NCBI RefSeq assembly: GCF_000153805.1
Contig: NZ_DS022298.1
Location: 1,285,434 to 1,349,433 of the forward strand
DNA length: 64,000 nucleotides
Source: Synechococcus sp. BL107
GTDB taxonomy: Bacteria; Cyanobacteriota; Cyanobacteriia; PCC-6307; Cyanobiaceae
Direction of reading: 5' to 3'
Below the pieces are notes generated by a model. That model saw only the letters and a list, made by a program, of their open reading frames with translations, made no database searches and was not told the origin of the DNA. This document shows, in pieces, positions 1 to 64,000 of this stretch (the stretch's first letter is position 1; every line of letters starts with the position of its first letter). The position numbers were made by a program, and so were the translations under genes.

Positions 1-383
1 TTCTCTGGCAGTCCATCCAGATCACCAAGGAAGCGAATCCTCACTTGTTCGTCTTCCAACGACCGCAATTCGCTCTGAAGCACCCTCTCAAACAGGGTCA
101 TCAGAAAATTCACCTCATCACCGGGACGGGACCAATTTTCTGTTGAAAAGGCATAGGCGGTGAGCGCTCCGATGCCCCAATCGCTGCACTGCCGCAGAGT
201 TGACTTCAGGGCCTCAACCCCGGCGCGATGGCCAACCACCCTTGGCAATCCTTTGGCCTTTGCCCAACGTCCGTTGCCGTCCATGATCACAGCAACATGG
301 GCTGGTAACCGAGCCGGATCGAGCTCCGGCGGGCAGAGCGATGAAGCTGTGAGATAGGTGCTCGTGGCCGGGGTTCGGCTCAA
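1..383 (-). CDS. uppS: Isoprenyl transferase (undecaprenyl diphosphate synthase), partial
   Basis: Condenses isopentenyl diphosphate units onto farnesyl diphosphate to make the C55 lipid carrier of peptidoglycan synthesis. Only the N-terminal 127 residues lie in the window; the gene runs off the left edge. The family signature [17 protein letters not shown], with the catalytic Asp, is followed by GHRAG and by YAFSTENW, all characteristic of cis-prenyltransferases. No ATG lies upstream of the signature. The best start is TTG at 383, which overlaps the cdaA stop as TTGA, so translation is probably coupled to cdaA. Function confident; start inferred. Confidence 0.93.
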
Positions 384-1210
384 GTCAGCGAATCGGATGA
401 TGAGGTACCCACGGTACGCCTCGCTGGCTGCCGGGACTCTGTGTTGCTGAACAGTTCCCTCAGCAATGTCTCCAAGCGGCTGCTGGTGATTGGACGTTCG
501 AGCTTTCCCTGATTGGCCAAGGACAGAGTTCCAGTTTCCTCAGACACCACGATGCAAATACAGCGATCGAAGCGTTCTGTGATCCCAAGAGCTGCGAGGT
601 GCCTTGTCCCGTAACGACTCACGCTGTGACGCGATAGAGGAAGGATCACTCCCGCTGATTCAATGCGATTACCACGCACCAGAACGGCTCCGTCATGGAG
701 TGGAGTGTCCGCGGCAAAAACGTTCAGCAACAACTCACGACTGAGTTGGGCGCCAATGGCGACACCTGGATTGAGAAAATCTTCCGGTCGCAGGTCGCTG
801 CCCAAATCCACCACGATGAGGGCTCCCCGTCGCTGCTGGGAGAGCCGCCCTGCGGCTTCGGTGAGCTGAGCAATCGTGCCTTCTGCAGCTTTAAATTCCT
901 TTTGTGGATTTCCCAGCAGGACAGCGAGCCGCCCCGTCCCAAGAAGTTCCATCAAGCGGCGCAACTCCCCTTGCCAAAGGATGGCCAGGGACAAGGAACA
1001 TGCCAAGACCAACGCGTCCACCAATTGGGTGGTGAGTGGAAGGTTGGCGAAGCGCTGAACAAACCAGGCTGTCGCAACAAGAAAAAGGTATCCCCTAAGC
1101 AACCAAAGGGTTCGTGCTTCACGAACCCTGGACAGCATTAGAAATCCAATGGCAGAGGCGAACAGAACGTCGAGGACAATGCGCAGATTTTCCTCCGCGA
1201 AAACGTCCAA
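380..1210 (-). CDS. cdaA: Diadenylate cyclase (CdaA/DacA type)
   Basis: Makes cyclic di-AMP from two ATP at the inner membrane. Of the 276 residues, the first 75 or so form three hydrophobic segments, as in CdaA. A DisA_N-type cyclase domain follows, with [17 protein letters not shown] (DGA catalytic motif) and [14 protein letters not shown] (equivalent of the RHR/GTRH nucleotide-binding motif). The C-terminal tail is low-complexity and Ser/Thr rich. It lies 23 bp after lysA and overlaps uppS, so lysA-cdaA-uppS is probably one minus-strand transcript. In other bacteria c-di-AMP controls osmolyte and potassium balance; that role here is inference. Confidence 0.93.
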
Positions 1211-1233
1211 CCTCTCCAGACTCCCCTCTCCCT

Positions 1234-2613
1234 TTAACGTACCTCGTGGAACCGTTGCGGCAGCACGTCGTAGCGCAGCAGATCATCCGGCTGCTCTCGT
1301 TTCTGCACCAGTTCTGCAGCGCCGTCGTGAACAAGCACGGCCGCTGGTCTTGGAATGCGGTTGTAGTTCGAGCTCATCGAAGCGTTGTAGGCGCCGGTTG
1401 CGAACACCGCGATGACATCTCCGCTTTTGGTGCTGGGAAGAGGGAGATCTTTCAGTAAGACATCGCCCGACTCACAGTGTTTACCGACGAGATTGACGGT
1501 TTCATCTGCTTCGGCCAACGGGCGATCAGCAACGCAGCAGGTGTAGAGCGATTGATAGGTAATCGGCCGTGGGTTGTCACTCATGCCGCCATCAATAGCC
1601 ACGTAGGTGCGAATGCCGGGAATCGTTTTTCTTGAGCCAACGGTGTACAACGTCACCCCCGCCGTGGCGACTAAGGATCGGCCTGGTTCACACATCAGCC
1701 GGGGTAAGTCGAGGCTCCGTGCTTGGCACGCGGCAATCACCGCTTCGGCGACGACTTGCACCCAGCGGTCGATGCTTGGTGGATCGTCGGATTTCACGTA
1801 GCGGATGCCGAGTCCGCCCCCCACATTGAGATCTTCGACGGGATGTCCGAGGTCTCGGGCCAGTTTGAGGGCATCGGCCATCACTGCAGCAAGGTCGCGG
1901 TGGGGCTCGAGTTCAAAAATTTGTGAGCCGATGTGGGCATGCAAGCCCGTCAACCGGGCCCAGGACTGACCAATCAAACCGCGCAGGACGGGTTCCACCT
2001 GGTCGGGATCAAAGCCAAATTTGCTGTCGAGGTGCCCCGTACGGATGTATTCGTGCGTGTGGCATTCGATGCCGGGGGTGAAGCGCAACATCAACCGAAC
2101 GGGATTGCCGTCTTTGGGAATGAGGGCTGAGAGGCGGTCGAGGTCGTGCTGGTTGTCCACCACCACGGTCACGTTGTTGTTGTACGCAAGCAGCAGCTCT
2201 TCATCCGATTTGTTGTTGCCGTGCAACACCATCCGATCGCCCGGCATGCCGCCGCGGAGCGCGGTGAGCAACTCTCCGGCGGATACGGCATCGAGTCCGA
2301 GGCCTTCGGACGCCACCAAGCTGCTCATCACGAGTGAGCTGTTCGCTTTTGAGGCATAAATCGGTAACGAAGGCCCGGGGTAATGACGCTTCAACGCATC
2401 GCGGTAGGCACGACAGGTGCTGCGCAGGGTCTGCTCATCCAGCACATAAAGAGGAGTGCCATAGCGCTGGGCGAGATCACTGAGGAGACAGTCGCCCACG
2501 ATCAGCCGATCGTCGGCATCCAACGATGTTGTTAAGGGGGTGAGATTTCGGTTGGGACTCTCCGGATCCAGATTCGCCTCATAGGGCCTTGCATTGGTGA
2601 TGGTCTGGGTCAC
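1234..2613 (-). CDS. lysA: Diaminopimelate decarboxylase
   Basis: Last step of lysine synthesis: meso-diaminopimelate to L-lysine, PLP-dependent, cytosolic. Fold-type III features are visible: the PLP lysine in PIYASKANSS, HAHIGSQIFE, the glycine loop NVGGGLGIRY and CEPGRSLVATAG, with GGMSDNPRP near the C-terminus. A longer frame reaches 2760, but it would run into the divergent rimI start. GTG at 2613 (VTQTITNARPYE) gives 459 residues, the usual size, and leaves a 57-bp divergent promoter region. Heads the lysA-cdaA-uppS group. Confidence 0.95.
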   Translation of the reverse strand: MTQTITNARPYEANLDPESPNRNLTPLTTSLDADDRLIVGDCLLSDLAQRYGTPLYVLDEQTLRSTCRAYRDALKRHYPGPSLPIYASKANSSLVMSSLVASEGLGLDAVSAGELLTALRGGMPGDRMVLHGNNKSDEELLLAYNNNVTVVVDNQHDLDRLSALIPKDGNPVRLMLRFTPGIECHTHEYIRTGHLDSKFGFDPDQVEPVLRGLIGQSWARLTGLHAHIGSQIFELEPHRDLAAVMADALKLARDLGHPVEDLNVGGGLGIRYVKSDDPPSIDRWVQVVAEAVIAACQARSLDLPRLMCEPGRSLVATAGVTLYTVGSRKTIPGIRTYVAIDGGMSDNPRPITYQSLYTCCVADRPLAEADETVNLVGKHCESGDVLLKDLPLPSTKSGDVIAVFATGAYNASMSSNYNRIPRPAAVLVHDGAAELVQKREQPDDLLRYDVLPQRFHEVR

Positions 2614-2670
2614 GGATGTTGGGCAGAGGAAGGCAATGTAGGAATTGATCCCGAACCCGTTGGTTCTGGT

Positions 2671-3117
2671 ATGGCCGTTATCACACTTGACCCATCGTGG
2701 TTGGCCGATTGCTTGGCCCTCGATCGTTCTGCTCTTCAGGGGCTTTGGACCAAGGAGCAATGGCGCCGCGAATTGGAGGATCCAAGACGCCTATGCCTTG
2801 GCTGGACCGAAGCCAAGACCTTGTTGGGTGTGGCCTGTGGCTGGCTTGTCGCTGATGAGTTGCATATCACGTTGATTGCCGTTGATCCGTCCGTGAGGCG
2901 TCGAGGCCATGGCAAACGTTTGTTGTCGGCTCTGTTGCAACAGGCACGGCAACAGGGCGCTATTCACGCGACTCTTGAAGTAGGGACTAACAACCTTGCT
3001 GCCATAGCGCTTTATGCAAATGGTGGATTTCAATCTGCTGGCACACGTCTCAAGTACTACAGCGATGGAAGCGATGCCCTGATTCAGTGGTGTCGGATCA
3101 ACGCTTCAAATAGCTAA
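2671..3117 (+). CDS. rimI: GNAT N-acetyltransferase, RimI-like
   Basis: A 148-residue single-domain GNAT protein, probably acetylating the N-terminal alanine of a ribosomal protein. Motif A (VRRRGHGKRLLSALL) supplies the acetyl-CoA pyrophosphate loop, and TNNLAAIALYANGGF is the motif-B region typical of RimI. Divergent from lysA. The RimI assignment rests on the ALYxxxGF pattern and size; another small GNAT substrate remains possible. Confidence 0.85.
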   Translation: MAVITLDPSWLADCLALDRSALQGLWTKEQWRRELEDPRRLCLGWTEAKTLLGVACGWLVADELHITLIAVDPSVRRRGHGKRLLSALLQQARQQGAIHATLEVGTNNLAAIALYANGGFQSAGTRLKYYSDGSDALIQWCRINASNS

Positions 3118-3258
3118 ATATCGATTATTTTTGTTGTTCGGTTTCCCGTCTTCGACAGTCAAAGAAACCGCCCATTTTTTCGACTTGGTTGATACTTTTG
3201 TGCTGTAAAAACCCAGTCGTGGACAAGCAGGTTGATGTTTGGAATGATTCTTCACAGG

Positions 3259-3287
3259 TGACACCAAGTCCTGATAGCTTGGTGTCA
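3259..3287 (+). promoter_or_regulatory. Perfect inverted repeat in the clpC leader (9-9-9 geometry)
   Basis: GACACCAAG, nine bases, CTTGGTGTC: a perfect 9-bp inverted repeat with a 9-base spacer, extendable to 10 bp by a flanking T/A pair. It ends 20 bases before the clpC ATG. Arm and spacer lengths equal those of the CIRCE heat-shock operator, but the arm sequence is not CIRCE (TTAGCACTC/GAGTGCTAA). It could be a repressor site or an mRNA hairpin hiding the ribosome entry region. No T-run follows, so it is not a terminator. Confidence 0.6.
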
Positions 3288-3306
3288 TCTTCACATCGGC
3301 CTAGCG

Positions 3307-5837
<2,531 letters not shown>

Positions 5838-5838
<1 letters not shown>

Positions 5839-6938
5839 TGTTGTCGCCCATTTCTTCCCAGGCCATTGCCCCTGCAACATTGTTGAGGGGGCAAGGAGCT
5901 TGGGATGAAGCTCTTCCTCGTTTACCTCAGCTGTGTCAGCGACCTCTTTTGTTGGGTCGTTCAATGGCCACAAAAATCCTGCGAGACCAACTCAGCAGCG
6001 ATCTAGAGGCCGTTGGTCTTACGGTCACAGCCGCAAATCTTCGATTTGATTGTTGTGAAGTCGATCTTCATCGTCTTGCCGGTGAAGCCCAAACCTGTGA
6101 TGCAATTTTGGCTGCCGGTGGTGGAAAAGTTCTTGATGCAGGAAAGCTGCTTGCTCACCGCTTAAAGCTTCCTTGCATCACGGTTCCATTGAGCGCTGCC
6201 ACCTGTGCAGGCTGGACAGCATTGGCCAATCTCTACACCCCCGATGGTGCATTCCAGAGGGATGTTGCGTTGGATCGTTGTCCTGAGTTATTGGTGTTTG
6301 ACCACGCTTTCATACGCCAAGCACCCCAGCGAACGTTGGTCAGTGGAATCGCAGATGCACTCGCTAAGTGGTACGAAGCATCGGTCAGTAGTGCAGATAG
6401 CAGCGATGGTTTGGTCCAGCAAGCCGTGCAAATGGCACGGGTGTTGCGCGATCAATTGTTGATCGATAGTCCCCTTGCGATCGAAGATTCCGCTAGTGCT
6501 GCTTGGGAACGCACCACTGAAGCCTGTGGCTTAACGGCAGGGGTCATGGGAGGACTCGGCGGTGCTCGCTGCCGCACCGTCGCAGCCCATGCCGTGCATA
6601 ACGGCCTGACCCAACTCCCCGCATGCCATCACGTCCTGCATGGAGAAAAAGTGGGATTTGGAATTCTTGTGCAACTGCGTTTAGAGGAGCATCTTGGCGA
6701 CAACCGCCTTGCTGCTCAGGCCCACCGTCAGCTCAAGCCCGTTCTAAAGAGTCTTGGTCTTCCCGTATGCCTTGATGATTTGGGTCTCGCGAACGTCACC
6801 GCTAGCGAGCTCCAAACCGTGTGTGAATTTGCCTGTCAAGACGGTTCCGATCTTCACCATCTGCCTTTTAAGGTGACTCCTGACGCGCTGCAAGACGCTT
6901 TGGTCGGACTGTCTGAACGCAGCCCAGTGCGATCTTGA
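5838..6938 (+). CDS. Iron-containing alcohol/glycerol dehydrogenase family protein
   Basis: A 366-residue NAD(P)-dependent dehydrogenase of the glycerol dehydrogenase/dehydroquinate synthase-like superfamily. Visible features are AAGGGKVLDAGKLLAHR (the GGGK nucleotide motif), ITVPLSAATCAGWTAL (substrate pocket) and the metal region HAVHNGLTQLPACHHVLHG with several histidines. Marine picocyanobacteria carry such genes without a proven substrate, so glycerol is only a guess. Start ATG overlaps the clpC stop; the stop overlaps the TTG of the next gene, implying one transcript with clpC. Confidence 0.8.
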
Positions 6939-7801
6939 AACGTCTTTTAGAAGAGCTTCGCTCAGGCTTATTGGATCCTCAAGCCGGTGCCCTTACGGAT
7001 ACCGTCGAATGGTGGTCGCTTCCGTCCTTAGGCGTTGAAGATCCCTTCCCTGTAGCGGTTTTGGGAGAGGGTGAGCCCCTGCTTCTCCTGCACGGTTTCG
7101 ACAGCAGCTTTTTGGAATATCGGCGCTTGGCACCGTTGTTGTCCGGTCGTTTTCAACTGATCATTCCGGATCTATTTGGATTTGGTTTTTCGCCTCGACC
7201 CCTCACCGCCAACTACGGCACTGAGCCGGTGATGCTGCATTTGGAGGCTCTTCTAAACAAGTTGCCGTCAGCGAGACCTGTATCGGTGATTGGTGCATCA
7301 ATGGGAGGCTCGGTGGCCGTGGAATTGGCCCGTCGTGTGCCCCAGCGGGTGCGATCACTCCTGCTGCTTGCCCCCGCTGGATTGTCGGGTCGACGCATGC
7401 CGGTGCCGCCCTTACTCGATCGTTTTGGCGCTTGGTTTTTGAGCCGGCCAGGAGTGCGGCGTGGTCTATGTCGACAGGCCTTTGCTGATCCCGACGCCTC
7501 GGTGGGAGCCGCGGAAGAACAAATTGCTTCACTGCATCTTCAGTGCCCCGGCTGGGCCGAAGCGTTGGCAGCCTTTGCTCGCAGCGGAGGATTCGCTGGC
7601 AGTGGGATCCCTTTACCGTCCCAACCTCTCCATGTGATCTGGGGTGCGCAGGACAGAATCTTGCGGGAACCGCAAAAACGGGCTGCCCTTGAGATTTTGG
7701 CTGAGCCGGTGGAAACGTTTGAAGCCTGTGGTCATTTGCCGCACCTCGATCACCCCCAACGCGTTGCCGAGCGCTGCCTTACCTTTTTTGACCATGGCTG
7801 A
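6935..7801 (+). CDS. Alpha/beta hydrolase fold protein
   Basis: 288-residue soluble hydrolase. LLLHGFDSS forms the oxyanion-hole region, GASMGGSVAVEL the nucleophile elbow (Ser of SMG), and GHLPHLDHPQR carries the catalytic His; IWGAQDRIL is the usual acid-bearing strand. The substrate cannot be read. The start is TTG, overlapping the upstream stop as TTGA, and no ATG is closer. Its stop overlaps the next start by 8 bp, so it lies within a tight five-gene run starting at rimI/clpC. Confidence 0.82.
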   Translation: MKRLLEELRSGLLDPQAGALTDTVEWWSLPSLGVEDPFPVAVLGEGEPLLLLHGFDSSFLEYRRLAPLLSGRFQLIIPDLFGFGFSPRPLTANYGTEPVMLHLEALLNKLPSARPVSVIGASMGGSVAVELARRVPQRVRSLLLLAPAGLSGRRMPVPPLLDRFGAWFLSRPGVRRGLCRQAFADPDASVGAAEEQIASLHLQCPGWAEALAAFARSGGFAGSGIPLPSQPLHVIWGAQDRILREPQKRAALEILAEPVETFEACGHLPHLDHPQRVAERCLTFFDHG

Positions 7802-8417
7802 CCCTTTGATGACGCTCCTCGCTGGAGCCCTCAAGCTTTGGATCCGGACACGTTGTGATCAGCTCGGCAGTTTGGAGCTCACCCTCCATGGATCGGCATT
7901 CACGTTGATGAGTGGTCGTCTTCAAGGGGTGAGTTTGATCGCCCGTGATGTGGGGTTTAAGGGCTTACCGCTCCAGCATGTTCAACTTCGTAGTGGTCCG
8001 ATCACTGTTGATCTAAATGTTCTGAGCCCTGGGCAAATGCTGGCTCTTCAGCATCCTTTTCAAGTGGAGGGCGAGGTGTCGATCAGTGGCACCGCACTGA
8101 ATGATGCCTTGCTGGCGGAGCCGTGGCGCTGGCTAGGCGATTCGCTAGCTGAACAGCTCATGGGCCTCACCACCCTGGGTGGTTTAACCATCGAGAACGA
8201 TGTGATGGAGCTCCAATCGGCAGTGGCGGCTCATCGAGAACCAGTGCGTCGTTGCTTCAGGATCGATGCCTCAGACAACACGTTGCGGTTTCGATCGCAA
8301 GATGCTGCCGATGCCTCATCAATGTTGCTCCCCATGGACCCTGGGATCAAGATCACCATGGCGTCCCTCCAGGGGGGACAGCTCCATCTCAACGGTTGTG
8401 CTGACGTCACGCCGTGA
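7794..8417 (+). CDS. DUF2993 (LmeA-like) protein
   Basis: 207 residues with start ATG 7794 (MADPLMTLLAGALKLWIRTR), chosen over longer frames because it overlaps the hydrolase by only 8 bp. The pattern of short beta strands (LELTLHGSAFTLMSGRLQGVSL, GLPLQHVQLRSGPITVDL) is that of DUF2993, a lipid-binding-like fold common in cyanobacteria and actinobacteria. No signal peptide is obvious. The function is unknown; association with a lipid or membrane surface is inferred from the family. Confidence 0.72.
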   Translation: MADPLMTLLAGALKLWIRTRCDQLGSLELTLHGSAFTLMSGRLQGVSLIARDVGFKGLPLQHVQLRSGPITVDLNVLSPGQMLALQHPFQVEGEVSISGTALNDALLAEPWRWLGDSLAEQLMGLTTLGGLTIENDVMELQSAVAAHREPVRRCFRIDASDNTLRFRSQDAADASSMLLPMDPGIKITMASLQGGQLHLNGCADVTP

Positions 8418-8440
8418 TCGTTTCACGCGTGATCGTTTCA
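8414..8440 (+). repeat. 12-bp direct repeat at the convergent gene junction
   Basis: GTGATCGTTTCA occurs twice, separated by CGC, and the first copy contains the stop codon of the DUF2993 gene. It sits between convergent genes and is most easily read as a small tandem duplication. No hairpin or T-run was seen. Confidence 0.6.
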
Positions 8441-8461
8441 TTGTGTGGAAGTCAGCCGGCC

Positions 8462-9367
8462 TCACCGAACCAGTAGGGGCTGAATGAGTGCTACGACGTA
8501 ATACACCACGGCAGGGGTGAACAAATAGCTATCAATTCGATCAAGGATCCCGCCATGGCCAGGCAAAACGTCACCGGAATCCTTAACACCAGCGTCCCGC
8601 TTCATCATCGATTCGGTGAGGTCGCCCACCATGGCGATGAGGGCGATGAGGGCGCCAAGAATCAGTCCAGGTAAACCGAGATAAGGCCAACCCATCACAA
8701 GGGCGCAAATTTCGCCCATGGCCATGGCACACAGACATCCACCTAGGGCACCTTCCACTGTTTTCCCAGGCGAGATTGGAGACAGAGGACGTTTCCCCCA
8801 GCGTCGGCCAAAGGCCCAAGAGCCAATATCGCTGCACACAATCATCAGACAAGCCGACAGGGTGATCGCCAGCCCACTAGTGCAGAGTTCTGAGGTTCCA
8901 GGCGCGAGTTCCACCAGTGTGAGATTCCGAAGCGACAGCCAGTGACTCGGTAGAAAGCCCAGGTAAAACAAACCAAAGATGGATGCTGCAACATCGGCGA
9001 TGGAGCCCGTTACTGGCTGCAGAAGCAACCATGCACAAATCGCTGCTCCTGATAACGGCAAGACGGCTGACGAGAGTTCTCCTGGCAATCCTCCAGAAAC
9101 AGCCGCCCATTGGGTGCTGAATAACAGCAGTTGGCAGGCCACCAGCGTTGTTTTTGTGGCAGGGCGCATCCCCTTGAATTGGGCCATGCGGAAAAATTCC
9201 AACAGGCCGAGATGGACGAGAATCCCAACGGCTGCGGTGAACCACCATCCACCAAGGCAGACAACTACGAGGCCAAAACCACCAACGGCTAATCCGCTTA
9301 ACAGTCGTTTGCGTGAGGACTCTGTCGATCGTGGTTGATCAACTGATGGATAGACCTCGATGATCAC
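8462..9367 (-). CDS. cdsA: Phosphatidate cytidylyltransferase
   Basis: Makes CDP-diacylglycerol from CTP and phosphatidate, the branch point to phosphatidylglycerol, the essential thylakoid phospholipid. A 301-residue polytopic membrane protein. The C-terminal signature is clear: SPGKTVEGALGG, then GDLTESMMKRDAGVKDSG and LPGHGGILDRIDSY, matching the CDS-family metal and CTP-binding pattern. The start is GTG at 9367; the N-terminal 25 residues are polar and poorly conserved, so a later start is possible. Confidence 0.93.
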   Translation of the reverse strand: MIIEVYPSVDQPRSTESSRKRLLSGLAVGGFGLVVVCLGGWWFTAAVGILVHLGLLEFFRMAQFKGMRPATKTTLVACQLLLFSTQWAAVSGGLPGELSSAVLPLSGAAICAWLLLQPVTGSIADVAASIFGLFYLGFLPSHWLSLRNLTLVELAPGTSELCTSGLAITLSACLMIVCSDIGSWAFGRRWGKRPLSPISPGKTVEGALGGCLCAMAMGEICALVMGWPYLGLPGLILGALIALIAMVGDLTESMMKRDAGVKDSGDVLPGHGGILDRIDSYLFTPAVVYYVVALIQPLLVR

Positions 9368-9411
9368 CCAAACCCGTGATGACCGTCAGCCTATCAACCG
9401 ATCTCCGTTGC

Positions 9412-10812
9412 TCAGTTCTTCATCACCTTGATTCCATTTGGTAAAACATCACTCCAGAGCCGGCTTTGCTCTGCGAGCCAAAGTGCTCGAGCATGATCAA
9501 CTCTTTCTCCCGGAATGAGAAGTGGTATCCCGGGGGGGTAAGGACAGACAAGTTCACTGGCAACCTCTCCTTCTGATTGCTCAAATGTCACAACTTTGCT
9601 TGGCGCATTCCAGGCCTTGCTTAGTTTCACTTCGGGGCTCGTTAGAAGTGGTAAAGGAGGAGGCTCAAAGTCTTGTTGAGCTGATTGATTTTGGTTGGCT
9701 TGAAGTAACTTTTTCCAGGCCCTACTTATTTTTGAATGTAAATTTCGATGTTTGGACAATCCAAGACAAAATGTCAGTGTTCCTGGCTCAGGTAATTCGG
9801 CAATCAGCCCATTTTTCATAAACCATGTATCTGCATCGATGCCGCTGATTCCTGCTGAGCCAGTGTGTAGAACGATCCGTAATGGATCTTGCGTTTCTAT
9901 AAGGGGGACTCCTGATTGAATGAGACGAGATTTAATCAGGCGGGCTTCATTGATTCGATTCGCTAAATTTCTTTTGCCTCGAGGATTAGATAGTTGTTTA
10001 ACAGCAGACTCGCATGATGCGAGAAGTAAAGAACTTGGACTTGTTGTTTGTAACCAGCCAAGGCAACGCTCGATACGTTCTCGGTCAACCCTCGTTCCCT
10101 TTAGCCATAACACCGCTGTTTGAGCGAGTCCTGCCGCAGATTTATGAAGAGAGTGGACAACGAGATCCGCTCCACAATGCAATGATGAAAGTGGAAGATC
10201 AGGATCGATTGCTGCGGCTAAATGTGATCCATGGGCCTCATCAACAAGGACAGAAAGTCCTTGTTGATGGAGTGTATTAATGATGTCTGATGGATCATTG
10301 GCGTAGCCTTGATAAGTAGGGTGAACCAAAACTGCCGCTTTGATCTTGCGTTGATGATTAGGTAGCTCCGCTAAGACTTTTTTAATCCAGGCGAGATTTG
10401 GCGGTGCTGAATGTCCCTGATTCGTTTGGTAGGGAACGTTGTATAGAAGTGGTTCGATATCGCCGAGTACACAGGCCTGAATCAGGCTTCTGTGCACATT
10501 TCGTGGCATGAGAACGGCATCACCGGGCTGAGCAATTGCCAGGAGGGCTGCCTGCAGCAATCCTGTGGCTCCGTTAACGCCATACCAGCAGTGGTCAGCC
10601 CCCATGGCGGCCGCCGAGTTCCGTTGACTTTCGCCTACAGCCCCCTCAGGTTCGAGTGGTCCACCAATCTCAGCTAATTCGGGGAGATCCCAGACGCCAG
10701 CCCTTTGCCTCAAAAGACGTTTGAACTCCTCCGGCAATGCTTGTCCTCTGCCGTGGGCGGGCAAAAACAAGCTCCTGCCAAGCCGTTTTTTTAACAGTGG
10801 CAAAAGCGCCAT
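9412..10812 (-). CDS. Orn/Lys/Arg decarboxylase family PLP enzyme
   Basis: 466 residues, fold-type I PLP enzyme of the basic amino-acid decarboxylase family (COG1982-like). Visible are GVNGATGLLQAALLA (cofactor phosphate region), VDEAHGSHLAA (Asp-His PLP contacts) and VVHSLHKSAAGLAQTA with the Schiff-base lysine in SLHK. It is shorter than the inducible enteric decarboxylases and lacks their N-terminal receiver-like wing. The substrate may be arginine, lysine or ornithine. An upstream TTG at 10824 is in frame, but ATG 10812 (MALLPLLKKRLG) is preferred. Divergent from the ABC1 kinase with only 37 bp between starts. Confidence 0.85.
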   Translation of the reverse strand: MALLPLLKKRLGRSLFLPAHGRGQALPEEFKRLLRQRAGVWDLPELAEIGGPLEPEGAVGESQRNSAAAMGADHCWYGVNGATGLLQAALLAIAQPGDAVLMPRNVHRSLIQACVLGDIEPLLYNVPYQTNQGHSAPPNLAWIKKVLAELPNHQRKIKAAVLVHPTYQGYANDPSDIINTLHQQGLSVLVDEAHGSHLAAAIDPDLPLSSLHCGADLVVHSLHKSAAGLAQTAVLWLKGTRVDRERIERCLGWLQTTSPSSLLLASCESAVKQLSNPRGKRNLANRINEARLIKSRLIQSGVPLIETQDPLRIVLHTGSAGISGIDADTWFMKNGLIAELPEPGTLTFCLGLSKHRNLHSKISRAWKKLLQANQNQSAQQDFEPPPLPLLTSPEVKLSKAWNAPSKVVTFEQSEGEVASELVCPYPPGIPLLIPGERVDHARALWLAEQSRLWSDVLPNGIKVMKN

Positions 10813-10849
10813 TGCTGAGAGCAATTGTCCTTAGAGTCTGCTCCAGTGA

Positions 10850-12511
10850 ATGGGCGCCTTGATGCAATACGACTCTGGGCGAGATTTTTGGTGGTTGCTT
10901 CTTCGGCCATGGATTGCGATACCGCGATTAATTCAAGTGCTGTGGACTCTCAGTGGTTTGGTCATTGTTTTGCTGTTGCGGGGTTCGAGCTCCGACGCTG
11001 ATGTTCAACGCGGGTTGGCTCGTCGCATTCTCAATACCCTGACGGGTCTCGGGCCCTGTTTTATCAAGCTCGGGCAGGCCCTTTCTACCCGTCCAGATCT
11101 CGTCAGGCGCGATTGGCTCGAGGAGCTCACGCGGTTGCAGGACGACCTTCCCGCTTTCCCTCACTCGATCGCCTTATCGCGAATCGAACAGGAGCTGGGA
11201 GCCCCAGCGGATCAACTCTTCGAGGAATTTCCTTCGGCCCCGATTGCCGCCGCCAGTCTTGGCCAGGTTTATAAAGCACGACTTGAAGGTCAATCCTGGG
11301 TGGCGGTCAAGGTTCAGCGGCCCAATCTCACCTTTATCCTTCGCCGTGATCTTGTCTTGATCCGCGCGCTTGGTGTTCTCACAGCGCCATTCCTTCCCCT
11401 CAATCTTGGTTTTGGTTTGGGAAGCATCATTGATGAGTTCGGCCGTAGCTTGTTCGAAGAGATTGACTATGAGCAAGAGGCAGATAACGCAGAACGCTTC
11501 GCAACCCTTTTTGTTGATAATCCAGCCGTTTATGTACCCCGTGTTGAGCGCATGCTCAGCTCAACCCGTGTTTTAACAACCACGTGGATTGAGGGTTCGA
11601 AAATGAGAAACAGTCAGGAGTTGATTGATCAGCGTTTAGACCCGGCTGCCTTGATCCGCACGGGTGTGATTTGCGGACTACAGCAACTTCTCGAATTCGG
11701 CTACTTCCACGCTGATCCCCACCCCGGCAACCTTTTCGCCTTGCAGGGTCGCAGCGGTGACATGGGCCATGTTGGCTACGTGGACTTCGGAATGATGGAC
11801 TCGATCAGCGATCGGGACCGGCTCACGCTCACTGGTGCGGTTGTTCATCTGATTAATCGTGATTTTGAAGGACTCGCCGAAGACTTTCAAGATCTGGGTT
11901 TTTTAAGCCCAACCGCAGATCTTTCTCCGATTATCCCCGCCCTTGAAGAAGTGCTCGGTGGAAGTCTTGGTGAGTCTGTGGGTTCATTCAACTTCAAAGC
12001 CATCACAGATCGCTTTTCAGAGTTGATGTTTGATTATCCATTTCGTGTTCCAGCGCGATTTGCCTTGATCATTCGCGCGGTGGTGAGTCAGGAAGGTCTC
12101 GCACTCCGTCTTGACCCCGACTTCAAAATTATTTCCGTTGCCTACCCCTATGTGGCAAGACGTTTGCTCGCTGGAGATACCAGCGAGATGCGAGAGAAGT
12201 TGTTGGACGTGATTTTTGATGAGTCGGGTCGCCTCCGTCTCGAGCGCTTGGAAAGTCTTTTGGAGGTTGTTGGGCAAGGCGCGCCCTCCCCTGGCGCGGA
12301 ACTCTTACCCGTTGCAGGAGCAGGACTTCGTCTTTTGTTTAGCCGTGATGGTGCTGATCTGCGCAAGCGCCTTTTGCTGACCTTGATCCGTGATGATCGC
12401 CTCCATACCGAAGATGTGCGAGCCCTAGCCCGTTTGATTGGCAGAACGTTCGGACCGGGTCGAATCGCGGGTGACTTTTTGCAGCGGCTCAATCCGCTCG
12501 TTGCAGCTTGA
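10850..12511 (+). CDS. ABC1/UbiB-family atypical kinase (AarF-like)
   Basis: 553 residues. Family motifs in order: CFIKLGQALSTRPDL (the KxGQ motif that distinguishes the family), AAASLGQVYKARL (A-rich loop), VAVKVQRP (ATP lysine), FHADPHPGNLF and YVDFGMMD (catalytic and metal Asp). The C-terminus is long and has hydrophobic patches. Relatives are linked to quinone, tocopherol or chlorophyll metabolism at membranes; the specific role here is unknown. ATG 10850 is used; ATG 10862 (MQYDSGRDF) is an equal alternative. Confidence 0.9.
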   Translation: MGALMQYDSGRDFWWLLLRPWIAIPRLIQVLWTLSGLVIVLLLRGSSSDADVQRGLARRILNTLTGLGPCFIKLGQALSTRPDLVRRDWLEELTRLQDDLPAFPHSIALSRIEQELGAPADQLFEEFPSAPIAAASLGQVYKARLEGQSWVAVKVQRPNLTFILRRDLVLIRALGVLTAPFLPLNLGFGLGSIIDEFGRSLFEEIDYEQEADNAERFATLFVDNPAVYVPRVERMLSSTRVLTTTWIEGSKMRNSQELIDQRLDPAALIRTGVICGLQQLLEFGYFHADPHPGNLFALQGRSGDMGHVGYVDFGMMDSISDRDRLTLTGAVVHLINRDFEGLAEDFQDLGFLSPTADLSPIIPALEEVLGGSLGESVGSFNFKAITDRFSELMFDYPFRVPARFALIIRAVVSQEGLALRLDPDFKIISVAYPYVARRLLAGDTSEMREKLLDVIFDESGRLRLERLESLLEVVGQGAPSPGAELLPVAGAGLRLLFSRDGADLRKRLLLTLIRDDRLHTEDVRALARLIGRTFGPGRIAGDFLQRLNPLVAA

Positions 12512-12553
12512 TCAATCCACTAAGGTCGACGTCCCATTACGAGAATTGCATCA

Positions 12554-12973
12554 ATGCTTGAGGAGATCACCGCCGAGCAGATTGAGCAGTACTTGATGAT
12601 GGCGGTTCTTCCCCAGCCCCCCTATTTGATGGCTGGCATTGGCCTTTTGATGGGTGTTCTCTGCGGATTGACGTTTGGTCGCCTTGTCCAGAACAAGCTT
12701 GACGGATGGAAGGAAGATCGCTTGCCCCTGTTGCCACTAGCTACGGCTGAGATCTTTTTGAGTTTTTCAGGAACCTTGATTGGTGTAACGCTGTTCATCG
12801 GTTGCTGCTTGCAAATCTTTGGGTTCGCTTCAGGGACTGCTCTCCTAGTTGCTTTATTGCTGTCTCTGCTAACTGGAGGAGCATTGTTCGCTCAATTGGA
12901 GCGACTGATGCAACAAGTGGAAAGCGGCAATTTCAAAGCAGTCGATTTTGATAATTTCGACGAATTCTTCTAA
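12554..12973 (+). CDS. Conserved hypothetical membrane protein
   Basis: 139 residues, not recognised as a named family. Three hydrophobic segments (near 22-42, 65-90, 93-115) alternate with short polar loops, and the C-terminus is acidic and Phe-rich (AVDFDNFDEFF). It starts 42 bp after the ABC1 kinase in the same direction and may be cotranscribed. Clean, well-bounded frame; function unknown. Confidence 0.7.
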   Translation: MLEEITAEQIEQYLMMAVLPQPPYLMAGIGLLMGVLCGLTFGRLVQNKLDGWKEDRLPLLPLATAEIFLSFSGTLIGVTLFIGCCLQIFGFASGTALLVALLLSLLTGGALFAQLERLMQQVESGNFKAVDFDNFDEFF

Positions 12974-13385
12974 TTTTCCTCCTAAATCTTGTGGTTAATA
13001 GACCCGATTCAAATATTCATGTTGAATAATTTTTATTACGCACCAATTTGTTAATTCATAAGTTTTTATCAGGCATTCTTTTGCATTAATTTCTTTCTTC
13101 TCTTTGTCGCTTGTTTGAAATTTTATCTAGGGTTTGCCCGTTGATGTTGATGCGATGATTCTTTGTTGCTTTTCGCTCGCAGAGGTTTGAATCCTTCGTT
13201 TGCTTTTTTATTTGATTTGTAAGTCATTTCTGTCGAAATGTTCCAGTGACTGCTTTCCCTAGTTTGTTCTGGATTTGTTGGGAGTTCGGTGATCTTTATA
13301 TGAGTGACTCCCTTGCTCAGAGATTGTTGCTTGTCTTGTACATTCAATGATGATTTGAATCTCAATGTCTGCTTGATTTCATGGC
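12974..13385 (+). other. AT-rich intergenic stretch, no gene seen
   Basis: About 410 bp, clearly more AT-rich than its neighbours. No RNA-like hairpin with T-run was found. A minus-strand open frame across it depends on overlapping the 5' end of the pseudouridine synthase and has an atypical composition. It probably holds the promoter of the pseudouridine synthase gene. Confidence 0.5.
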
Positions 13386-14129
13386 GTGACCCAGCAAAGG
13401 CTTCAAAAATTGATGGCTGCTGCGGGGCTTTGTTCGCGTCGACGTGGAGAAGATTGGCTTCAAGCTGGTCGTGTGACTGTTGATGGGCGTGTTGCGAGCC
13501 TTGGAGATCAGGCCGATCCTGATTGTCAGCTGATTGCGGTGGATGGTATTCCGCTGATTTCAGTTCGAGAACCACGCGTGTTCTTGCTCAACAAGCCAGT
13601 GGGAGTGATTTGTAGTTGTCGTGATCCTCAGGGCAGGTCCACGGTGTTGGATTGTTTGCCCCATCAAGAACGGCCAGGTCTGCACCCTGTTGGTCGACTG
13701 GATGCTGATAGTCGTGGGGCTCTGCTGCTCACTGATCAAGGTGAACTCACGCTGCGGCTGACCCATCCCCGCTACAGCCATGCCAAGACCTATCGCGTTT
13801 TGGTCAAAGGGATTCCCAATGCCCTTGTCCTCCGTCGTTGGCGTGAGGGTTTGCAGTTAGACGGACGTTTGACCCGCCCCGCGCTTGTGCGTTGTCTTCG
13901 GTCACGAGGCACATCATCTTTATTGGAAGTTGAGCTAAGGGAGGGGCGGAATCGCCAAATTCGACGGGTCGCTGAGTTGCTTGGTCATCCTGTAATCGAT
14001 TTGCAGCGTGTTGCCATCGATGGCATTCATCTCGATGATCTTGCGGAGGGCTGTTGGCGTCGTCTTGACGCGAGAGAGTGGGCCTACATCGTTGATGGGA
14101 ACGCAACTCGGTCCATGGACCAATCATGA
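13386..14129 (+). CDS. rRNA pseudouridine synthase, RsuA/RluB family
   Basis: 247 residues. The N-terminal S4 RNA-binding domain (RLQKLMAAAGLCSRRRGEDWL) is followed by the catalytic motif GRLDADSRGALLLTD with the nucleophilic Asp and by REGRNRQIRRVAELLGHPV, a family hallmark. It isomerises a uridine in rRNA; whether the target is 16S or 23S cannot be decided from the motifs. The start is GTG at 13386 (the ATG five bases upstream is out of frame and hits TGA). Ends ATGA-overlapped with the RodZ-like gene. Confidence 0.92.
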   Translation: MTQQRLQKLMAAAGLCSRRRGEDWLQAGRVTVDGRVASLGDQADPDCQLIAVDGIPLISVREPRVFLLNKPVGVICSCRDPQGRSTVLDCLPHQERPGLHPVGRLDADSRGALLLTDQGELTLRLTHPRYSHAKTYRVLVKGIPNALVLRRWREGLQLDGRLTRPALVRCLRSRGTSSLLEVELREGRNRQIRRVAELLGHPVIDLQRVAIDGIHLDDLAEGCWRRLDAREWAYIVDGNATRSMDQS

Positions 14130-15019
14130 ATCTGCGATTGAGATTCCCCAAGCGTTGGTGGATGCGTTCTGGACTTGCTTTGAAGCGGTCTGATCGTGAT
14201 TCGGTGAGTCGCGAGCAGCAGGCTCAGCTTCTTGGCTCCATGATTCGCGAACGTCGAGAACACTTGGGTTTAACGCTGAGAGATCTAGCGACTCAGATCA
14301 GGATTACAACGCCAGTTCTCGAAGCCCTAGAGCGTGGCTGGATTGATCGTCTGCCTGAAAGGGCCTATTTGGCCTCCATGCTTCCTCAAATTGAAAGGCG
14401 GCTTGAACTCCCATCTGGCTGCTTGGAACCGGTTCTTCCTGTTCCCATATCCCAGTCGAGGCGGAAACCCGTTCGTGGTTTTAGTCGATTCACCCTTGGA
14501 AGTATTGACGTCTTCACGACCTGGCAAGGGAGCGTTGTGTATGGCTTCGTCATGCTTTTTAGCCTTGTGGCGATTAATCGTCAGCAGCAAACTCTTGCCC
14601 GTCAAAACAGTCTCGCCTTGGAGCCTGTGCGAGCCAATCTTCAGGTCATCGCTTCGGCGCCTGTCACGTCGGAGTCTGAGATTTCATCCAGCCTGGAGGG
14701 TTTGCGCCCCCTCGAACAGGCCCGCCAGCGTTTGCCTCAAGACTGGCTGAACGGTGTTGCCACGTCCGTCAATCCAAACGATGGGGTGTTGCAACTGCTG
14801 TTCAACGAACCGAGTCAACTCAAGATCGACAGCGAGGGTGGTGATCGTGTGCAGCTTGCTGCCGGGGAAGGTCAGCTCACCTTGCAGCTGAGAGCACCCA
14901 TTGACCTCACCATGACCCCTCCCCCAGAAAAGATTCAACAGGTGATGTGGAACGGTGTTCCTTTAAAGCAAGTTCCCAAGCGCGTAGGGGTTTACCGAGT
15001 GGAAAAATCTTCCCTTTGA
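14126..15019 (+). CDS. RodZ-like helix-turn-helix membrane protein
   Basis: 297 residues. The Xre-type helix-turn-helix (about 30-95: MIRERREHLGLTLRDLATQI) is typical of RodZ, where it contacts MreB rather than DNA. A single hydrophobic segment lies near 135-150 (VYGFVMLFSLVAI) and a periplasmic DUF4115-like beta domain follows (QLLFNEPSQLKIDSEGG). The layout cytoplasmic HTH, one membrane pass, periplasmic tail matches RodZ, an anchor of the cell-shape machinery. Start ATG overlaps the preceding stop (ATGA). Confidence 0.82.
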   Translation: MNLRLRFPKRWWMRSGLALKRSDRDSVSREQQAQLLGSMIRERREHLGLTLRDLATQIRITTPVLEALERGWIDRLPERAYLASMLPQIERRLELPSGCLEPVLPVPISQSRRKPVRGFSRFTLGSIDVFTTWQGSVVYGFVMLFSLVAINRQQQTLARQNSLALEPVRANLQVIASAPVTSESEISSSLEGLRPLEQARQRLPQDWLNGVATSVNPNDGVLQLLFNEPSQLKIDSEGGDRVQLAAGEGQLTLQLRAPIDLTMTPPPEKIQQVMWNGVPLKQVPKRVGVYRVEKSSL

Positions 15020-15365
15020 GCATTAAAATTATCCTCACTATCTATTATAAATATCCCATAAAAAAGCAACCTTTGGTTAAGGTTGCTGCTGGTGCATTCC
15101 CTTGAGTCGATGTTATGTGTGTGCTTTCCCACGTGCCATCGGCGTAATTACTCACCTCTCTGTAGCTGAATCGTTGCGAGTGGTTCTGTGGGTATTGGAA
15201 CGTTGTGGTGGTCGTCGATGTTTTTGTTATTTTTGTAGTAAAAAAATTGCCATTTAGGAAGATTTTATATCTGCAAAAAACAGATTTGAATCAACATTAA
15301 AACCCTTTCAGATTCTTCTTTTCGCCGACCTCAGGCACCCTTGGTCGTCATCAGCTTTCCCTAAA
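15020..15365 (-). other. Convergent intergenic region with terminator, no gene supported
   Basis: Lies between the RodZ-like gene and malQ, which converge. It contains the minus-strand terminator at its left end. A stop-free stretch of about 60 codons runs on the minus strand through the terminator hairpin but has no ATG, GTG or strong start context, so it is not called. The malQ transcript probably has a 3' untranslated region of about 300 bases. Confidence 0.5.
15058..15087 (-). terminator. Rho-independent terminator (malQ direction)
   Basis: Perfect 9-bp stem AGCAACCTT / AAGGTTGCT with a 5-base loop, preceded on the plus strand by a run of six A. Read on the minus strand it is a stem followed by T6. 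It lies about 280 bp beyond the malQ stop. Confidence 0.75.
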
Positions 15366-16919
15366 TTATTCATGGTTTAACAATCCTGTAGCGCTCTCAA
15401 GGTTTCGTCCCCAAACCTTGGCGCGTTCTCCAAAGCCCTTCAAAGACCCCACCAGATTGTTGTCAAACTGACTCAGGCGCCAATTCCAATTCCCTGATGA
15501 TGTTCCAGGGGTATTGAATCGTGCACGATCATCAAGATGCAATAAATCTTGGAGTGGAGCCACCACAAGTGTGGCGGATGTCGCAAATGCCATATCAAAT
15601 AAATGCCAGGCCGGTGCTGAGATCTCGCCGTTGATGCGATTCATAATTCTCTCCCGGCTACTGCTATCGAGACGTTGCCACCATCCCAGGGTTGTTGGGT
15701 TGTCATGGGTCCCTGTGTAGACCACCCAGCGGGTGCCATCCATGTTTTCCGGAAGATAGGGATTGTCGCTTTGGCCATCAAATGCAAACTGAAGAACTTT
15801 CATTCCTGGTAAGGCAAATCGATCACGCAGGTCTTCGACATCTGGCGTAATCACGCCAAGGTCTTCTGCAATTAAGGGCAAATTGCCGCCCGCGTCTTGT
15901 TGCAATTTGGCCAGCAAGGCCCGGCCTGGTGATGATTGCCATTCGCCGTTTTGAGCAGTTGAATCACCTCCTGGAACGGCCCAAAAAGCGGCGAGTGCAC
16001 GAAAATGATCCAATCGCAGGAGATCAACTAAATCCCGTTGGCGGCTGATGCGTTTGCGCCACCAGTGGAAGCGGGTGATGCGGTGTCGTCCCCAGCGATA
16101 GACGGGGGACCCCCAGAGTTGCCCCGTTTCGGAAAAGTAATCAGGAGGAACCCCACTCTGGAGAGTTAGTTCACCGGATTCCTTCACGCTGAATAGGTTC
16201 CGATGGCTCCAGACATCAGCGCTGTCGGTGCTCACGTAAAAGGGCAAATCTCCAAACAACACAACGCCAAGGTCGTGGGCCAGTCGTTTGATCTCTTGCC
16301 ATTGGCGATCAAGCTGCCACTGCATCAGGCGCTCTTTCAACAGCGCTGCTTGATGGTCTGCTGCCCAGGCTTTGAGTGCACGACGTTGATGCTGTGCCAG
16401 TGGCTTTGGCCAAGTCCACCATGCGTTGTTGTGTTGGGCATGCAAAACACTGAACGACACGTGGTCGTCCAGCCACGATTGTTGACTGCACCAGCACCGG
16501 AAGGCCTCTTGTCGATCTGACGTCTGTTGTTGCCAAGACTCGAGCAGGGCATCGGCCAGGGCCTCACTGCGATGGTTAGCGAGCTGGAAATCAAGAACCG
16601 TTGCCCCGTTCTCTGTGTCGGATGCTCCAGGCAGACCATTCAGGGCGTCTTGGCTGATGAACTGTTCATTCGCCAGATCCGATGCATCGAGGAACCAGGC
16701 ATTGAGGGCAAAGCAGGAGGGGGAGCTGTAAGGAGATCCAGTCGGATCTGGCGGGGCAAGGGGCAACATTTGCCATACCCCGATGCCGCTACTGGCCAGA
16801 TGATGGAGCCAGCGACGACTGGGCTCCCCAAAGGTTCCGCACACCGGACTATTGGGGAGTGCCGTGGGATGGAGCAACACACCGCTTGTGCGGGCCCGCT
16901 GGGTGGTTGCCTCGGTCAT
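15366..16919 (-). CDS. malQ: 4-alpha-glucanotransferase
   Basis: 517-residue GH77 disproportionating enzyme for glycogen breakdown and maltodextrin recycling. Features include SPYSSPSCFALNAWFLD, FGDLPFYVSTDSADVW, LLRLDHFRALAAFWAVPGG (catalytic Asp region), LPLIAEDLGVITPDVEDL (acid/base Glu) and VVYTGTHDNPTTLGWW (transition-state Asp). Start ATG 16919; an adjacent TTG extends it by one codon. Followed about 280 bp downstream by a terminator. Confidence 0.96.
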   Translation of the reverse strand: MTEATTQRARTSGVLLHPTALPNSPVCGTFGEPSRRWLHHLASSGIGVWQMLPLAPPDPTGSPYSSPSCFALNAWFLDASDLANEQFISQDALNGLPGASDTENGATVLDFQLANHRSEALADALLESWQQQTSDRQEAFRCWCSQQSWLDDHVSFSVLHAQHNNAWWTWPKPLAQHQRRALKAWAADHQAALLKERLMQWQLDRQWQEIKRLAHDLGVVLFGDLPFYVSTDSADVWSHRNLFSVKESGELTLQSGVPPDYFSETGQLWGSPVYRWGRHRITRFHWWRKRISRQRDLVDLLRLDHFRALAAFWAVPGGDSTAQNGEWQSSPGRALLAKLQQDAGGNLPLIAEDLGVITPDVEDLRDRFALPGMKVLQFAFDGQSDNPYLPENMDGTRWVVYTGTHDNPTTLGWWQRLDSSSRERIMNRINGEISAPAWHLFDMAFATSATLVVAPLQDLLHLDDRARFNTPGTSSGNWNWRLSQFDNNLVGSLKGFGERAKVWGRNLESATGLLNHE

Positions 16920-16958
16920 CAACGCTTCTGCTTCCTCGATGCCTGAAGGATGACTCCT

Positions 16959-17999
16959 TCAGAACACGCTGGCATCCCCAAGGTCTTGACCTGCCATTCC
17001 GTCGCGCACTACCCGTTCGAAGAATTGCTCCAAGGTGTCTTCTCCGTAAGACGGGGTGGCATCGGCGTCGTATCGCTGGTCTTGGGCGTTCCAAACCAGC
17101 ATCGATTCACTGGCGTAGTAACGACCAATCCGTCCGAATTCAGCGGTGTCTTGAAGACCTGGGAAGAGCTTCGAGAGGCCCTCGAGCAGTGCAATCGGGC
17201 CGTCCATCAGGGCGATCGGCACGGACAGCATGCGTTGTTGACGTCCGAGGGCACGAAACAGCATCTCACCCTGCTCACGGGCACTCATGGCCTGCCCAGG
17301 TCCACCAATGGGAAGAACTTGGTTGCGTTTCTCAGGATCCGAGATGCAGTCGGCGATGAACCGAGCCAGATCCGACTCACTGATCGGTTTACAGCTGGCA
17401 AGTGTTCCGCCGCCGAACATCACATAGGGCCCCCCTTTGCGGCAACTTTCCACCTGTCCGCCCAAGCTTTTAAAAAAAGCTGTGGGGCGGACGATGGAGT
17501 AACTCATCTCGCCATCGGCTTGCAGTGCTTTTTCGAAGGCCAACTTGGCTTTTTGGAATTCCAGAAGTGGCTTCTGCACACAAATGGCAGAGAGGAGAAC
17601 GTAATGGGCAACCCCTGCCTTCCGACCTTCGGTGTAGGTGTTCAAGGTGGCCTGGTGGTCAATCGCCCATGAGTCTTGTCTCCCTCCAGTTCGCGAGGCG
17701 AGGCAGCTCACGACCACATCAACCGGTTGCGGGAAAGCGTTTCGGCTCAGTGAGTTGACGTCTTTGACATCTCCAAAGCGCACCTCTGCTCCAGGAAAGT
17801 CCGCCACCACTTGATCTTGGTTCTGTCGTCCGCCAATGCCACTGCGTTCCCGACAAAAAGCCACCACCTGATAGCCCCGTTTAACGAGTTCCTTCACCAC
17901 GAACCGACCGATGTAGCCCGTGGCACCGAACACCACGACCCGAACGTCTGCGGGTGGCCGTTCTCGAAAGTCGTGGCGCAGAGGCATAAAGGACGACAT
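16959..17999 (-). CDS. bciA: Divinyl chlorophyllide a 8-vinyl-reductase (plant/BciA type)
   Basis: Reduces the 8-vinyl group of divinyl (proto)chlorophyllide with NADPH to give monovinyl chlorophyll. 346 residues, atypical SDR fold: VVVFGATGYIGRFVVKELVKRG is the Rossmann glycine motif, followed by the NmrA-like pattern (VVSCLASRTGG, YVLLSAICVQKPLLEFQ, YSIVRPTAFFKSLGG). Overall sequence and length fit the plant DVR/BciA family found in marine Synechococcus. Prochlorococcus lacks this function, so it is a taxonomic pointer. Start ATG 17999; TTG 18011 is less likely. Located 39 bp upstream of malQ on the same strand. Confidence 0.85.
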   Translation of the reverse strand: MSSFMPLRHDFRERPPADVRVVVFGATGYIGRFVVKELVKRGYQVVAFCRERSGIGGRQNQDQVVADFPGAEVRFGDVKDVNSLSRNAFPQPVDVVVSCLASRTGGRQDSWAIDHQATLNTYTEGRKAGVAHYVLLSAICVQKPLLEFQKAKLAFEKALQADGEMSYSIVRPTAFFKSLGGQVESCRKGGPYVMFGGGTLASCKPISESDLARFIADCISDPEKRNQVLPIGGPGQAMSAREQGEMLFRALGRQQRMLSVPIALMDGPIALLEGLSKLFPGLQDTAEFGRIGRYYASESMLVWNAQDQRYDADATPSYGEDTLEQFFERVVRDGMAGQDLGDASVF

Positions 18000-18071
18000 G
18001 CAAGGCCCCAACGCTAAAGACTGGACAACGGGGTGAAGATAAGTCTGCTGTAATCCAGGAAGCGGCGGACG

Positions 18072-19031
18072 ATGACCTCCTCCAAAGAGACGCGCCTGAA
18101 GCGCTGGTTTGGACGTCGTCCATGGAGAACTGTGCTGCGCTTGAGCTCGATTGCCCTTGGTGTGGGCGCGACTGGTTGGATGCTCAGCCTGCTTTGGCCC
18201 GAGCCAGATCGCGCCGCCAAAGAGGCTTCAACCAAGTCGGACGCCCTAAGCAGCTTGGCCCCGTTCCCCGCAAGCCCTGTGACGGTGCTTGTGGTGGGGA
18301 TTGATGCCAATCAGCTCGGGGAACCGCTAAATCAAGCTGCACCCTTGGGTCGAGCCAATGCCGATGCACTGCTCCTGCTGCGTATGAGCGCTGATGAGCC
18401 GTTGCAGGTGCTGCAGATTCCAAGCGAGATCGCCGTGCAATTGCCGGGGAACGACCAACCGACCAGCCTGGCCAGCCTTTGGCAAAGAGGTGGTGTAGCC
18501 CTGTTGAACGATGCCATTCAAGAAATTCTTGGGCAAACGCAACAGGCTCCTCAGCGATATGTCGTGATGCCTCGCATGGCACTACGCACCCTTGTGGATG
18601 GTCTGGGTGATGTGGATTTGGTTCTCAATGAGACCTACCAGCACAACGACAAATCTCAGGGTTACAGCATCAAGCTCCAGGCCGGACGGCAACGGCTCAA
18701 TGGGGAGAGGGCAGAACAATTCGTGCGTTATCGAGAAACCCCTCTGGACAACGCCAATCGACGAACCCGACAGCAGGATTTGATCGTCGCTTTGGTTGAG
18801 CAGCTGAAGGACTCGAGTGTGATCTCCTCGCTGCCCTTGCTGGTAGGCCAGCTGGAATCTGAGCTGGACACCAACCTCAGCCGTCGTGAGCAATTGAGTT
18901 TGGCGGTGGCCTTAATCGCCAGTCCGCCACCCGTTCGCATTACTCAAGTTCCCTTGGCCAGGCGGGTGGACAATCAGATTTTGCGCCAAGTCAAGTCCGA
19001 TCAGGTATGGCCCCTGTGGCCACAGGACTGA
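18072..19031 (+). CDS. LytR-CpsA-Psr (LCP) family cell-envelope protein
   Basis: 319 residues: Arg-rich cytoplasmic start, one membrane anchor near 22-42, then an LCP domain (VTVLVVGIDANQ, LGRANADALLLLRMSADE, LNDAIQEILG, LVDGLGDVDLVLNETY, LNGERAEQFVRYR, DNANRRTRQQDLIVAL). The Arg-Tyr-Arg and Arg-Arg-x-x-Arg-Gln motifs bind pyrophosphate. LCP enzymes transfer glycopolymers from lipid carriers to the wall. Divergent from bciA. Its 3' end overlaps the convergent minus-strand gene by 41 bp. Confidence 0.86.
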   Translation: MTSSKETRLKRWFGRRPWRTVLRLSSIALGVGATGWMLSLLWPEPDRAAKEASTKSDALSSLAPFPASPVTVLVVGIDANQLGEPLNQAAPLGRANADALLLLRMSADEPLQVLQIPSEIAVQLPGNDQPTSLASLWQRGGVALLNDAIQEILGQTQQAPQRYVVMPRMALRTLVDGLGDVDLVLNETYQHNDKSQGYSIKLQAGRQRLNGERAEQFVRYRETPLDNANRRTRQQDLIVALVEQLKDSSVISSLPLLVGQLESELDTNLSRREQLSLAVALIASPPPVRITQVPLARRVDNQILRQVKSDQVWPLWPQD

Positions 19032-19545
19032 GGAGCGAGCGTCGAAGCCAGAGACTGAACGTTTCCACAGCATCGTTGTGATCGTGATGCTCCGCAGCTG
19101 GAATCCAGCCGCGCCATGGAAGTCCGTCTTTGCGGCGTTCCGTTGCATCCCATGCCCCGTGAAGCTGCGCCAAGCCAAGCAAGGGCACTTTTAATTCGCG
19201 GCAGAGCGCGGCATAGGCAGGGCCGACCCCAGGAATTCCTCCATCGGCATCTCCTGGGACCAAAAGCAACACGGGTTGGCGCCAGTCGGCAATGGCTTCC
19301 AACCAACTGCCTCCATCGCGATGGAACCGAGCGGCATCACCGCACAGTCGAACCAAATCGCGCCTGGATTCTGTCGACGCCAACACCTTGTGCGGAGATT
19401 CTCCGCACGCATAACTCAACAGGCCACAACCACAGGATTCGGCGATGGCTTCACAGGCATGCCTCATGGCCAACTCCGGGATGGGGCCTGCACCCAGGAT
19501 CAGCGGAAAACCTTTGGACATGGGGGGCGCGTTCACCACTACCAT
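18991..19545 (-). CDS. Conserved hypothetical protein (possible hydrolase-like fold)
   Basis: 184 residues from ATG 19545; ATG 19521 (MSKGFPLILGAGPIPELAMRH) is an equally good start. Alternating hydrophobic strands and loops (WRQPVLLLVPGDADGGIPG, LKVPLLGLAQLHGAW) suggest an alpha/beta protein, and VLLLVPGDADG recalls an alpha/beta-hydrolase acid loop. The usual nucleophile elbow is not clear, so no activity is claimed. The last 41 bp overlap the convergent LCP gene, and the 5' end lies close to prs. Confidence 0.6.
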   Translation of the reverse strand: MVVVNAPPMSKGFPLILGAGPIPELAMRHACEAIAESCGCGLLSYACGESPHKVLASTESRRDLVRLCGDAARFHRDGGSWLEAIADWRQPVLLLVPGDADGGIPGVGPAYAALCRELKVPLLGLAQLHGAWDATERRKDGLPWRGWIPAAEHHDHNDAVETFSLWLRRSLLSPVATGAIPDRT

Positions 19546-19577
19546 CGGATTACAGCAGAATTCGTTCCGCGGCCGCC

Positions 19578-20573
19578 GTGACCAGCTTCCTGACAGCACC
19601 GCGGGCCGAGCAAGAGAAGTTTTCTGGCGAAAGCCCAAGGCTTCGACTTTTCAGCGGTACCTCCAACCCTGGTTTGGCTCGTGAGATTGCCGCGTACCTA
19701 GGGGTGCCTGATGGACCTCGGATTGTGAAGCGATTTGCCGATGGGGAGCTCTACGTTCAGATCCAAGAGTCGATCCGCGGCTGTGATGTCTTTCTGATCC
19801 AGCCCACCTGTGCTCCGGTGAACGATCACTTAATGGAGCTGCTGATCATGGTGGATGCGTGTCGACGCGCCTCTGCCCGACAAATCACAGCGGTGGTTCC
19901 TTACTACGGCTATGCGAGGGCCGATCGCAAAACAGCTGGCCGGGAGTCGATCACCGCCAAGCTCACCGCAAACCTGTTGGTGACCTCTGGCGTAGATCGC
20001 GTGTTGGCGATGGATCTTCATTCGGCTCAGATTCAGGGCTACTTCGACATTCCGTGTGATCACATTTATGGATCACCGGTGCTGGTGGATTACTTATCAA
20101 CGCAAAATCTTGGAGACATTGTTGTGGTGTCGCCCGATGTGGGTGGAGTGGCACGGGCTAGAGCGTTTGCCAAGCAAATGAATGATGCGCCCCTCGCGAT
20201 TATCGACAAAAGACGAACAGGTCATAACCAAGCTGAAAGCCTCACTGTGATCGGTGATGTGGCGGGTAAAACGGCTGTTTTGATCGACGACATGATTGAT
20301 ACGGGCGGCACGATTTGCGCTGGAGCGAAGCTGCTTCGTCAACAAGGTGCACAACGGGTGATCGCCTGCGCCACCCATGCTGTTTTTTCACCACCAGCTT
20401 GCGAACGGTTATCTGCAGAAGGCCTTTTTGAGCAGGTGGTTGTTACAAATAGCCTCCCCATTGAGCTGGATGGAAGTTTCCCTCAACTCAAAATTCTTTC
20501 CGCTGCCAACATGTTGGGTGAGGCAATCCTGCGAATTCATGAAGAGAGCTCAGTGAGCTCAATGTTCCGTTAA
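19578..20573 (+). CDS. prs: Ribose-phosphate pyrophosphokinase
   Basis: Makes PRPP from ribose 5-phosphate and ATP for nucleotides, histidine and tryptophan. 331 residues from GTG 19578 (VTSFLTAPRAEQEKF); a longer open frame upstream overlaps the opposite gene and is noise. Motifs: FSGTSNPGLAREIAAYLG, FADGELYVQIQESIRG, MDLHSAQIQGYFDIP (metal-binding), DKRRTGHNQAES (flexible catalytic loop) and the PRPP-binding loop AVLIDDMIDTGGTI. The N-terminal 20 residues are poorly conserved, and the exact start is inferred. Confidence 0.96.
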   Translation: MTSFLTAPRAEQEKFSGESPRLRLFSGTSNPGLAREIAAYLGVPDGPRIVKRFADGELYVQIQESIRGCDVFLIQPTCAPVNDHLMELLIMVDACRRASARQITAVVPYYGYARADRKTAGRESITAKLTANLLVTSGVDRVLAMDLHSAQIQGYFDIPCDHIYGSPVLVDYLSTQNLGDIVVVSPDVGGVARARAFAKQMNDAPLAIIDKRRTGHNQAESLTVIGDVAGKTAVLIDDMIDTGGTICAGAKLLRQQGAQRVIACATHAVFSPPACERLSAEGLFEQVVVTNSLPIELDGSFPQLKILSAANMLGEAILRIHEESSVSSMFR

Positions 20574-20585
20574 AACCTCTCTTTG

Positions 20586-21743
20586 ATGTTTCAACGGTTG
20601 CTTTGCGGCGTCCTTGCGGGGCTCTCCACTGTTGGTGTTTTAACGCTCGATGCCCAGTCGCAATCGAGCTTGGATCGTTTGTTGCGAACCAAGACCACGA
20701 TGGGGGTATGGCTCACCAATAGCCCAAGCCCTTTGTATTACGACCACTGGCGCATCACTGTCGCGATGGACCAGCTGCAACAGGCTGGATTTACGCGGGT
20801 GATCCCCAATGTTTGGAGCCGGGGAACCACATTCCATCAGAGTCGGTTTGCGCCAGTGGAACCACCCTTAGCCAAGGTTGGTGTTGGGATCGATCCGATT
20901 TGTACCCTTGCTACCGAAGGCCAGAAGCGCGGGATCAAGGTGATGCCCTGGTTCGAATATGGCTTGATGGAACCCGCCGATGCGCGGGTCGTAAAAGACC
21001 ATCCTGACTGGGTTTTAGCGAAGGCGAATGGGGAACAAACCATGACGATGCATGGGCGGCATCGCATGGCTTGGTTGAATCCGGCTCATCCAGAGGTGAG
21101 GGAACGATTTATTGGTTTGGTGGTGGAAACCCTCCAGCGATGCTCCATGGATGGCCTGCAATTGGATGACCACTTCGCTTGGCCTGTGGAATTTGGCTAC
21201 GACCGCTTCACGTCGAACTTGTACAAGCAACAAACGGGAACGTTGCCTCCTGTTGATTACACCAACCGATACTGGATGCGTTGGAGACGGCGGCAACTCA
21301 CGGGGCTGTTGCGGGATTTACGGACCCGGCTGAAACAAGAACAGTTGCCGCAGCGCATCAGTCTCTCCCCAGGTCCATTTCGCCAGTCCTACAACCTTTG
21401 GCTGCAGGACTGGGAACTTTGGGCGATGGGTGGGTTGATCGATGAGCTTGTGGTTCAGAACTATGCCCATTCAGTGAAAGGGTTTGCCCGTGACCTGGAT
21501 CAACCCGCGTTGCGGAAGGCACGTGAGTGGCGGATCCCTACTCAGATCGGGATTTTGGCTGGTTTTGGTCCACGCACAACGGCAATTCCGGTTCTCAGAG
21601 AGAAAGTGCAACTGGCTCGAGAACGTGGTCATGGCGTCGTCTTTTTTTATTGGGAAGGCTTGTGGGGGATGCATGTCCCACAGCGGGATCGTCAACGTCG
21701 CTACGGTCTATTCGAAGAATTTGGTGAGTTCGAACAACAATGA
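20586..21743 (+). CDS. GHL10 (DUF187-like) family glycosyl-hydrolase-like secreted protein
   Basis: 385 residues with a signal peptide (FQRLLCGVLAGLSTVGVLTL, cleavage near AQS). The (beta/alpha)8-like sequence contains MGVWLTNSPS, GFTRVIPNVWSRGTTF, IKVMPWFEYGLM, MDGLQLDDHFAWP (LDDH motif typical of GHL10) and VVQNYAHS. Cyanobacterial relatives are putative envelope or polysaccharide glycosidases without assigned substrates. It starts 12 bp after prs, and its stop overlaps the next ATG (ATGA). Confidence 0.8.
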   Translation: MFQRLLCGVLAGLSTVGVLTLDAQSQSSLDRLLRTKTTMGVWLTNSPSPLYYDHWRITVAMDQLQQAGFTRVIPNVWSRGTTFHQSRFAPVEPPLAKVGVGIDPICTLATEGQKRGIKVMPWFEYGLMEPADARVVKDHPDWVLAKANGEQTMTMHGRHRMAWLNPAHPEVRERFIGLVVETLQRCSMDGLQLDDHFAWPVEFGYDRFTSNLYKQQTGTLPPVDYTNRYWMRWRRRQLTGLLRDLRTRLKQEQLPQRISLSPGPFRQSYNLWLQDWELWAMGGLIDELVVQNYAHSVKGFARDLDQPALRKAREWRIPTQIGILAGFGPRTTAIPVLREKVQLARERGHGVVFFYWEGLWGMHVPQRDRQRRYGLFEEFGEFEQQ

Positions 21744-21970
21744 ACCAGTTCGAAATCAACCAAGTCAAGTCACGTCTACGCCGCTTAGAGCTTTCCGAAG
21801 AATTTGTTGATCAATACGTTCATAAAATCCAAGTGAATTGCGAAAGCTACGCCATGGCTTGTAAAACCATCGATCGATGGCAAAAGCAAGATAGTCGTGA
21901 GGTTGTTTCCCAAGTTTTAGCGTGTGGACTCATTGCAGCTGTGTTGGGTGGATTCCTGGCCACCTTTTGA
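21740..21970 (+). CDS. Small hypothetical protein with C-terminal membrane segment
   Basis: 76 residues: a charged helical N-terminus (NQFEINQVKSRLRRLELSEEF) and a single hydrophobic stretch at the end (VLACGLIAAVLGGFLATF), a tail-anchored layout. Start overlaps the GHL10 stop as ATGA, which supports translation. Not recognised; function unknown. Confidence 0.6.
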   Translation: MNQFEINQVKSRLRRLELSEEFVDQYVHKIQVNCESYAMACKTIDRWQKQDSREVVSQVLACGLIAAVLGGFLATF

Positions 21971-22465
21971 TATTCAGCGTATATATGAAAATTTTTAGTG
22001 CTGAAAATTGCTACGTATTTAAAAAAATCATTCAAAATGATGTGTTTTGATTGTTTTACGAATTTTCACTTCGGGCTCAGGCTAGAGGTGAATGGATGGA
22101 TGTTTCTGACCTCTGTGTTGATAGGGAGCCTTCGATTATTGTTAATATATGAGGTTTTGATCGATGAAAAATATTTTGAATATTCCGTGCAGTGACAAAA
22201 GCGTGGTGGATGTCTGTTGCACCGCCATGGATTTAAGCAAAATGGTGCTTATGTCAATAAGTTATAGCTTTCTTCTTGATGCTTTCGTGCATTGATTCGC
22301 TTCAGATCGGAACTGATTTGTTGCTGGAAATGCAACGAAGGAAATTCGGGGTGAATGTTCTCGGTGCGACCGTCGAAAGTTGGGGACATTTGATATCACT
22401 AATGAAGAGTGAGGATTGTGCTTGATTTTAAGACGTAAGAGTGAAGCTTCCTGGGTAATTGTTTT
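21971..22465 (+). other. AT-rich convergent intergenic region, no gene supported
   Basis: About 495 bp between the small tail-anchored gene and the znuB stop. Both flanking genes end here. Short frames exist but have implausible composition and no ribosome site. Only short A/T-rich inverted repeats were seen (for example ATCATT/AATGAT near 22028), none with a proper terminator tail. Confidence 0.5.
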
Positions 22466-23242
22466 TTAAATTCTTTTTAAAATGAGCATGATCATGCATA
22501 AACTGCCAATCACTGGGCCTGGCGGAAGATCGACTGCAATCGCCAGCATCATGCCCCCGCTTGTGAGTGCCAACCCTGTTGCTGAAGATTTTAAGATTAA
22601 TTGTTTGAGGCTCGTGCTCTTATCAATGTGCATCAGAACTGGTGCACAAAGCAGGGCAATGACAAGGATGATTCCAACTGCGGTGATTGCACTGATGATC
22701 ACAAGTGCCGTGATAACGATTGCTATGAAACGAATCTGTGTGACTGGTCGTTTGGCTGCTTGTGCCCCGTCAGGATCAACGCCAATGAACACCAAATCTT
22801 GGTAACGCGTCACCAATAAGAAGATTATTGCGGCTGTTGCAATTAAGGTTCGGGTCAGGTCGCTACTGTTTGCTGCCAGTAGATCTCCAAATAAAATCGT
22901 TTCTAAGTCGACGCGGGTTTGGAGTAACGGTACAAGTAGTACGCCAAGAGCTGTAAATCCAGCTAAAACAGTATTCATCGACGATTCTTCTCGGCCTTTA
23001 AATCGTTGATTAAGACGTTCTGCTATTAGTGCACCCAGTAATCCACTGATCAGCCCACCGATTGTTGGGTCAATACCAATTGCCAAGGCTATGACTAATC
23101 CTGGCAGCACCGAATGCGCCATCAGATTGGCCAGTAGTATGCGTCTTTGGGTGATTAATAGGGATCCAGTGGCAGGACAAATTACTCCAATTAATAGAGA
23201 TATGATAAGTGGAATTAGCCACCAGATTTGGGTCTCATCCAC
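22466..23242 (-). CDS. znuB: Zinc ABC transporter permease
   Basis: 258-residue polytopic membrane subunit of the high-affinity zinc importer (ABC-3 family). It begins WWLIPLIISLLIGVICP and shows the family pattern LLANLMAHSVLPGL, SSMNTVLAGFTALGVLL and AVGIILVIALLCAPVLM through eight or so membrane segments. Overlaps znuC by 8 bp and is transcribed after it. Metal specificity is inferred from the paired Zur-like site and znuA. Confidence 0.93.
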   Translation of the reverse strand: MDETQIWWLIPLIISLLIGVICPATGSLLITQRRILLANLMAHSVLPGLVIALAIGIDPTIGGLISGLLGALIAERLNQRFKGREESSMNTVLAGFTALGVLLVPLLQTRVDLETILFGDLLAANSSDLTRTLIATAAIIFLLVTRYQDLVFIGVDPDGAQAAKRPVTQIRFIAIVITALVIISAITAVGIILVIALLCAPVLMHIDKSTSLKQLILKSSATGLALTSGGMMLAIAVDLPPGPVIGSLCMIMLILKRI

Positions 23243-23930
23243 AGCAGTGACTCCCCATCATGCATGTCATATCGCTTAGTTTTTCTCGGACTTCTGAGGG
23301 AGTGCCGTTGGCTAATAATTTGTTGTCGAGTACGAGCACTTTGTCGTAGCTGTCGAGAGCACTTCCCCAGTCGTGGCTGCTGACCAACAATGTTTGTCCT
23401 GCATCAGCTTGTTCTCGCATCACGGAAAGTAGATGTTCGCGCGTAGGGGGGTCAATTGCACTACATGGCTCGTCGAGCAGTAAGACCCCGGTTTGTTGCA
23501 TCAGTGCCCTGGCCAGTAAAACGCGCTGTTGTTGCCCTCCGGATAAGTCGCTTAGCCGTCTTTGAGCCAGCTGTTCCATTCCAACCCGCATCAGCAGTTG
23601 CTTCGCTATCTGCTTTCCTGGCTGATGTTTGAAAGTTTTTCCTCCCAAGCGCACCATTTCAAAAACGGTGATGGGGAATGTCCAATCAATGGAGGCTCTT
23701 TGCGGCATCACCGTAATACTGCTGTTGCATTCCACGAATCCGCTATCTCGCTGCAATCGCCCTTGTAAAAGGTGAAGCAAGGTTGATTTGCCAGCTCCAT
23801 TGGGCCCGACAAGTGCCGTCAAGGTTCCGGGCTTCAGTTCCAGGGTGATGTTGTCAATGATCCGCTTGTTGCCGTAGCTGAAGCAGACACGAGACGCGCG
23901 TAACCCTTCATTGTTGGCAAGGGTCGACAT
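23235..23930 (-). CDS. znuC: Zinc ABC transporter ATP-binding protein
   Basis: 231 residues. Walker A GPNGAGKST, Q-loop VMPQRA, ABC signature LSGGQQQRVLLARAL, Walker B VLLLDEPCSAID and switch VSSHDWG are all present. Start ATG 23930 (MSTLANNEGLRAS) is chosen; a longer in-frame extension begins with TTG and would run toward the operator. The C-terminus ends with adjacent Cys and His residues (MTCMMGSHCCG), an unusual tail that could bind metal. Transcribed leftward from the operator at 23997-24013. Confidence 0.94.
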   Translation of the reverse strand: MSTLANNEGLRASRVCFSYGNKRIIDNITLELKPGTLTALVGPNGAGKSTLLHLLQGRLQRDSGFVECNSSITVMPQRASIDWTFPITVFEMVRLGGKTFKHQPGKQIAKQLLMRVGMEQLAQRRLSDLSGGQQQRVLLARALMQQTGVLLLDEPCSAIDPPTREHLLSVMREQADAGQTLLVSSHDWGSALDSYDKVLVLDNKLLANGTPSEVREKLSDMTCMMGSHCCG

Positions 23931-23996
23931 CACAAATTCTGTTGGTGCAATTGAAGAGCCGGTTGAAGGGTGGTTGCGCAAGTTTGACTTGTTGGA

Positions 23997-24013
23997 AGAA
24001 TGATAATCATTCT
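23997..24013. promoter_or_regulatory. Zur-type operator between znuCB and znuA
   Basis: AGAATGATAATCATTCT is a palindrome broken only at its central base and fits the Fur/Zur family core TGATAATCATT. It sits 67 bp from the znuC ATG and 15 bp from the znuA ATG, placed to control both divergent units. Zur rather than Fur is inferred from the zinc genes. Confidence 0.85.
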
Positions 24014-24027
24014 CAGATTTTTGTCAT

Positions 24028-24945
24028 ATGCGTCGTTCCTCGTGGATCGCGCGGGGCTCGTTGACTTCGCTTTTGGCGATTTCGCTCGCCCAGATCCCTG
24101 TTCAAGCATCGCAACCTTCTGTTGTTGCAGTGGATGGAACTCTGTGTGACTTAACGCGTACCTTGGCTGCAACTGCTGTCAGTGTCACCTGCTTGATTCC
24201 CCCTGGTGGTGATCCCCATGGTTATCGACTCAAGCCGAGTGACCGGCAAGCTCTGTCGAAGGCCGATCTTGTTGTTCACATTGGCTTCAACCTCACACCG
24301 TCTGCCAAGGACATCTCTGTTCCTGCCCCCGTCGTTGCCGTAGGAGAGGTGGCTTTGCCCTCCTATCGAGGCAATGATCCCCATGTTTGGCATGATCCAG
24401 CCAATTCAGCAGCGATGACATCTGCGATTGCTAATCGTCTCTCTCCTTTGTTGTCGGGAGATGCACGTGTGGCGTTTGCCTCACGTGCCGCTAATGCTCA
24501 GAGTGTGCTGGCTGATCTTGGAACTTGGGCTTCCGTTCAGTTTGCAAAATTGCCTGCCAATCAAAGAGTGCTGGTGACTGATCATCAGACGTATAGCCAT
24601 CTTGCTAATCGATATGATCTTGAAGAAATCTCCATGCTTGATAGCTATACAACTGGAGGCGCCTTAAAGCCATCAAGTCTGAATGCAATTACAAAAGCCG
24701 TAACGGACTCTGGTGCAAGGGTGATTTTTTCCTCTTATTTACCGGCTAATAAGTCGTTAAGGCGAATCAGTAAACGCTCCGGATTGCCTATTGCGTCCAC
24801 TCCTCTTTATGGAGAAGGCCTCGCACCGGGTGAAACTGCGGTTTCAACTGCCACAAAAAATATTTGCGCAATTTTGAAAGGTCAGGGTGCTTCATGCGAT
24901 GAAGCTGCTGCCAACGTTCTCGCTAATCGTTGGGCTGATATCTAA
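24028..24945 (+). CDS. znuA: Zinc ABC transporter substrate-binding protein
   Basis: 305-residue periplasmic zinc-binding protein of the cluster A-I family. Signal peptide at 1-28 (Arg-Arg start, hydrophobic core, IPVQASQ). Metal ligands are suggested by PPGGDPHGYRLKPSD, NDPHVWHDPANSAAM and DHQTYSHLANRY; the C-terminus has the paired YGEGLAPGE region and a final Cys-Cys pair (NICAILKGQGASCDEA). The His-rich loop between the first two histidines, usual in ZnuA, is absent here. A very acidic His-rich protein is encoded next instead. Confidence 0.92.
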   Translation: MRRSSWIARGSLTSLLAISLAQIPVQASQPSVVAVDGTLCDLTRTLAATAVSVTCLIPPGGDPHGYRLKPSDRQALSKADLVVHIGFNLTPSAKDISVPAPVVAVGEVALPSYRGNDPHVWHDPANSAAMTSAIANRLSPLLSGDARVAFASRAANAQSVLADLGTWASVQFAKLPANQRVLVTDHQTYSHLANRYDLEEISMLDSYTTGGALKPSSLNAITKAVTDSGARVIFSSYLPANKSLRRISKRSGLPIASTPLYGEGLAPGETAVSTATKNICAILKGQGASCDEAAANVLANRWADI

Positions 24946-24993
24946 CCCTTTTCTATTTTTATTTTCGTCTCTTCTCCAACTCTTCCTTTTCTT

Positions 24994-26073
24994 ATGTCCC
25001 GCAAACGCACTCTTCTGCTGGCTCTACTTCTTTTGCCATTGATTCAAGGCAGACCCTCTGTTGCCCACGGTTCCCATGGTGGCGGTGGAGATGTCCCTGA
25101 GGCTGGTGAATTTGAATTTACTCCGGTCGTGACTCTCGAGGGGCATGCTGGTTTTGAACAGAATCTCGACGACAAACCCAAGCATTACGCGCTTGATGGA
25201 TTGTTCGGTGGAGTATTCCAGTGGGGTTTGGGTTCTGGTGGCAGTTTGTCCATAGAGGCTGCTGTCGGACCGTCTTTGGTTTGGGGAGAAGCGGAGCACT
25301 TCTACGGCAAGGTCCATATCGACGACCACGATGATCACGGCGATCATGCTGACCACGGCGATCATGCTGACCACGACGACCACGACGACCACGACGACCA
25401 CGACGATCATGACGACCACGACGATCATGACGATCATGACGATCACGATGATCATGACGACCACGATGATCACGACGATCATGCAGGCCATGACCATGCT
25501 GGGCACGATCATGGAGATACCTCATATAAGCGGACTGACGTCCGAGGATTTCTTCAGGTTCGATATGCCCCTAATGACCGCTTAAGTGTTTCCGTTGATT
25601 GGAAACCTTATTTTGTCACCAAAGATCAAGGTGATGACATCCAGGGTCTTAAAAATGAAATTGGTGCCGAAATCGTATGGGCACTCGGTGATGGTGACCT
25701 GAACTTCTCTCTTGGTGATGGATTGGAAAGTCTTGCTGACGGACTCTTCCTATCGTTGGAACATCGTCATGGTTGGGAATCTGATGGAACCTGGATGGGG
25801 AACTACACGGACCCGCGTCTTGGTTTTGGTTTCATCATTGGTAGTGATCAAATCAGTGTGAAGCTTGATGGTGGCCCGCGTTTCTATACGCCTGGAAGTT
25901 ACTCAGGCTTGAAGCAGCGTACTGATTTTGCTGGAGAGTTAGAGGTCTCAGTTCCTGTTGGTCAGGCTACGTTGTTTGCCCACTGGCAACCAACTTATAG
26001 CTCTGTCAATGCGCCTGGTTGGGGTGAAGGCTGGCAACACCATGTTGGAACTGGCGTTACCTTCAGCTTTTAA
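24994..26073 (+). CDS. Secreted DDH-repeat (His/Asp-rich) protein, probable metal-binding outer-membrane barrel
   Basis: 359 residues, not a named family. A signal peptide (1-24, ending VAHG) is followed by a short His/Gly stretch (GSHGGGG). Residues 108-174 are an almost pure Asp/His tract, mostly DDH triplets with ADHGDH at the left and AGHDH at the right. The remaining C-terminal 185 residues show alternating beta strands (FLQVRYAPNDRLSVSVDWKP, RLGFGFIIGSDQISVKLDG) and end in Phe (GTGVTFSF), as in outer-membrane barrels. It lies 48 bp after znuA under the same Zur-like operator. Role inferred: concentrating or passing zinc at the outer membrane. Confidence 0.72.
   Translation: MSRKRTLLLALLLLPLIQGRPSVAHGSHGGGGDVPEAGEFEFTPVVTLEGHAGFEQNLDDKPKHYALDGLFGGVFQWGLGSGGSLSIEAAVGPSLVWGEAEHFYGKVHIDDHDDHGDHADHGDHADHDDHDDHDDHDDHDDHDDHDDHDDHDDHDDHDDHDDHAGHDHAGHDHGDTSYKRTDVRGFLQVRYAPNDRLSVSVDWKPYFVTKDQGDDIQGLKNEIGAEIVWALGDGDLNFSLGDGLESLADGLFLSLEHRHGWESDGTWMGNYTDPRLGFGFIIGSDQISVKLDGGPRFYTPGSYSGLKQRTDFAGELEVSVPVGQATLFAHWQPTYSSVNAPGWGEGWQHHVGTGVTFSF
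25318..25514 (+). repeat. Asp-Asp-His coding repeat
   Basis: Tandem 9-bp units of the form GAYGAYCAY, varying only at third positions, encode the DDH tract of the preceding gene. The mix of synonymous codons suggests either old expansion or selection on the protein rather than fresh slippage. Unit number is likely to vary between strains. Confidence 0.8.
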
Positions 26074-26108
26074 TTTCGTGGCTTAATTAGCTTTATTCCT
26101 GGATCAGA

Positions 26109-26139
26109 AGCCGCGCTTTCACGTAGAGCGCGGCTTTTT
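26109..26139 (+). terminator. Rho-independent terminator of the znuA transcript
   Basis: Stem AGCCGCGCT / AGCGCGGCT (9 bp) with a 9-base loop followed by T5, 35 bases after the DDH-repeat gene. It closes the znuA unit. Confidence 0.9.
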
Positions 26140-26340
26140 AATGTTGATCTATTATTTGTTCTCTGTATTCCCATGGTGAGTTGTTCAATTTCTTTCTTTT
26201 GTTATTGAGAAAGGCTTTCCTTCTGGCTGCTATTTAATATTTATGATGCAGGCTTGTGATCTACGTGATTTGTATACTTGTGCTCACTGATTTATCTAGT
26301 CTGATCGCGGCCGCAGGGTTGCGCACCCTGGTCAAGCATC

Positions 26341-27660
26341 TCAAGGGTTGAGCCATACGGCCTGCTCCACTGCAATTGGAAGTACCTCTTGCAGCTGAAG
26401 GGATTCGGCATCAATCAAGGCTGGGTGGGCGTCGTGTTGCTGTTCTCGAATCACAGTGAGTAGCAAACGACCACTGACTGGATCGAACTGCAGTGGGGTA
26501 CCTCCTTTCATCCTCCATGCATCTAACGATTGACGTTTTGCCACCCTGCCCTCGCCATCCAGAAGGAGGAGTGTGTGCTCTGCCCAATCACCCGTCCATT
26601 GTCCGATCACAGCCCAGATCCGCTCACCTTTTCCATCGCAAGCAACGCCTAAAATGGCTTGCTCTCCCAGCCAAAGTTGGCGGGGAGCGACTCCAGGAAG
26701 CACCAGTTCAATCGACCTGCGGTAGTCGGGCCAATGACGGATTAACAGGGCTCGTCCTGATGCGGCGCAGAAGGCACCAAGCTCACGGTTTCCTGGAAGC
26801 GACTGCATCGTTCCCCCTTTGTTGGCGAGGGGCATCAGATTGATTCCGTCATAGGAGGGCACGACCAAACCCCCGCCTCCAGGCAGTAACTCCATGGGTC
26901 CAGCAGATGGCAGATCGAGCTGGCGTCGTTTCCCGTTGGCTTGGATGAGTTCGTTGCGCTCGGTCTCCGGTAAGAAGCCCCCGGTTTGAACCAATAAATC
27001 GCCGTTCAGGTTGCTGCTGATATGGCCAAATAAGACGTTCTCATTAATTAACTGCTGCACTGGCAGTCGTTCGGGTGGTTCCAGAGCACTGCGATCGTGC
27101 TGCAAGCTTCGAGGCTTGAGAGGTTGCAACCAGATCTGTTCATTTCGGTTGTCGTCACTTGCCACGACGGCAACACCACGGCCATTCCCCAGGGGGACTA
27201 CTGCAGAGAGTTTTGTCCAAATGGGACTGACGGGGCGCCAGGTCCCCTGGCGATCGAGCAGTTGCAGTTGCTGCCCGTTCTTCAGTTCACGGGTGACGAG
27301 CAGCCATGGTCTTGGATCCCACCACCAGGTTTGTGCTGTCAGCGCATTCATCCGCTGATCGCGTCCCGCCAAGTGCAGCTGAATAGGCGCCTTGATGGCA
27401 GTCGTTGGCGTGAGGATCAGCCGAAGTGCAGCATGGCTCCCCAGCCAGTGATGACGAAGCGCAGGCTCTAGATGACTTTGCGAGTCCACCGCCTTCAGCT
27501 GCATCGGCCTGCTGAAGTTCAGATCCAGGCCAGCGCTGCCGGAGTGAAGGTGTTGCGGCTTGATTTGAACCAAACGGGGCGGACGGCGCAGCAGAATCTG
27601 CTGCTGCACCAAGACCGCCGCTGTGGTGAGAGTGAGCAGGAGTCCAAGTCGACGATTCAT
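26341..27660 (-). CDS. Conserved hypothetical protein, N-terminal anchor and possible beta-propeller
   Basis: 439 residues, not recognised as a characterised family. The N-terminus (RRLGLLLTLTTAAVLVQQQ) is a signal or anchor segment. The rest is a series of four-strand-like repeats with Gly and Trp turns (LLVQTGGFLPETERNELI, LVVPSYDGINLMPLA, RALLIRHWPDYRRSIELV, RLLLTVIREQQHDAHPALI), suggesting a beta-propeller outside the cytoplasm. Start overlaps the stop of the TIGR03943 gene, so it is third in an operon with the permease pair. Confidence 0.65.
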   Translation of the reverse strand: MNRRLGLLLTLTTAAVLVQQQILLRRPPRLVQIKPQHLHSGSAGLDLNFSRPMQLKAVDSQSHLEPALRHHWLGSHAALRLILTPTTAIKAPIQLHLAGRDQRMNALTAQTWWWDPRPWLLVTRELKNGQQLQLLDRQGTWRPVSPIWTKLSAVVPLGNGRGVAVVASDDNRNEQIWLQPLKPRSLQHDRSALEPPERLPVQQLINENVLFGHISSNLNGDLLVQTGGFLPETERNELIQANGKRRQLDLPSAGPMELLPGGGGLVVPSYDGINLMPLANKGGTMQSLPGNRELGAFCAASGRALLIRHWPDYRRSIELVLPGVAPRQLWLGEQAILGVACDGKGERIWAVIGQWTGDWAEHTLLLLDGEGRVAKRQSLDAWRMKGGTPLQFDPVSGRLLLTVIREQQHDAHPALIDAESLQLQEVLPIAVEQAVWLNP

Positions 27661-28310
27661 GGTTCGAGCGGTCGCTTGGGACGGGAAATTGGGGTGATTG
27701 TTTTTGGCATCACCACAGCCACCCGTTGTTCATTACGCATGGCCACCGCCATCTCACCCTGGATTGCCAACCATTGATTCGTTGTTGGTTCGAAACCATC
27801 GGGCCAATCCACGGCGAGGCCGGCCGGGGTGGCATCGGCTAAGCAGCACCGCACAGTCAGGCGTGCAATCAGAGCTGGGCCATTCTTCTGGGTCCAAACA
27901 AAACCGCTGATGTTGACAGGGTTCCCGTCCACAAGATCGGGATCTTGCTGACTTCGCAGGAGTCGAACCCATTCCGTCAGGGTTCGTTGTTCTGGTGGTA
28001 AGACGAAGGCAAGTTCAGGGGGCTCTGGTAATCCCTGCGGTCGGCTGTCGGCGAGATCACTGAAGGATGGATTGGGTGGTACCAGTAAGACAAGGAGTGC
28101 GATGGCTGCACTGCTCCACCACGGCCAGGGCAACCGTTCACGTCGACCGCGACGTCGGATCAACAAGACAACTCCCGCCAAGATCAGCGCAGCTCCCGCA
28201 ACCCCAACTAGGCCATGGAACACGCCACGAAGGAGCAAGTCGAGGCGTCCGGAGATGACGCTCCAGAGCACAATCCAGCCCCAAGCAATCAGCAGTGCGG
28301 CTCGCGTCAT
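27657..28310 (-). CDS. TIGR03943 family (DUF1980-like) putative permease subunit
   Basis: 217 residues with two N-terminal membrane helices (LLIAWGWIVLWSVISG and a second near 30-50) and a soluble C-terminal OB-like domain (VNISGFVWTQ, VRCCLADATPAGLAVDW, WLAIQGEM). This is the TIGR03943 pattern; the family is encoded next to DUF318 permeases, as in the Bacillus YcgQ/YcgR pair. It starts 10 bp after the permease gene. A link to metal transport is inference. Confidence 0.8.
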   Translation of the reverse strand: MTRAALLIAWGWIVLWSVISGRLDLLLRGVFHGLVGVAGAALILAGVVLLIRRRGRRERLPWPWWSSAAIALLVLLVPPNPSFSDLADSRPQGLPEPPELAFVLPPEQRTLTEWVRLLRSQQDPDLVDGNPVNISGFVWTQKNGPALIARLTVRCCLADATPAGLAVDWPDGFEPTTNQWLAIQGEMAVAMRNEQRVAVVMPKTITPISRPKRPLEP

Positions 28311-28320
28311 GCCTTGCGCC

Positions 28321-29292
28321 TCATAGCTGCCAAAGATTCACCCATTGGCCGATCAGCAGCACGCCAAGGCTGGCGGCGATGGCGGTGATGGCAATGGCGC
28401 GCGGACGCATCAAAACAGTGAACAATCCGGCCAGTTTTAGGTCGACCACCGGTCCTAAAAGAAGAAACGCCAGCAGTGCACCGGGAGTGACCTGTGCCGC
28501 AAAGCCCAAGGCGAGGAAGGCATCAACGCTGGAGCACACCGACACCACCACGGCCAGCAGCATCAACGCCAAAATTGACCCCGTTGGGGCCCCACCCACG
28601 GCGAGCAACCAACTGCGCGGTAGCCAGGTTTGAACGAGGGCGGCGATCAGGCAACCCAGCACGAGCAGGGCTAACAGATCCAAAAATTCGCGGCTGCTTT
28701 GCTCCAGCACTTCCAAAGGTCGGAGTCGTTCGGGTTGGGCTGGTGCAATCTCACTGAGGGGATCACCGATTAAACCGCTGCTGCGATGCAAAAGCCCAAT
28801 CCTGCTTAGGGGTTGGCTCATCCTGCGTTCGCTGAGAAGAGCCGATTCCAGCAATTGGGTTTCCGGTAGCTGGACCAGCAGCAAGCTCAGCAAAACGGCA
28901 ATCACAAAGGCCCCCAATGGCCGTGCAATTAACAGCCAGGGTTGATCCGGGAAAGCGGCCCAGGTGCTCGCCAACACAATGGGATTGAGAACCGGCGCCG
29001 CAAAGAGAAAGCCAAATGCCGTGCCCATGGGTGCACCGCTCGCCAGGAGCCTTCTGGCAACCGGCACATTGCCGCATTCGCAGGCGGGAAGTGCAAAGCC
29101 CATCAGGGCCCCGGTGATTGGAGCCAGCAGTGGGTTTTTGGGAAGCCTGTGCACCCAGGCGGTCTGGGGAACCAGCCAGCGCGCCATCCCCGCGATCGCA
29201 ACCCCCAACAAGAGGAAGGGAATGGCTTCCAGCAAGAGGCCCTGGAAGATCGCCCAGGCGGTCGAGACTTTCTCCAAGCTCGGCGCCAACAA
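28321..29292 (-). CDS. DUF318/UPF0718 permease
   Basis: 323-residue polytopic permease. The diagnostic motif GFALPACECGNVPVARRL, with its Cys-Glu-Cys, is near residue 65, and a matching hydrophobic half (VVSVCSSVDAFLALGFAAQ) follows a central polar loop. The family exports or moves unidentified metal or metalloid substrates and pairs with TIGR03943 proteins. The likely start is TTG 29292, with AGAAGG about 12 bases upstream. Its nearness to the znu genes suggests, but does not prove, zinc. Confidence 0.85.
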   Translation of the reverse strand: MLAPSLEKVSTAWAIFQGLLLEAIPFLLLGVAIAGMARWLVPQTAWVHRLPKNPLLAPITGALMGFALPACECGNVPVARRLLASGAPMGTAFGFLFAAPVLNPIVLASTWAAFPDQPWLLIARPLGAFVIAVLLSLLLVQLPETQLLESALLSERRMSQPLSRIGLLHRSSGLIGDPLSEIAPAQPERLRPLEVLEQSSREFLDLLALLVLGCLIAALVQTWLPRSWLLAVGGAPTGSILALMLLAVVVSVCSSVDAFLALGFAAQVTPGALLAFLLLGPVVDLKLAGLFTVLMRPRAIAITAIAASLGVLLIGQWVNLWQL

Positions 29293-29372
29293 GGTGTGTT
29301 CACCTTCTCAGGTCGTTTGCGAAAAAGAAAGCGGCAAGGCTTCATCCTGGGATGCAGATGGCTCTGGGCTCC

Positions 29373-32300
29373 ATGGCTGCTTGGCGCTTTTGGCTGGATC
29401 GCGGCGGCACCTTCACCGATCTGATCGGCTGTGACCCCACCGGGACACTGCACATCCGAAAAGTGCTCTCTGAAGGGGGTGAGGGAGATCCAGCAGTGCA
29501 GGCAATGCGGGAGCTTTTGGGGATCTCGACCGGGGAACTTATCGGGCCTGGACAAATTGAGAGCGTTCGGTTGGGAACCACAGTTGCCACGAATGCCTTA
29601 TTGGAGCGCCGTGGTGCACCGCTGGTGTTGCTCACCAACCGTGGTTTGGCTGATCTGCTGCGCATCGGGGATCAACATCGCGCTGATCTCTTTGCATTCG
29701 TCCAGTCGGAACGCCCATTTTTGGCCAGCGAGGTGGTCGAAGTGCCGGGACGTTTGGATGCCGATGGTGCTGAGTTGGAGTCGTCCCTCTGGAACGACGA
29801 CTTACGCAACCGTCTCGCGGCGCTTCGCGCCCGTGGTTTGGATGATGTGGTGGTGGCGTTGTTGCATGCCCACCGCAACCCCGCCCACGAGTTGCAGTGT
29901 GCCGACGAACTGACGGCGCTGGGTTTTCACCGGGTGGTGTGTTCCCATCAGGTCAGCGTCAAGCCACGCCTGGTGCCCCGTGGTCAGACGGCGCTGGTGG
30001 AGGCGGCTGTTGCTCCGGTGCTGCATGGTTACCTGCAACAGGTGCAAACGGCGCTTGGGTCATCGACGCCCGTTCGAGTGATGACCTCCAGCGGAGCCTT
30101 GCAATCGATTAAGGGCCTGATGGCCAAAGACACCATTCTTTCGGGCCCTGCTGCTGGGATGGTGGGGGCGATCGCTGCGGCACGGGGCTCCGGCTTTGAG
30201 CGAGTGCCCGTCTTGGGGTTCGATATGGGGGGTACGTCGACAGACGTGTTTTGTGTTGAGTCGGCTGAAGATGCGGCGTTGCGCCTCGTGCAGGAGCAAA
30301 CCGACATCGCTGGCCTCCAACTTCTGGCGCCACGCTTACCGATTGAAACGGTGGCTGCTGGTGGGGGGTCGGTGCTGCAAAAGGACGGCGATCGCGTGCG
30401 GGTGGGTCCACGCTCGGCGGGGGCGCGGCCTGGACCCGCCTGCTATCGAGCCGGAGGACCGCTCACGATTACCGATGCCAACCTGCTGCTGGGGCGGCTA
30501 CAGCTGCAGCGTTTCCCCAGTGTGTTTGGTGTGCATGCTGATCAACCGCCAGACCTTGGGGTGGTGCAACAGCAGTTTGGGGAGTTGGCAACCGAGCTTG
30601 GCCAACGCCCAGAGCAGTTGGCGGAGGGTGCTTTGCAACTGGCGATCGAGCGAATGGCGGCTGCGATTCGTCGTGTTTCCTTGCATCGCGGGCAGGATAT
30701 CCGTGGCGGCGTGTTGGTGGCCTATGGCGGTGCCGGCGGGCAGCATGCTTGCCGGCTGGCCGAAGAGCTGGGATTGGTTTCGGTGTTGCTGCATCCCATG
30801 GCCGGCGTGTTGTCTGCCTACGGGATGGGACAGGCCCGCCAACGTCGACGCTTGCAATTTCACCTTGGTGCGGAGCTCACGGATGCGTTGCTCGTAACGC
30901 TGCTGGAGCGGGCCGAAGAGCTGACGCAGCAAGCACGCCAACAGTTGATCGATCAGGGGGATGGATCGGACCGCTCCCATAACCAAGCGGAAATTTGGCT
31001 GTCTTTGGAGCTGCGCTACCCCGGTGCTGAGCAGACTCTGATGCTGCCTTTCGAGAAGGGAATGAAGTCGTCTGCCTTGGTAACGGCATTTCAGGAGAGG
31101 CATCGGCAGCGCTTTGGCTACTGCATCCGTTCTGAGCAGTTGTTGATTGTGGAGATGCTCAATGTGGAGGTGGCTGCCCCCCAACAGTTTCAACCGCCAG
31201 AACTTTGCGCCAACGCTGGCCAATCGCCTCGGGATTTGATGCCCCAGCGCGTACCCATGCATCTGCGGCATGGGGGCTGGCAGAGCGTTGCCTTGTTCGA
31301 TCGGGAGGAGTTGCCCGTTGGGATTTGCATCGAGGGGCCTGCCTTGATTGCTGAGGCCACGGGTTGTGTCGTGGTGGAGAGCGGCTGGACAGCGCGGGTG
31401 GATCGTGCCGCCGCTTTGGTGTTGCAACAGGGGCCCATCGCTTCAAAAGATGCTGAGCAATTAGATGTTGAGAAGTCAGCGTTGAACCAGGATGATCCTG
31501 TGCTGGCAGAGCTATATCGCCATCGCTTTATGGCGATCGCTGAGCAAATGGGAGAGCGCCTTCGTCTGACGAGTCGTTCGGTCAATATCCGCGAACGGCT
31601 TGATTTTTCCTGTGCGCTGTTTGATTCCCAGGGTGGACTGGTCGCCAATGCACCGCACATTCCTGTGCATCTCGGTTCCATGGGAGACAGCGTGCGTGAT
31701 CTGTTCGAGCAGGTGGCTGCTGGCGCGGTACTCCCCTTGCAACCTGGCGACACCCTGTTGAGCAATGACCCTTTCCATGGCGGAACCCATCTCCCAGACA
31801 TCACGGCGATGACGCCGGTGTTTTGTGGTGGTCTGAATCCCAGCTTCTTCGTGGCGAGCCGTGGTCACCATGCCGATGTTGGGGGGATCAGTCCCGGTTC
31901 AATGCCGTCGTTCAGCACCAGCATTGATGACGAGGGTCTGTTGCTGCGCAATCTGTTGTTTGTGCGCAATGGTGCGATCAACATCTCAAGCTTGGAGACA
32001 TCCTTTCGAGAGATGGCGATACCCCCTCGCAATCCTCAGGAATTACTAGCCGACTTACAGGCCCAGGTGGCCGCAAACCAAGCGGGTATCGAAGGGCTCC
32101 AACGCTTGGTCGAACGGGAGGGAGAGGCGATGGTGCAGGAACAGATGCAGGGGTTGCAAGATCATGCGGCGGCCTGTGTTCGGCGTCTGATCTCTGGTTT
32201 GGCTGATGCGAGCCATGAGCTGCACTTGGATGATGGCGCCACCCTGGCGGTGCAGATTGGCATTCACCGCGATCAACAGAACCGCGATCAACACAAACTG

Positions 32301-33047
32301 CTGCTGGATTTTCGTGGAACATCGCAACAGCAGCTGGGAAATTTCAACGCACCGCTTTCGGTTACCCGTGCGGTTGTGTTGTACGTGATCCGTTGTCTGC
32401 TCGACGACGACATTCCATTGAATGAAGGTTGCTTTGCACCGTTGGAGATATGCGTTCCGCTGGGTTGCCTGTTGAATCCGGAGGCACCGGCTGCTGTGGT
32501 GGCTGGGAATGTGGAGGTGTCTCAATCTCTGTGCAATCTGCTTTTTGGTGCCTTTGGCGTGCTCGCTGCTGGTCAAGGCACGATGAACAATCTCAGCTTT
32601 GGCAATGGGCGCTGTCAGTACTACGAAACGGTGGCCGGCGGCGGTGGTGCCGGTAAGGGCTTTGCTGGCTCCGTGGGCTTGCAATCGCACATGACGAACT
32701 CAAGGCTGACGGATCCTGAGGTTTTGGAAGCTCGTTACCCGGTGCGTTTAGAGCGTTTTGCACTCCGTTCCGGTAGCGGTGGTGATGGCTGCTGGCGAGG
32801 TGGTGATGGGCTGGAGCGCACCATCCGTTTCCTCGAACCGATGAGCCTCTCCCTGATCAGTGGGTCACGGCGAGTGGCGCCCTTTGGACTCGATGGAGGA
32901 ACGAGCGGTGCTTGTGGCGAGAATCAGTTGATCCGTGCCGATGGAACGGAAGAGCGATTACCTGGTTTGGTTCAGCTGGAGCTCAAGGCAGGGGAGGCGA
33001 TCAAGATGTTGACGCCCGGTGGGGGGGGATATGGAGTGTCTGCGTAA
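29373..33047 (+). CDS. Fused hydantoinase A/B (5-oxoprolinase-type) protein
   Basis: 1224 residues joining HyuA and HyuB halves in one chain, as in eukaryotic and some bacterial 5-oxoprolinases. The N-terminal half has the ASKHA-like WRFWLDRGGTFTDLIG, RLGTTVATNALLERRG and VLGFDMGGTSTDVFCVE; the HyuB half has LRLTSRSVNIRERLDFSCA, DPFHGGTHLPDITAMTPVF and VAGGGGAGKGFAGSVG. It probably opens 5-oxoproline with ATP to give glutamate. ATG 29373 is chosen because the conserved WxFWxDRGGTFTD block follows it; ATG 29352 is possible. Divergent from the permease. Confidence 0.88.
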   Translation: MAAWRFWLDRGGTFTDLIGCDPTGTLHIRKVLSEGGEGDPAVQAMRELLGISTGELIGPGQIESVRLGTTVATNALLERRGAPLVLLTNRGLADLLRIGDQHRADLFAFVQSERPFLASEVVEVPGRLDADGAELESSLWNDDLRNRLAALRARGLDDVVVALLHAHRNPAHELQCADELTALGFHRVVCSHQVSVKPRLVPRGQTALVEAAVAPVLHGYLQQVQTALGSSTPVRVMTSSGALQSIKGLMAKDTILSGPAAGMVGAIAAARGSGFERVPVLGFDMGGTSTDVFCVESAEDAALRLVQEQTDIAGLQLLAPRLPIETVAAGGGSVLQKDGDRVRVGPRSAGARPGPACYRAGGPLTITDANLLLGRLQLQRFPSVFGVHADQPPDLGVVQQQFGELATELGQRPEQLAEGALQLAIERMAAAIRRVSLHRGQDIRGGVLVAYGGAGGQHACRLAEELGLVSVLLHPMAGVLSAYGMGQARQRRRLQFHLGAELTDALLVTLLERAEELTQQARQQLIDQGDGSDRSHNQAEIWLSLELRYPGAEQTLMLPFEKGMKSSALVTAFQERHRQRFGYCIRSEQLLIVEMLNVEVAAPQQFQPPELCANAGQSPRDLMPQRVPMHLRHGGWQSVALFDREELPVGICIEGPALIAEATGCVVVESGWTARVDRAAALVLQQGPIASKDAEQLDVEKSALNQDDPVLAELYRHRFMAIAEQMGERLRLTSRSVNIRERLDFSCALFDSQGGLVANAPHIPVHLGSMGDSVRDLFEQVAAGAVLPLQPGDTLLSNDPFHGGTHLPDITAMTPVFCGGLNPSFFVASRGHHADVGGISPGSMPSFSTSIDDEGLLLRNLLFVRNGAINISSLETSFREMAIPPRNPQELLADLQAQVAANQAGIEGLQRLVEREGEAMVQEQMQGLQDHAAACVRRLISGLADASHELHLDDGATLAVQIGIHRDQQNRDQHKLLLDFRGTSQQQLGNFNAPLSVTRAVVLYVIRCLLDDDIPLNEGCFAPLEICVPLGCLLNPEAPAAVVAGNVEVSQSLCNLLFGAFGVLAAGQGTMNNLSFGNGRCQYYETVAGGGGAGKGFAGSVGLQSHMTNSRLTDPEVLEARYPVRLERFALRSGSGGDGCWRGGDGLERTIRFLEPMSLSLISGSRRVAPFGLDGGTSGACGENQLIRADGTEERLPGLVQLELKAGEAIKMLTPGGGGYGVSA

Positions 33048-33126
33048 GGGAATCATTGATTTGGTCTTAAGGCTGCTCACCCCCCGCAACGTTTTGGCGC
33101 AGGCTTGGTGTAGCGATGTTTGACGT

Positions 33127-33450
33127 ATGGCATTTCTGCACACCCTTCAAACGAATTTGCTTCGATACAACTCCCCGGTGACTTCAGACCAGGAGGAGTA
33201 CTTCAGTTGTGCCCGCAATCTGGTGGTTGCACAGTTTCAGCTTGCCGATCAGGAACTGACAAAACGGCTCTGGCAAGACGTTGCTGATCGCAATCTCGAT
33301 GTTGATCGGATTGAGAATTTGATGTACCGGTGTTTCTTTCAAAGCGATAAAGATGCTTTAAGTGCGGCTGATGAGGCTTTTCTCGCTGAGAGGCGTCAAC
33401 AATCCAGCCAAGCAAGTGAAACAAGAGTAGGTGTTTTTGAGCACTGTTAA
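33127..33450 (+). CDS. Small conserved hypothetical protein
   Basis: 107 residues, mostly helical and soluble (DQELTKRLWQDVADRNLDVDRIENLMYRCFF), without signal peptide or known motif. It stands alone 80 bp after the oxoprolinase. ATG with no strong ribosome site. Unknown function. Confidence 0.6.
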   Translation: MAFLHTLQTNLLRYNSPVTSDQEEYFSCARNLVVAQFQLADQELTKRLWQDVADRNLDVDRIENLMYRCFFQSDKDALSAADEAFLAERRQQSSQASETRVGVFEHC

Positions 33451-33499
33451 AGCTCAACGATTGCGGGCAGAATTGCGGTGGAAGTCGGTCTTGTTCTGC

Positions 33500-33835
33500 T
33501 CAGAGTTGTGGGGGTGTGATTCCCACAAATTTTGCGGCGAGCACCAAATCAGCTTGTGTTAATCCGTTCACTTTGTGCGTATAAATCGTGGCATCAGCAC
33601 GCCCCCAGCCGAGGCTGAATTCAGCATGGTGACCTTCCTGTTCGCAAATCTGACCCGCAGCGTTCACCCAATCAAGTGCACTTTGAAAGTCTTTAAAGCG
33701 AAGTGTTCGACTGAGATGGTGGTTGTCGATGACCGACCAACCGGGGAGTTCAGGGAGTGCCGCCTCGAGTTCTGATGTCGTGAGCTTGGGAGCCCCGATT
33801 TGGCATGGCGTACATGACTGATGGGCTAAGTCCAA
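33500..33835 (-). CDS. phhB: Pterin-4-alpha-carbinolamine dehydratase
   Basis: Dehydrates 4a-hydroxytetrahydropterin to regenerate the pterin cofactor. The signature EGHHAEFSLGWGRADATIYT plus HKVNGLTQADLVLA matches the family, and PELPGWSV is the usual N-terminal strand. The N-terminal block AHQSCTPCQIGAPKLT also resembles the family's Cys-containing start. TTG 33835 therefore gives 111 residues; the ATG at 33874 would nearly touch the divergent small gene. Confidence 0.85.
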   Translation of the reverse strand: MDLAHQSCTPCQIGAPKLTTSELEAALPELPGWSVIDNHHLSRTLRFKDFQSALDWVNAAGQICEQEGHHAEFSLGWGRADATIYTHKVNGLTQADLVLAAKFVGITPPQL

Positions 33836-33877
33836 AATGTACGAGTGGATTTGTGGTCGGTTCTTAGTCTGCATCCC

Positions 33878-34048
33878 ATGGACGATTTCGATCCTATTTC
33901 GATCACGCTCTTCTGCGTTGCCTTGGCATCAACGGCCACGGTGCTGTTGTACGGATTTACACGGACAACGCGTCATGAGATTCAACGAACCCAAATGCGT
34001 CGCATGCGGAAAAGGCTCAATCGTATGTTTCCGGGGCAAAAGGATTAA
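33878..34048 (+). CDS. Small membrane protein
   Basis: 56 residues, ATG 33878 (MDDFDPISITLFCVALASTA). One membrane segment at 6-26 is followed by a very basic tail (RRMRKRLNRMF), giving a predicted N-out or cytoplasmic-tail single-pass protein. Divergent from the pterin dehydratase. Unknown function. Confidence 0.5.
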   Translation: MDDFDPISITLFCVALASTATVLLYGFTRTTRHEIQRTQMRRMRKRLNRMFPGQKD

Positions 34049-34070
34049 GACCGGCTAGCTGTTCCAACCT

Positions 34071-34556
34071 TTAAAGGGTTTCTGGTCGAAGCCGGCTGGG
34101 GCGATAAGCAATCACAAATTGTTGATGGTTTGTTCCGTCGTGTTTAACGGCGGTGATGAGGTCTTCTCCGGTGTTCCATACCCAAATTTGTTCGTTCTGT
34201 TTTGGATCCATGGAGCTGGTGCTGAGCGGAGATCCGTGGCGAGCACGAAGCCCTGCCAACACTTCCGTCATGTCGTCGATGGCGAATTCGTAGGCCAACG
34301 ATTGGAGCCCAGTATCTGGGGTGAGGTCAAACGTCACTTGCGATACGGGTAGGCGATCCAGCATCACGTTGCGCGCGAAGAAGCGTTCTGGATGCGTTGT
34401 ATTGGCCTGGTGGATCTCACCGAGATGGGCGTGAACTTGGTCGAGGGGCATGCCCCAGGCCAAGCCTTCAACGCAGGCTTGAACGGGTTGGAGACCCCAA
34501 AGAATGATCAGCGATGCCATCAGGCTGATCAGTGCTGCTTGCAATCGGTTCAGCAT
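34071..34556 (-). CDS. Secreted conserved hypothetical protein
   Basis: 161 residues with a clear signal peptide (LQAALISLMASLIILWGLQPVQA, cleavage before CVEG). The mature part has WGMPLDQVHAHLGEI and DLTPDTGLQSLAYEF, a pattern seen in small periplasmic proteins that repeat a short beta-alpha unit. The first mature residue is Cys, but no lipobox is evident. Function unknown. Confidence 0.6.
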   Translation of the reverse strand: MLNRLQAALISLMASLIILWGLQPVQACVEGLAWGMPLDQVHAHLGEIHQANTTHPERFFARNVMLDRLPVSQVTFDLTPDTGLQSLAYEFAIDDMTEVLAGLRARHGSPLSTSSMDPKQNEQIWVWNTGEDLITAVKHDGTNHQQFVIAYRPSRLRPETL

Positions 34557-34712
34557 TACAGCCTTGTTCTTCTCTCCATACTGCCGAGGAGAGTTCCCAG
34601 GTCGTTAAAAAGAATCTGGAAGAAACAGGGTGCATGTGTTCGTTGCATTGAAGATCGGGGCATGCTTTCCAAAGCTTGATTCAAACGGTCGAACCTTGAG
34701 CTCACAAAACGG

Positions 34713-34958
34713 ATGACAATTAATGATTTAAAAGCTGATCTCACGTCTCGTTTGGGAAAAACAGTTGACTCTTTGTGCACGAGAGATGGAACAATTGCGT
34801 TGGCCATCGAAGATTTATATCAACCATCACCGGCGGGGTTTGGCGGTAAGTTGTTTTTAAAGGATGGCTCACAATTCGCTTGGGAGCTTTGGCTTGAAGA
34901 TGGCGAAAGCTGGAATTTTCATGCAAGGCCCATGGGTGGGGAGGAGGATGTCCAATGA
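34713..34958 (+). CDS. Small hypothetical protein
   Basis: 81 residues, soluble, acidic C-terminus (GGEEDVQ), beta-rich middle (GGKLFLKDGSQFAWELWLED). Good coding look but no family recognised. It lies alone between a minus-strand secreted protein and the DUF411 gene. Confidence 0.5.
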   Translation: MTINDLKADLTSRLGKTVDSLCTRDGTIALAIEDLYQPSPAGFGGKLFLKDGSQFAWELWLEDGESWNFHARPMGGEEDVQ

Positions 34959-35147
34959 CAGGGCTCACCTTTGGTTTATGGGATGTCCTGACGGGATTGA
35001 ATGCTGGTCATTTGGACAGAAATTTGGCAGTTCGATGCAATGGAAGCCATGGCTGAATCGATTTTATTAGACCGTAAATATCAGCTTCTCACCTGGTTAT
35101 ACCTTGTCTTCCCCAATTACTTGATCACACGATTGCGTCAGCATTTG

Positions 35148-35597
35148 ATGTGGATGATTGCGATATTGCTGCTGTGTTTTGGATCTCCTGCGGCGGCGAT
35201 GGCTTCCACGGCTGGTGAGGAAGTTGTGGTGTTTCGTTCAGCCTATTGCGAGTGTTGTGAAGCATGGGAATCCCATATTGCTGAGGCAGGGTTTGTGGTT
35301 CAAGACCATGTCGCCGACGACATGGATGGCATTAAAGAGGCGATGGGAGTGCCGGCAGATTCGGCGTCTTGCCACACCGCGCGTGTATCCGGTTATGTGG
35401 TGGAGGGTCATGTTCCAGCTGCATCGATCCAACGGATGCTGAAGGAGCGTCCTGAAATTAAGGGTCTGGCGGCTCCAGGGATGCCCATGGGTTCCCCTGG
35501 TATGGAGGTTGATGGAATGGTTGCCGATCCTTTTTCTGTCTTTTCGATTGCCAACAACGGCACGATGGTTGAAATTGATTTTTATGGATCACATTGA
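35148..35597 (+). CDS. DUF411 family metal-binding protein
   Basis: 149 residues. The hallmark AYCECCEAWESHI (CxCC) is followed by DDMDGIKEAMGVPADSASCHTA, VVEGHVPAASIQRML and GLAAPGMPMGSPGME, all DUF411. It is secreted: a hydrophobic leader ends at AAAMA. ATG 35148 lacks basic residues before the core. TTG 35121 would add ITRLRQH and give a more typical signal peptide, so the start is uncertain. DUF411 proteins are linked to copper handling; the metal here is not shown. Confidence 0.85.
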   Translation: MWMIAILLLCFGSPAAAMASTAGEEVVVFRSAYCECCEAWESHIAEAGFVVQDHVADDMDGIKEAMGVPADSASCHTARVSGYVVEGHVPAASIQRMLKERPEIKGLAAPGMPMGSPGMEVDGMVADPFSVFSIANNGTMVEIDFYGSH

Positions 35598-35925
35598 GCC
35601 AACGATTCCATGTCTGTAAATGTCAATGATTATTTGTTTGAGTTATCATTGATCGGAGCAATTGAGATTAATCAATATTTTTCTGGCTCGTAAATATCTG
35701 ATTAAGGCCCTCAACTAATGGGCTCTATCTGTATCAAGCTATCGCGAAAATTTTGCTAATTCTTGAAGAGATGATTGGGTCCATATCCGTTGGGGTGCCT
35801 TGCTGTTGTTTCCTTCCTCTGGGGCATGAAGGTGCAAAAGCCTTTGGATTTGGCGTTGGGAAATCAAGTCGGAGTCGTCATCCCTCTTGTTCTCGCGCCA
35901 GAGTGCACTGCTTGCATGCGTTGTT
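35598..35925 (+). other. Intergenic region, no gene supported
   Basis: About 330 bp. It contains an 8-bp inverted repeat TCAATGAT/ATCATTGA with a 14-base spacer (35623-35652), which could be a weak transcript end for the DUF411 gene. Short frames over the right half have mixed composition and overlap the SDR start; none is called. Confidence 0.45.
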
Positions 35926-36753
35926 ATGGCAGATTCCCGTCGCACCGTTTTGATCACCGGTGCGTCCAGCGGCATTGGTTCTGTCACCGCGCATCTGTTG
36001 TTGGATCAAGGTTGGAACGTGTTTGCTGCAGCACGGCGTCAGGGGGCGATGGACGATCTTCAGCGTCGTGGGGCTGTGGTGCTTCCCCTGGATGTTGCTG
36101 ATGCTCGATCCCGTGAAGATCTCGCCGCAGAGATTCACGACAGGACCGGAGGACGGCTGGATGCTTTGGTCAACAACGCTGGATATGGGGAGGTGGGCCC
36201 CATGGAAACGATGGAGTTGGAGCGAGCCCGATCCATGTTCGAAGTGAACGTGTTCGGGTTGATGGGGCTCACGCAGCTGCTGTTGCCCGCTATGCGTGAT
36301 CGCTGTCGTGGCCGGATTATCAACGTGTCATCGATTGCTGGTCGCTTCGCGACTCCCGGTGCCGGCTGGTACTGCGCCAGTAAACATGCCGTGGAGGCGA
36401 TTAGTGATGCGATGCGCCTCGAATTGCATCAATTCGGAATTCAAGTGGTGCTTATCGAGCCTGGATTAATCCGCACCGGATTCGAACAAGCATCGGCTGA
36501 ATCGATGGATGAAGCAGGGAAGGATTCCGTTTGGGGAGAGATGATGCGACGGGTGGCCGCCGGATGGGCTGAGAGCTTCCGCAAGGGTTCAGACCCCCAG
36601 CTGGTGGCACGAACTATCGCAACGGCGCTTGAAACCAACCAGCCAAAATCGCGGTATCTGTGCGGAAGTGAATCCGAAGCGGTGCTGCTTCAACCATTCG
36701 TTCCTTCAGCCCTCTGGGATGTCTTGGTGAGACGGCGTCTATTGGGCTCCTAA
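35926..36753 (+). CDS. Short-chain dehydrogenase/reductase
   Basis: 275 residues. Classical SDR: TGASSGIGS (cofactor glycine motif), LDVAD, NNAGYGEVG, catalytic Ser in IINVSSIAGRF and YCASKHAVEAISDAMRLEL with the Tyr-x-x-x-Lys pair. The absence of basic residues right after the glycine loop leaves NAD versus NADP open. Substrate unknown. The ATG at 35926 gives the standard length; an in-frame upstream start adds 13 non-conserved residues. Confidence 0.88.
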   Translation: MADSRRTVLITGASSGIGSVTAHLLLDQGWNVFAAARRQGAMDDLQRRGAVVLPLDVADARSREDLAAEIHDRTGGRLDALVNNAGYGEVGPMETMELERARSMFEVNVFGLMGLTQLLLPAMRDRCRGRIINVSSIAGRFATPGAGWYCASKHAVEAISDAMRLELHQFGIQVVLIEPGLIRTGFEQASAESMDEAGKDSVWGEMMRRVAAGWAESFRKGSDPQLVARTIATALETNQPKSRYLCGSESEAVLLQPFVPSALWDVLVRRRLLGS

Positions 36754-36757
36754 TCAA

Positions 36758-37187
36758 TCAATTAATCAATTCAAGGCTGACATTGATTTCGCCAGCACGC
36801 ATCATCTTTAATTCATTGGCTGCGCCATGGGCGAGATCAATCAAGCGGTGATATTTAAATGGTCCTCTGTCATTGATTCATACATTGACGTATCTTCCAT
36901 TTTCTAAATTAGTCACACGAACAATTGTTCCAAAGGGAAGCGTGCGATGTGCAGCCGTGAACGCTCCTTTCTGCAATATTTCACCATTGGCTGTTCGACG
37001 TCCATAAAAACCAGGCCCATACCAACTCGCTATTCCGACACCGAGATGTTTGAGATTGGATGCTGGATGGTTTTGTTCTTGGAGGGAAGACTCTTGTAGA
37101 ACAGATTTAGTCGATGATTTGGGTTGGATTTGCTCTGCCGACGGCTGGTACCGCAATCAAAAGGAGCAGCAGGAGTCGATCATTCAC
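36758..37187 (-). pseudogene. rlpA: Decayed RlpA-like septal ring lipoprotein/lytic transglycosylase
   Basis: The double-psi barrel signature is present (GIASWYGPGFYGRRTANGE, GAFTAAHRTLPFGTIVRVTN), but the frame is broken twice. Reading through a TGA at 36878-36880 continues the family sequence INDRGPF...RLIDLAHGAANEL to a stop at 36758; family members have Arg (CGA) at the TGA position. At the 5' end a good signal peptide starts at GTG 37187 (NDRLLLLLLIAVPAVGRA) in a different frame from the barrel. So one nonsense and one frameshift mutation are inferred. No intact product is expected. Confidence 0.82.
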
Positions 37188-37265
37188 TCTGAACTAATGG
37201 AATGATTGCTCTAACCGTATCGAGGATCACTTGATTGACAATCCATCGAAAATTATATTATTACC

Positions 37266-37284
37266 CCTTGAAATTGTTTCAAGG
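37266..37284. repeat. Perfect 8-bp hairpin upstream of a small gene
   Basis: CCTTGAAA TTG TTTCAAGG, a perfect stem with a 3-base loop, in the 217-bp AT-rich gap between the decayed rlpA and the small gene at 37405. No T-run on either side. Function unclear. Confidence 0.4.
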
Positions 37285-37404
37285 CCTACTTTTGTGAGGC
37301 GCTATTTTTCGAAATGCTGATTTACAGAAGAGAGTGTTGCCTGTGTTACTGATGGTTCGTAGTGTTCTTGTTTTCATCTGAATCATTGAATTCCTGGGAT
37401 TGAG

Positions 37405-37572
37405 ATGCATCAATCAGAAATTAACAATTGGATTCGTGTTGCAGCACGGTTAGAAGCTGCTGGTTTGACCGAAACGATGTTTTATCAACGGGCCCGTGCG
37501 ATTTCCCTCGGGGAACCAGATCCATTGCAGGGCTTTGGAGTTGAGGCTGATGGGGATCAGAGCGGTCCTTGA
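37405..37572 (+). CDS. Tiny hypothetical soluble protein
   Basis: 55 residues, ATG 37405 (MHQSEINNWIRVAARLEAAG). An amphipathic helical N-terminus and an acidic Gly-rich tail (GVEADGDQSGP). GGGATTGAG just upstream may act as ribosome site. The pattern of a small helical protein with RARAISLGEPDPL looks coding, but no family is recognised. Confidence 0.5.
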   Translation: MHQSEINNWIRVAARLEAAGLTETMFYQRARAISLGEPDPLQGFGVEADGDQSGP

Positions 37573-37670
37573 TTAATTTGTGCGATGTAGTGATCACTAC
37601 TGAATTCTGATTTGACAGTTCACAGTTGCTGCTTCTCTTTTTCTATCGTTAATGGGGTTGCTAGCAGTAC

Positions 37671-37826
37671 ATGACGATTCCATTTGGTGAAGTCCCCGAG
37701 GCTGAGCGTGATGAGCAAATAGGATTTTGGTGGAAAGATCGCCTTGAATTACTAGTTGATGAAAAGCGGCCAAAAGATGCTCGCGCGTTATACCTTGAAT
37801 TTGAGAATGATTTGAAGTCTAGCTAA
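37671..37826 (+). CDS. Tiny hypothetical soluble protein
   Basis: 51 residues, ATG 37671 (MTIPFGEVPEAERDEQIGFW). Highly charged, helical (WWKDRLELLVDEKRPKDARA), no membrane segment. It follows another tiny gene by about 100 bp in the same direction. Unknown. Confidence 0.5.
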   Translation: MTIPFGEVPEAERDEQIGFWWKDRLELLVDEKRPKDARALYLEFENDLKSS

Positions 37827-37873
37827 TGAGATTGATTGATTTAAGTTTCCTGGAATCTCATTTGTTTGGATAT

Positions 37874-38356
37874 CTATTCTCCATTGAGATTTAGCTTGAG
37901 TTTCTTTTTTAGAGGTTGAGAGTTGTGGTCAGTGAGGTTGGTATCGCTTAATTCAAGGTTGAAAAATAGGGCGGTTGGGGCAAGAAAAAATGGCCCTGCG
38001 TGCCAGGTGCCTTGATGCAGTTTGATCGCCTCGCTTGGTTGGACTTCCACCAATCGCACGGTGCTGTGGTCAAGTTGCTCGGATTGAAGGTTCGCTGCAG
38101 CCACGGCTAACCACCAGGGTTGGGCATCCGCAGAGCTCAAGCATTGGGTGGAGTAGGTGTGTCGCGTCATGCTTCCGAGTACCGCAGGGCGTCGACGAAG
38201 ACGCATGACGTAGTAGCGCAAATTGGCACCGTTGAACTTCAGTTCGGCATCACGCTTGCTGTGGGGTGTCATGTCGTCCACCGGCAAAATCGCCGTACCA
38301 AACTGCTCAAAGTTGCATTGATGAAGACTCAGGGCTGTGAGTGTTTCCATGCTCAT
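37874..38356 (-). CDS. Ureidoglycolate lyase (AllA)-like cupin protein
   Basis: 160 residues of cupin type. TRHTYSTQCLSSADAQPWWL aligns in pattern with the AllA strand around its Gln, LHQGTWHAGPFFLAP with the conserved x-TWH-x-P segment, and FFNLELSDTNLTDHNS with the C-terminal strand. AllA splits ureidoglycolate to glyoxylate and urea. No other allantoin gene is in the window, so the physiological substrate is uncertain. The C-terminus is Lys-rich. Distant similarity only. Confidence 0.6.
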   Translation of the reverse strand: MSMETLTALSLHQCNFEQFGTAILPVDDMTPHSKRDAELKFNGANLRYYVMRLRRRPAVLGSMTRHTYSTQCLSSADAQPWWLAVAAANLQSEQLDHSTVRLVEVQPSEAIKLHQGTWHAGPFFLAPTALFFNLELSDTNLTDHNSQPLKKKLKLNLNGE

Positions 38357-38501
38357 GCTGTCTGGATTGCAGTACGGAAGCCGAGGCTGACGGTTTGTAC
38401 AAAGCCTGGTTCATGGTTGCAGGTTGTGCTCAATCTTGACGAGTCGTTTTTTTTTTAGGCTTGGAACTTGTCTAATGATTTTGTAATTCAGAATCGCGGG
38501 C

Positions 38502-38777
38502 TTAGTTGTTTGGTCTGAGGAGCAATGCAAGGCCTGAGATGCTCACAAGGATTGTGAGAACCCCTAGCACGATTGGGTAGAAGGGCTGAAGGTTGAACCA
38601 TCCGAATTGGCCGGTATGAATCCTGAGTAACCAAAAGGCGTCGATGTTTTGCTCAAGTAAAAGGCTGTATAGCGATCCTGTTGCTGCCGTGATTAGCAAG
38701 GGGGCGGCGGCTAGGGGGACCACCCATCGGTGCAGGCGCCGGGCTCGGCGTTGGGTGGCTGTGGATCGACCGTTCAT
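38502..38777 (-). CDS. Small PepSY-associated-like membrane protein
   Basis: 91 residues. RRLHRWVVPLAAAPLLITAATGSLY is the typical first helix of PepSY-TM proteins, and a second helix (VLGVLTILVSISGLALLL) closes it. It may be a minimal PepSY-TM relative lacking the PepSY domain. Start overlaps the stop of the DUF3721 gene as ATGA, so the two are co-translated. Function unknown; the family is linked to heme or metal reductases. Confidence 0.65.
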   Translation of the reverse strand: MNGRSTATQRRARRLHRWVVPLAAAPLLITAATGSLYSLLLEQNIDAFWLLRIHTGQFGWFNLQPFYPIVLGVLTILVSISGLALLLRPNN

Positions 38778-39037
38778 TGTCGTCTCATCTGCTGATGCAA
38801 TTGACGCTCATCGGCACAGGGCATCCAGCGGCCATTGTTTTCGTGAACCTCAGTGCAACCAATTTTGTCTGCTTGCCTGAATGCTTCAGCTTCGCTCGCG
38901 TAGATCCCCTTGCGATGGGCCTGGGCTGGCAAAGGCGTTGCTGGGGTCACGATTAGAACAATCGTGACCGCTGTGAACGCGTTGATTAAGCGGCGAAATC
39001 GGCGTTCCCTCGCGATTGGCATGGCGCCCACAGACAT
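38774..39037 (-). CDS. DUF3721-like secreted small protein
   Basis: 87 residues from ATG 39037. A basic N-terminus and hydrophobic leader (LINAFTAVTIVLIVTPATPLPAQA) precede a DUF3721-type domain: GIYASEAEAFRQADKIGCTEVH, then GRWMPCADERQLH. Two Cys (GC and MPC) are conserved in the family. It ends ATGA-overlapped with the PepSY-like gene, which suggests that they act together at the membrane. Confidence 0.7.
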   Translation of the reverse strand: MSVGAMPIARERRFRRLINAFTAVTIVLIVTPATPLPAQAHRKGIYASEAEAFRQADKIGCTEVHENNGRWMPCADERQLHQQMRRQ

Positions 39038-39130
39038 ATGCAGGGTGGATTGATGGTTTAACCCATGGATCTGTCTCACTGCCTGTGGCTAGTGCTTTCG
39101 TTGCTTTTTGAGGGGGAAGCTTCGTTGCGT

Positions 39131-40939
39131 TCAATCCCCTCTTCGCTTCGTCGATGCAAGTTCCCTTTGGAGCCTCCACCACTGACATAGATGTTCTCGC
39201 CGTTGATCGGCACTGAGTAAGGCGTGGGTGAGCACTTGATGGTGATGGGCCATGGCGCCAAGCAATCGTGATCGATCGGGATGGGCTATGGCCGCTCGCT
39301 GGCAGAGCTCAGAAAAAGTGTCTCCTGGCATCGGTGTGACACCTAAATCTGCCAACAAGCGCAAAGACTGCTCCAGGGGCTGGCGAGATCCCAATCGCAG
39401 CTGCGTCATCACCAATCCCAGCGATAAGGAGGCCATGCAGGCCAGCACAACAAGAAGTCCTAGCCACCTTTGATGTGGACCGAGTACGGCTTGGAGCCAG
39501 GCCTGTTGGCTGGCTTGGTCGAGTCCTAGCCACCAGCGTGTCCAGGCCATATCAAGCCCCCACCACTGACCCTGCAACCACTCCCCTAGCGACCAATTCG
39601 CAGGATCAGACCAAGGATTGATTGTCTGCTGTTGTCCTTGATTGACATTGTCGAGGGCATTGCGGTCAGCCCAGAGGCTCGGATCCACTTGCCGCCAACC
39701 GCTGCCCTCCAGCCAGACTTCAACCCAGGCATGGGCATCACTTTGCCGCAGTTCCATATAAGGACTGCCAGTCATGGGATCGATCTGTCGGCCACCCAAG
39801 TAGCCACTGACAACCCGTGCTGGTACATCCGCCGAGCGCATGACTGCGGCTAAGGCGCTGGCGTAATGGCCACAGAAGCCCACCTGGCTCTCGAATAGAA
39901 AACTGTCCAGATCCGTCATCGAGCCAGGGCTCAGGCTGTAACGAAAGGGTTGGCTCTTGAACCAGCGTTCGACGGCCATTAGCCGCTCTTGGTTTGTTGG
40001 TAGGGATCGAAATCGACCGCCAAGTTCGTTCAAGCGCGGTAACGAAGCAGGTGGCTGCTTTCGTTCACTCTTGAACGGAGGCCGGCGTTGCCAGCCCATT
40101 GGGTCGGAGCCCTTGCTCAGGCGAAAGGAACGCTTTTGTCGTGACGCTGCTCCCACCATTAACTCTCCTTCCGATGTCACCCACTGGTCTTTGGCAGTTG
40201 GTTTGGAGCGGCCATCCCAGGGCACCGCACGGGTTGAGGACGGTTCGACGATCCACCACTGACTGATCTCAGAGTCATTGAGTAATCCTCGGTTGGGCTG
40301 CCGAGCAAAGGCTGCGTCACGGTGTTGCCAGCGCCGGCCATCGAACTGTTCATGCACCAAGACTCGCCAGTAGGCGTTGGTGGGCAACGTCTCCACACCC
40401 GAAAGGCTCACCCTGGCGGCGGATGCATTCACGGTGGCCAATCGTTCGATGCTGAGTGGATCCAGGTTGGATGAAAGGCCGGTTACAGCACCACGCTTTG
40501 GCCCCAGCTCAGTGGTCCATAAAGGAGCAATTCGAGGAACAAATAGAAACAGCACCAAGGCCAATGGGAGGGCTGCAAGCAAAAGCTGCAAACTGCGTCG
40601 CAACAGTCCACGGAGTGAGAGCATTCCGCCGAGCTCATGGCCCAGGAGACCAGCAAAGGCTGCACTGACCGCGATCAGCTGCAGGATCGTTGCCAAAAGT
40701 CCTTGTAATTGAGAGGTGAGAAGCCCTGCGGAGAGCAGCTGCAAAAGGGCCGCAAGCCTTCGATCAAAGGGTTTGCTACCCCGCCAAAGTTTGAGTAGAG
40801 CGCAGATCACAAGTCCGAAGGTCGGCCAGGTGAGTGCTGCGGACCAATTCAGGGCAAGGCATTGCAGCAAGAGTGGTGGGATGGCCAGCCAGGCGAAAGT
40901 TCCCGGCTGGAGGACACGCTGACGAGCGGTGCGGTTCAT
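39131..40939 (-). CDS. DUF3488/transglutaminase-like membrane protein (TgpA-like)
   Basis: 602 residues. Five to six N-terminal membrane helices (DUF3488) precede a periplasmic transglutaminase-like core: VGFCGHYASALAAVMRSADV (catalytic Cys), ARVVSGYLGG, SDAHAWVEVWLEGSGWRQVD (catalytic His and Asp). One more membrane helix follows near 490 (LGLLVVLACMASLSLGLV). Start ATG 40939 overlaps the DUF58 stop as ATGA. It is the last gene of the MoxR-DUF58-transglutaminase operon, a common bacterial trio of unknown envelope function. Confidence 0.88.
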   Translation of the reverse strand: MNRTARQRVLQPGTFAWLAIPPLLLQCLALNWSAALTWPTFGLVICALLKLWRGSKPFDRRLAALLQLLSAGLLTSQLQGLLATILQLIAVSAAFAGLLGHELGGMLSLRGLLRRSLQLLLAALPLALVLFLFVPRIAPLWTTELGPKRGAVTGLSSNLDPLSIERLATVNASAARVSLSGVETLPTNAYWRVLVHEQFDGRRWQHRDAAFARQPNRGLLNDSEISQWWIVEPSSTRAVPWDGRSKPTAKDQWVTSEGELMVGAASRQKRSFRLSKGSDPMGWQRRPPFKSERKQPPASLPRLNELGGRFRSLPTNQERLMAVERWFKSQPFRYSLSPGSMTDLDSFLFESQVGFCGHYASALAAVMRSADVPARVVSGYLGGRQIDPMTGSPYMELRQSDAHAWVEVWLEGSGWRQVDPSLWADRNALDNVNQGQQQTINPWSDPANWSLGEWLQGQWWGLDMAWTRWWLGLDQASQQAWLQAVLGPHQRWLGLLVVLACMASLSLGLVMTQLRLGSRQPLEQSLRLLADLGVTPMPGDTFSELCQRAAIAHPDRSRLLGAMAHHHQVLTHALLSADQRREHLCQWWRLQRELASTKRRGD

Positions 40940-41793
40940 TCCGTCGCGAGCGCCTCGAGGCAACCATTGCGATGTTGAAGCCCCCTTCCTGGCGACAACG
41001 ATTTCGAAGGGAGATGCAGGCCATAGCGTTCACCCCGCTGTTGAAGGGTCCAGATCCGATCGGCCAAGTGCTCCCTTGCTTGCTCCATCGGAACTCCAGG
41101 AGCTGGTTTAAGAATCCGCTCCACATCCTCAGGAACGCTGAATACCTTGGCCTGCAATGGGCGCCCTTTTGCAACCCCTGCCCAGTCGACGACCGCGGGA
41201 CGTTCACCCTGCAGCAAAGGGCGTAGGTCTTGCCATTCATCGAGGCCATCACGCCATCGCGGAGGATGTTGCTCTTGCACTGGACCCGGCCTCCGACGCG
41301 GCCAGATCAACTGTTGTGTCGGGGGCCGCCAGCGCGTCCAGCAGATGAAAAGGCCCAGCGGTGCAATGGTTTCGATCTGCAGCTGAGGAGGTTGTTGCCA
41401 GCCTCTCCGCTTCGGTGTCCAGCTCAGCCCAACCAGCGAAACACCAGCGGAGAGTTGGACAAACGCAGATTCCGGAGCCTTGCGGAATCGCAGACGAAGC
41501 GGAGGTCGCCGATGGCGCGTTTCGATCAGCAGCGGGTAGATGGCTGATTCAGCGGCAAAGGTTGGCGCCGGTTCACCACAGCGCAGTACAAGGCCTTGAA
41601 GTGTGTCGTGGGTGAGAAACATCGCCAGCAACATCACGGCGAGCATCACAAAGGCCAGCAGCAGCGTGCTGTTGCTGGTGGTTTGAATCGCCACTAAGAG
41701 CAGAAGGGCTGCGGTTGCCAACCAAAGAGCCCCGAAGCGACTCGGAATGATGTACAGGTTGCGGAGTCCGAGCGTGAGTTCAGCGGAGGGCAT
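40936..41793 (-). CDS. DUF58 family protein
   Basis: 285 residues with two membrane helices near 20-60 and a soluble part. GLSWTPKRRGWQQPPQLQIETIAPLGLF and RWRDGLDEWQDLRPLLQGE match the DUF58 pattern that precedes the VWA-like segment; the family motif is usually RxYxxGD and here reads DEWQDLRPL. Overlaps moxR by 14 bp. The C-terminus is shorter than in many DUF58 proteins. Partner of the MoxR ATPase. Confidence 0.78.
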   Translation of the reverse strand: MPSAELTLGLRNLYIIPSRFGALWLATAALLLLVAIQTTSNSTLLLAFVMLAVMLLAMFLTHDTLQGLVLRCGEPAPTFAAESAIYPLLIETRHRRPPLRLRFRKAPESAFVQLSAGVSLVGLSWTPKRRGWQQPPQLQIETIAPLGLFICWTRWRPPTQQLIWPRRRPGPVQEQHPPRWRDGLDEWQDLRPLLQGERPAVVDWAGVAKGRPLQAKVFSVPEDVERILKPAPGVPMEQAREHLADRIWTLQQRGERYGLHLPSKSLSPGRGLQHRNGCLEALATE

Positions 41794-42691
41794 TCACCTG
41801 CTCCAGCAGCTTCGTGCTTAACGGAGTCCCTGAACCTGCCGGACGTCCGGCATCCAAACGATGCTCGACCACCGCTGGCACGACGGACTGAACGTCTTCA
41901 ACGGTCACGTAATCCCGGCCGAAGAGCAGGGCCCAGGCCCGGGCGGCAGCGAGAAGCGCCTGGCTTGCCCGTGGCGATAAACCCTCCTGACCATGGCGAC
42001 TTGCGGCAACAAGATCGAGCACGTAATTCATCAACTCATCTGAGCAATGTTGAGCAGCACATTGCTGTTGCAACTGCTTTAAAGACTTGCCATCGAGCAA
42101 TGGAGGTGTGGTGGCGGCTGGTGAGAAACGTCCGCGCAGTAGCTCCTTTTCTGATTCACGATCCGGAAAACCGAGACTCACTCGCATGAGGAAGCGATCC
42201 AGCTGTGCTTCGGGTAGCGGGCTTGTCCCAACCTGATCGAGGCTGTTTTGCGTCGCGATGACAAAAAATGGTTCGGGAAGGTCGTGGCTGATGCCGTCCA
42301 AGCTGACCCGTCCCGCTGCCATCGCTTCGAGCAGTGCACTTTGGGTGCGTGGACTGGCGCGATTGATTTCATCGGCCAAGACAACCTGAGTAAATAGTGG
42401 TCCGGGTTGAAAGCGAAACGATGCTTCGGCGGTGTTGAACACATTGATCCCAGTGAGATCGGCGGGCAGTAAATCACTGGTGAAACTCACCCGTTTAAAT
42501 CCAAGGGAAAACACCCGAGCGAGGGCTTCGGCCAAGGTCGATTTGCCCATGCCAGGCCGGTCTTCGATCAAAAGATGGCCTCCTGCCAGCAGACAACTCA
42601 AGGCCAGTCGTATCTGCTGCTCCTTGCCGAGCAAGACCTGACCAACGGCGTTGATCAGTGGCTGGAGCGCGGGTGAAGCCAAGGGAAACAA
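41780..42691 (-). CDS. MoxR family AAA ATPase
   Basis: 303 residues. Walker A EDRPGMGKSTLAEAL, Walker B VVLADEINRASPRTQSALLEA, sensor 1 VIATQNSLDQ and a C-terminal AAA lid (LSPRASQALLAAARAWALLFG). MoxR ATPases act as chaperones for VWA/DUF58 partners. The start is TTG 42691 (LFPLASPALQPL); no better start is visible, and the 5' region is the promoter of the operon. Confidence 0.9.
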   Translation of the reverse strand: MFPLASPALQPLINAVGQVLLGKEQQIRLALSCLLAGGHLLIEDRPGMGKSTLAEALARVFSLGFKRVSFTSDLLPADLTGINVFNTAEASFRFQPGPLFTQVVLADEINRASPRTQSALLEAMAAGRVSLDGISHDLPEPFFVIATQNSLDQVGTSPLPEAQLDRFLMRVSLGFPDRESEKELLRGRFSPAATTPPLLDGKSLKQLQQQCAAQHCSDELMNYVLDLVAASRHGQEGLSPRASQALLAAARAWALLFGRDYVTVEDVQSVVPAVVEHRLDAGRPAGSGTPLSTKLLEQVNALR

Positions 42692-43103
42692 ACAACCTCA
42701 AGTCCACCTTCTCATTTCTGTGCATTGGATACGAAATGGTGCTGAGCGTTGTTATCGATCAAGTTCCGATCGCTGCGAAGAAACTTATGGTCTTCGGCGT
42801 CTAATCCAAGGGATAGAAGAAATTATTGATACTGTTCAGTAATGTTGCGCTCTCGTTATTAATTATTGACTTTTTGGTTGCTTCTTTGCTGTCCGGAGTC
42901 GTTGTTCTTTTGGCAGGGCTCAATCTCCTTGCGGCTGTGTTTTGAGTTGATTGTGATAATTGATTTTTTGTCTAGAACGAATTGAGATAAAAAGTGTTCT
43001 GGAGTATGCGCATTTGCGTAGATCAATGATGGAAGGCGAAGCTTTCAGGTGTCTGTTGGTGGTCGCACGTCTCGCCCCACGCCTGTCTTCTTAGCTTGGG
43101 TTG
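42692..43103 (+). other. Divergent promoter region of moxR and the FAD oxidoreductase
   Basis: About 410 bp holding the start sides of two divergent units and the possible membrane peptide. No operator palindrome was recognised. Confidence 0.5.
42826..42945 (+). CDS. Possible 39-residue membrane peptide
   Basis: TTG 42826 opens a frame that is almost entirely hydrophobic (ILFSNVALSLLIIDFLVASL, then LSGVVVLLAGLNLLAAVF) and ends at TGA 42943. A weak purine run (AGAAG) lies upstream. It fills the otherwise empty 410-bp gap between moxR and the FAD oxidoreductase. T-rich DNA produces hydrophobic frames by chance, and the start is not ATG, so this is tentative. Confidence 0.3.
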   Translation: MILFSNVALSLLIIDFLVASLLSGVVVLLAGLNLLAAVF

Positions 43104-44753
43104 ATGCAACACAGCTCCATGGCCAACGCGGCTGCTTCTGACAAAGCTCAATCCCACGTGGTTGTCGTTGGGGCCGGCTGGGCCGGTTGGGGGGCGGCTA
43201 AGGCTCTCTGCGAAGCCGGTGTTCGCGTCACCTTGATCGATGGGATGCCTGATCCCACTGGCAGTCAGCCGATCACCACCACAAGCGGCAAGCCGTTTGA
43301 GGCTGGCACCCGAGGTTTTTGGAAGGACTACCCCAATATCGATGCCCTGACGGCAGAGCTCGGACTCGGTTCGATCTTCACGGATTTCACCACCAGTGCG
43401 TTTTGGTCGCCCGAGGGGTTGGAGGCAACGGCTCCTGTGTTCGGTGACGCCGTGGCGTTGCCGAGTCCTTTGGGGCAGGCCTTTGCAACGGTCAGCAATT
43501 TCAAGCGTCTACCCGTTCAGGATCGACTCAGCATCGCGGGCCTGCTCTACGCAATCCTCGATCTCAATCGCAGTGATGCGGTGTATCGCAAGTACGACGC
43601 GATTAGTGCGCTGACGCTGTTTCAGCAGCTCCGTATCAGTGATCGCATGATTGATGATTTTCTGCGGCCGATTCTGTTGGTGGGATTGTTCAAGCCGCCT
43701 GAGGAGTTGTCGGCAGCCGTGACGATGGAGCTTCTCTACTACTACGCACTGGCGCATCAAGATTCGTTTGATGTGCGCTGGATCAAGAGCAAGAGCATCG
43801 CCGAGCACTTATTTGCCCCCTTGAGTGAGCGGCTTCAGGACGAGCATCAGCTGCAGGTGATGGGAGGCACATTGGCTACAGCACTCAAGATGTCCACCGA
43901 CACCCGAGGCGTGCGGTCAGTGGAGACCCGATCGGTAACGACTGGACGTAGCAGTGTCGTCGACAACGTCGATGCCGTGGTGCTGGCTGTGGGTGCCAAA
44001 GGGATGGGAGCGCTGATGGCCAACTCGCCGGAGTGCGCGGCGTTGACGCCCGAGCTGGTGCGAGCCGGCAGCCTTGATGCGATCGATGTGGTGTCGGTGC
44101 GTTTGTGGTTGGATCGCACGATTTCAGTTGCCGATCCCGCCAATGTGTTCTCACGGTTCAGTGCGCTGAAGGGAGCTGGAGCCACGTTCTTCATGCTGGA
44201 TCAACTGCAACACGACACGAAGCAGGCGCTCTGGGGGGATCAGCCTGAACAGGGTTCGGTGATCGCAAGCGACTTTTACAACGCCTCCGCCATCGCTGAA
44301 CTCAGCGATCAAGAGGTTGTCGATTGCCTGATGCAGGATCTTCTGCCGATGGCGCAGCCTGCCTTCCGTGGGGCTGTGGTTGTGGATCAGGAGGTGCGTC
44401 GATACCCCCGATCGGTGTCCCTGTTTTCGCCAGGAAGCTTTATTCAGCGGCCTCCACTGGAAACCTCTTTGGCGTCCGTGGTTTGCGCCGGAGATTGGGT
44501 GCGAATGGGCGAAAGAGAGCATGGTGCCAAAGGCCTCTGCCAGGAGCGGGCCTATGTGAGTGGGCTGGAAGCTGCTAATTCGTTGCTACGCCGAGGAATC
44601 GTGAAGGGCAGCAACGCATCCTCAGGCCAGCAACACCCCGTGTTGCCGATCCGCGCCGATGAACCTCAAGTGGTGCTCGGCCGTGCGCTCAACAAACTCG
44701 TGATGGATCCCATCGAATCCCTCGGGATTCAGTGGCCCTGGCTATCGAGTTAG
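43104..44753 (+). CDS. FAD-dependent oxidoreductase, phytoene desaturase-like
   Basis: 549 residues. The dinucleotide-binding motif HVVVVGAGWAGWGAAKALCEAGV is followed by LIDG and FEAGTRGFWKDYPNI, in the amine oxidase/carotenoid desaturase superfamily; a C-terminal FAD contact is VVCAGDWVRMGEREHGAKGLCQERAYVSGLEAA, of which key residues are GDW and GA. It probably acts on a hydrophobic isoprenoid or related lipid, but the substrate is unknown. ATG 43104 is used; 43119 is possible. The C-terminus ends near two helices. Confidence 0.78.
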   Translation: MQHSSMANAAASDKAQSHVVVVGAGWAGWGAAKALCEAGVRVTLIDGMPDPTGSQPITTTSGKPFEAGTRGFWKDYPNIDALTAELGLGSIFTDFTTSAFWSPEGLEATAPVFGDAVALPSPLGQAFATVSNFKRLPVQDRLSIAGLLYAILDLNRSDAVYRKYDAISALTLFQQLRISDRMIDDFLRPILLVGLFKPPEELSAAVTMELLYYYALAHQDSFDVRWIKSKSIAEHLFAPLSERLQDEHQLQVMGGTLATALKMSTDTRGVRSVETRSVTTGRSSVVDNVDAVVLAVGAKGMGALMANSPECAALTPELVRAGSLDAIDVVSVRLWLDRTISVADPANVFSRFSALKGAGATFFMLDQLQHDTKQALWGDQPEQGSVIASDFYNASAIAELSDQEVVDCLMQDLLPMAQPAFRGAVVVDQEVRRYPRSVSLFSPGSFIQRPPLETSLASVVCAGDWVRMGEREHGAKGLCQERAYVSGLEAANSLLRRGIVKGSNASSGQQHPVLPIRADEPQVVLGRALNKLVMDPIESLGIQWPWLSS

Positions 44754-44786
44754 TTGGCTGGGGTGCAGCGAAAGGGCTCAGGCCAT

Positions 44787-44850
44787 AAAAAAGGAAGGCC
44801 TCCCCAGACCTTCCCCCGTACGACGCATCCCCGTTCCCTCAGGGACTTTC
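44787..44850 (-). ncRNA. Candidate small RNA, copy A of a duplicated unit
   Basis: Transcribed leftward. The 3' end is a strong terminator: a 9-bp stem GGAAGGTCT / AGGCCTTCC with a GGGG tetraloop, then T6. A second small hairpin (TCCC TGA GGGA) lies 5' of it. A conserved upstream block matches copy B at the same distance. Length about 60-65 bases; the 5' end is inferred from the -10-like box. No known RNA family recognised. Lies downstream of the FAD oxidoreductase on the opposite strand. Confidence 0.7.
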
Positions 44851-44852
44851 CA

Positions 44853-44897
44853 ATTGTTATGTATCGTCTCGAACTTTTTTGTAGGGACGGGTACAAA
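44853..44897 (-). promoter_or_regulatory. Conserved upstream block of small RNA copy A
   Basis: On the minus strand TTTGTACCCGTCCCTAC, 19 bases, then CATAACAAT as a -10-like box. Copy B at 45381-45425 has the same two blocks with the same spacing. Confidence 0.65.
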
Positions 44898-45038
44898 GTG
44901 CTGATCGATAGAGGATCACAAGTGAACTGATCTTCGATTGGTCAGTACTGGCCTTGCCGCAGGCTTCATCTCGTTCGTGTTTTCTTGGTTGTCTTGACGG
45001 ACCCTGCACCATGGGATTGTTCATTCTGAACTTTTCCG

Positions 45039-45206
45039 ATGTCCAACGTCCGTGACATGGTCAACACGCACTTGCCTGTTGTCCTCAAAGTTGTCAACAC
45101 AGTTGCCCTCGTTGTGATCGCTCTCTCGAGTGTTTGTGCTGCTGATTCCTTGAAGGAAATGTCCGGCAAAGCTGCCGCTCCAGCTGCAGTGACCGAGACC
45201 AACTGA
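45039..45206 (+). CDS. Small membrane peptide between two small-RNA units
   Basis: 55 residues, ATG 45039 (MSNVRDMVNTHLPVVLKVVN). One hydrophobic segment (LPVVLKVVNTVALVVIALSS) ends at VCAADS, then an Ala-rich tail (GKAAAPAAVTETN). The layout is a single-pass peptide or a signal anchor. The frame is well composed and lies on the strand opposite to the flanking RNAs. Unknown function. Confidence 0.6.
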   Translation: MSNVRDMVNTHLPVVLKVVNTVALVVIALSSVCAADSLKEMSGKAAAPAAVTETN

Positions 45207-45314
45207 AGCTGCTAATCACGGGGGCACTTCGCTCCCTTTTTGGTTTTTTGAACAATTGCTTGAATTGTGCCGAAGATTCGTTTGTCAACGCTCGGGACAA
45301 TGTGTGTTGCTCAT

Positions 45315-45378
45315 AAAAAAAAGGGAGGTCTCCCCAGACCTCCCCACGCTCGACGCCGTCACCCCTGCGGTGACGAGT
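45315..45378 (-). ncRNA. Candidate small RNA, copy B of a duplicated unit
   Basis: Same layout as copy A, about 530 bp away. The terminator stem GGGAGGTCT / AGACCTCCC has the same GGGG loop, followed by T8. Compared with copy A, position 3 of the stem changes from A-U to G-C and a U-G pair becomes U-A, both preserving pairing, which supports structured RNA. A 7-bp hairpin CGTCACC/GGTGACG lies 5' of the terminator. Confidence 0.72.
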
Positions 45379-45380
45379 TG

Positions 45381-45425
45381 ATTGTTATGCACTGAGTCAA
45401 GAACCCCTGTAGGGATGAGTACAAA
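45381..45425 (-). promoter_or_regulatory. Conserved upstream block of small RNA copy B
   Basis: TTTGTACTCATCCCTAC, 19 bases, CATAACAAT on the minus strand, identical in spacing to copy A and differing in two positions of the first block. Intervening bases differ, so the blocks look selected. Confidence 0.65.
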
Positions 45426-45447
45426 ATTGCTGCTGGGTTAGGAGATC

Positions 45448-45486
45448 AAAAAAAGACCTCTGGGGAGTGGGTACCCCAGAGGTCTT
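45448..45486 (-). terminator. Strong Rho-independent terminator of the third RNA candidate
   Basis: 13-bp perfect stem with an 8-base loop followed on the minus strand by T7. Stem sequence includes CCTCTGGGG, resembling but not equal to the loops of copies A and B. Confidence 0.88.
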
Positions 45487-45640
45487 GCCCGCCCTCTCAT
45501 GACGTGGGTTAACTCTCTTTCAAAGAACTGGTTTTGAGCATGGGGAGAACCGTCTGAACGGGTCGTAAAGACCCACCAGGATTGATGGCACCTTGAAGTT
45601 ATGCCATCAAGGTGAACATCACCTTCATTCTCTAGGTCTC
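45448..45640 (-). ncRNA. Candidate structured RNA with alternative hairpins
   Basis: Leftward RNA ending in a very strong terminator: 13-bp stem AAGACCTCTGGGG/CCCCAGAGGTCTT, 8-base loop, then T7. Upstream on the same strand are GGGTC/GACCC and CCGT/ACGG hairpins and, around 45582-45625, three overlapping palindromes (TTGATGGCA/TGCCATCAA, CACCTTGA/TCAAGGTG, AAGGTGA/TCACCTT) that cannot all form at once. The 5' end is guessed. No match to 6S, SRP or tmRNA was recognised. It lies divergently beside the broken parA gene. Confidence 0.55.
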
Positions 45641-45741
45641 AATCCCACGGGGCATGTGCCGCGCCATTTGAATCCTCTTATCGCCACTCTTGCGCTGATC
45701 AAATAATGAGGTAAAAGAGGTAATCACTGTGAAGTCTCATT

Positions 45742-46423
45742 GTGTTTGTCACTACTTTTGGGCAAAAAGGTGGCGTAGCTAAAACCTGTACCAGCATCCA
45801 TTTGGCGGCGCATTGGGCCAAGACTGATCGCTCTGTTGTGTTGGTTGATGCTGATCGCAATCGGTCAGCCACCGCCTATGCCTCAAGGGGGCTACTTCCA
45901 TTCTCTGTCGTTCCAATGGAAGCGGCGGCAAAAGCTACAAGAAGTGCCGATATTGTGGTGACGGATGGTCAGGCCAGTAGCAACGAAGAAGAGCTAAAGA
46001 ATTTAGTTGAAGGTTCAGATCTCATTATTCTTCCTACAACAGCGCAAAGTCGATCCATTGAGCTCACTGTTGAAATGGCATGCATGCTGAATAAGTTCGA
46101 TATCCCCTATGCAGCACTGATCGTGAAGCTGATGCTAGAAAAAAATCTTCGATCGAATTCGCAGGGATATTTTGCAGGGCTTTGATATTGAAGTGCTGCG
46201 TACCGAAATTCCTTTGCTCAATGCATTTGAAAATGCTGAGACTCAGGGAGTCACTGTTGATCGAGCTGTGATGAAAAATGGCCGGTCTGATCCGCGACGG
46301 ATGTCTGGTTTTTATGCCTATTCCCAAGCGTGCGATGAAATTGAATTGTTGATGCCGAAGAGGCAAGTGATTCAGATGCCGATTGGCTGGAATGTTTCGC
46401 GCTTAGAAGATCGTTGTGCATAA
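45742..46423 (+). pseudogene. ParA-family partition ATPase, frameshifted
   Basis: The deviant Walker A motif GQKGGVAKTCTSIHLA, LVDADRNRSATAYASRGLLP and VVTDGQASSNEEELKNLVEG identify a ParA/MinD-type ATPase starting at GTG 45742. After YAALIVK (about 46125) the family sequence continues in other frames: ADARKK needs one lost base, and IFDRIRRDILQGFDIEVLRTEIPLLN needs a second loss in a 7-A run at 46139-46145, ending at 46423 with RRMSGFYAYSQACDEIE. Two single-base deletions fit the observed net shift. A truncated 147-residue product is possible but would lack the C-terminal half. Confidence 0.78.
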
Positions 46424-46435
46424 CTCTGTTTAAGT

Positions 46436-47140
46436 TCATCCAAAGCCAAGCTTTAACGGATTTGATCTGCCTACAACGCTGAGAAATTCAATGCGGTCAC
46501 TGGCTGGGTCATACAGGGTGTAATTCGTTCCAGAACCGATGCCGACCACACTGCGTTTGGGAACCGCTTGCTCGTTTTGTTGCTCCCCGGTGGGATCTTT
46601 CACGTTCGATTGGATCTGCCCCCCTGTCAGCGTTAATCGGAATTGCTGGCCACTACGCGCAGTAAAGAGTCGATTGACATCTAGGCGCGTTAAACGATCC
46701 AAAAGGATCAGTGGCGAGGTGGTGTCCTTCAACTGATCACCCACATCGGCGGAGCTGCCATGGATGAGTCCACAATCAAGTTCGATGAAGCCGAACTGCA
46801 GCGAAGCCAGCCAGCTGACGTGTGCTGGGTCTACTGCCTTCCGCAATTCCTGAATCGATGTTGTTCTGTTTTGGGTGCTTTGTGCCGGTTCCCCCCGGTA
46901 GCCGTACGCCACCAATAGCTGTTCTTCCCACCATCCATAGATGCAGTTGGGCTGCAGATCGCCGCGCTTCGGTTGGCGTAAGCGCGTCAATAGCGCATCG
47001 CAATTCCGATCTGGGCCAATCATGTCGCCCAATACAAAGAGGTGGGCTATCCCACGCTGCTTTTTGAGGTCGGATTGGATCCGCTCGTAGAGATCAAGAT
47101 CTCCGCAAAGTCCACTCACCAGCGCCCAACGTTCAATCAT
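46436..47140 (-). CDS. Metallophosphoesterase-like protein
   Basis: 234 residues. WALVSGLCGDLDLYERI, VLGDMIGPDRNCDALL and LIHGSSADVGD resemble the calcineurin-like motifs (GDxxG, Asn/His region), but the first DxH motif is replaced by GLCGD, so metal binding may be altered. ATG 47140 overlaps the stop of the upstream phosphoesterase as ATGA. Third gene of the CobW-like operon. Confidence 0.62.
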   Translation of the reverse strand: MIERWALVSGLCGDLDLYERIQSDLKKQRGIAHLFVLGDMIGPDRNCDALLTRLRQPKRGDLQPNCIYGWWEEQLLVAYGYRGEPAQSTQNRTTSIQELRKAVDPAHVSWLASLQFGFIELDCGLIHGSSADVGDQLKDTTSPLILLDRLTRLDVNRLFTARSGQQFRLTLTGGQIQSNVKDPTGEQQNEQAVPKRSVVGIGSGTNYTLYDPASDRIEFLSVVGRSNPLKLGFG

Positions 47141-47952
47141 CGCTCGCACACGTGACTGGCATCTTCGGCGCGCTCGGCATATTCGAAGCCATGGCTCAAA
47201 CGCCAGGCAAACACGTCGGGTAGGCCTGCTTCCACAATGGCCCGGCAGGTTTTGGCCACGTCGTAGTCCACCTCACGAATGCTCACGTCGCCTGTGTTGT
47301 CGTCATGGACGACGTAGGTGGCTTTGGTGCTGCCGTGCCTGGGTTCTCCGACGGAGCCAGCATTCACGATGCGACGCATCGGCAGTGTCATCTCCTGTTC
47401 ACTGGCTGGCTCGTTGCCGCGTTGCTGCACGCTGACGCGAATTGACCCACCGCTCAGTTCCCGTACATAGGGCTGATGGGTGTGACCACAGAACAATGTT
47501 TCGGCTCCTGCGGTTTCCACCCGTTCCAAGGCTGCAAAAGCATTCATGTCTGGCAGCAAATATTCGTGCTGACTGTTGGGACTCCCGTGCACGAACAGCA
47601 ACTTGTCCCTGCGCAGGGTGGTTGGCAATTGGGCGAGGAATGCTTTGTTGTCGTCCGTTAAACGGTCGGCTGTCCAGTGATGGGCGTGATGGCCCCGCCG
47701 CTCGGCCAACTGGGAGGGGTAGCTGCATTCACAGGCGTTGAGGCCATCGATGATGTCTTCATCCCAGCAGCCTTGGCAGGTGGGAATAGCGCGCTGGCGT
47801 ACGAGTTCCACCACTTCATTGGGCTGGGGGCCATAGCCCACCAGGTCGCCCAGGCAGGTGATGGTTTTGATGCCTTGTTGGTCGATGTCGTCCAGTACGG
47901 CTTCAAAAGCCGCGAGGTTGGCGTGTAGGCAGGAGATCACAGCGTGGGCCAT
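47137..47952 (-). CDS. Metallophosphoesterase (YfcE/calcineurin-like)
   Basis: 271 residues. Motifs in order: VISCLHANLAAFEAVL (Asp-x-His replaced by Cys-Leu-His at the usual DxH position), CLGDLVGYGPQPNEVVELV (GDxxGYGP), LFVHGSP and LFCGHTHQPY (GHTH). Such proteins act as phosphodiesterases or phosphatases; substrate unknown. It lies 37 bp after the CobW-like gene and overlaps the next by 4 bp. SCLHAN instead of SDxH is unusual. Confidence 0.8.
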   Translation of the reverse strand: MAHAVISCLHANLAAFEAVLDDIDQQGIKTITCLGDLVGYGPQPNEVVELVRQRAIPTCQGCWDEDIIDGLNACECSYPSQLAERRGHHAHHWTADRLTDDNKAFLAQLPTTLRRDKLLFVHGSPNSQHEYLLPDMNAFAALERVETAGAETLFCGHTHQPYVRELSGGSIRVSVQQRGNEPASEQEMTLPMRRIVNAGSVGEPRHGSTKATYVVHDDNTGDVSIREVDYDVAKTCRAIVEAGLPDVFAWRLSHGFEYAERAEDASHVCER

Positions 47953-47989
47953 CGTTAAGCAGCGGTTTAATGAGTGGTTTGTAGAGCGG

Positions 47990-48772
47990 TTAAAGAGTGG
48001 GTTGAAGATTGGCTTGTTGGTCCCGCAGCGGTGCCTGCTGAAGCTCCAGCACGTCGTCGCTGAGTAAGCAGTCGTGAATCGTGCTTTCGATGCCTGCCGG
48101 AATCAAGCCCTTTCCCTGGATCACAAGGTGAGATGGACGATTGGGCCTGCCGGTTGGCGGAACCACCGACTGCAAAGGAAGAAATTGAGATCCCGATTGG
48201 CTCACCATCCAGTTGCAGAAAAAAGAGCGCCCATCCGGCATGTTCATCAGTGCCTTGGCGCGATACACATCCCCATAGGCTCCGTTCACCAACTCGAACC
48301 AGAAGCTGCTGAGGCTGTTCGGATCCCAAACGCAACCCTGAAGATCGAGGTGCCAGGCCTCAAGTTTGGTGAAGTCCAGAGTGTCTTGTTTGGGGAGTTC
48401 CGGGTCCACCCCGAAATGCAGCGTTCGATCTGGCGTGAGATTGAACTGCTGCAATTGCTGCTTGATTTGCGGATCAAGTTCGTCGTCGTTCTGGGCTGTT
48501 GAAGAAAATTGTTGGGCCTCTATCAGCACGAAGCGTTCATCCGAAGACAGCTGTGAATCGGAGGGCGGCTCGGACCCATCCTCCAGCTGGGGGATCTGGT
48601 CCATCAGCCAGCTGCGGTCGATACCTGCGTTATGGCCAAGTTCCAGGCCGTCGTGGGTCGACCCGTCGAGACGGAGATAAACGCAGGCGCCGCCATGGTT
48701 CAGCAGGGTTTCGCGGATCCAATTGGTTTTTCCGCAGCCAGGCGGGCCCGTAATCAACCAGGTCTGCTGCAT
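47990..48772 (-). CDS. Compact CobW/COG0523-like P-loop protein
   Basis: 260 residues. The N-terminal Walker A GPPGCGKTNWIRETLL is followed by LRLDGSTHDGL, and a C-terminal CobW_C-like half (VNGAYGDVYRAKALMNMPDGR, FCNWMVSQSG). Two usual COG0523 hallmarks are missing: the CxCC metal motif and a clear NKxD GTP-specificity motif. CobW proteins insert or traffic metals, often zinc. The Fur/Zur-like palindrome 44 bp upstream suggests zinc-responsive control. Heads a minus-strand operon with two phosphoesterases. Confidence 0.7.
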   Translation of the reverse strand: MQQTWLITGPPGCGKTNWIRETLLNHGGACVYLRLDGSTHDGLELGHNAGIDRSWLMDQIPQLEDGSEPPSDSQLSSDERFVLIEAQQFSSTAQNDDELDPQIKQQLQQFNLTPDRTLHFGVDPELPKQDTLDFTKLEAWHLDLQGCVWDPNSLSSFWFELVNGAYGDVYRAKALMNMPDGRSFFCNWMVSQSGSQFLPLQSVVPPTGRPNRPSHLVIQGKGLIPAGIESTIHDCLLSDDVLELQQAPLRDQQANLQPTL

Positions 48773-48815
48773 GGTGAAAGGCTCAAGTCAGCGCCCCGCC
48801 TCAGAATTAGGCCGG

Positions 48816-48834
48816 AATGGGAATCATTCTCATT
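48816..48834. promoter_or_regulatory. Zur/Fur-like operator upstream of the CobW-like operon
   Basis: AATGGGAATCATTCTCATT is palindromic at 16 of 19 positions and shares AATCATTCT with the znu operator. It lies 44 bp from the CobW-like ATG, where a repressor would block RNA polymerase. Confidence 0.72.
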
Positions 48835-48994
48835 ATGGCCGTTCAAATGATTCTTGCCGCTGAATCAAATGCGCAGGTCAGCAATGCCGAGCATTACGGC
48901 GGGCAGGCCATTGAATACAACATCGCTAGTAGGAGGCTGTTTCTGTAACGGCGAAAAAGGTTTGCTTTTAGGTGCCCCCATTTGAACCTTCGGT

Positions 48995-50536
48995 TCAAGG
49001 GACCAGAGTGATTGGATCAGGGTCAACGTCGTTCCAGGTCGAGCCGTCGCGGACACACACCAGTGGTGTTAATCGAATGCTGAGGGGGCGTCCAGACTCA
49101 ATATCGATTCGAAGGCCGCTGTAAGCAGGTTTGTCTGCAGCGGCTTGCCATTTTCGACCAATAAACAGTTGGCTTTCGGCTACCACTTTGCTGGCCCCGT
49201 CGGCGTCGTTCTCCATGAGCTTGTTTCCCTCCTGTCGCTGATCTCTCAAGCCATAACCGCTTGCACCGCAGATCACCCAGTTGAGGTGGCTGTCGGCATG
49301 TCCAGTGTCGTGGGTGCGCAGCACTTCCATGCAATGGGCATGGCCACTGAGCACAAGATCCACAGGCTTCGCGGATTTGAGGTCTCGCCCTAGGGATCTG
49401 GCAACGCCATCAAAAACTGCTCGCAACTGACGTCGGATGGCGTGCGTGTCAGCCTGATTCCATTTTGTTTTTTCGGTGACGTAGGCGGGATGGTGCATGG
49501 TCAAAATCCGACCCCTGACCTTGGTGTCGCGGTGGGATTCGATCAGCCCTTGTTTCAGCCAATCCAGTTGTTCATGGTCCACCACTGCGACGTGTTGGAT
49601 ACGACGCTGAAGGTCGAAGCATTGCTCCTGGAGCGTCTCTAGTTCATCGAACAATTCGTCGCGCTTCTCTTCCTCCAAGCTCCTGTTGGCCAAAGCTTTG
49701 TAAAGAGAGGATTGTCGCTGCTCAAGACTCGACAACTCACGGTGCAGCTCGAGTCGATTCTGTGTTGATTGCTCGGGGGTGATCAGGGTGTTCGAATCCA
49801 GGGCGAAGACGTCGACGCCGGCATGTTGGAAGCGGTAGTAGCGATTGGGCAGATGGGTGTTGGTGCCGGGCCTGTACCGCATGCAGCGCTGCCTATTCCA
49901 CGTCGCGTCGTAATTGGTGTTGAGGTGATCTTGAAGTTGAGCAGGAGAAATGTCGTCGAGCACATCCAGAAAAACGCTGGCATAGGTTCCTCCTTGTTTT
50001 GAACCGCGCCATCCCATGTCGACGTCGTGGAACCATTGCAGATGGCGACGTAGGGGAAGGGTTAGGCCCGCCAGTAAGGCGATGGGAAGGGAAAGGTCGT
50101 AGTAATCGTGATTCCCCGGCACCGGGAGGAATGGCTTGTTGAAGACCAGACCTCGATGGCTGATGGTGTCCCAATCCTTGCCGTGCTGAAGCCATTCCCG
50201 ATAGGGCTTCAAAAAGTTGTTGCGGTACTGATCCGCGGCTCCAACGAGATACACGACATCTCCGGTGTGGAGCAGATAGGCGGCCTTCGCTTTATGGGGT
50301 AGTAGACGTTCGGCAATTTGACGGGGGGGACTGTTGAAGCGGTGGCGACCGGTGCCGCTATCGCCGATCACTAAAAAGTGAAAGGCGTCGTCTCCTGCTG
50401 GTGTCTCGAACTCTTGATCAAAAACGAGTCGTGTCTGGTCGATCCCTTGTCGGATGAACTCCGGATGCTTCCAGCGCACGCGAGCGGCCATTTTGCTGAT
50501 CTTCTTTTGGATCGGCGGATCGCTTGCGAAGTTCAA
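48995..50536 (-). CDS. Large calcineurin-like metallophosphoesterase
   Basis: 513 residues. Metal motifs are intact: FLVIGDSGTGR, LLHTGDVVYLVG, PVPGNHDYYDL (GNHD), LTMHHPAYV and VLSGHAHCMEV (GHxH). A long charged helical insert sits near 255-300 (ELSSLEQRQSSLYKALANRS). No signal peptide. TTG 50536 overlaps the upstream stop as TTGA; ATG at residue 16 (MAARVRWKHPEF) is an alternative. It follows the lipid-kinase-like gene. Confidence 0.85.
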   Translation of the reverse strand: MNFASDPPIQKKISKMAARVRWKHPEFIRQGIDQTRLVFDQEFETPAGDDAFHFLVIGDSGTGRHRFNSPPRQIAERLLPHKAKAAYLLHTGDVVYLVGAADQYRNNFLKPYREWLQHGKDWDTISHRGLVFNKPFLPVPGNHDYYDLSLPIALLAGLTLPLRRHLQWFHDVDMGWRGSKQGGTYASVFLDVLDDISPAQLQDHLNTNYDATWNRQRCMRYRPGTNTHLPNRYYRFQHAGVDVFALDSNTLITPEQSTQNRLELHRELSSLEQRQSSLYKALANRSLEEEKRDELFDELETLQEQCFDLQRRIQHVAVVDHEQLDWLKQGLIESHRDTKVRGRILTMHHPAYVTEKTKWNQADTHAIRRQLRAVFDGVARSLGRDLKSAKPVDLVLSGHAHCMEVLRTHDTGHADSHLNWVICGASGYGLRDQRQEGNKLMENDADGASKVVAESQLFIGRKWQAAADKPAYSGLRIDIESGRPLSIRLTPLVCVRDGSTWNDVDPDPITLVP

Positions 50537-51840
50537 GATTTCAGAGGTATTGGTGCAACAACTTGCAACGCTCTTGAGTTCACTGTAACCATCACATGTT
50601 GTGCATCAAGAATTTCACCATCAATGACCAGCTTCTGAGATTCGTTTAATTCAATCTTGATTTGGTCGGCACGAAAACAGGCCAGGTCATTGTTGTTTGA
50701 GTTGCTACTCATCACAGCTGACCAGGCCAAACTGGAGAGCACAGATAGGCCGCTTATGGTGTCTTTGGGTGACGCCACAATGATATCGAGTAAGCCATCA
50801 TCAGGGATGACCTTGCCGAATCCTTGTGCCATCACTGATGTGGCAGGAGCGGCGTTGGCGATTGTGATTGCACTGGCATCAACGCGGTAGTCTTTGCCAT
50901 CGATTTGTAGGGTGGCTTGGAATGGTTTCTGATCCACAATTTGTCGCGCACCCGAGAAGATGTACGCCATGGGTCCAAGAATATTTTTTAATTTTCGGTT
51001 GGCTTTGTCTACCATTCCCGCCTCAAAACCAAGGCCGGCCAATAGGATCATTGGCTTGTTGTTGCATATAGCGACATCGACCTGACGGAGATTGCCGAGC
51101 AGCAGATTGGTACAGGCGGCTTTTAATCCTGTTGGTATTCCGAGTGCTACTGAGAATGCGTTAGCAGTGCCACGTGGAATGATTCCAAGGGGGATATCGC
51201 TCCCTTGAATGGCACTGGCTACAGCTCCAACTGTTCCATCGCCACCCGAAGCAATGATGATCGAATCACCGCCATCTTCCCCATCGAAAGCGTTGATTTC
51301 CTTGATCAAGTCTTCTGCCTGTTCGGCTGGGTCTAAACCGGGTTGAGTTTTCCAGATTTGCAACATGAATTGTGGTTCGAGATATCGGCGAATTTCAGCA
51401 AGTTCGATGTCAGGATCCCCCTGACCAGAGATTGGATTGAAGATGAGATAACCTCTTCGACTTCGTTTAATACCTTGTAGAAGACCTGTTGCTGAGGCTG
51501 GGTTCAGTGCGATTGGCAGGTCGTTTAGCAGCGCCGCACGAATCAGTGGTTCAGTTAGAACACTGTTGGCTTGAACCTCGGGTGGTGCTGGGAAATGAAT
51601 CAGCGCACTGATCTCTCCTTGGAGGATCTTTGCTGCCATTGCAATATCACCACCTTTACGGATCGATTGACAAGGGGTAATTGATAGATCTTTCAGACTC
51701 TCTTGTGTGCCTATTTGTTGGAGGATATCTTCTGCAATCAGTAATGAAAATCCAGAGAGGATTTTGGTGTTGTTGCTGACCCAGGTTCCAAGCGCTGGAC
51801 AAGTATTTTGATCGGCATTGAGAACTAGAGTTGAGGGCAT
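50533..51840 (-). CDS. Methylglyoxal-synthase-like/diacylglycerol-kinase fusion
   Basis: 435 residues. The first 125 residues look like an MGS-like domain (CQSIRKGGDIAMAAKIL, LIHFPAPPEVQANSV, RAALLNDLPIALNPASA). The rest is a DAGK catalytic domain: YLIFNPISGQGDPDIEL, IIASGGDGTVGAVASAI (GGDGT), IIPRGTANAFSVALGIP and PDDGLLDI. The DAGK part phosphorylates a lipid or sphingoid base. The MGS-like part lacks an obvious full set of catalytic residues and may be regulatory. The stop overlaps the downstream start. Confidence 0.82.
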   Translation of the reverse strand: MPSTLVLNADQNTCPALGTWVSNNTKILSGFSLLIAEDILQQIGTQESLKDLSITPCQSIRKGGDIAMAAKILQGEISALIHFPAPPEVQANSVLTEPLIRAALLNDLPIALNPASATGLLQGIKRSRRGYLIFNPISGQGDPDIELAEIRRYLEPQFMLQIWKTQPGLDPAEQAEDLIKEINAFDGEDGGDSIIIASGGDGTVGAVASAIQGSDIPLGIIPRGTANAFSVALGIPTGLKAACTNLLLGNLRQVDVAICNNKPMILLAGLGFEAGMVDKANRKLKNILGPMAYIFSGARQIVDQKPFQATLQIDGKDYRVDASAITIANAAPATSVMAQGFGKVIPDDGLLDIIVASPKDTISGLSVLSSLAWSAVMSSNSNNNDLACFRADQIKIELNESQKLVIDGEILDAQHVMVTVNSRALQVVAPIPLKS

Positions 51841-51892
51841 TGTGTCGCTAAATTTATAATTTTGAGTGGAATCTTTTTTTAAATTAATTGAA

Positions 51893-52753
51893 TTAAGGGT
51901 TGTTGTCTAAAGCCACCTTCTCTCGTTTGCAGTCGTCACTGTTTCTAGTTTTTCCGAGTGATGTCTGGGCATGAATCTCCTCCGCAGCTGCACGTAAATC
52001 TGCTCGGAAAACTTCATTCGTATGCAGTCGGGACACGGTTGCTGCCCCGATGAGCTGCCCAGCTTGCACGTCGCTGTACCAGTGCACATTGCAAATGTTT
52101 CGGCTCCTTCCGTATTCCAACCCCCGTTGGAGGATTTGATCCTGTTGGTTTGGAGCTATCTCACTGAGGATCAGAGCCCAGGCCCAGCCCACTGAGGTGT
52201 GCCCGGATGGATAAGAGCCGTCGGTTCGAAGTATCGCCTCATCGTCAGGAGTACAGATCGCCTGCCCATTGCCCATGAATGGCCTGCTTCGCTGGTAATG
52301 GTTCTTGGCTTTGTAGGAGGCAAGTCCGGCATCAGTGAGTGAGCGGCGCAGGAGCGTGTAAAGCCTCGGTGTGCGTTCTTCGGAAATCTCAATTCCCACG
52401 CTGCAGGAAAAGATGGACGCGGCTGCAGGAAAATTGAGATCGGCATCCTTGCTTGCTTGTGTCCAGCGTGCTGTGGCTTCAAGTGCAAAATTCGCCCTGG
52501 CGATGTCCTCATCAAGTGCCTGTGCCGCTGATCCTGGAGCCGGCGGTGGAGCCAGCAGTTTGAGGGAGTCCGGAAGAGTCTCTGGAGCGAGGTAGCCCTG
52601 CACAAGACCATGCTTCAGCTCCTTTAAATCACTTGGTGATCCGACATTGGATTCGCAGTAACTCGTTAATTCACCTGCTTCAACAGGACCAACGACAGCT
52701 AGACCTGCTCCGATCAGCAGCAGGATCAATCGGCTGATTCTGGTTTGCAGCAT
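51893..52753 (-). CDS. Class A nonspecific acid phosphatase (PAP2 superfamily)
   Basis: 286 residues with a signal peptide (RLILLLIGAGLAVVGPVEAG). The phosphatase signature is complete: KAKNHYQRSRPF, then SYPSGHTSVGWAWAL and GRSRNICNVHWYSDVQAG, matching KxxxxxxRP, PSGH and SRxxxxxHxxxD. It hydrolyses phosphomonoesters in the periplasm, useful in phosphate-poor sea water. No PhoB box was recognised. Lies 52 bp upstream of the lipid-kinase-like fusion in the same direction. Confidence 0.9.
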   Translation of the reverse strand: MLQTRISRLILLLIGAGLAVVGPVEAGELTSYCESNVGSPSDLKELKHGLVQGYLAPETLPDSLKLLAPPPAPGSAAQALDEDIARANFALEATARWTQASKDADLNFPAAASIFSCSVGIEISEERTPRLYTLLRRSLTDAGLASYKAKNHYQRSRPFMGNGQAICTPDDEAILRTDGSYPSGHTSVGWAWALILSEIAPNQQDQILQRGLEYGRSRNICNVHWYSDVQAGQLIGAATVSRLHTNEVFRADLRAAAEEIHAQTSLGKTRNSDDCKREKVALDNNP

Positions 52754-52924
52754 GACAACTTTTGCTCTCTCGTTCAGTACTAGCTCGTTGGTCTGAGTTG
52801 GTGAATCACGCCACGACGATTCTGCTCAAACCGGACCATCCCTTTGCGCGCCTGTAATGGGAAGCGCCTTAATCAGCGACGCCGGCAGCGTTCTTCCTAG
52901 CTTGTAAAAGCAATGTGAAAGCAC

Positions 52925-53641
52925 ATGTCGTTGGGCTGGACCTCGATGCAACGTGATCGGCGGCCCGAAGTCATGGATCAGCCGGGGCTCGATCCAGCCG
53001 AGCATGACCGAGCCCTTCAAGGTCTGCGTCGGATCAATGGAATCAGTCGCTGTGTGCCAGGGCTGTTTCGTCACGTTGAGACGCTCGCAGGTGAGAGTCC
53101 CGCCACTCAATTGAGCGTGCTTGAGCTGGCTTGCGGAGGTGGCGATACGGCGATCGAGCTTGCTGCGCTCGCCCGAAGACGCGATTTGGATGTATCGGTT
53201 CAAGCCTGCGATCTGAATCCTGAAGCGGTGCGTCTCGCCCGCCGCAATGTGGCCAGATCAGACAGCAACGTTGGTGTTTTTGTTGCTGATGCTTTGGACC
53301 CGTCTGAATCCAAACAATTTGACGTGGTGTACTGCACCCTTTTTGTTCACCATCTCGATCCACCCGATGTGGTGCGACTCCTCACAGGGATGGCAGCTAG
53401 GGCTCGTCGACTTGTGATTGTTGACGATCTAATTAGGAGCCGTCTTGGGTATTCCTTGGCTTGGATGGGTACGCGACTTCTGAGCCGATCTTGGGTGGTT
53501 CATCACGATGGTCCACTGTCGGTCAAGGGAGCTTTTACTCCTTCAGAGATCCTGGACCTCGCCTCGCAAGCTGGTTTGCGCGACTGTGCCTTGGAACGGA
53601 CCTGGCCTGAGCGCTACCGGCTCTGCTGGAGACCCCACTGA
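52925..53641 (+). CDS. SAM-dependent methyltransferase (polyketide operon)
   Basis: 238 residues. Class I methyltransferase: LSVLELACGGGDTAIELAA (motif I), VQACDLNPEAVRLARR (acidic residue binding the ribose), FVADALDP, VYCTLFVHHLDPPDVVR. It is first in a three-gene operon with an FAD oxidoreductase and a type III polyketide synthase, with 14 and 3 bp gaps, so its likely substrate is a phenolic or pyrone hydroxyl or a ring carbon of that product. O- versus C-methylation cannot be read. Confidence 0.82.
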   Translation: MSLGWTSMQRDRRPEVMDQPGLDPAEHDRALQGLRRINGISRCVPGLFRHVETLAGESPATQLSVLELACGGGDTAIELAALARRRDLDVSVQACDLNPEAVRLARRNVARSDSNVGVFVADALDPSESKQFDVVYCTLFVHHLDPPDVVRLLTGMAARARRLVIVDDLIRSRLGYSLAWMGTRLLSRSWVVHHDGPLSVKGAFTPSEILDLASQAGLRDCALERTWPERYRLCWRPH

Positions 53642-53655
53642 GATGCAGACCTGAG

Positions 53656-54801
53656 ATGCAGAACAGCTGGGATGTGATCGTGATTGGGGCAGGAGTTGCC
53701 GGTGGCTTGGCCGCCTTTGATTGTGCCCGTCGCGGACTACGAGTTTTGCTGGTCGAAAAACGTTCCTTCCCCCGCTGGAAGGTGTGTGGTTGCTGCTTTA
53801 ACGCCAATGCCTTCGCAGCACTCACGGCCTCAGGCCTTCCGAACGTCTTTCATGATCAAGGTGCTGTGCCCCTCGATCAACTTCGTCTTGGTTGGGGTGG
53901 TAAGGCGCTCAAGCTTGACTTGCCAGGCGGTTGGGCACTTTCGCGGGAGCGCTTCGATCAGGCTTTGGTCGACGCGGCTGAGGCTGCTGGCGCAACAGTG
54001 CGCTTTCAAACCAGTGCCGTGCTTGAGGAGATCACTCCCGATGGGCGAATGGTGCGATTACGACCGCCGGGTGATGCTCCCATTGAACGGATCAAGGCCC
54101 GTGTGGTGCTCGTTGCAGCCGGACTGCAGCACCAGGTGATGTCTCCGACCCATGCGGCCAGCTCGAGGAGCACGCCGGAATCGAGGCTTGGGGCAGGTTG
54201 CCTCATCAATGATGACGACGGTTCTTACGAGCCTGGGGCAATCCATATGGCCATTGGCCAGCGTGGCTATGTCGGCTTGGTTCGACGTGAGGATGGTGCT
54301 CTCAACCTTGCGGCCGCTTTCGACCGCGCTGTGGTCAAGTCGTCTGGCGGTGTGGTCCGTGCGGCAGAAGACGTTCTCTATCAAGCTGGCTTCCCCTTGC
54401 CTCGAAGCTTGGAGTCGTCTCGCTGGCAGTTAACTCCTGCGCTCACCCGTCGTGCTGGTCTGTTTGCAGGGGATCGCTTTTTGTTGCTTGGCGACGCGAC
54501 CGGTTATGTGGAGCCTTTCACCGGTGAGGGCATGGCCTGGGCTCTTGCCGCTGGGGCGGCGGTTGCTCCTTTTGTGGAGGAAGCTCAGGGGGGATGGTCC
54601 GTGGATCTCGAGCGGCGTTGGCAAAGGAGGTTGGTGGATCTGACGATTAGCCGTCAACGGGTTTGCAGTGTGTTGTCGACGTTGTTGCGACAACCGCTCA
54701 CCACAAACGCGTTGTTCAGCCTCGGGTGCCAATGGCCTGCGATCCCACAGCGCGTTATTCGCAGCCTCAATCGGGTGTCTCCCCTGATGGCGAGCTCCTA
54801 A
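53656..54801 (+). CDS. FAD-dependent oxidoreductase (geranylgeranyl-reductase/halogenase-like)
   Basis: 381 residues. Rossmann motif VIVIGAGVAGGLAAFDCARRG, LLVEKRSFPRWKVCGCC (the KVCGxx motif common to this group), ALSRERFDQALVDAA, and FLLLGDATGYVEPFTGEGMAW (GDAxGYxxPxxGEG) match the GGR/flavin monooxygenase family. Several members act on lipids or aromatic products. It lies between the methyltransferase and the type III PKS and probably oxidises or hydroxylates the polyketide. Confidence 0.84.
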   Translation: MQNSWDVIVIGAGVAGGLAAFDCARRGLRVLLVEKRSFPRWKVCGCCFNANAFAALTASGLPNVFHDQGAVPLDQLRLGWGGKALKLDLPGGWALSRERFDQALVDAAEAAGATVRFQTSAVLEEITPDGRMVRLRPPGDAPIERIKARVVLVAAGLQHQVMSPTHAASSRSTPESRLGAGCLINDDDGSYEPGAIHMAIGQRGYVGLVRREDGALNLAAAFDRAVVKSSGGVVRAAEDVLYQAGFPLPRSLESSRWQLTPALTRRAGLFAGDRFLLLGDATGYVEPFTGEGMAWALAAGAAVAPFVEEAQGGWSVDLERRWQRRLVDLTISRQRVCSVLSTLLRQPLTTNALFSLGCQWPAIPQRVIRSLNRVSPLMASS

Positions 54802-54804
54802 TCC

Positions 54805-55896
54805 ATGCCTCTCATCCTTCATGGCATTGGTACGGCGGTGCCATCTCGGCGACTGAGCCAGGCAGACGCAGTGCAGGTGGCGCATCGGATCAATGCCGAA
54901 ACCCCTGAGCAGACAAGGCTGTTATCGCGGATTTATCAGAAAACCAAGGTGCTCAGCCGTGGAAGTGTGCTGCTGGAGAAGGATGGAGACGATGGCACGA
55001 TCCAGGAGCGTCTCAGTTTCTACGGCGCCGAAAGCCCGAGTACCGCCGAACGGATGCAGGCGTTTGATGATTACGCCGGTGGATTGGCTCTTGAGGCCGC
55101 TGCAAAGGCGTTAAGCGATAGCGATCTCTCAGCCGCTGCAATCACGCATCTCGTCACCGTTAGTTGCACCGGTTTTCAGTCGCCTGGTGTTGACCTGTAT
55201 TTGATCGAAAAGCTCGCGCTAGCGCCGAGTGTTCAGCGGACCCATATCGGTTTCATGGGATGCCACGGTGCCATGAATGGACTGCGTGTTGCCCACGCCT
55301 TTGCGGAGATGGATCCCAAGGCTGTTGTTCTGCTGTGCGCTGTAGAGCTTTGCAGCCTCCATATGGCCTATGGCTGGCACCCAGAGAAGGTTGTTGCCAA
55401 CGCTTTGTTTGCCGATGGAGCGGCTGCCGTTGTCGCCTCCGCCAATCCTTCCCCTACCCATCAGTCCTTAGCGTTGCGACGTAGTGGCTCGATGGTGATT
55501 CCGAATAGTGCAGATCTCATGCACTGGGAGATTGGTGATCACGGTTTTGCCATGGGCTTGTCGCCCCTTGTTCCTGAAACGGTTGGAGCTGCCTTGTTGC
55601 CTTGGCTGCGAGATTGGCTCAAAGAGCAGGCCATTGAGCTTGAAGCGGTGACGAGCTGGGCTGTGCATCCAGGGGGCCCAAAGATTCTTTCGACCTGTTC
55701 CGAGGTTTTGTCGCTAGAGCCGAACCTATTGCTCGATTCCAGAGCCGTTCTCCAGGATCATGGCAACATGTCGTCGGCAACAATCCTGTTCATCCTTGAG
55801 CGGTTGAGGCGGCGGGAATGTTCCGGTCCTTGTCTTGCACTGGCCTTTGGCCCTGGCCTAAGCGCCGAGGTGGCACTTTTCGATCGACAAGTGTGA
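54805..55896 (+). CDS. Type III polyketide synthase (chalcone-synthase-like)
   Basis: 363 residues, a thiolase-fold homodimer type. The catalytic triad is intact: Cys121 in VTVSCTGFQSPGVD, His288 in TSWAVHPGGPKIL and Asn321 in QDHGNMSSATILFIL. Also visible: GFMGCHGAMNGLRVAHAF and NALFADGAAAVV. It condenses malonyl-CoA units onto an acyl starter; fatty-acyl starters would give alkyl resorcinols or pyrones. Product not readable. Last large gene of the operon; a 40-codon frame follows. Confidence 0.93.
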   Translation: MPLILHGIGTAVPSRRLSQADAVQVAHRINAETPEQTRLLSRIYQKTKVLSRGSVLLEKDGDDGTIQERLSFYGAESPSTAERMQAFDDYAGGLALEAAAKALSDSDLSAAAITHLVTVSCTGFQSPGVDLYLIEKLALAPSVQRTHIGFMGCHGAMNGLRVAHAFAEMDPKAVVLLCAVELCSLHMAYGWHPEKVVANALFADGAAAVVASANPSPTHQSLALRRSGSMVIPNSADLMHWEIGDHGFAMGLSPLVPETVGAALLPWLRDWLKEQAIELEAVTSWAVHPGGPKILSTCSEVLSLEPNLLLDSRAVLQDHGNMSSATILFILERLRRRECSGPCLALAFGPGLSAEVALFDRQV

Positions 55897-55917
55897 TTTT
55901 CATCTGAGGACGTTGAT

Positions 55918-56040
55918 ATGGATGTCGCTGGTGAACCAAACCTTTCTCCATGGTCAGGGGCATGGCCCAGTCGGATGGTTTGGAGCCTGCGGGAGAATTG
56001 GAAAGATCCGAGGGTGTCTGTGCCTCACCCGGTTCATTGA
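55918..56040 (+). CDS. Possible 40-residue protein at the end of the polyketide operon
   Basis: ATG 55918, GAGGA eight bases upstream, 21 bp after the PKS stop, ending at TGA 56038. The sequence (VAGEPNLSPWSGAWPSRMVW) is Trp- and Pro-rich with no family match. The ribosome site and spacing support translation; short length and lack of homologue knowledge keep this tentative. Confidence 0.38.
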   Translation: MDVAGEPNLSPWSGAWPSRMVWSLRENWKDPRVSVPHPVH

Positions 56041-56187
56041 CAAGGGCAGATCAACGCTGGCCTTCGTGGCTTACACAGCCACTATTTTGATTTGAGTTTT
56101 CTAAGGCAATTCTCATTTTCTATCCCCTATGTGGGGGAGGTCTAAGGGTCAAGTTAAGAAGAGACTGGCAAAAGCAACGTTCTCTAA

Positions 56188-57627
56188 ATGGCCCCAATAC
56201 TGCTCTTTATAACTGGCGTGCTTGCAGGCGTCATTGCTGGCTTCATCCTCAGCCGGGTGTTTAGCAAAGGCCGCAGCAGTGGTGGTTCTGGTGAAGCGCG
56301 CTTGCTGGAGGAGCGGTTGCTGAAGGCGGACCAGGGGTTAGAGCAATTCAGCAGGCAGCTTGAACAACAAAGTGCTGACTTGCAGTCTGTGCAGCACGAA
56401 GCACAGCAGGCACGTGAATCTGCGGCTGTAAGCAATACGGAATTAAAAGGGGTCAGCCAAGAGCGAGATGCGCTCAAAGCTGCACATGCCACTGCTTTGG
56501 CTGCGATGGAGCAGATCAGACAGGAGAAGGAGTCTCTAAGCAAAAAAATGGCTGAGGTGGCAGAGCAGCTGCGTTCCCAAGAAAGTCAGACGCAATTTCT
56601 GGCGAAGGCCCGCACAGATCTCCTTACTCAATTCCGTTCATTGAGTGGACAGATGCTCGATGGCTCCCGTGATGCCTTGCTTAAGAGCACCAAGGAAACG
56701 GTGAGTGAACCGTTCGCGAAAGAAGTGCAACAGCTGCGCCAGCAGATGGAGGCTCTTCAAAAAGACTCCAACGAAAAACTTGGCGTTCTGGCTCAAACAA
56801 CGATGGACTTACGCCAGCGCAGCGAAGACGTACAAGGTGCAGCTCAACAGCTCACCTCCGCTTTGCGCTCACCGAATGTGAAGGGTCAGTGGGGGGAGGT
56901 GAACCTGCGCCGAATCCTTGAGTTCGTTGGGCTGATTAGCTACTGCGATTTTGATGAGCAGGTTCATATCGACACCAATGAAGGTGCTTACAGGCCGGAT
57001 TGTGTGATCACAATTCCTGGGTCAAGGCGCTTGATTGTTGATTCCAAGGCACCGATTGAGAGCTACCTCGATGCACTACAGGCGTCTGATGATGCACAAC
57101 GAGAGGCTGCTCTGAGCCACCATTTGAAAAAGGTGCGTAGCCACATTGATCTGCTGAGCAAGAAGGATTACGCCGGCAAGCTCAGCGCCCTAGGCCAGGT
57201 GGTGGATGGGGTGGTTCTGTTCATCCCTGTGGAAGGTGCTCTGTCGATGGCGTTGGAGCGTGATCCGCAGCTGCTGGAGTACGCCTTCAGCAAGAACATC
57301 ATCCTCACCTTTCCCACCAGTCTGCTAGCGATCTTGAAAGGATTGGCGATGACGATCCAGCAGGCAGAGATCGCCAAAAACATTGATGAGATTCAGAGCA
57401 ATGCAGTGGAACTGCACAAGCGCTTTACCGTCTTCATCGACAAGTTCAACGACATCGGCAGCAATCTGAATCGCTTGAACAAGAGCTTCAATGCAGCGGT
57501 GGGTTCAGCGCAAAGCCGGCTGTTGCCGCAGGGTCGGCGTTTTGCCGAGCTGGCAGGGCAAAGCGGTGAGATTGATGTAGCTGATCAGATTGATGAGGTG
57601 GTACGGGAGATCCAGGCCGGTGAGTGA
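56188..57627 (+). CDS. rmuC: DNA recombination protein RmuC
   Basis: 479 residues. An N-terminal membrane anchor (ILLFITGVLAGVIAGFILSRV), a long coiled coil near 30-220 (Gln/Glu-rich heptads) and the RmuC domain (VKGQWGEVNLRRILEFVGL, YRPDCVITIPGSRRLIVDSKAPIESY, FIPVEGALSMALERDP). RmuC limits inversions at short inverted repeats. Converges with the helicase gene (18 bp gap). Probably native rather than part of the island, judged by composition. Confidence 0.92.
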   Translation: MAPILLFITGVLAGVIAGFILSRVFSKGRSSGGSGEARLLEERLLKADQGLEQFSRQLEQQSADLQSVQHEAQQARESAAVSNTELKGVSQERDALKAAHATALAAMEQIRQEKESLSKKMAEVAEQLRSQESQTQFLAKARTDLLTQFRSLSGQMLDGSRDALLKSTKETVSEPFAKEVQQLRQQMEALQKDSNEKLGVLAQTTMDLRQRSEDVQGAAQQLTSALRSPNVKGQWGEVNLRRILEFVGLISYCDFDEQVHIDTNEGAYRPDCVITIPGSRRLIVDSKAPIESYLDALQASDDAQREAALSHHLKKVRSHIDLLSKKDYAGKLSALGQVVDGVVLFIPVEGALSMALERDPQLLEYAFSKNIILTFPTSLLAILKGLAMTIQQAEIAKNIDEIQSNAVELHKRFTVFIDKFNDIGSNLNRLNKSFNAAVGSAQSRLLPQGRRFAELAGQSGEIDVADQIDEVVREIQAGE

Positions 57628-57645
57628 TCTCAGCCGTTGTTGACG

Positions 57646-60600
57646 TTACGTCGAGTGATTTGAAGCTGCTGAAATTGTTTGCAAGAACTCTTCTCTGCTC
57701 ATTGATGTTTCCCCTGTCGCGAGCTCTTCCATAGCCTTTGTTGGAAACAACGGACTCCCCGGCACCCATAGCTCGCAGCTGTCGCTGTTGTCCTCGTAAT
57801 AGGAGGCATTGCAGGTCACGCGCATTTCCTCATCGAGGCCGGGTTGGGTCCAGGCGAAGTCGTAGGCACCGATCGGTCGAGAGCTGCATCCCGGTGGCAG
57901 CAGCGACGGCTGTCTGAGGATCGCTTCGAGATCAGCCAGGGTGAGCGGTGAAGGCTGCAGGCTGTTCACCACTTCATGGATGGCATCAAGGTCCTGAAGG
58001 ACATCATCAAGATCGAGGCCCTTGATCTCGGACTCCTGCTCCACAGCTGCCACCGCTGATGCCCTCGCCTTCTCCCGCTGATCACGGCCGACGAGGGTGG
58101 CCTGGGAGATGGAGCTGGAGGCCTTGGCCAGGATCGGCTGCAGCTTGCCCACAACCTGCTCGAACATCGCAATCCGGCCTTTCAGCGCCCGATAAACATC
58201 GGCTTCCACAGTTCCATCGAGATGCAGGTTGACGATCTGCATCTGTTCATGGGTCTGGCCGATGCGGTCGATACGGCCGATGCGCTGCTCCACACGCATG
58301 GGGTTCCACGGCATGTCGTAGTTGATCAGGGCACCGCAGAACTGGAAGTTCAGGCCTTCGGCTGCTGCATCGGTGCAGAGCAGGATCTCGGCATTGCCTT
58401 CCTTGAAGCCCCGTTTGGTGGCCTCGCGGTTCAGGGCTTTCCAGACCCCGCCCTTCTGCAGGATCTCTCCGCCGCGACCGGTAAAGGCCATCAGGCTGGT
58501 GCGCTCTGCGCTGATCAGCAGCTCCTTGAGGGCATCGACGGTGTCGGTGTACTGGGAGAAGACGATCACCTGTTTGTAGCCCTGGTCCTGCATTTGCTCG
58601 ATGGCCTTGAGGAACTCGGCCCCCTTGCTGTCGTGGCCGACCAGGGGCTTGGCCTGATCGAGCAGCACCCCGATGGCTTCGAGTTCCCCTTGGAGCGAGG
58701 GCTCCTGGAAGGCGCTCTGCATGCCCTCCAGGTCGAAGGACTGCTCGTCGCTGATGTCGTCGTCTTCTGCGGCAGCCGCGTCTTCCTCCAGCTGTTGCTG
58801 CTGGCCAGCCAGGCGCTTCTCCAAGGTGGAGACCAGGGCGGCCACGCTGCTGGCGAGGCGGCGCCGGTAGATCGTCATCACGAAGCCCACTGCCGATTTC
58901 TTCTGGCCGGTTGCCTGGGCGTACTGACTGGAGATGAAGCCCTCCACAGCGTCGTACAACGCACGCTCCTGCGGCGTGCTCTCCAGGAAGCGGTCGTCCA
59001 CGTGGCGAGTTCCGATGGCCAGATCCATCGATCCCTGCTGCTTGTAGGCCCGCAGCAGGTTGCGGCTGTGGCGGGAGATCAGCCCCTGCACAGGAGTCCA
59101 GCGTTTCGCCAGGGCAAGGGAGGCCTGGCGGATCTCGACACTGAGATTGCGGCGGGAGAGGGGGTCCCTGTCATTGAGGGCGCGCAGGGCCTTGCGTTTG
59201 CGCAGCGGCGTCCTACGCAGCTCTTCCGGCATGGCATTGTCCGGTGCCTCGCCAAACGCCGACACACTGCTGCGCCACAACCCAGCCAGGTAGGCAAGTG
59301 TGGCCTCATCCGGGTTCTCCTTTTCCACCCACTCGAAGAACCTCTCGAAGGCGTCTTCGGTCCACTCGGGGGGCATGCCCAGCAGGGCGAGCAGGTCCCA
59401 CACTTCCAGCTCACTCACCTGCATGGGCGTAGCGGTGAGCAGCAGCAAGCCATTGGTGCGCTGGCTCAGCTGCTGCATGAGCTGCATCAGGGTGTTGGGG
59501 CGGAGGCGCTCGCCACCGCTGCTGCTGTTCTCCCGACGGGTGCGGGCGTGGTGGGCCTCATCGAGCACCACCAGGTCGTAGGGCTCGGCTTCCAGCAGAT
59601 CTTTGTGGCGGTCGCGCCGCCGCATCAGGTGGCTGGAGACCAGCACGTAGGGCTCTGCTGTCCAACTGCTCCGGTCTACCGGCCGAGAGAGCCCATCGGG
59701 ACGGAAACGGGTGGGTTGCCAGTCGAGTGACTTGCCGCTGTAGATGGGCCAGTCGAGGCCAAACTTCTCGCGCAGTTCCCGCTGCCACTGCTTGAGCACC
59801 GACGCAGGCGCCATCACCAGCATGCGGCGGGCACGGCCGCTCAACCAGGCCTGGCGGAGTAACAGGCCGGCCTGGACCGTTTTGCCGAGGCCCACCTCAT
59901 CCGCGATCAGCAGCCTGGGCGGCCACTGCTGCCAGAGGCGCTGGAAAGCGCGCTGTTGGTGGGGCCAAGGAGTGACAGCACTGGTGCCTTCACCGACCCG
60001 TTCGGCTCCAGGCAGATCGCTAGCGGCGGCCTGGAGCACGTAGCTCCACACGATGCGGCGCCGTTCATCGATGTCGGGAACGATCTCAACGACGGGCTCT
60101 GGCTCTGGTGCTGGCAGATCGTTGAGGAAAGGTTTAAGGCGACGGGGCAGTGCCTGCTCGGACGGCGCATAAATGGCCAGTTGCTGGCGGATTGCCTCAG
60201 GGAGGGTGAAGGTTCGGGCGCCGGCGTCCTGGTTTTGCCAGAGCCGCAGAAAGCCGGCCTCCAGATCATCAATGGCCTCGACACCACCGGGCTTCCAGGA
60301 GCAGAAGGTCTGGATGGTTTCGAAGTTGCTGGTCCAGCCGTTGGGGGTTTCGTTGACGCTGCCGCTGAATCCCAAACGCTGCCCGTGCTTGTCTTCGATC
60401 ACGCCCTCCTTGGCGTGGAAGATGGCGCCGTCATTGACGATGTGCCCGTCGATGAGGGGCAGCCCTACGCGGATCTCCAGGTGGCCCCGGCTCACCAGCC
60501 ACGCCAGGAGCTCGGCCCCGAGAGCGGCGTCACCTTGGCCACCCGGCTCAACACCTTCGAAGGGGAAGTGGGTTGAGAGGTGATCGGTGAGAACAGTTTC

Positions 60601-60876
60601 AGAGGGAGTTCCGGCTGCCAGAGCGGTGATGTCGGCTTCGCTTAGGAACACGCCGGTGATCAACCGCATCTGGCCGCGGCCCAGGCCATCAGGTGACGCA
60701 GCCACCAGGTTTTCTACCCCCTCCAGTACCTGAAGCAGGGAGCGGCTGGTGAAGTAGCCGGTGACGCGCCAGTAGCGGACGGCATCCATCAGGGCCGGTT
60801 TGTAGAAGCCCTCCAGCAGACTCTCCAGGGAGCTGCTGAAACGCCCTCTCCAGGTGTGATCGGCAAGGCCGGCCAT
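57646..60876 (-). CDS. PLD-domain/SNF2-type helicase
   Basis: 1076 residues. An N-terminal phospholipase-D-like domain has AIFHAKEGV near 150 and GFSGSVNETPNGW. A superfamily 2 helicase follows: ADEVGLGKTVQAGLLL (Walker A near 325), LVVLDEAHHART (DEAH near 437), LLLTATPMQ, VIVFSQYTDT, CTDAAAEGLNFQ and RVEQRIGRIDRIGQ (motif VI near 869). Such PLD-SNF2 proteins occur in anti-phage loci next to DUF1156 methyltransferases. GC content is visibly above that of the rest of the window, consistent with transfer. It starts 6 bp after the methyltransferase. Confidence 0.9.
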   Translation of the reverse strand: MAGLADHTWRGRFSSSLESLLEGFYKPALMDAVRYWRVTGYFTSRSLLQVLEGVENLVAASPDGLGRGQMRLITGVFLSEADITALAAGTPSETVLTDHLSTHFPFEGVEPGGQGDAALGAELLAWLVSRGHLEIRVGLPLIDGHIVNDGAIFHAKEGVIEDKHGQRLGFSGSVNETPNGWTSNFETIQTFCSWKPGGVEAIDDLEAGFLRLWQNQDAGARTFTLPEAIRQQLAIYAPSEQALPRRLKPFLNDLPAPEPEPVVEIVPDIDERRRIVWSYVLQAAASDLPGAERVGEGTSAVTPWPHQQRAFQRLWQQWPPRLLIADEVGLGKTVQAGLLLRQAWLSGRARRMLVMAPASVLKQWQRELREKFGLDWPIYSGKSLDWQPTRFRPDGLSRPVDRSSWTAEPYVLVSSHLMRRRDRHKDLLEAEPYDLVVLDEAHHARTRRENSSSGGERLRPNTLMQLMQQLSQRTNGLLLLTATPMQVSELEVWDLLALLGMPPEWTEDAFERFFEWVEKENPDEATLAYLAGLWRSSVSAFGEAPDNAMPEELRRTPLRKRKALRALNDRDPLSRRNLSVEIRQASLALAKRWTPVQGLISRHSRNLLRAYKQQGSMDLAIGTRHVDDRFLESTPQERALYDAVEGFISSQYAQATGQKKSAVGFVMTIYRRRLASSVAALVSTLEKRLAGQQQQLEEDAAAAEDDDISDEQSFDLEGMQSAFQEPSLQGELEAIGVLLDQAKPLVGHDSKGAEFLKAIEQMQDQGYKQVIVFSQYTDTVDALKELLISAERTSLMAFTGRGGEILQKGGVWKALNREATKRGFKEGNAEILLCTDAAAEGLNFQFCGALINYDMPWNPMRVEQRIGRIDRIGQTHEQMQIVNLHLDGTVEADVYRALKGRIAMFEQVVGKLQPILAKASSSISQATLVGRDQREKARASAVAAVEQESEIKGLDLDDVLQDLDAIHEVVNSLQPSPLTLADLEAILRQPSLLPPGCSSRPIGAYDFAWTQPGLDEEMRVTCNASYYEDNSDSCELWVPGSPLFPTKAMEELATGETSMSREEFLQTISAASNHST

Positions 60877-60882
60877 GGCTGC

Positions 60883-63800
60883 CTAAACCTCAGCCAGTTC
60901 CGCGAGCACCATTTCCAGCTGCTTCGGTGCCGGCACCTCCTCCGCTAAGGCAAGCCGACGCAGGTTCTCCAGGGCTTCGAAGTCGGAGGCAGCAGGCGCA
61001 GCGGCCTTCACCGGATCAAAGCCGGTGTAGCGGGCTGAGAGGGGCAGCACCTCCAGCACGGCCTCCAGAGCAGTGAGGAAGTCGGCGCTGTTAGCCAGGC
61101 CGTTGTCATCGAGCAACTGCTTGGCAGCGTTGAGGTCGATGCTGCGGGCCCGATGGGCACAGTGGTGGATGGCATCGATCCAGGAGCGGGTGCCATCAGG
61201 GGAGCCGAGCTTGCCTTTGGTGGCGCGGGTGGAGCTGTCCCAAAGGATCAGGTTGCTGGTCTTCTTCTCGGCCAGCACACCCACCACGTCTTTATCAAGG
61301 TCGAGACCCACGACGCGAGCGAGGCGCAGGGCTTCATCGAACGGGAACTGCGGCGCCTCAAAGGCATCCCAGGCCAGCACGAACCACTCGGTGAGCGGAT
61401 CGAGCTGAGCGCGGCGAGAGCCGGAGGTGAGCTTCTCCATCCGCCAGGCCTTCACCTCACGGCGAGCAGCATCAAGGGCGTCTTCAGGGGTGACGGCGTA
61501 GGGGTCGTCTTCCTTGAGCAGTTCATCGAGGGTGAGCTGAGCACGACCTCGCTTCTTTGTTTTTTCTTCGATGGGCTTGGGCTGGCCGCGCTTGATCGGC
61601 CAGTGCAGGGAGAACTCCTCCAGGGCCGGACCGAAACAGGAGAGGTAGAGGTCAACACCGCGAATGCCACCGGCCTGGAACTGCTCGATGCGCTGGCGCA
61701 CAGCCGCCTTCACGCGGGGTTCAAGGTCTTCCCAGTACTGCACCCCGTCTTCTAGCTTCTGATCAGGGCGTGGGCGGCACACTAGAAAGATCGTGCTGTT
61801 GGCGGCCGACTTGTCCTTGATGTGGAGCGAGCCCTCAGCCTCAGTGTTGATCGGCCAGGAGGCGGTGATGGCAAAGCCGGCATCGATCAGGCCCTTGGTC
61901 AGTGCATCCCAGGCCCCCGTGGCTTTGTGGGTGAACATCAGGGTCATCACACCGTCATCCTTAAGGACGCGGCGACATTCCGCGAAAATCTCGGCCATCT
62001 TCTGCTGGTAGTCGAGGCCAGCGAGAGCCTTCGCGCCCTTCTTGCCCTTGTGTAGGGCGGGGTTGGCAACGGCTTCGTTGTCTTTATCGGTGAGAGGCGC
62101 CATGAACAGCTCGGGGTAGAGCAGGCCAGCAGTGCGTTTGAGCCACACGTAGAAGAAATCGCTCAGCTCCGCATACATCACGTTGTCGTAATAGGGCGGG
62201 TCCATCACCACCGCATCTACCGTGCCGTCATCGAGGTGGTCCAGTGAATCACCGGAGCCGCAGGAGATCACCACCGGAGCTGTGGAGCTGGGCTGAGCTG
62301 TAGCCGTACTCGCTGAAAACAGGGGACCTGCGTCAGCGACCGACCCATTGTCTGGAGAGATGAGGTCGGTGAGCTCGCCGATGCACTTGGCCACCTGCCC
62401 GAAGGCCCAGTCGTAGCCGAGGCCCACGATCAATGGAGCCATCTCTGCATAGGACCACTTGAATCCAAAGTCATGACTGTCAAAAGTGTTGACCATGACT
62501 TCGCGGCTCCTGTGCCAACGCGTCATCCGCGAGTTGTAATCGCGAAGCTTGTCGAGAGCGAGGGCGATGCAGCCGAAAGCGGATCGAGCGGTTTCTGTGA
62601 GCCCACCAGGCTTGGCCGATTCTTCATTCAGAAGCGCTCGGAAGATCTCCACGCTGGTGCCATGGCAGAGCAGCTGGCGGCGGGAGAACATTTTTGACCA
62701 GTGTGTGTCGCCTCTCTTTAGAGGTAAGTCAGTACCCACAGAATCCCCATGGTCCCCAGTTTTGTGGCCAGGGGGAATTTCCTCCGAAGGGATGCAATCC
62801 AGCGCTTCCCACTCCGGCAACTTCTCCGCCATGGCGGCTTCGATCGCGGCGCTGTTGTCGTCTTCCGGGAGTGGGGCTCGGTAGCCACGTTCCCACTTGT
62901 CTTTCTTGGGCTTGCCGGTTTTGGTGTACTGGGTGGGCAGCTTGTGCTTGAACACCACTGCATACAACTGCTCTCCCATGTCACCGGCCTGAGCTTGGGC
63001 CTGTATCTGAGAGGCATCAATCACCCGGCCGCAGTCGGGATAGGGGCAGGTGGAATCGCCGCCTTTCACCGTGCCGTCACTCTGCTCGCCAGCACTGCCC
63101 ACGATCACGAAGCTGCAGTGGCGACTGGCATCACCTGGGCCATCGCCCAACTGCGGCACCACCTTCACGCCAGTACCATTAGGCGCCAGCTTCCAGTTGG
63201 GAGACAGCGGCACCCTGCCGGCGCAGTATGGGCAGTGGATGGTGCGGGCCCAGAGGAAGCCATCAGGCCGGCAATCTGCTGAGGGTTCCGGTGGGAAAGC
63301 CCAGCTCAGGCGCTCGCGCACGCGGCTGGAGAGTTCATTGCCCAGCCGCTTCACCTCATCGACCAAGGCAGGGCCGAACTTCGCCGGCCACTCGAAGGTG
63401 GCCTTCTCCACAAGCACCGCCACGGGGTTGATGTCGTTGGCGAAGGTGGTGCAGCCCAGGCGCAGGGCCTCGAACGGGATCGCCCCGCCACCTGCAGTGG
63501 GATCGAGCACGGTTGGCCGAGAAATGCCGAGCTTCTGGGCTTCCTCTTGAAGCCAGAACAGCTCCTTCTCGCTGGGTGTGTGACTGAACGCACGGCTATA
63601 GCCGTAGGCGTTGGCACCGAGACGGACACCTTCACGCGTTGCTTTGGCGATCCGCTTCTTCGCCGCCACCGGATCCCCATGGATCCCGAGCATGTGCATG
63701 AACGTGCTTCGATCAGCATCGGCCGGCAGTAATGACGCCAACACCGCAGCCCGTGAAGCCACCAGCGGACGCCGCGCCCACCACACATGCAAGCGGTTCG

Positions 63801-63894
63801 GCGCCGGGAAGGGCGTCATCGGCGTCCGTTCACGCACGCCTTCGATGCCGATTTCGGCAATTGGCAACCACTCTTCGATCAGACGTTTGGTCAT
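60883..63894 (-). CDS. DUF1156-type DNA methyltransferase
   Basis: 1003 residues from ATG 63894 (MTKRLIEEWLPIAEIGIEG); a longer frame runs to the edge but overlaps the upstream gene. N-terminal DUF1156 block PNRLHVWWARRPLVASRAA, SAM motif I VLDPTAGGGAIPFEALRLG (near 131), Cys-rich spots (HCPYCAG, CPYPDCGR) that may bind zinc, and the catalytic DAVVMDPPYYDNVMY (DPPY, near 565) followed by MTLMFTHK. DPPY indicates N6-adenine or N4-cytosine methylation. With the helicase it resembles a modification/defence module. Confidence 0.92.
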   Translation of the reverse strand: MTKRLIEEWLPIAEIGIEGVRERTPMTPFPAPNRLHVWWARRPLVASRAAVLASLLPADADRSTFMHMLGIHGDPVAAKKRIAKATREGVRLGANAYGYSRAFSHTPSEKELFWLQEEAQKLGISRPTVLDPTAGGGAIPFEALRLGCTTFANDINPVAVLVEKATFEWPAKFGPALVDEVKRLGNELSSRVRERLSWAFPPEPSADCRPDGFLWARTIHCPYCAGRVPLSPNWKLAPNGTGVKVVPQLGDGPGDASRHCSFVIVGSAGEQSDGTVKGGDSTCPYPDCGRVIDASQIQAQAQAGDMGEQLYAVVFKHKLPTQYTKTGKPKKDKWERGYRAPLPEDDNSAAIEAAMAEKLPEWEALDCIPSEEIPPGHKTGDHGDSVGTDLPLKRGDTHWSKMFSRRQLLCHGTSVEIFRALLNEESAKPGGLTETARSAFGCIALALDKLRDYNSRMTRWHRSREVMVNTFDSHDFGFKWSYAEMAPLIVGLGYDWAFGQVAKCIGELTDLISPDNGSVADAGPLFSASTATAQPSSTAPVVISCGSGDSLDHLDDGTVDAVVMDPPYYDNVMYAELSDFFYVWLKRTAGLLYPELFMAPLTDKDNEAVANPALHKGKKGAKALAGLDYQQKMAEIFAECRRVLKDDGVMTLMFTHKATGAWDALTKGLIDAGFAITASWPINTEAEGSLHIKDKSAANSTIFLVCRPRPDQKLEDGVQYWEDLEPRVKAAVRQRIEQFQAGGIRGVDLYLSCFGPALEEFSLHWPIKRGQPKPIEEKTKKRGRAQLTLDELLKEDDPYAVTPEDALDAARREVKAWRMEKLTSGSRRAQLDPLTEWFVLAWDAFEAPQFPFDEALRLARVVGLDLDKDVVGVLAEKKTSNLILWDSSTRATKGKLGSPDGTRSWIDAIHHCAHRARSIDLNAAKQLLDDNGLANSADFLTALEAVLEVLPLSARYTGFDPVKAAAPAASDFEALENLRRLALAEEVPAPKQLEMVLAELAEV

Positions 63895-63904
63895 GGTTCT
63901 GAAC

Positions 63905-64000
63905 TCAGTTCGCAGAGAGAAGAAGACGCAGTGCCGCCAACACCCGTCGCGGGTTCCTGCGGTGCATCGCCATGCCCAGCCAATAGGCCGATTCTTCACG
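63905..64000 (-). CDS. C-terminal end of an upstream gene of the island (partial)
   Basis: 31 codons before TGA 63905-63907 are in the window: ESAYWLGMAMHRRNPRRVL then ALRLLLSAN. The gene reads in from the right edge and ends 10 bp before the methyltransferase start, so it is in the same operon. Arg-rich and helical. Family not determinable from this fragment. In related loci a DUF499-type ATPase is often nearby, so this is one hypothesis only. Confidence 0.6.
   Translation of the reverse strand, partial: REESAYWLGMAMHRRNPRRVLAALRLLLSAN

Follow-up and report, generated by a model that had tools for sequence, protein, structure and literature searches.

What three neighbouring genes of Synechococcus sp. 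BL107 make together, and whether a small frame behind them belongs to the same pathway, is the question raised by this locus. It lies in a stretch of 64,000 nucleotides (the window) from a genome of 2.285 Mb on a single contig. The earlier note had described a compact type III polyketide operon in a picocyanobacterium, with a methyltransferase, an FAD oxidoreductase and a chalcone-synthase-like enzyme packed within gaps of 14 and 3 bp. We found three ORFs on one strand with exactly these gaps (Table 1), and Pfam matches agreed with all three enzyme types. HidA matched Methyltransf_25 with an E value of 2.5e-15 and NF004851 with 310 bits, above its cut-off. Pairwise comparisons with sister genomes, where codon positions align, gave dN/dS values of about 0.08-0.17 across hidA, hidB and hidC (about 0.09-0.13 for hidA); the comparison of hidC with G089 was invalid, as an indel shifts the ungapped comparison. 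These values point to strong purifying selection on all three genes, indicating that they are functional and constrained rather than chance ORFs. Together with a conserved gene order, this bears out the three-gene operon of the earlier note. No match to a sigma-70 promoter was found upstream of the operon. A structured RNA within it was also considered and rejected, since the Rfam search of the operon returned no match.

Table 1. Features of the operon and its surroundings (plain numbers are window positions)
Feature	Coordinates	Strand	Basis
Genes resembling a metal ABC transporter	22466-24945		
Protein with long Asp/His repeat	24994-26073		DHDDHDDHD repeat
Lipid kinase gene	50533-51840		
PAP2 phosphatase gene	51893-52753	-	
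hidA-type class I SAM-dependent methyltransferase, 238 aa	52925..53641	+	Pfam Methyltransf_25, NCBIfam NF004851
hidA-hidB junction duplication	53639-53663		TGAGATGCAG ACC TGAGATGCAG
hidB-type FAD-dependent oxidoreductase, 381 aa	53656..54801	+	Pfam FAD_binding_3/DAO, AF2 model
hidC-type type III polyketide synthase (alkylresorcinol synthase clade), 363 aa	54805..55896	+	PF00195/PF02797, AF2 model, Foldseek
Small frame, 40 aa	55918-56040		
25-bp repeat, copy after hidC	56046-56070		GCAGATCAACGCTGGCCTTCGTGGC
SNF2/PLD helicase	57646-60876	-	PADLOC HmaA
DUF1156 methylase	60883-63999	-	PADLOC HmaB
DUF499 ATPase	L168:788-3871	-	PADLOC HmaC
407-aa protein beside DUF4336, island end	L168:9485-10708	-	C-terminus with LRH, AARRLL, then Y
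25-bp repeat, far copy	L168:10862-10886 (G000:C1:1359861-1359885)		23/25 match
DUF4336 body	G000:C1:1359852-1361003		

Among the picocyanobacterial neighbourhoods fetched, each one with the full set of three genes had the order hidA-hidB-hidC, and these included 11 other genomes of the genus that carry the operon. A relative was encoded in 585 candidate stretches of named public genomes, of which 80 were kept; 61 of these matched the order exactly. Most of the 61 belong to Planctomycetota or picocyanobacteria, and some to Acidobacteriota, Gemmatimonadota, Elusimicrobiota and others; several of the remaining 19 lay on short contigs. The spacing was more variable. At the hidA-hidB junction we observed a short imperfect duplication, which accounts for the 14-bp gap; several sister genomes have 1 bp here and others more. 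Across relatives, this gap ranged from 1 to 64 bp, or the two genes overlapped slightly; some of the larger values depend on a start codon chosen by script. Outside the genus, hidB and hidC overlap by 10 bp instead of being separated by a gap.

The chalcone/stilbene synthase N and C domains (PF00195, E 5.7e-28; PF02797, E 7.8e-21; both above the gathering cut-off) cover the full length of HidC, which places it among the type III polyketide synthases. Its closest PDB sequence is PKS18 of Mycobacterium tuberculosis (full-length alignment, E 1.1e-49), and PKS18 was also the top Foldseek PDB match (TM 0.91) of the AlphaFold2 model, which had a mean pLDDT of 93.7. We then compared the active site with the triad Cys121-His288-Asn321 given in the earlier note. 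His288 and Asn321 held, aligning with PKS18 residues 313 and 346, and the residue aligned with PKS18 175 was Cys153, within the motif GFMGC153HG. Cys153, His288 and Asn321 were each invariant in 56 of 56 HidC homologues. Cys121, which lies within an SCTGF stretch and is itself invariant in 56/56, aligns with a Ser in PKS18. On this alignment the nucleophile is Cys153 and not Cys121. Long-chain acceptance by PKS18 is controlled by residues 144, 148 and 205 of its acyl tunnel, and these correspond to the small residues T122, S126 and C183 in HidC, an arrangement consistent with a long-chain starter; a C205F variant of PKS18 is present in the PDB.

The operon is of the published hidABC (hierridin) type, which earlier work found to be common in Synechococcus and Prochlorococcus, and is not new but ordinary for the group. 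The hidABC genes of Cyanobium sp. LEGE 06113 were assigned to hierridins B and C by Costa et al. 2019, according to the accounts of that work in PMC8086630 and PMC10896814. Genome mining by Larsen et al. 2021 (PMC8086630) gave 47 hierridin-like clusters, most of them from Prochlorococcus and Synechococcus; the authors reported that hidA>hidB>hidC is the more conserved order, that the Synechococcus/Prochlorococcus clusters fall in the HidC clade, and that the signature of this clade is a Met where CHS has Phe265. LA31, another Synechococcus, has been reported with a hierridin B region (PMC8928756). In HidC of the window, the Phe265 position is Met250, mapped by hand on a conserved Val-Pro anchor, and this Met was invariant in 56/56 homologues. 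The earlier note had also asked for a phylogeny of the synthase. In a maximum-likelihood tree, 42 picocyanobacterial HidC sequences formed one group with support of 99/95, and the planctomycete and other bacterial sequences lay on the other side; the Cyanobium LEGE 06113 HidC was not knowingly among the sequences, and the tree does not reveal the direction of any transfer. Some of the nearest HidC relatives come from single-cell genomes of Synechococcus.

These results bear on the product, for which a methylated, oxidised resorcinol or pyrone had been suggested. When expressed in C. glutamicum, planctomycete enzymes from operons with this order yield pentadecyl- and heptadecylresorcinols; a single further methyl, probably C-linked, appeared when the Gimesia maris methyltransferase and oxidoreductase were added, with the role of the oxidoreductase left open (PMC10896814). 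A methylated and oxidised type III polyketide is supported, and the Met gatekeeper and the planctomycete products favour a resorcinol over a pyrone. Since the closest solved relative by sequence and fold, PKS18, is a pyrone synthase, HidC could instead be a long-chain alkylpyrone synthase whose product HidA and HidB decorate. We consider this very unlikely, because planctomycete homologues from the same type of operon make alkylresorcinols and because HidC has the gatekeeper of a clade in which the characterised enzyme is a resorcinol synthase.

Two other readings concern HidB. Because no enzyme is known for the chlorination of hierridin C (PMC8086630), HidB was tested as the missing flavin-dependent halogenase, in which case the operon product would be a halogenated phenol. 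Its AF2 model (pLDDT 93.6) has the fold of the group A flavin monooxygenase/halogenase superfamily, and its best PDB matches by sequence and fold include the flavin halogenases Bmp2, PltM, ChlB4 (TM 0.81) and CndH. Despite this shared fold, a canonical halogenase is not supported: the halogenase motifs WxWxIP and FxPxSxG were each absent from all 52 HidB homologues, 51 of which have EPFTGEG in place of FxPxSxG, and hydroxylases of the same fold score nearly as high. The halogenase assignment therefore strikes us as highly improbable. HidB might also be a reductase of the geranylgeranyl-reductase type; the end product would then be an alkylresorcinol that is reduced and methylated, not a hydroquinone. 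Larsen et al. 2021 (PMC8086630) described the HidA/HidB steps as reduction and methylation, and the nearest NCBIfam model to HidB is that of the geranylgeranyl-reductase (GG-red) superfamily, TIGR02032; the score of 112.6 bits lies below the model cut-off of 158.8. The fold search was dominated by monooxygenases and halogenases, and the extra ring hydroxyl of hierridin B (PMC10896814) needs an oxidation, so a reductase seems distinctly unlikely. HidB is probably a ring hydroxylase or oxidase.

Gene content, order, conservation, family membership, catalytic and gatekeeper residues and fold were obtained directly. Our analysis of these features leads us to propose, with considerable confidence, that the three genes form a hidABC-type operon with a predicted hierridin-like methoxylated alkylphenol product made via an alkylresorcinol. 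In this proposed pathway, Cys153 of HidC would load a long-chain fatty acyl thioester, and HidC would add three malonyl-CoA and close the tetraketide to a 5-alkylresorcinol. HidB would then oxidise the ring, most likely by hydroxylation, and HidA would methylate it with SAM to give the methoxylated alkylphenol. The alkylresorcinol product, a starter of about C14-C18, the order of tailoring and O- rather than C-methylation are what we infer from characterised relatives. The site of HidA methylation is not fixed by homology, because the G. maris methyltransferase appears to be C- rather than O-methylating. Chain length or cyclisation by HidC could likewise differ, since it is about 56-61% identical to the Cyanobium-type enzymes.

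The earlier note had pointed to a small Trp/Pro-rich frame with a good ribosome site after hidC; this frame is not part of the operon. The 40-aa frame matched no Pfam or NCBIfam family, and no homologue of it stood behind hidC in 10 other genomes of the genus that carry the operon. Only one relative, G382, shares the DNA directly after hidC, and there it lies between hidC and an intact DUF4336 gene (424-codon ORF, PF14234, E 6e-116). Against G382, the frame showed neutral change (dN 0.038, dS 0.042) and a 1-bp indel, a frameshift that removes its stop. In G390 and G401, the corresponding extended reading of DUF4336 is interrupted by stops. On these grounds, the frame was rejected both as a peptide gene and as a fourth member of the operon. 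The DUF4336 body was present in 19/19 near-complete genus genomes, and in the window genome a short 5' stretch of DUF4336 follows hidC while the body lies 18.4 kb downstream. This comparison shows the frame to be a chance ORF within the stranded upstream DNA of this core gene.

The 5' end of DUF4336 is interrupted, directly after hidC, by an insert of 18.36 kb, which starts at 56071, so that window positions 56071-64000 are its first part. Its GC content is 60.0%, compared with 53.8% for window positions 1-52900. The insert is bounded by a 25-bp direct repeat, which is the exact point where the left and right homology to the uninterrupted G382 overlap. The island genes comprise an RmuC-family gene, an SNF2/PLD helicase, a DUF1156 methylase (HmaB-like) and a DUF499 ATPase (HmaC-like), the last three making up a candidate Hma-like anti-phage defence system. 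At the far end, the 407-aa protein gave nothing convincing in Pfam, PHROGs or the PDB. Judging by its C-terminus, it looks like an integrase, a diverged tyrosine recombinase. Homologues with 77-94% identity adjoin DUF4336 in G186, G089 and G385, and a fragment does so in G384; paired site copies or stranded DUF4336 5' ends were found in G147, G004, G383, G397, G089 and G384. These arrangements suggest that the DUF4336 5' end, part of a protein-coding gene, is a hotspot of repeated integration, a more unusual by-product of the analysis than the operon itself. A tyrosine recombinase family that ordinary homology searches miss has been described at tRNA sites of marine picocyanobacteria (PMC10187409).

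Several further observations were made around the operon. The PAP2 phosphatase gene, which is oriented divergently from hidA, is complete in the window genome, and in the two nearest operon-bearing genomes (L157:3685-4086, L158:9134-9535) the match is limited to its first 134 codons. This gene, the lipid kinase gene and the RmuC gene are patchy across the genus. Elsewhere in the window, the protein with the long Asp/His repeat is probably metal binding, and its gene adjoins the genes resembling a metal ABC transporter.

The operon was present in 69/201 genomes of the family, 12/34 of the genus and 6/19 near-complete genomes of the genus, showing that it is accessory and patchy in the genus. 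Phage-borne copies were sought as well and rejected, the only candidate being one distant polyketide synthase on a viral contig, 32% identical and without hidA or hidB. The patchiness makes a comparison of operon-positive and operon-negative strains practical, and such a comparison could settle the role of these phenolic lipids in abundant ocean phototrophs. A more speculative proposal, which we hold tentatively and rate as rather unlikely, is that the hidABC product of open-ocean Synechococcus is an alkylresorcinol-derived hydroquinone unlike hierridin B, serving as a redox-active membrane lipid, and that the operon comes and goes as an accessory module next to an integration hotspot linked to DUF4336.

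The present analysis corrects the HidC active site, removes a false fourth gene and adds a clean, complete hierridin-type gene set from a marine Synechococcus-type picocyanobacterium. This set resembles hidABC of Cyanobium sp. LEGE 06113 in its three gene types, their order, the clade Met gatekeeper of the synthase and a picocyanobacterial host; it differs in that hierridins B and C are assigned to the Cyanobium genes, whereas the window operon has a predicted product and no chlorinated one is known for it. The operon of Planctomycetota (G. maris, Rhodopirellula baltica; PMC10896814) has the same methyltransferase-oxidoreductase-type III synthase order, and HidC from planctomycete loci is 44-58% identical to the window HidC over the matched segment, yet it belongs to another phylum and a separate side of the HidC tree, and the methyltransferase of G. 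maris seems to act on carbon. With PKS18 of M. tuberculosis (PDB 1TED), HidC shares the type III synthase fold, the catalytic triad and small acyl-tunnel residues, but the two are about 28% identical, PKS18 makes alkylpyrones, and it is the hid operon that pairs its synthase with HidA and HidB. The srsABC genes of Streptomyces griseus likewise combine a type III polyketide synthase with a methyltransferase and a flavoprotein, yielding methoxylated alkylresorcinol and quinone lipids. The srsABC synthase belongs to a different clade from HidC (Larsen clade 2.22, PMC8086630).
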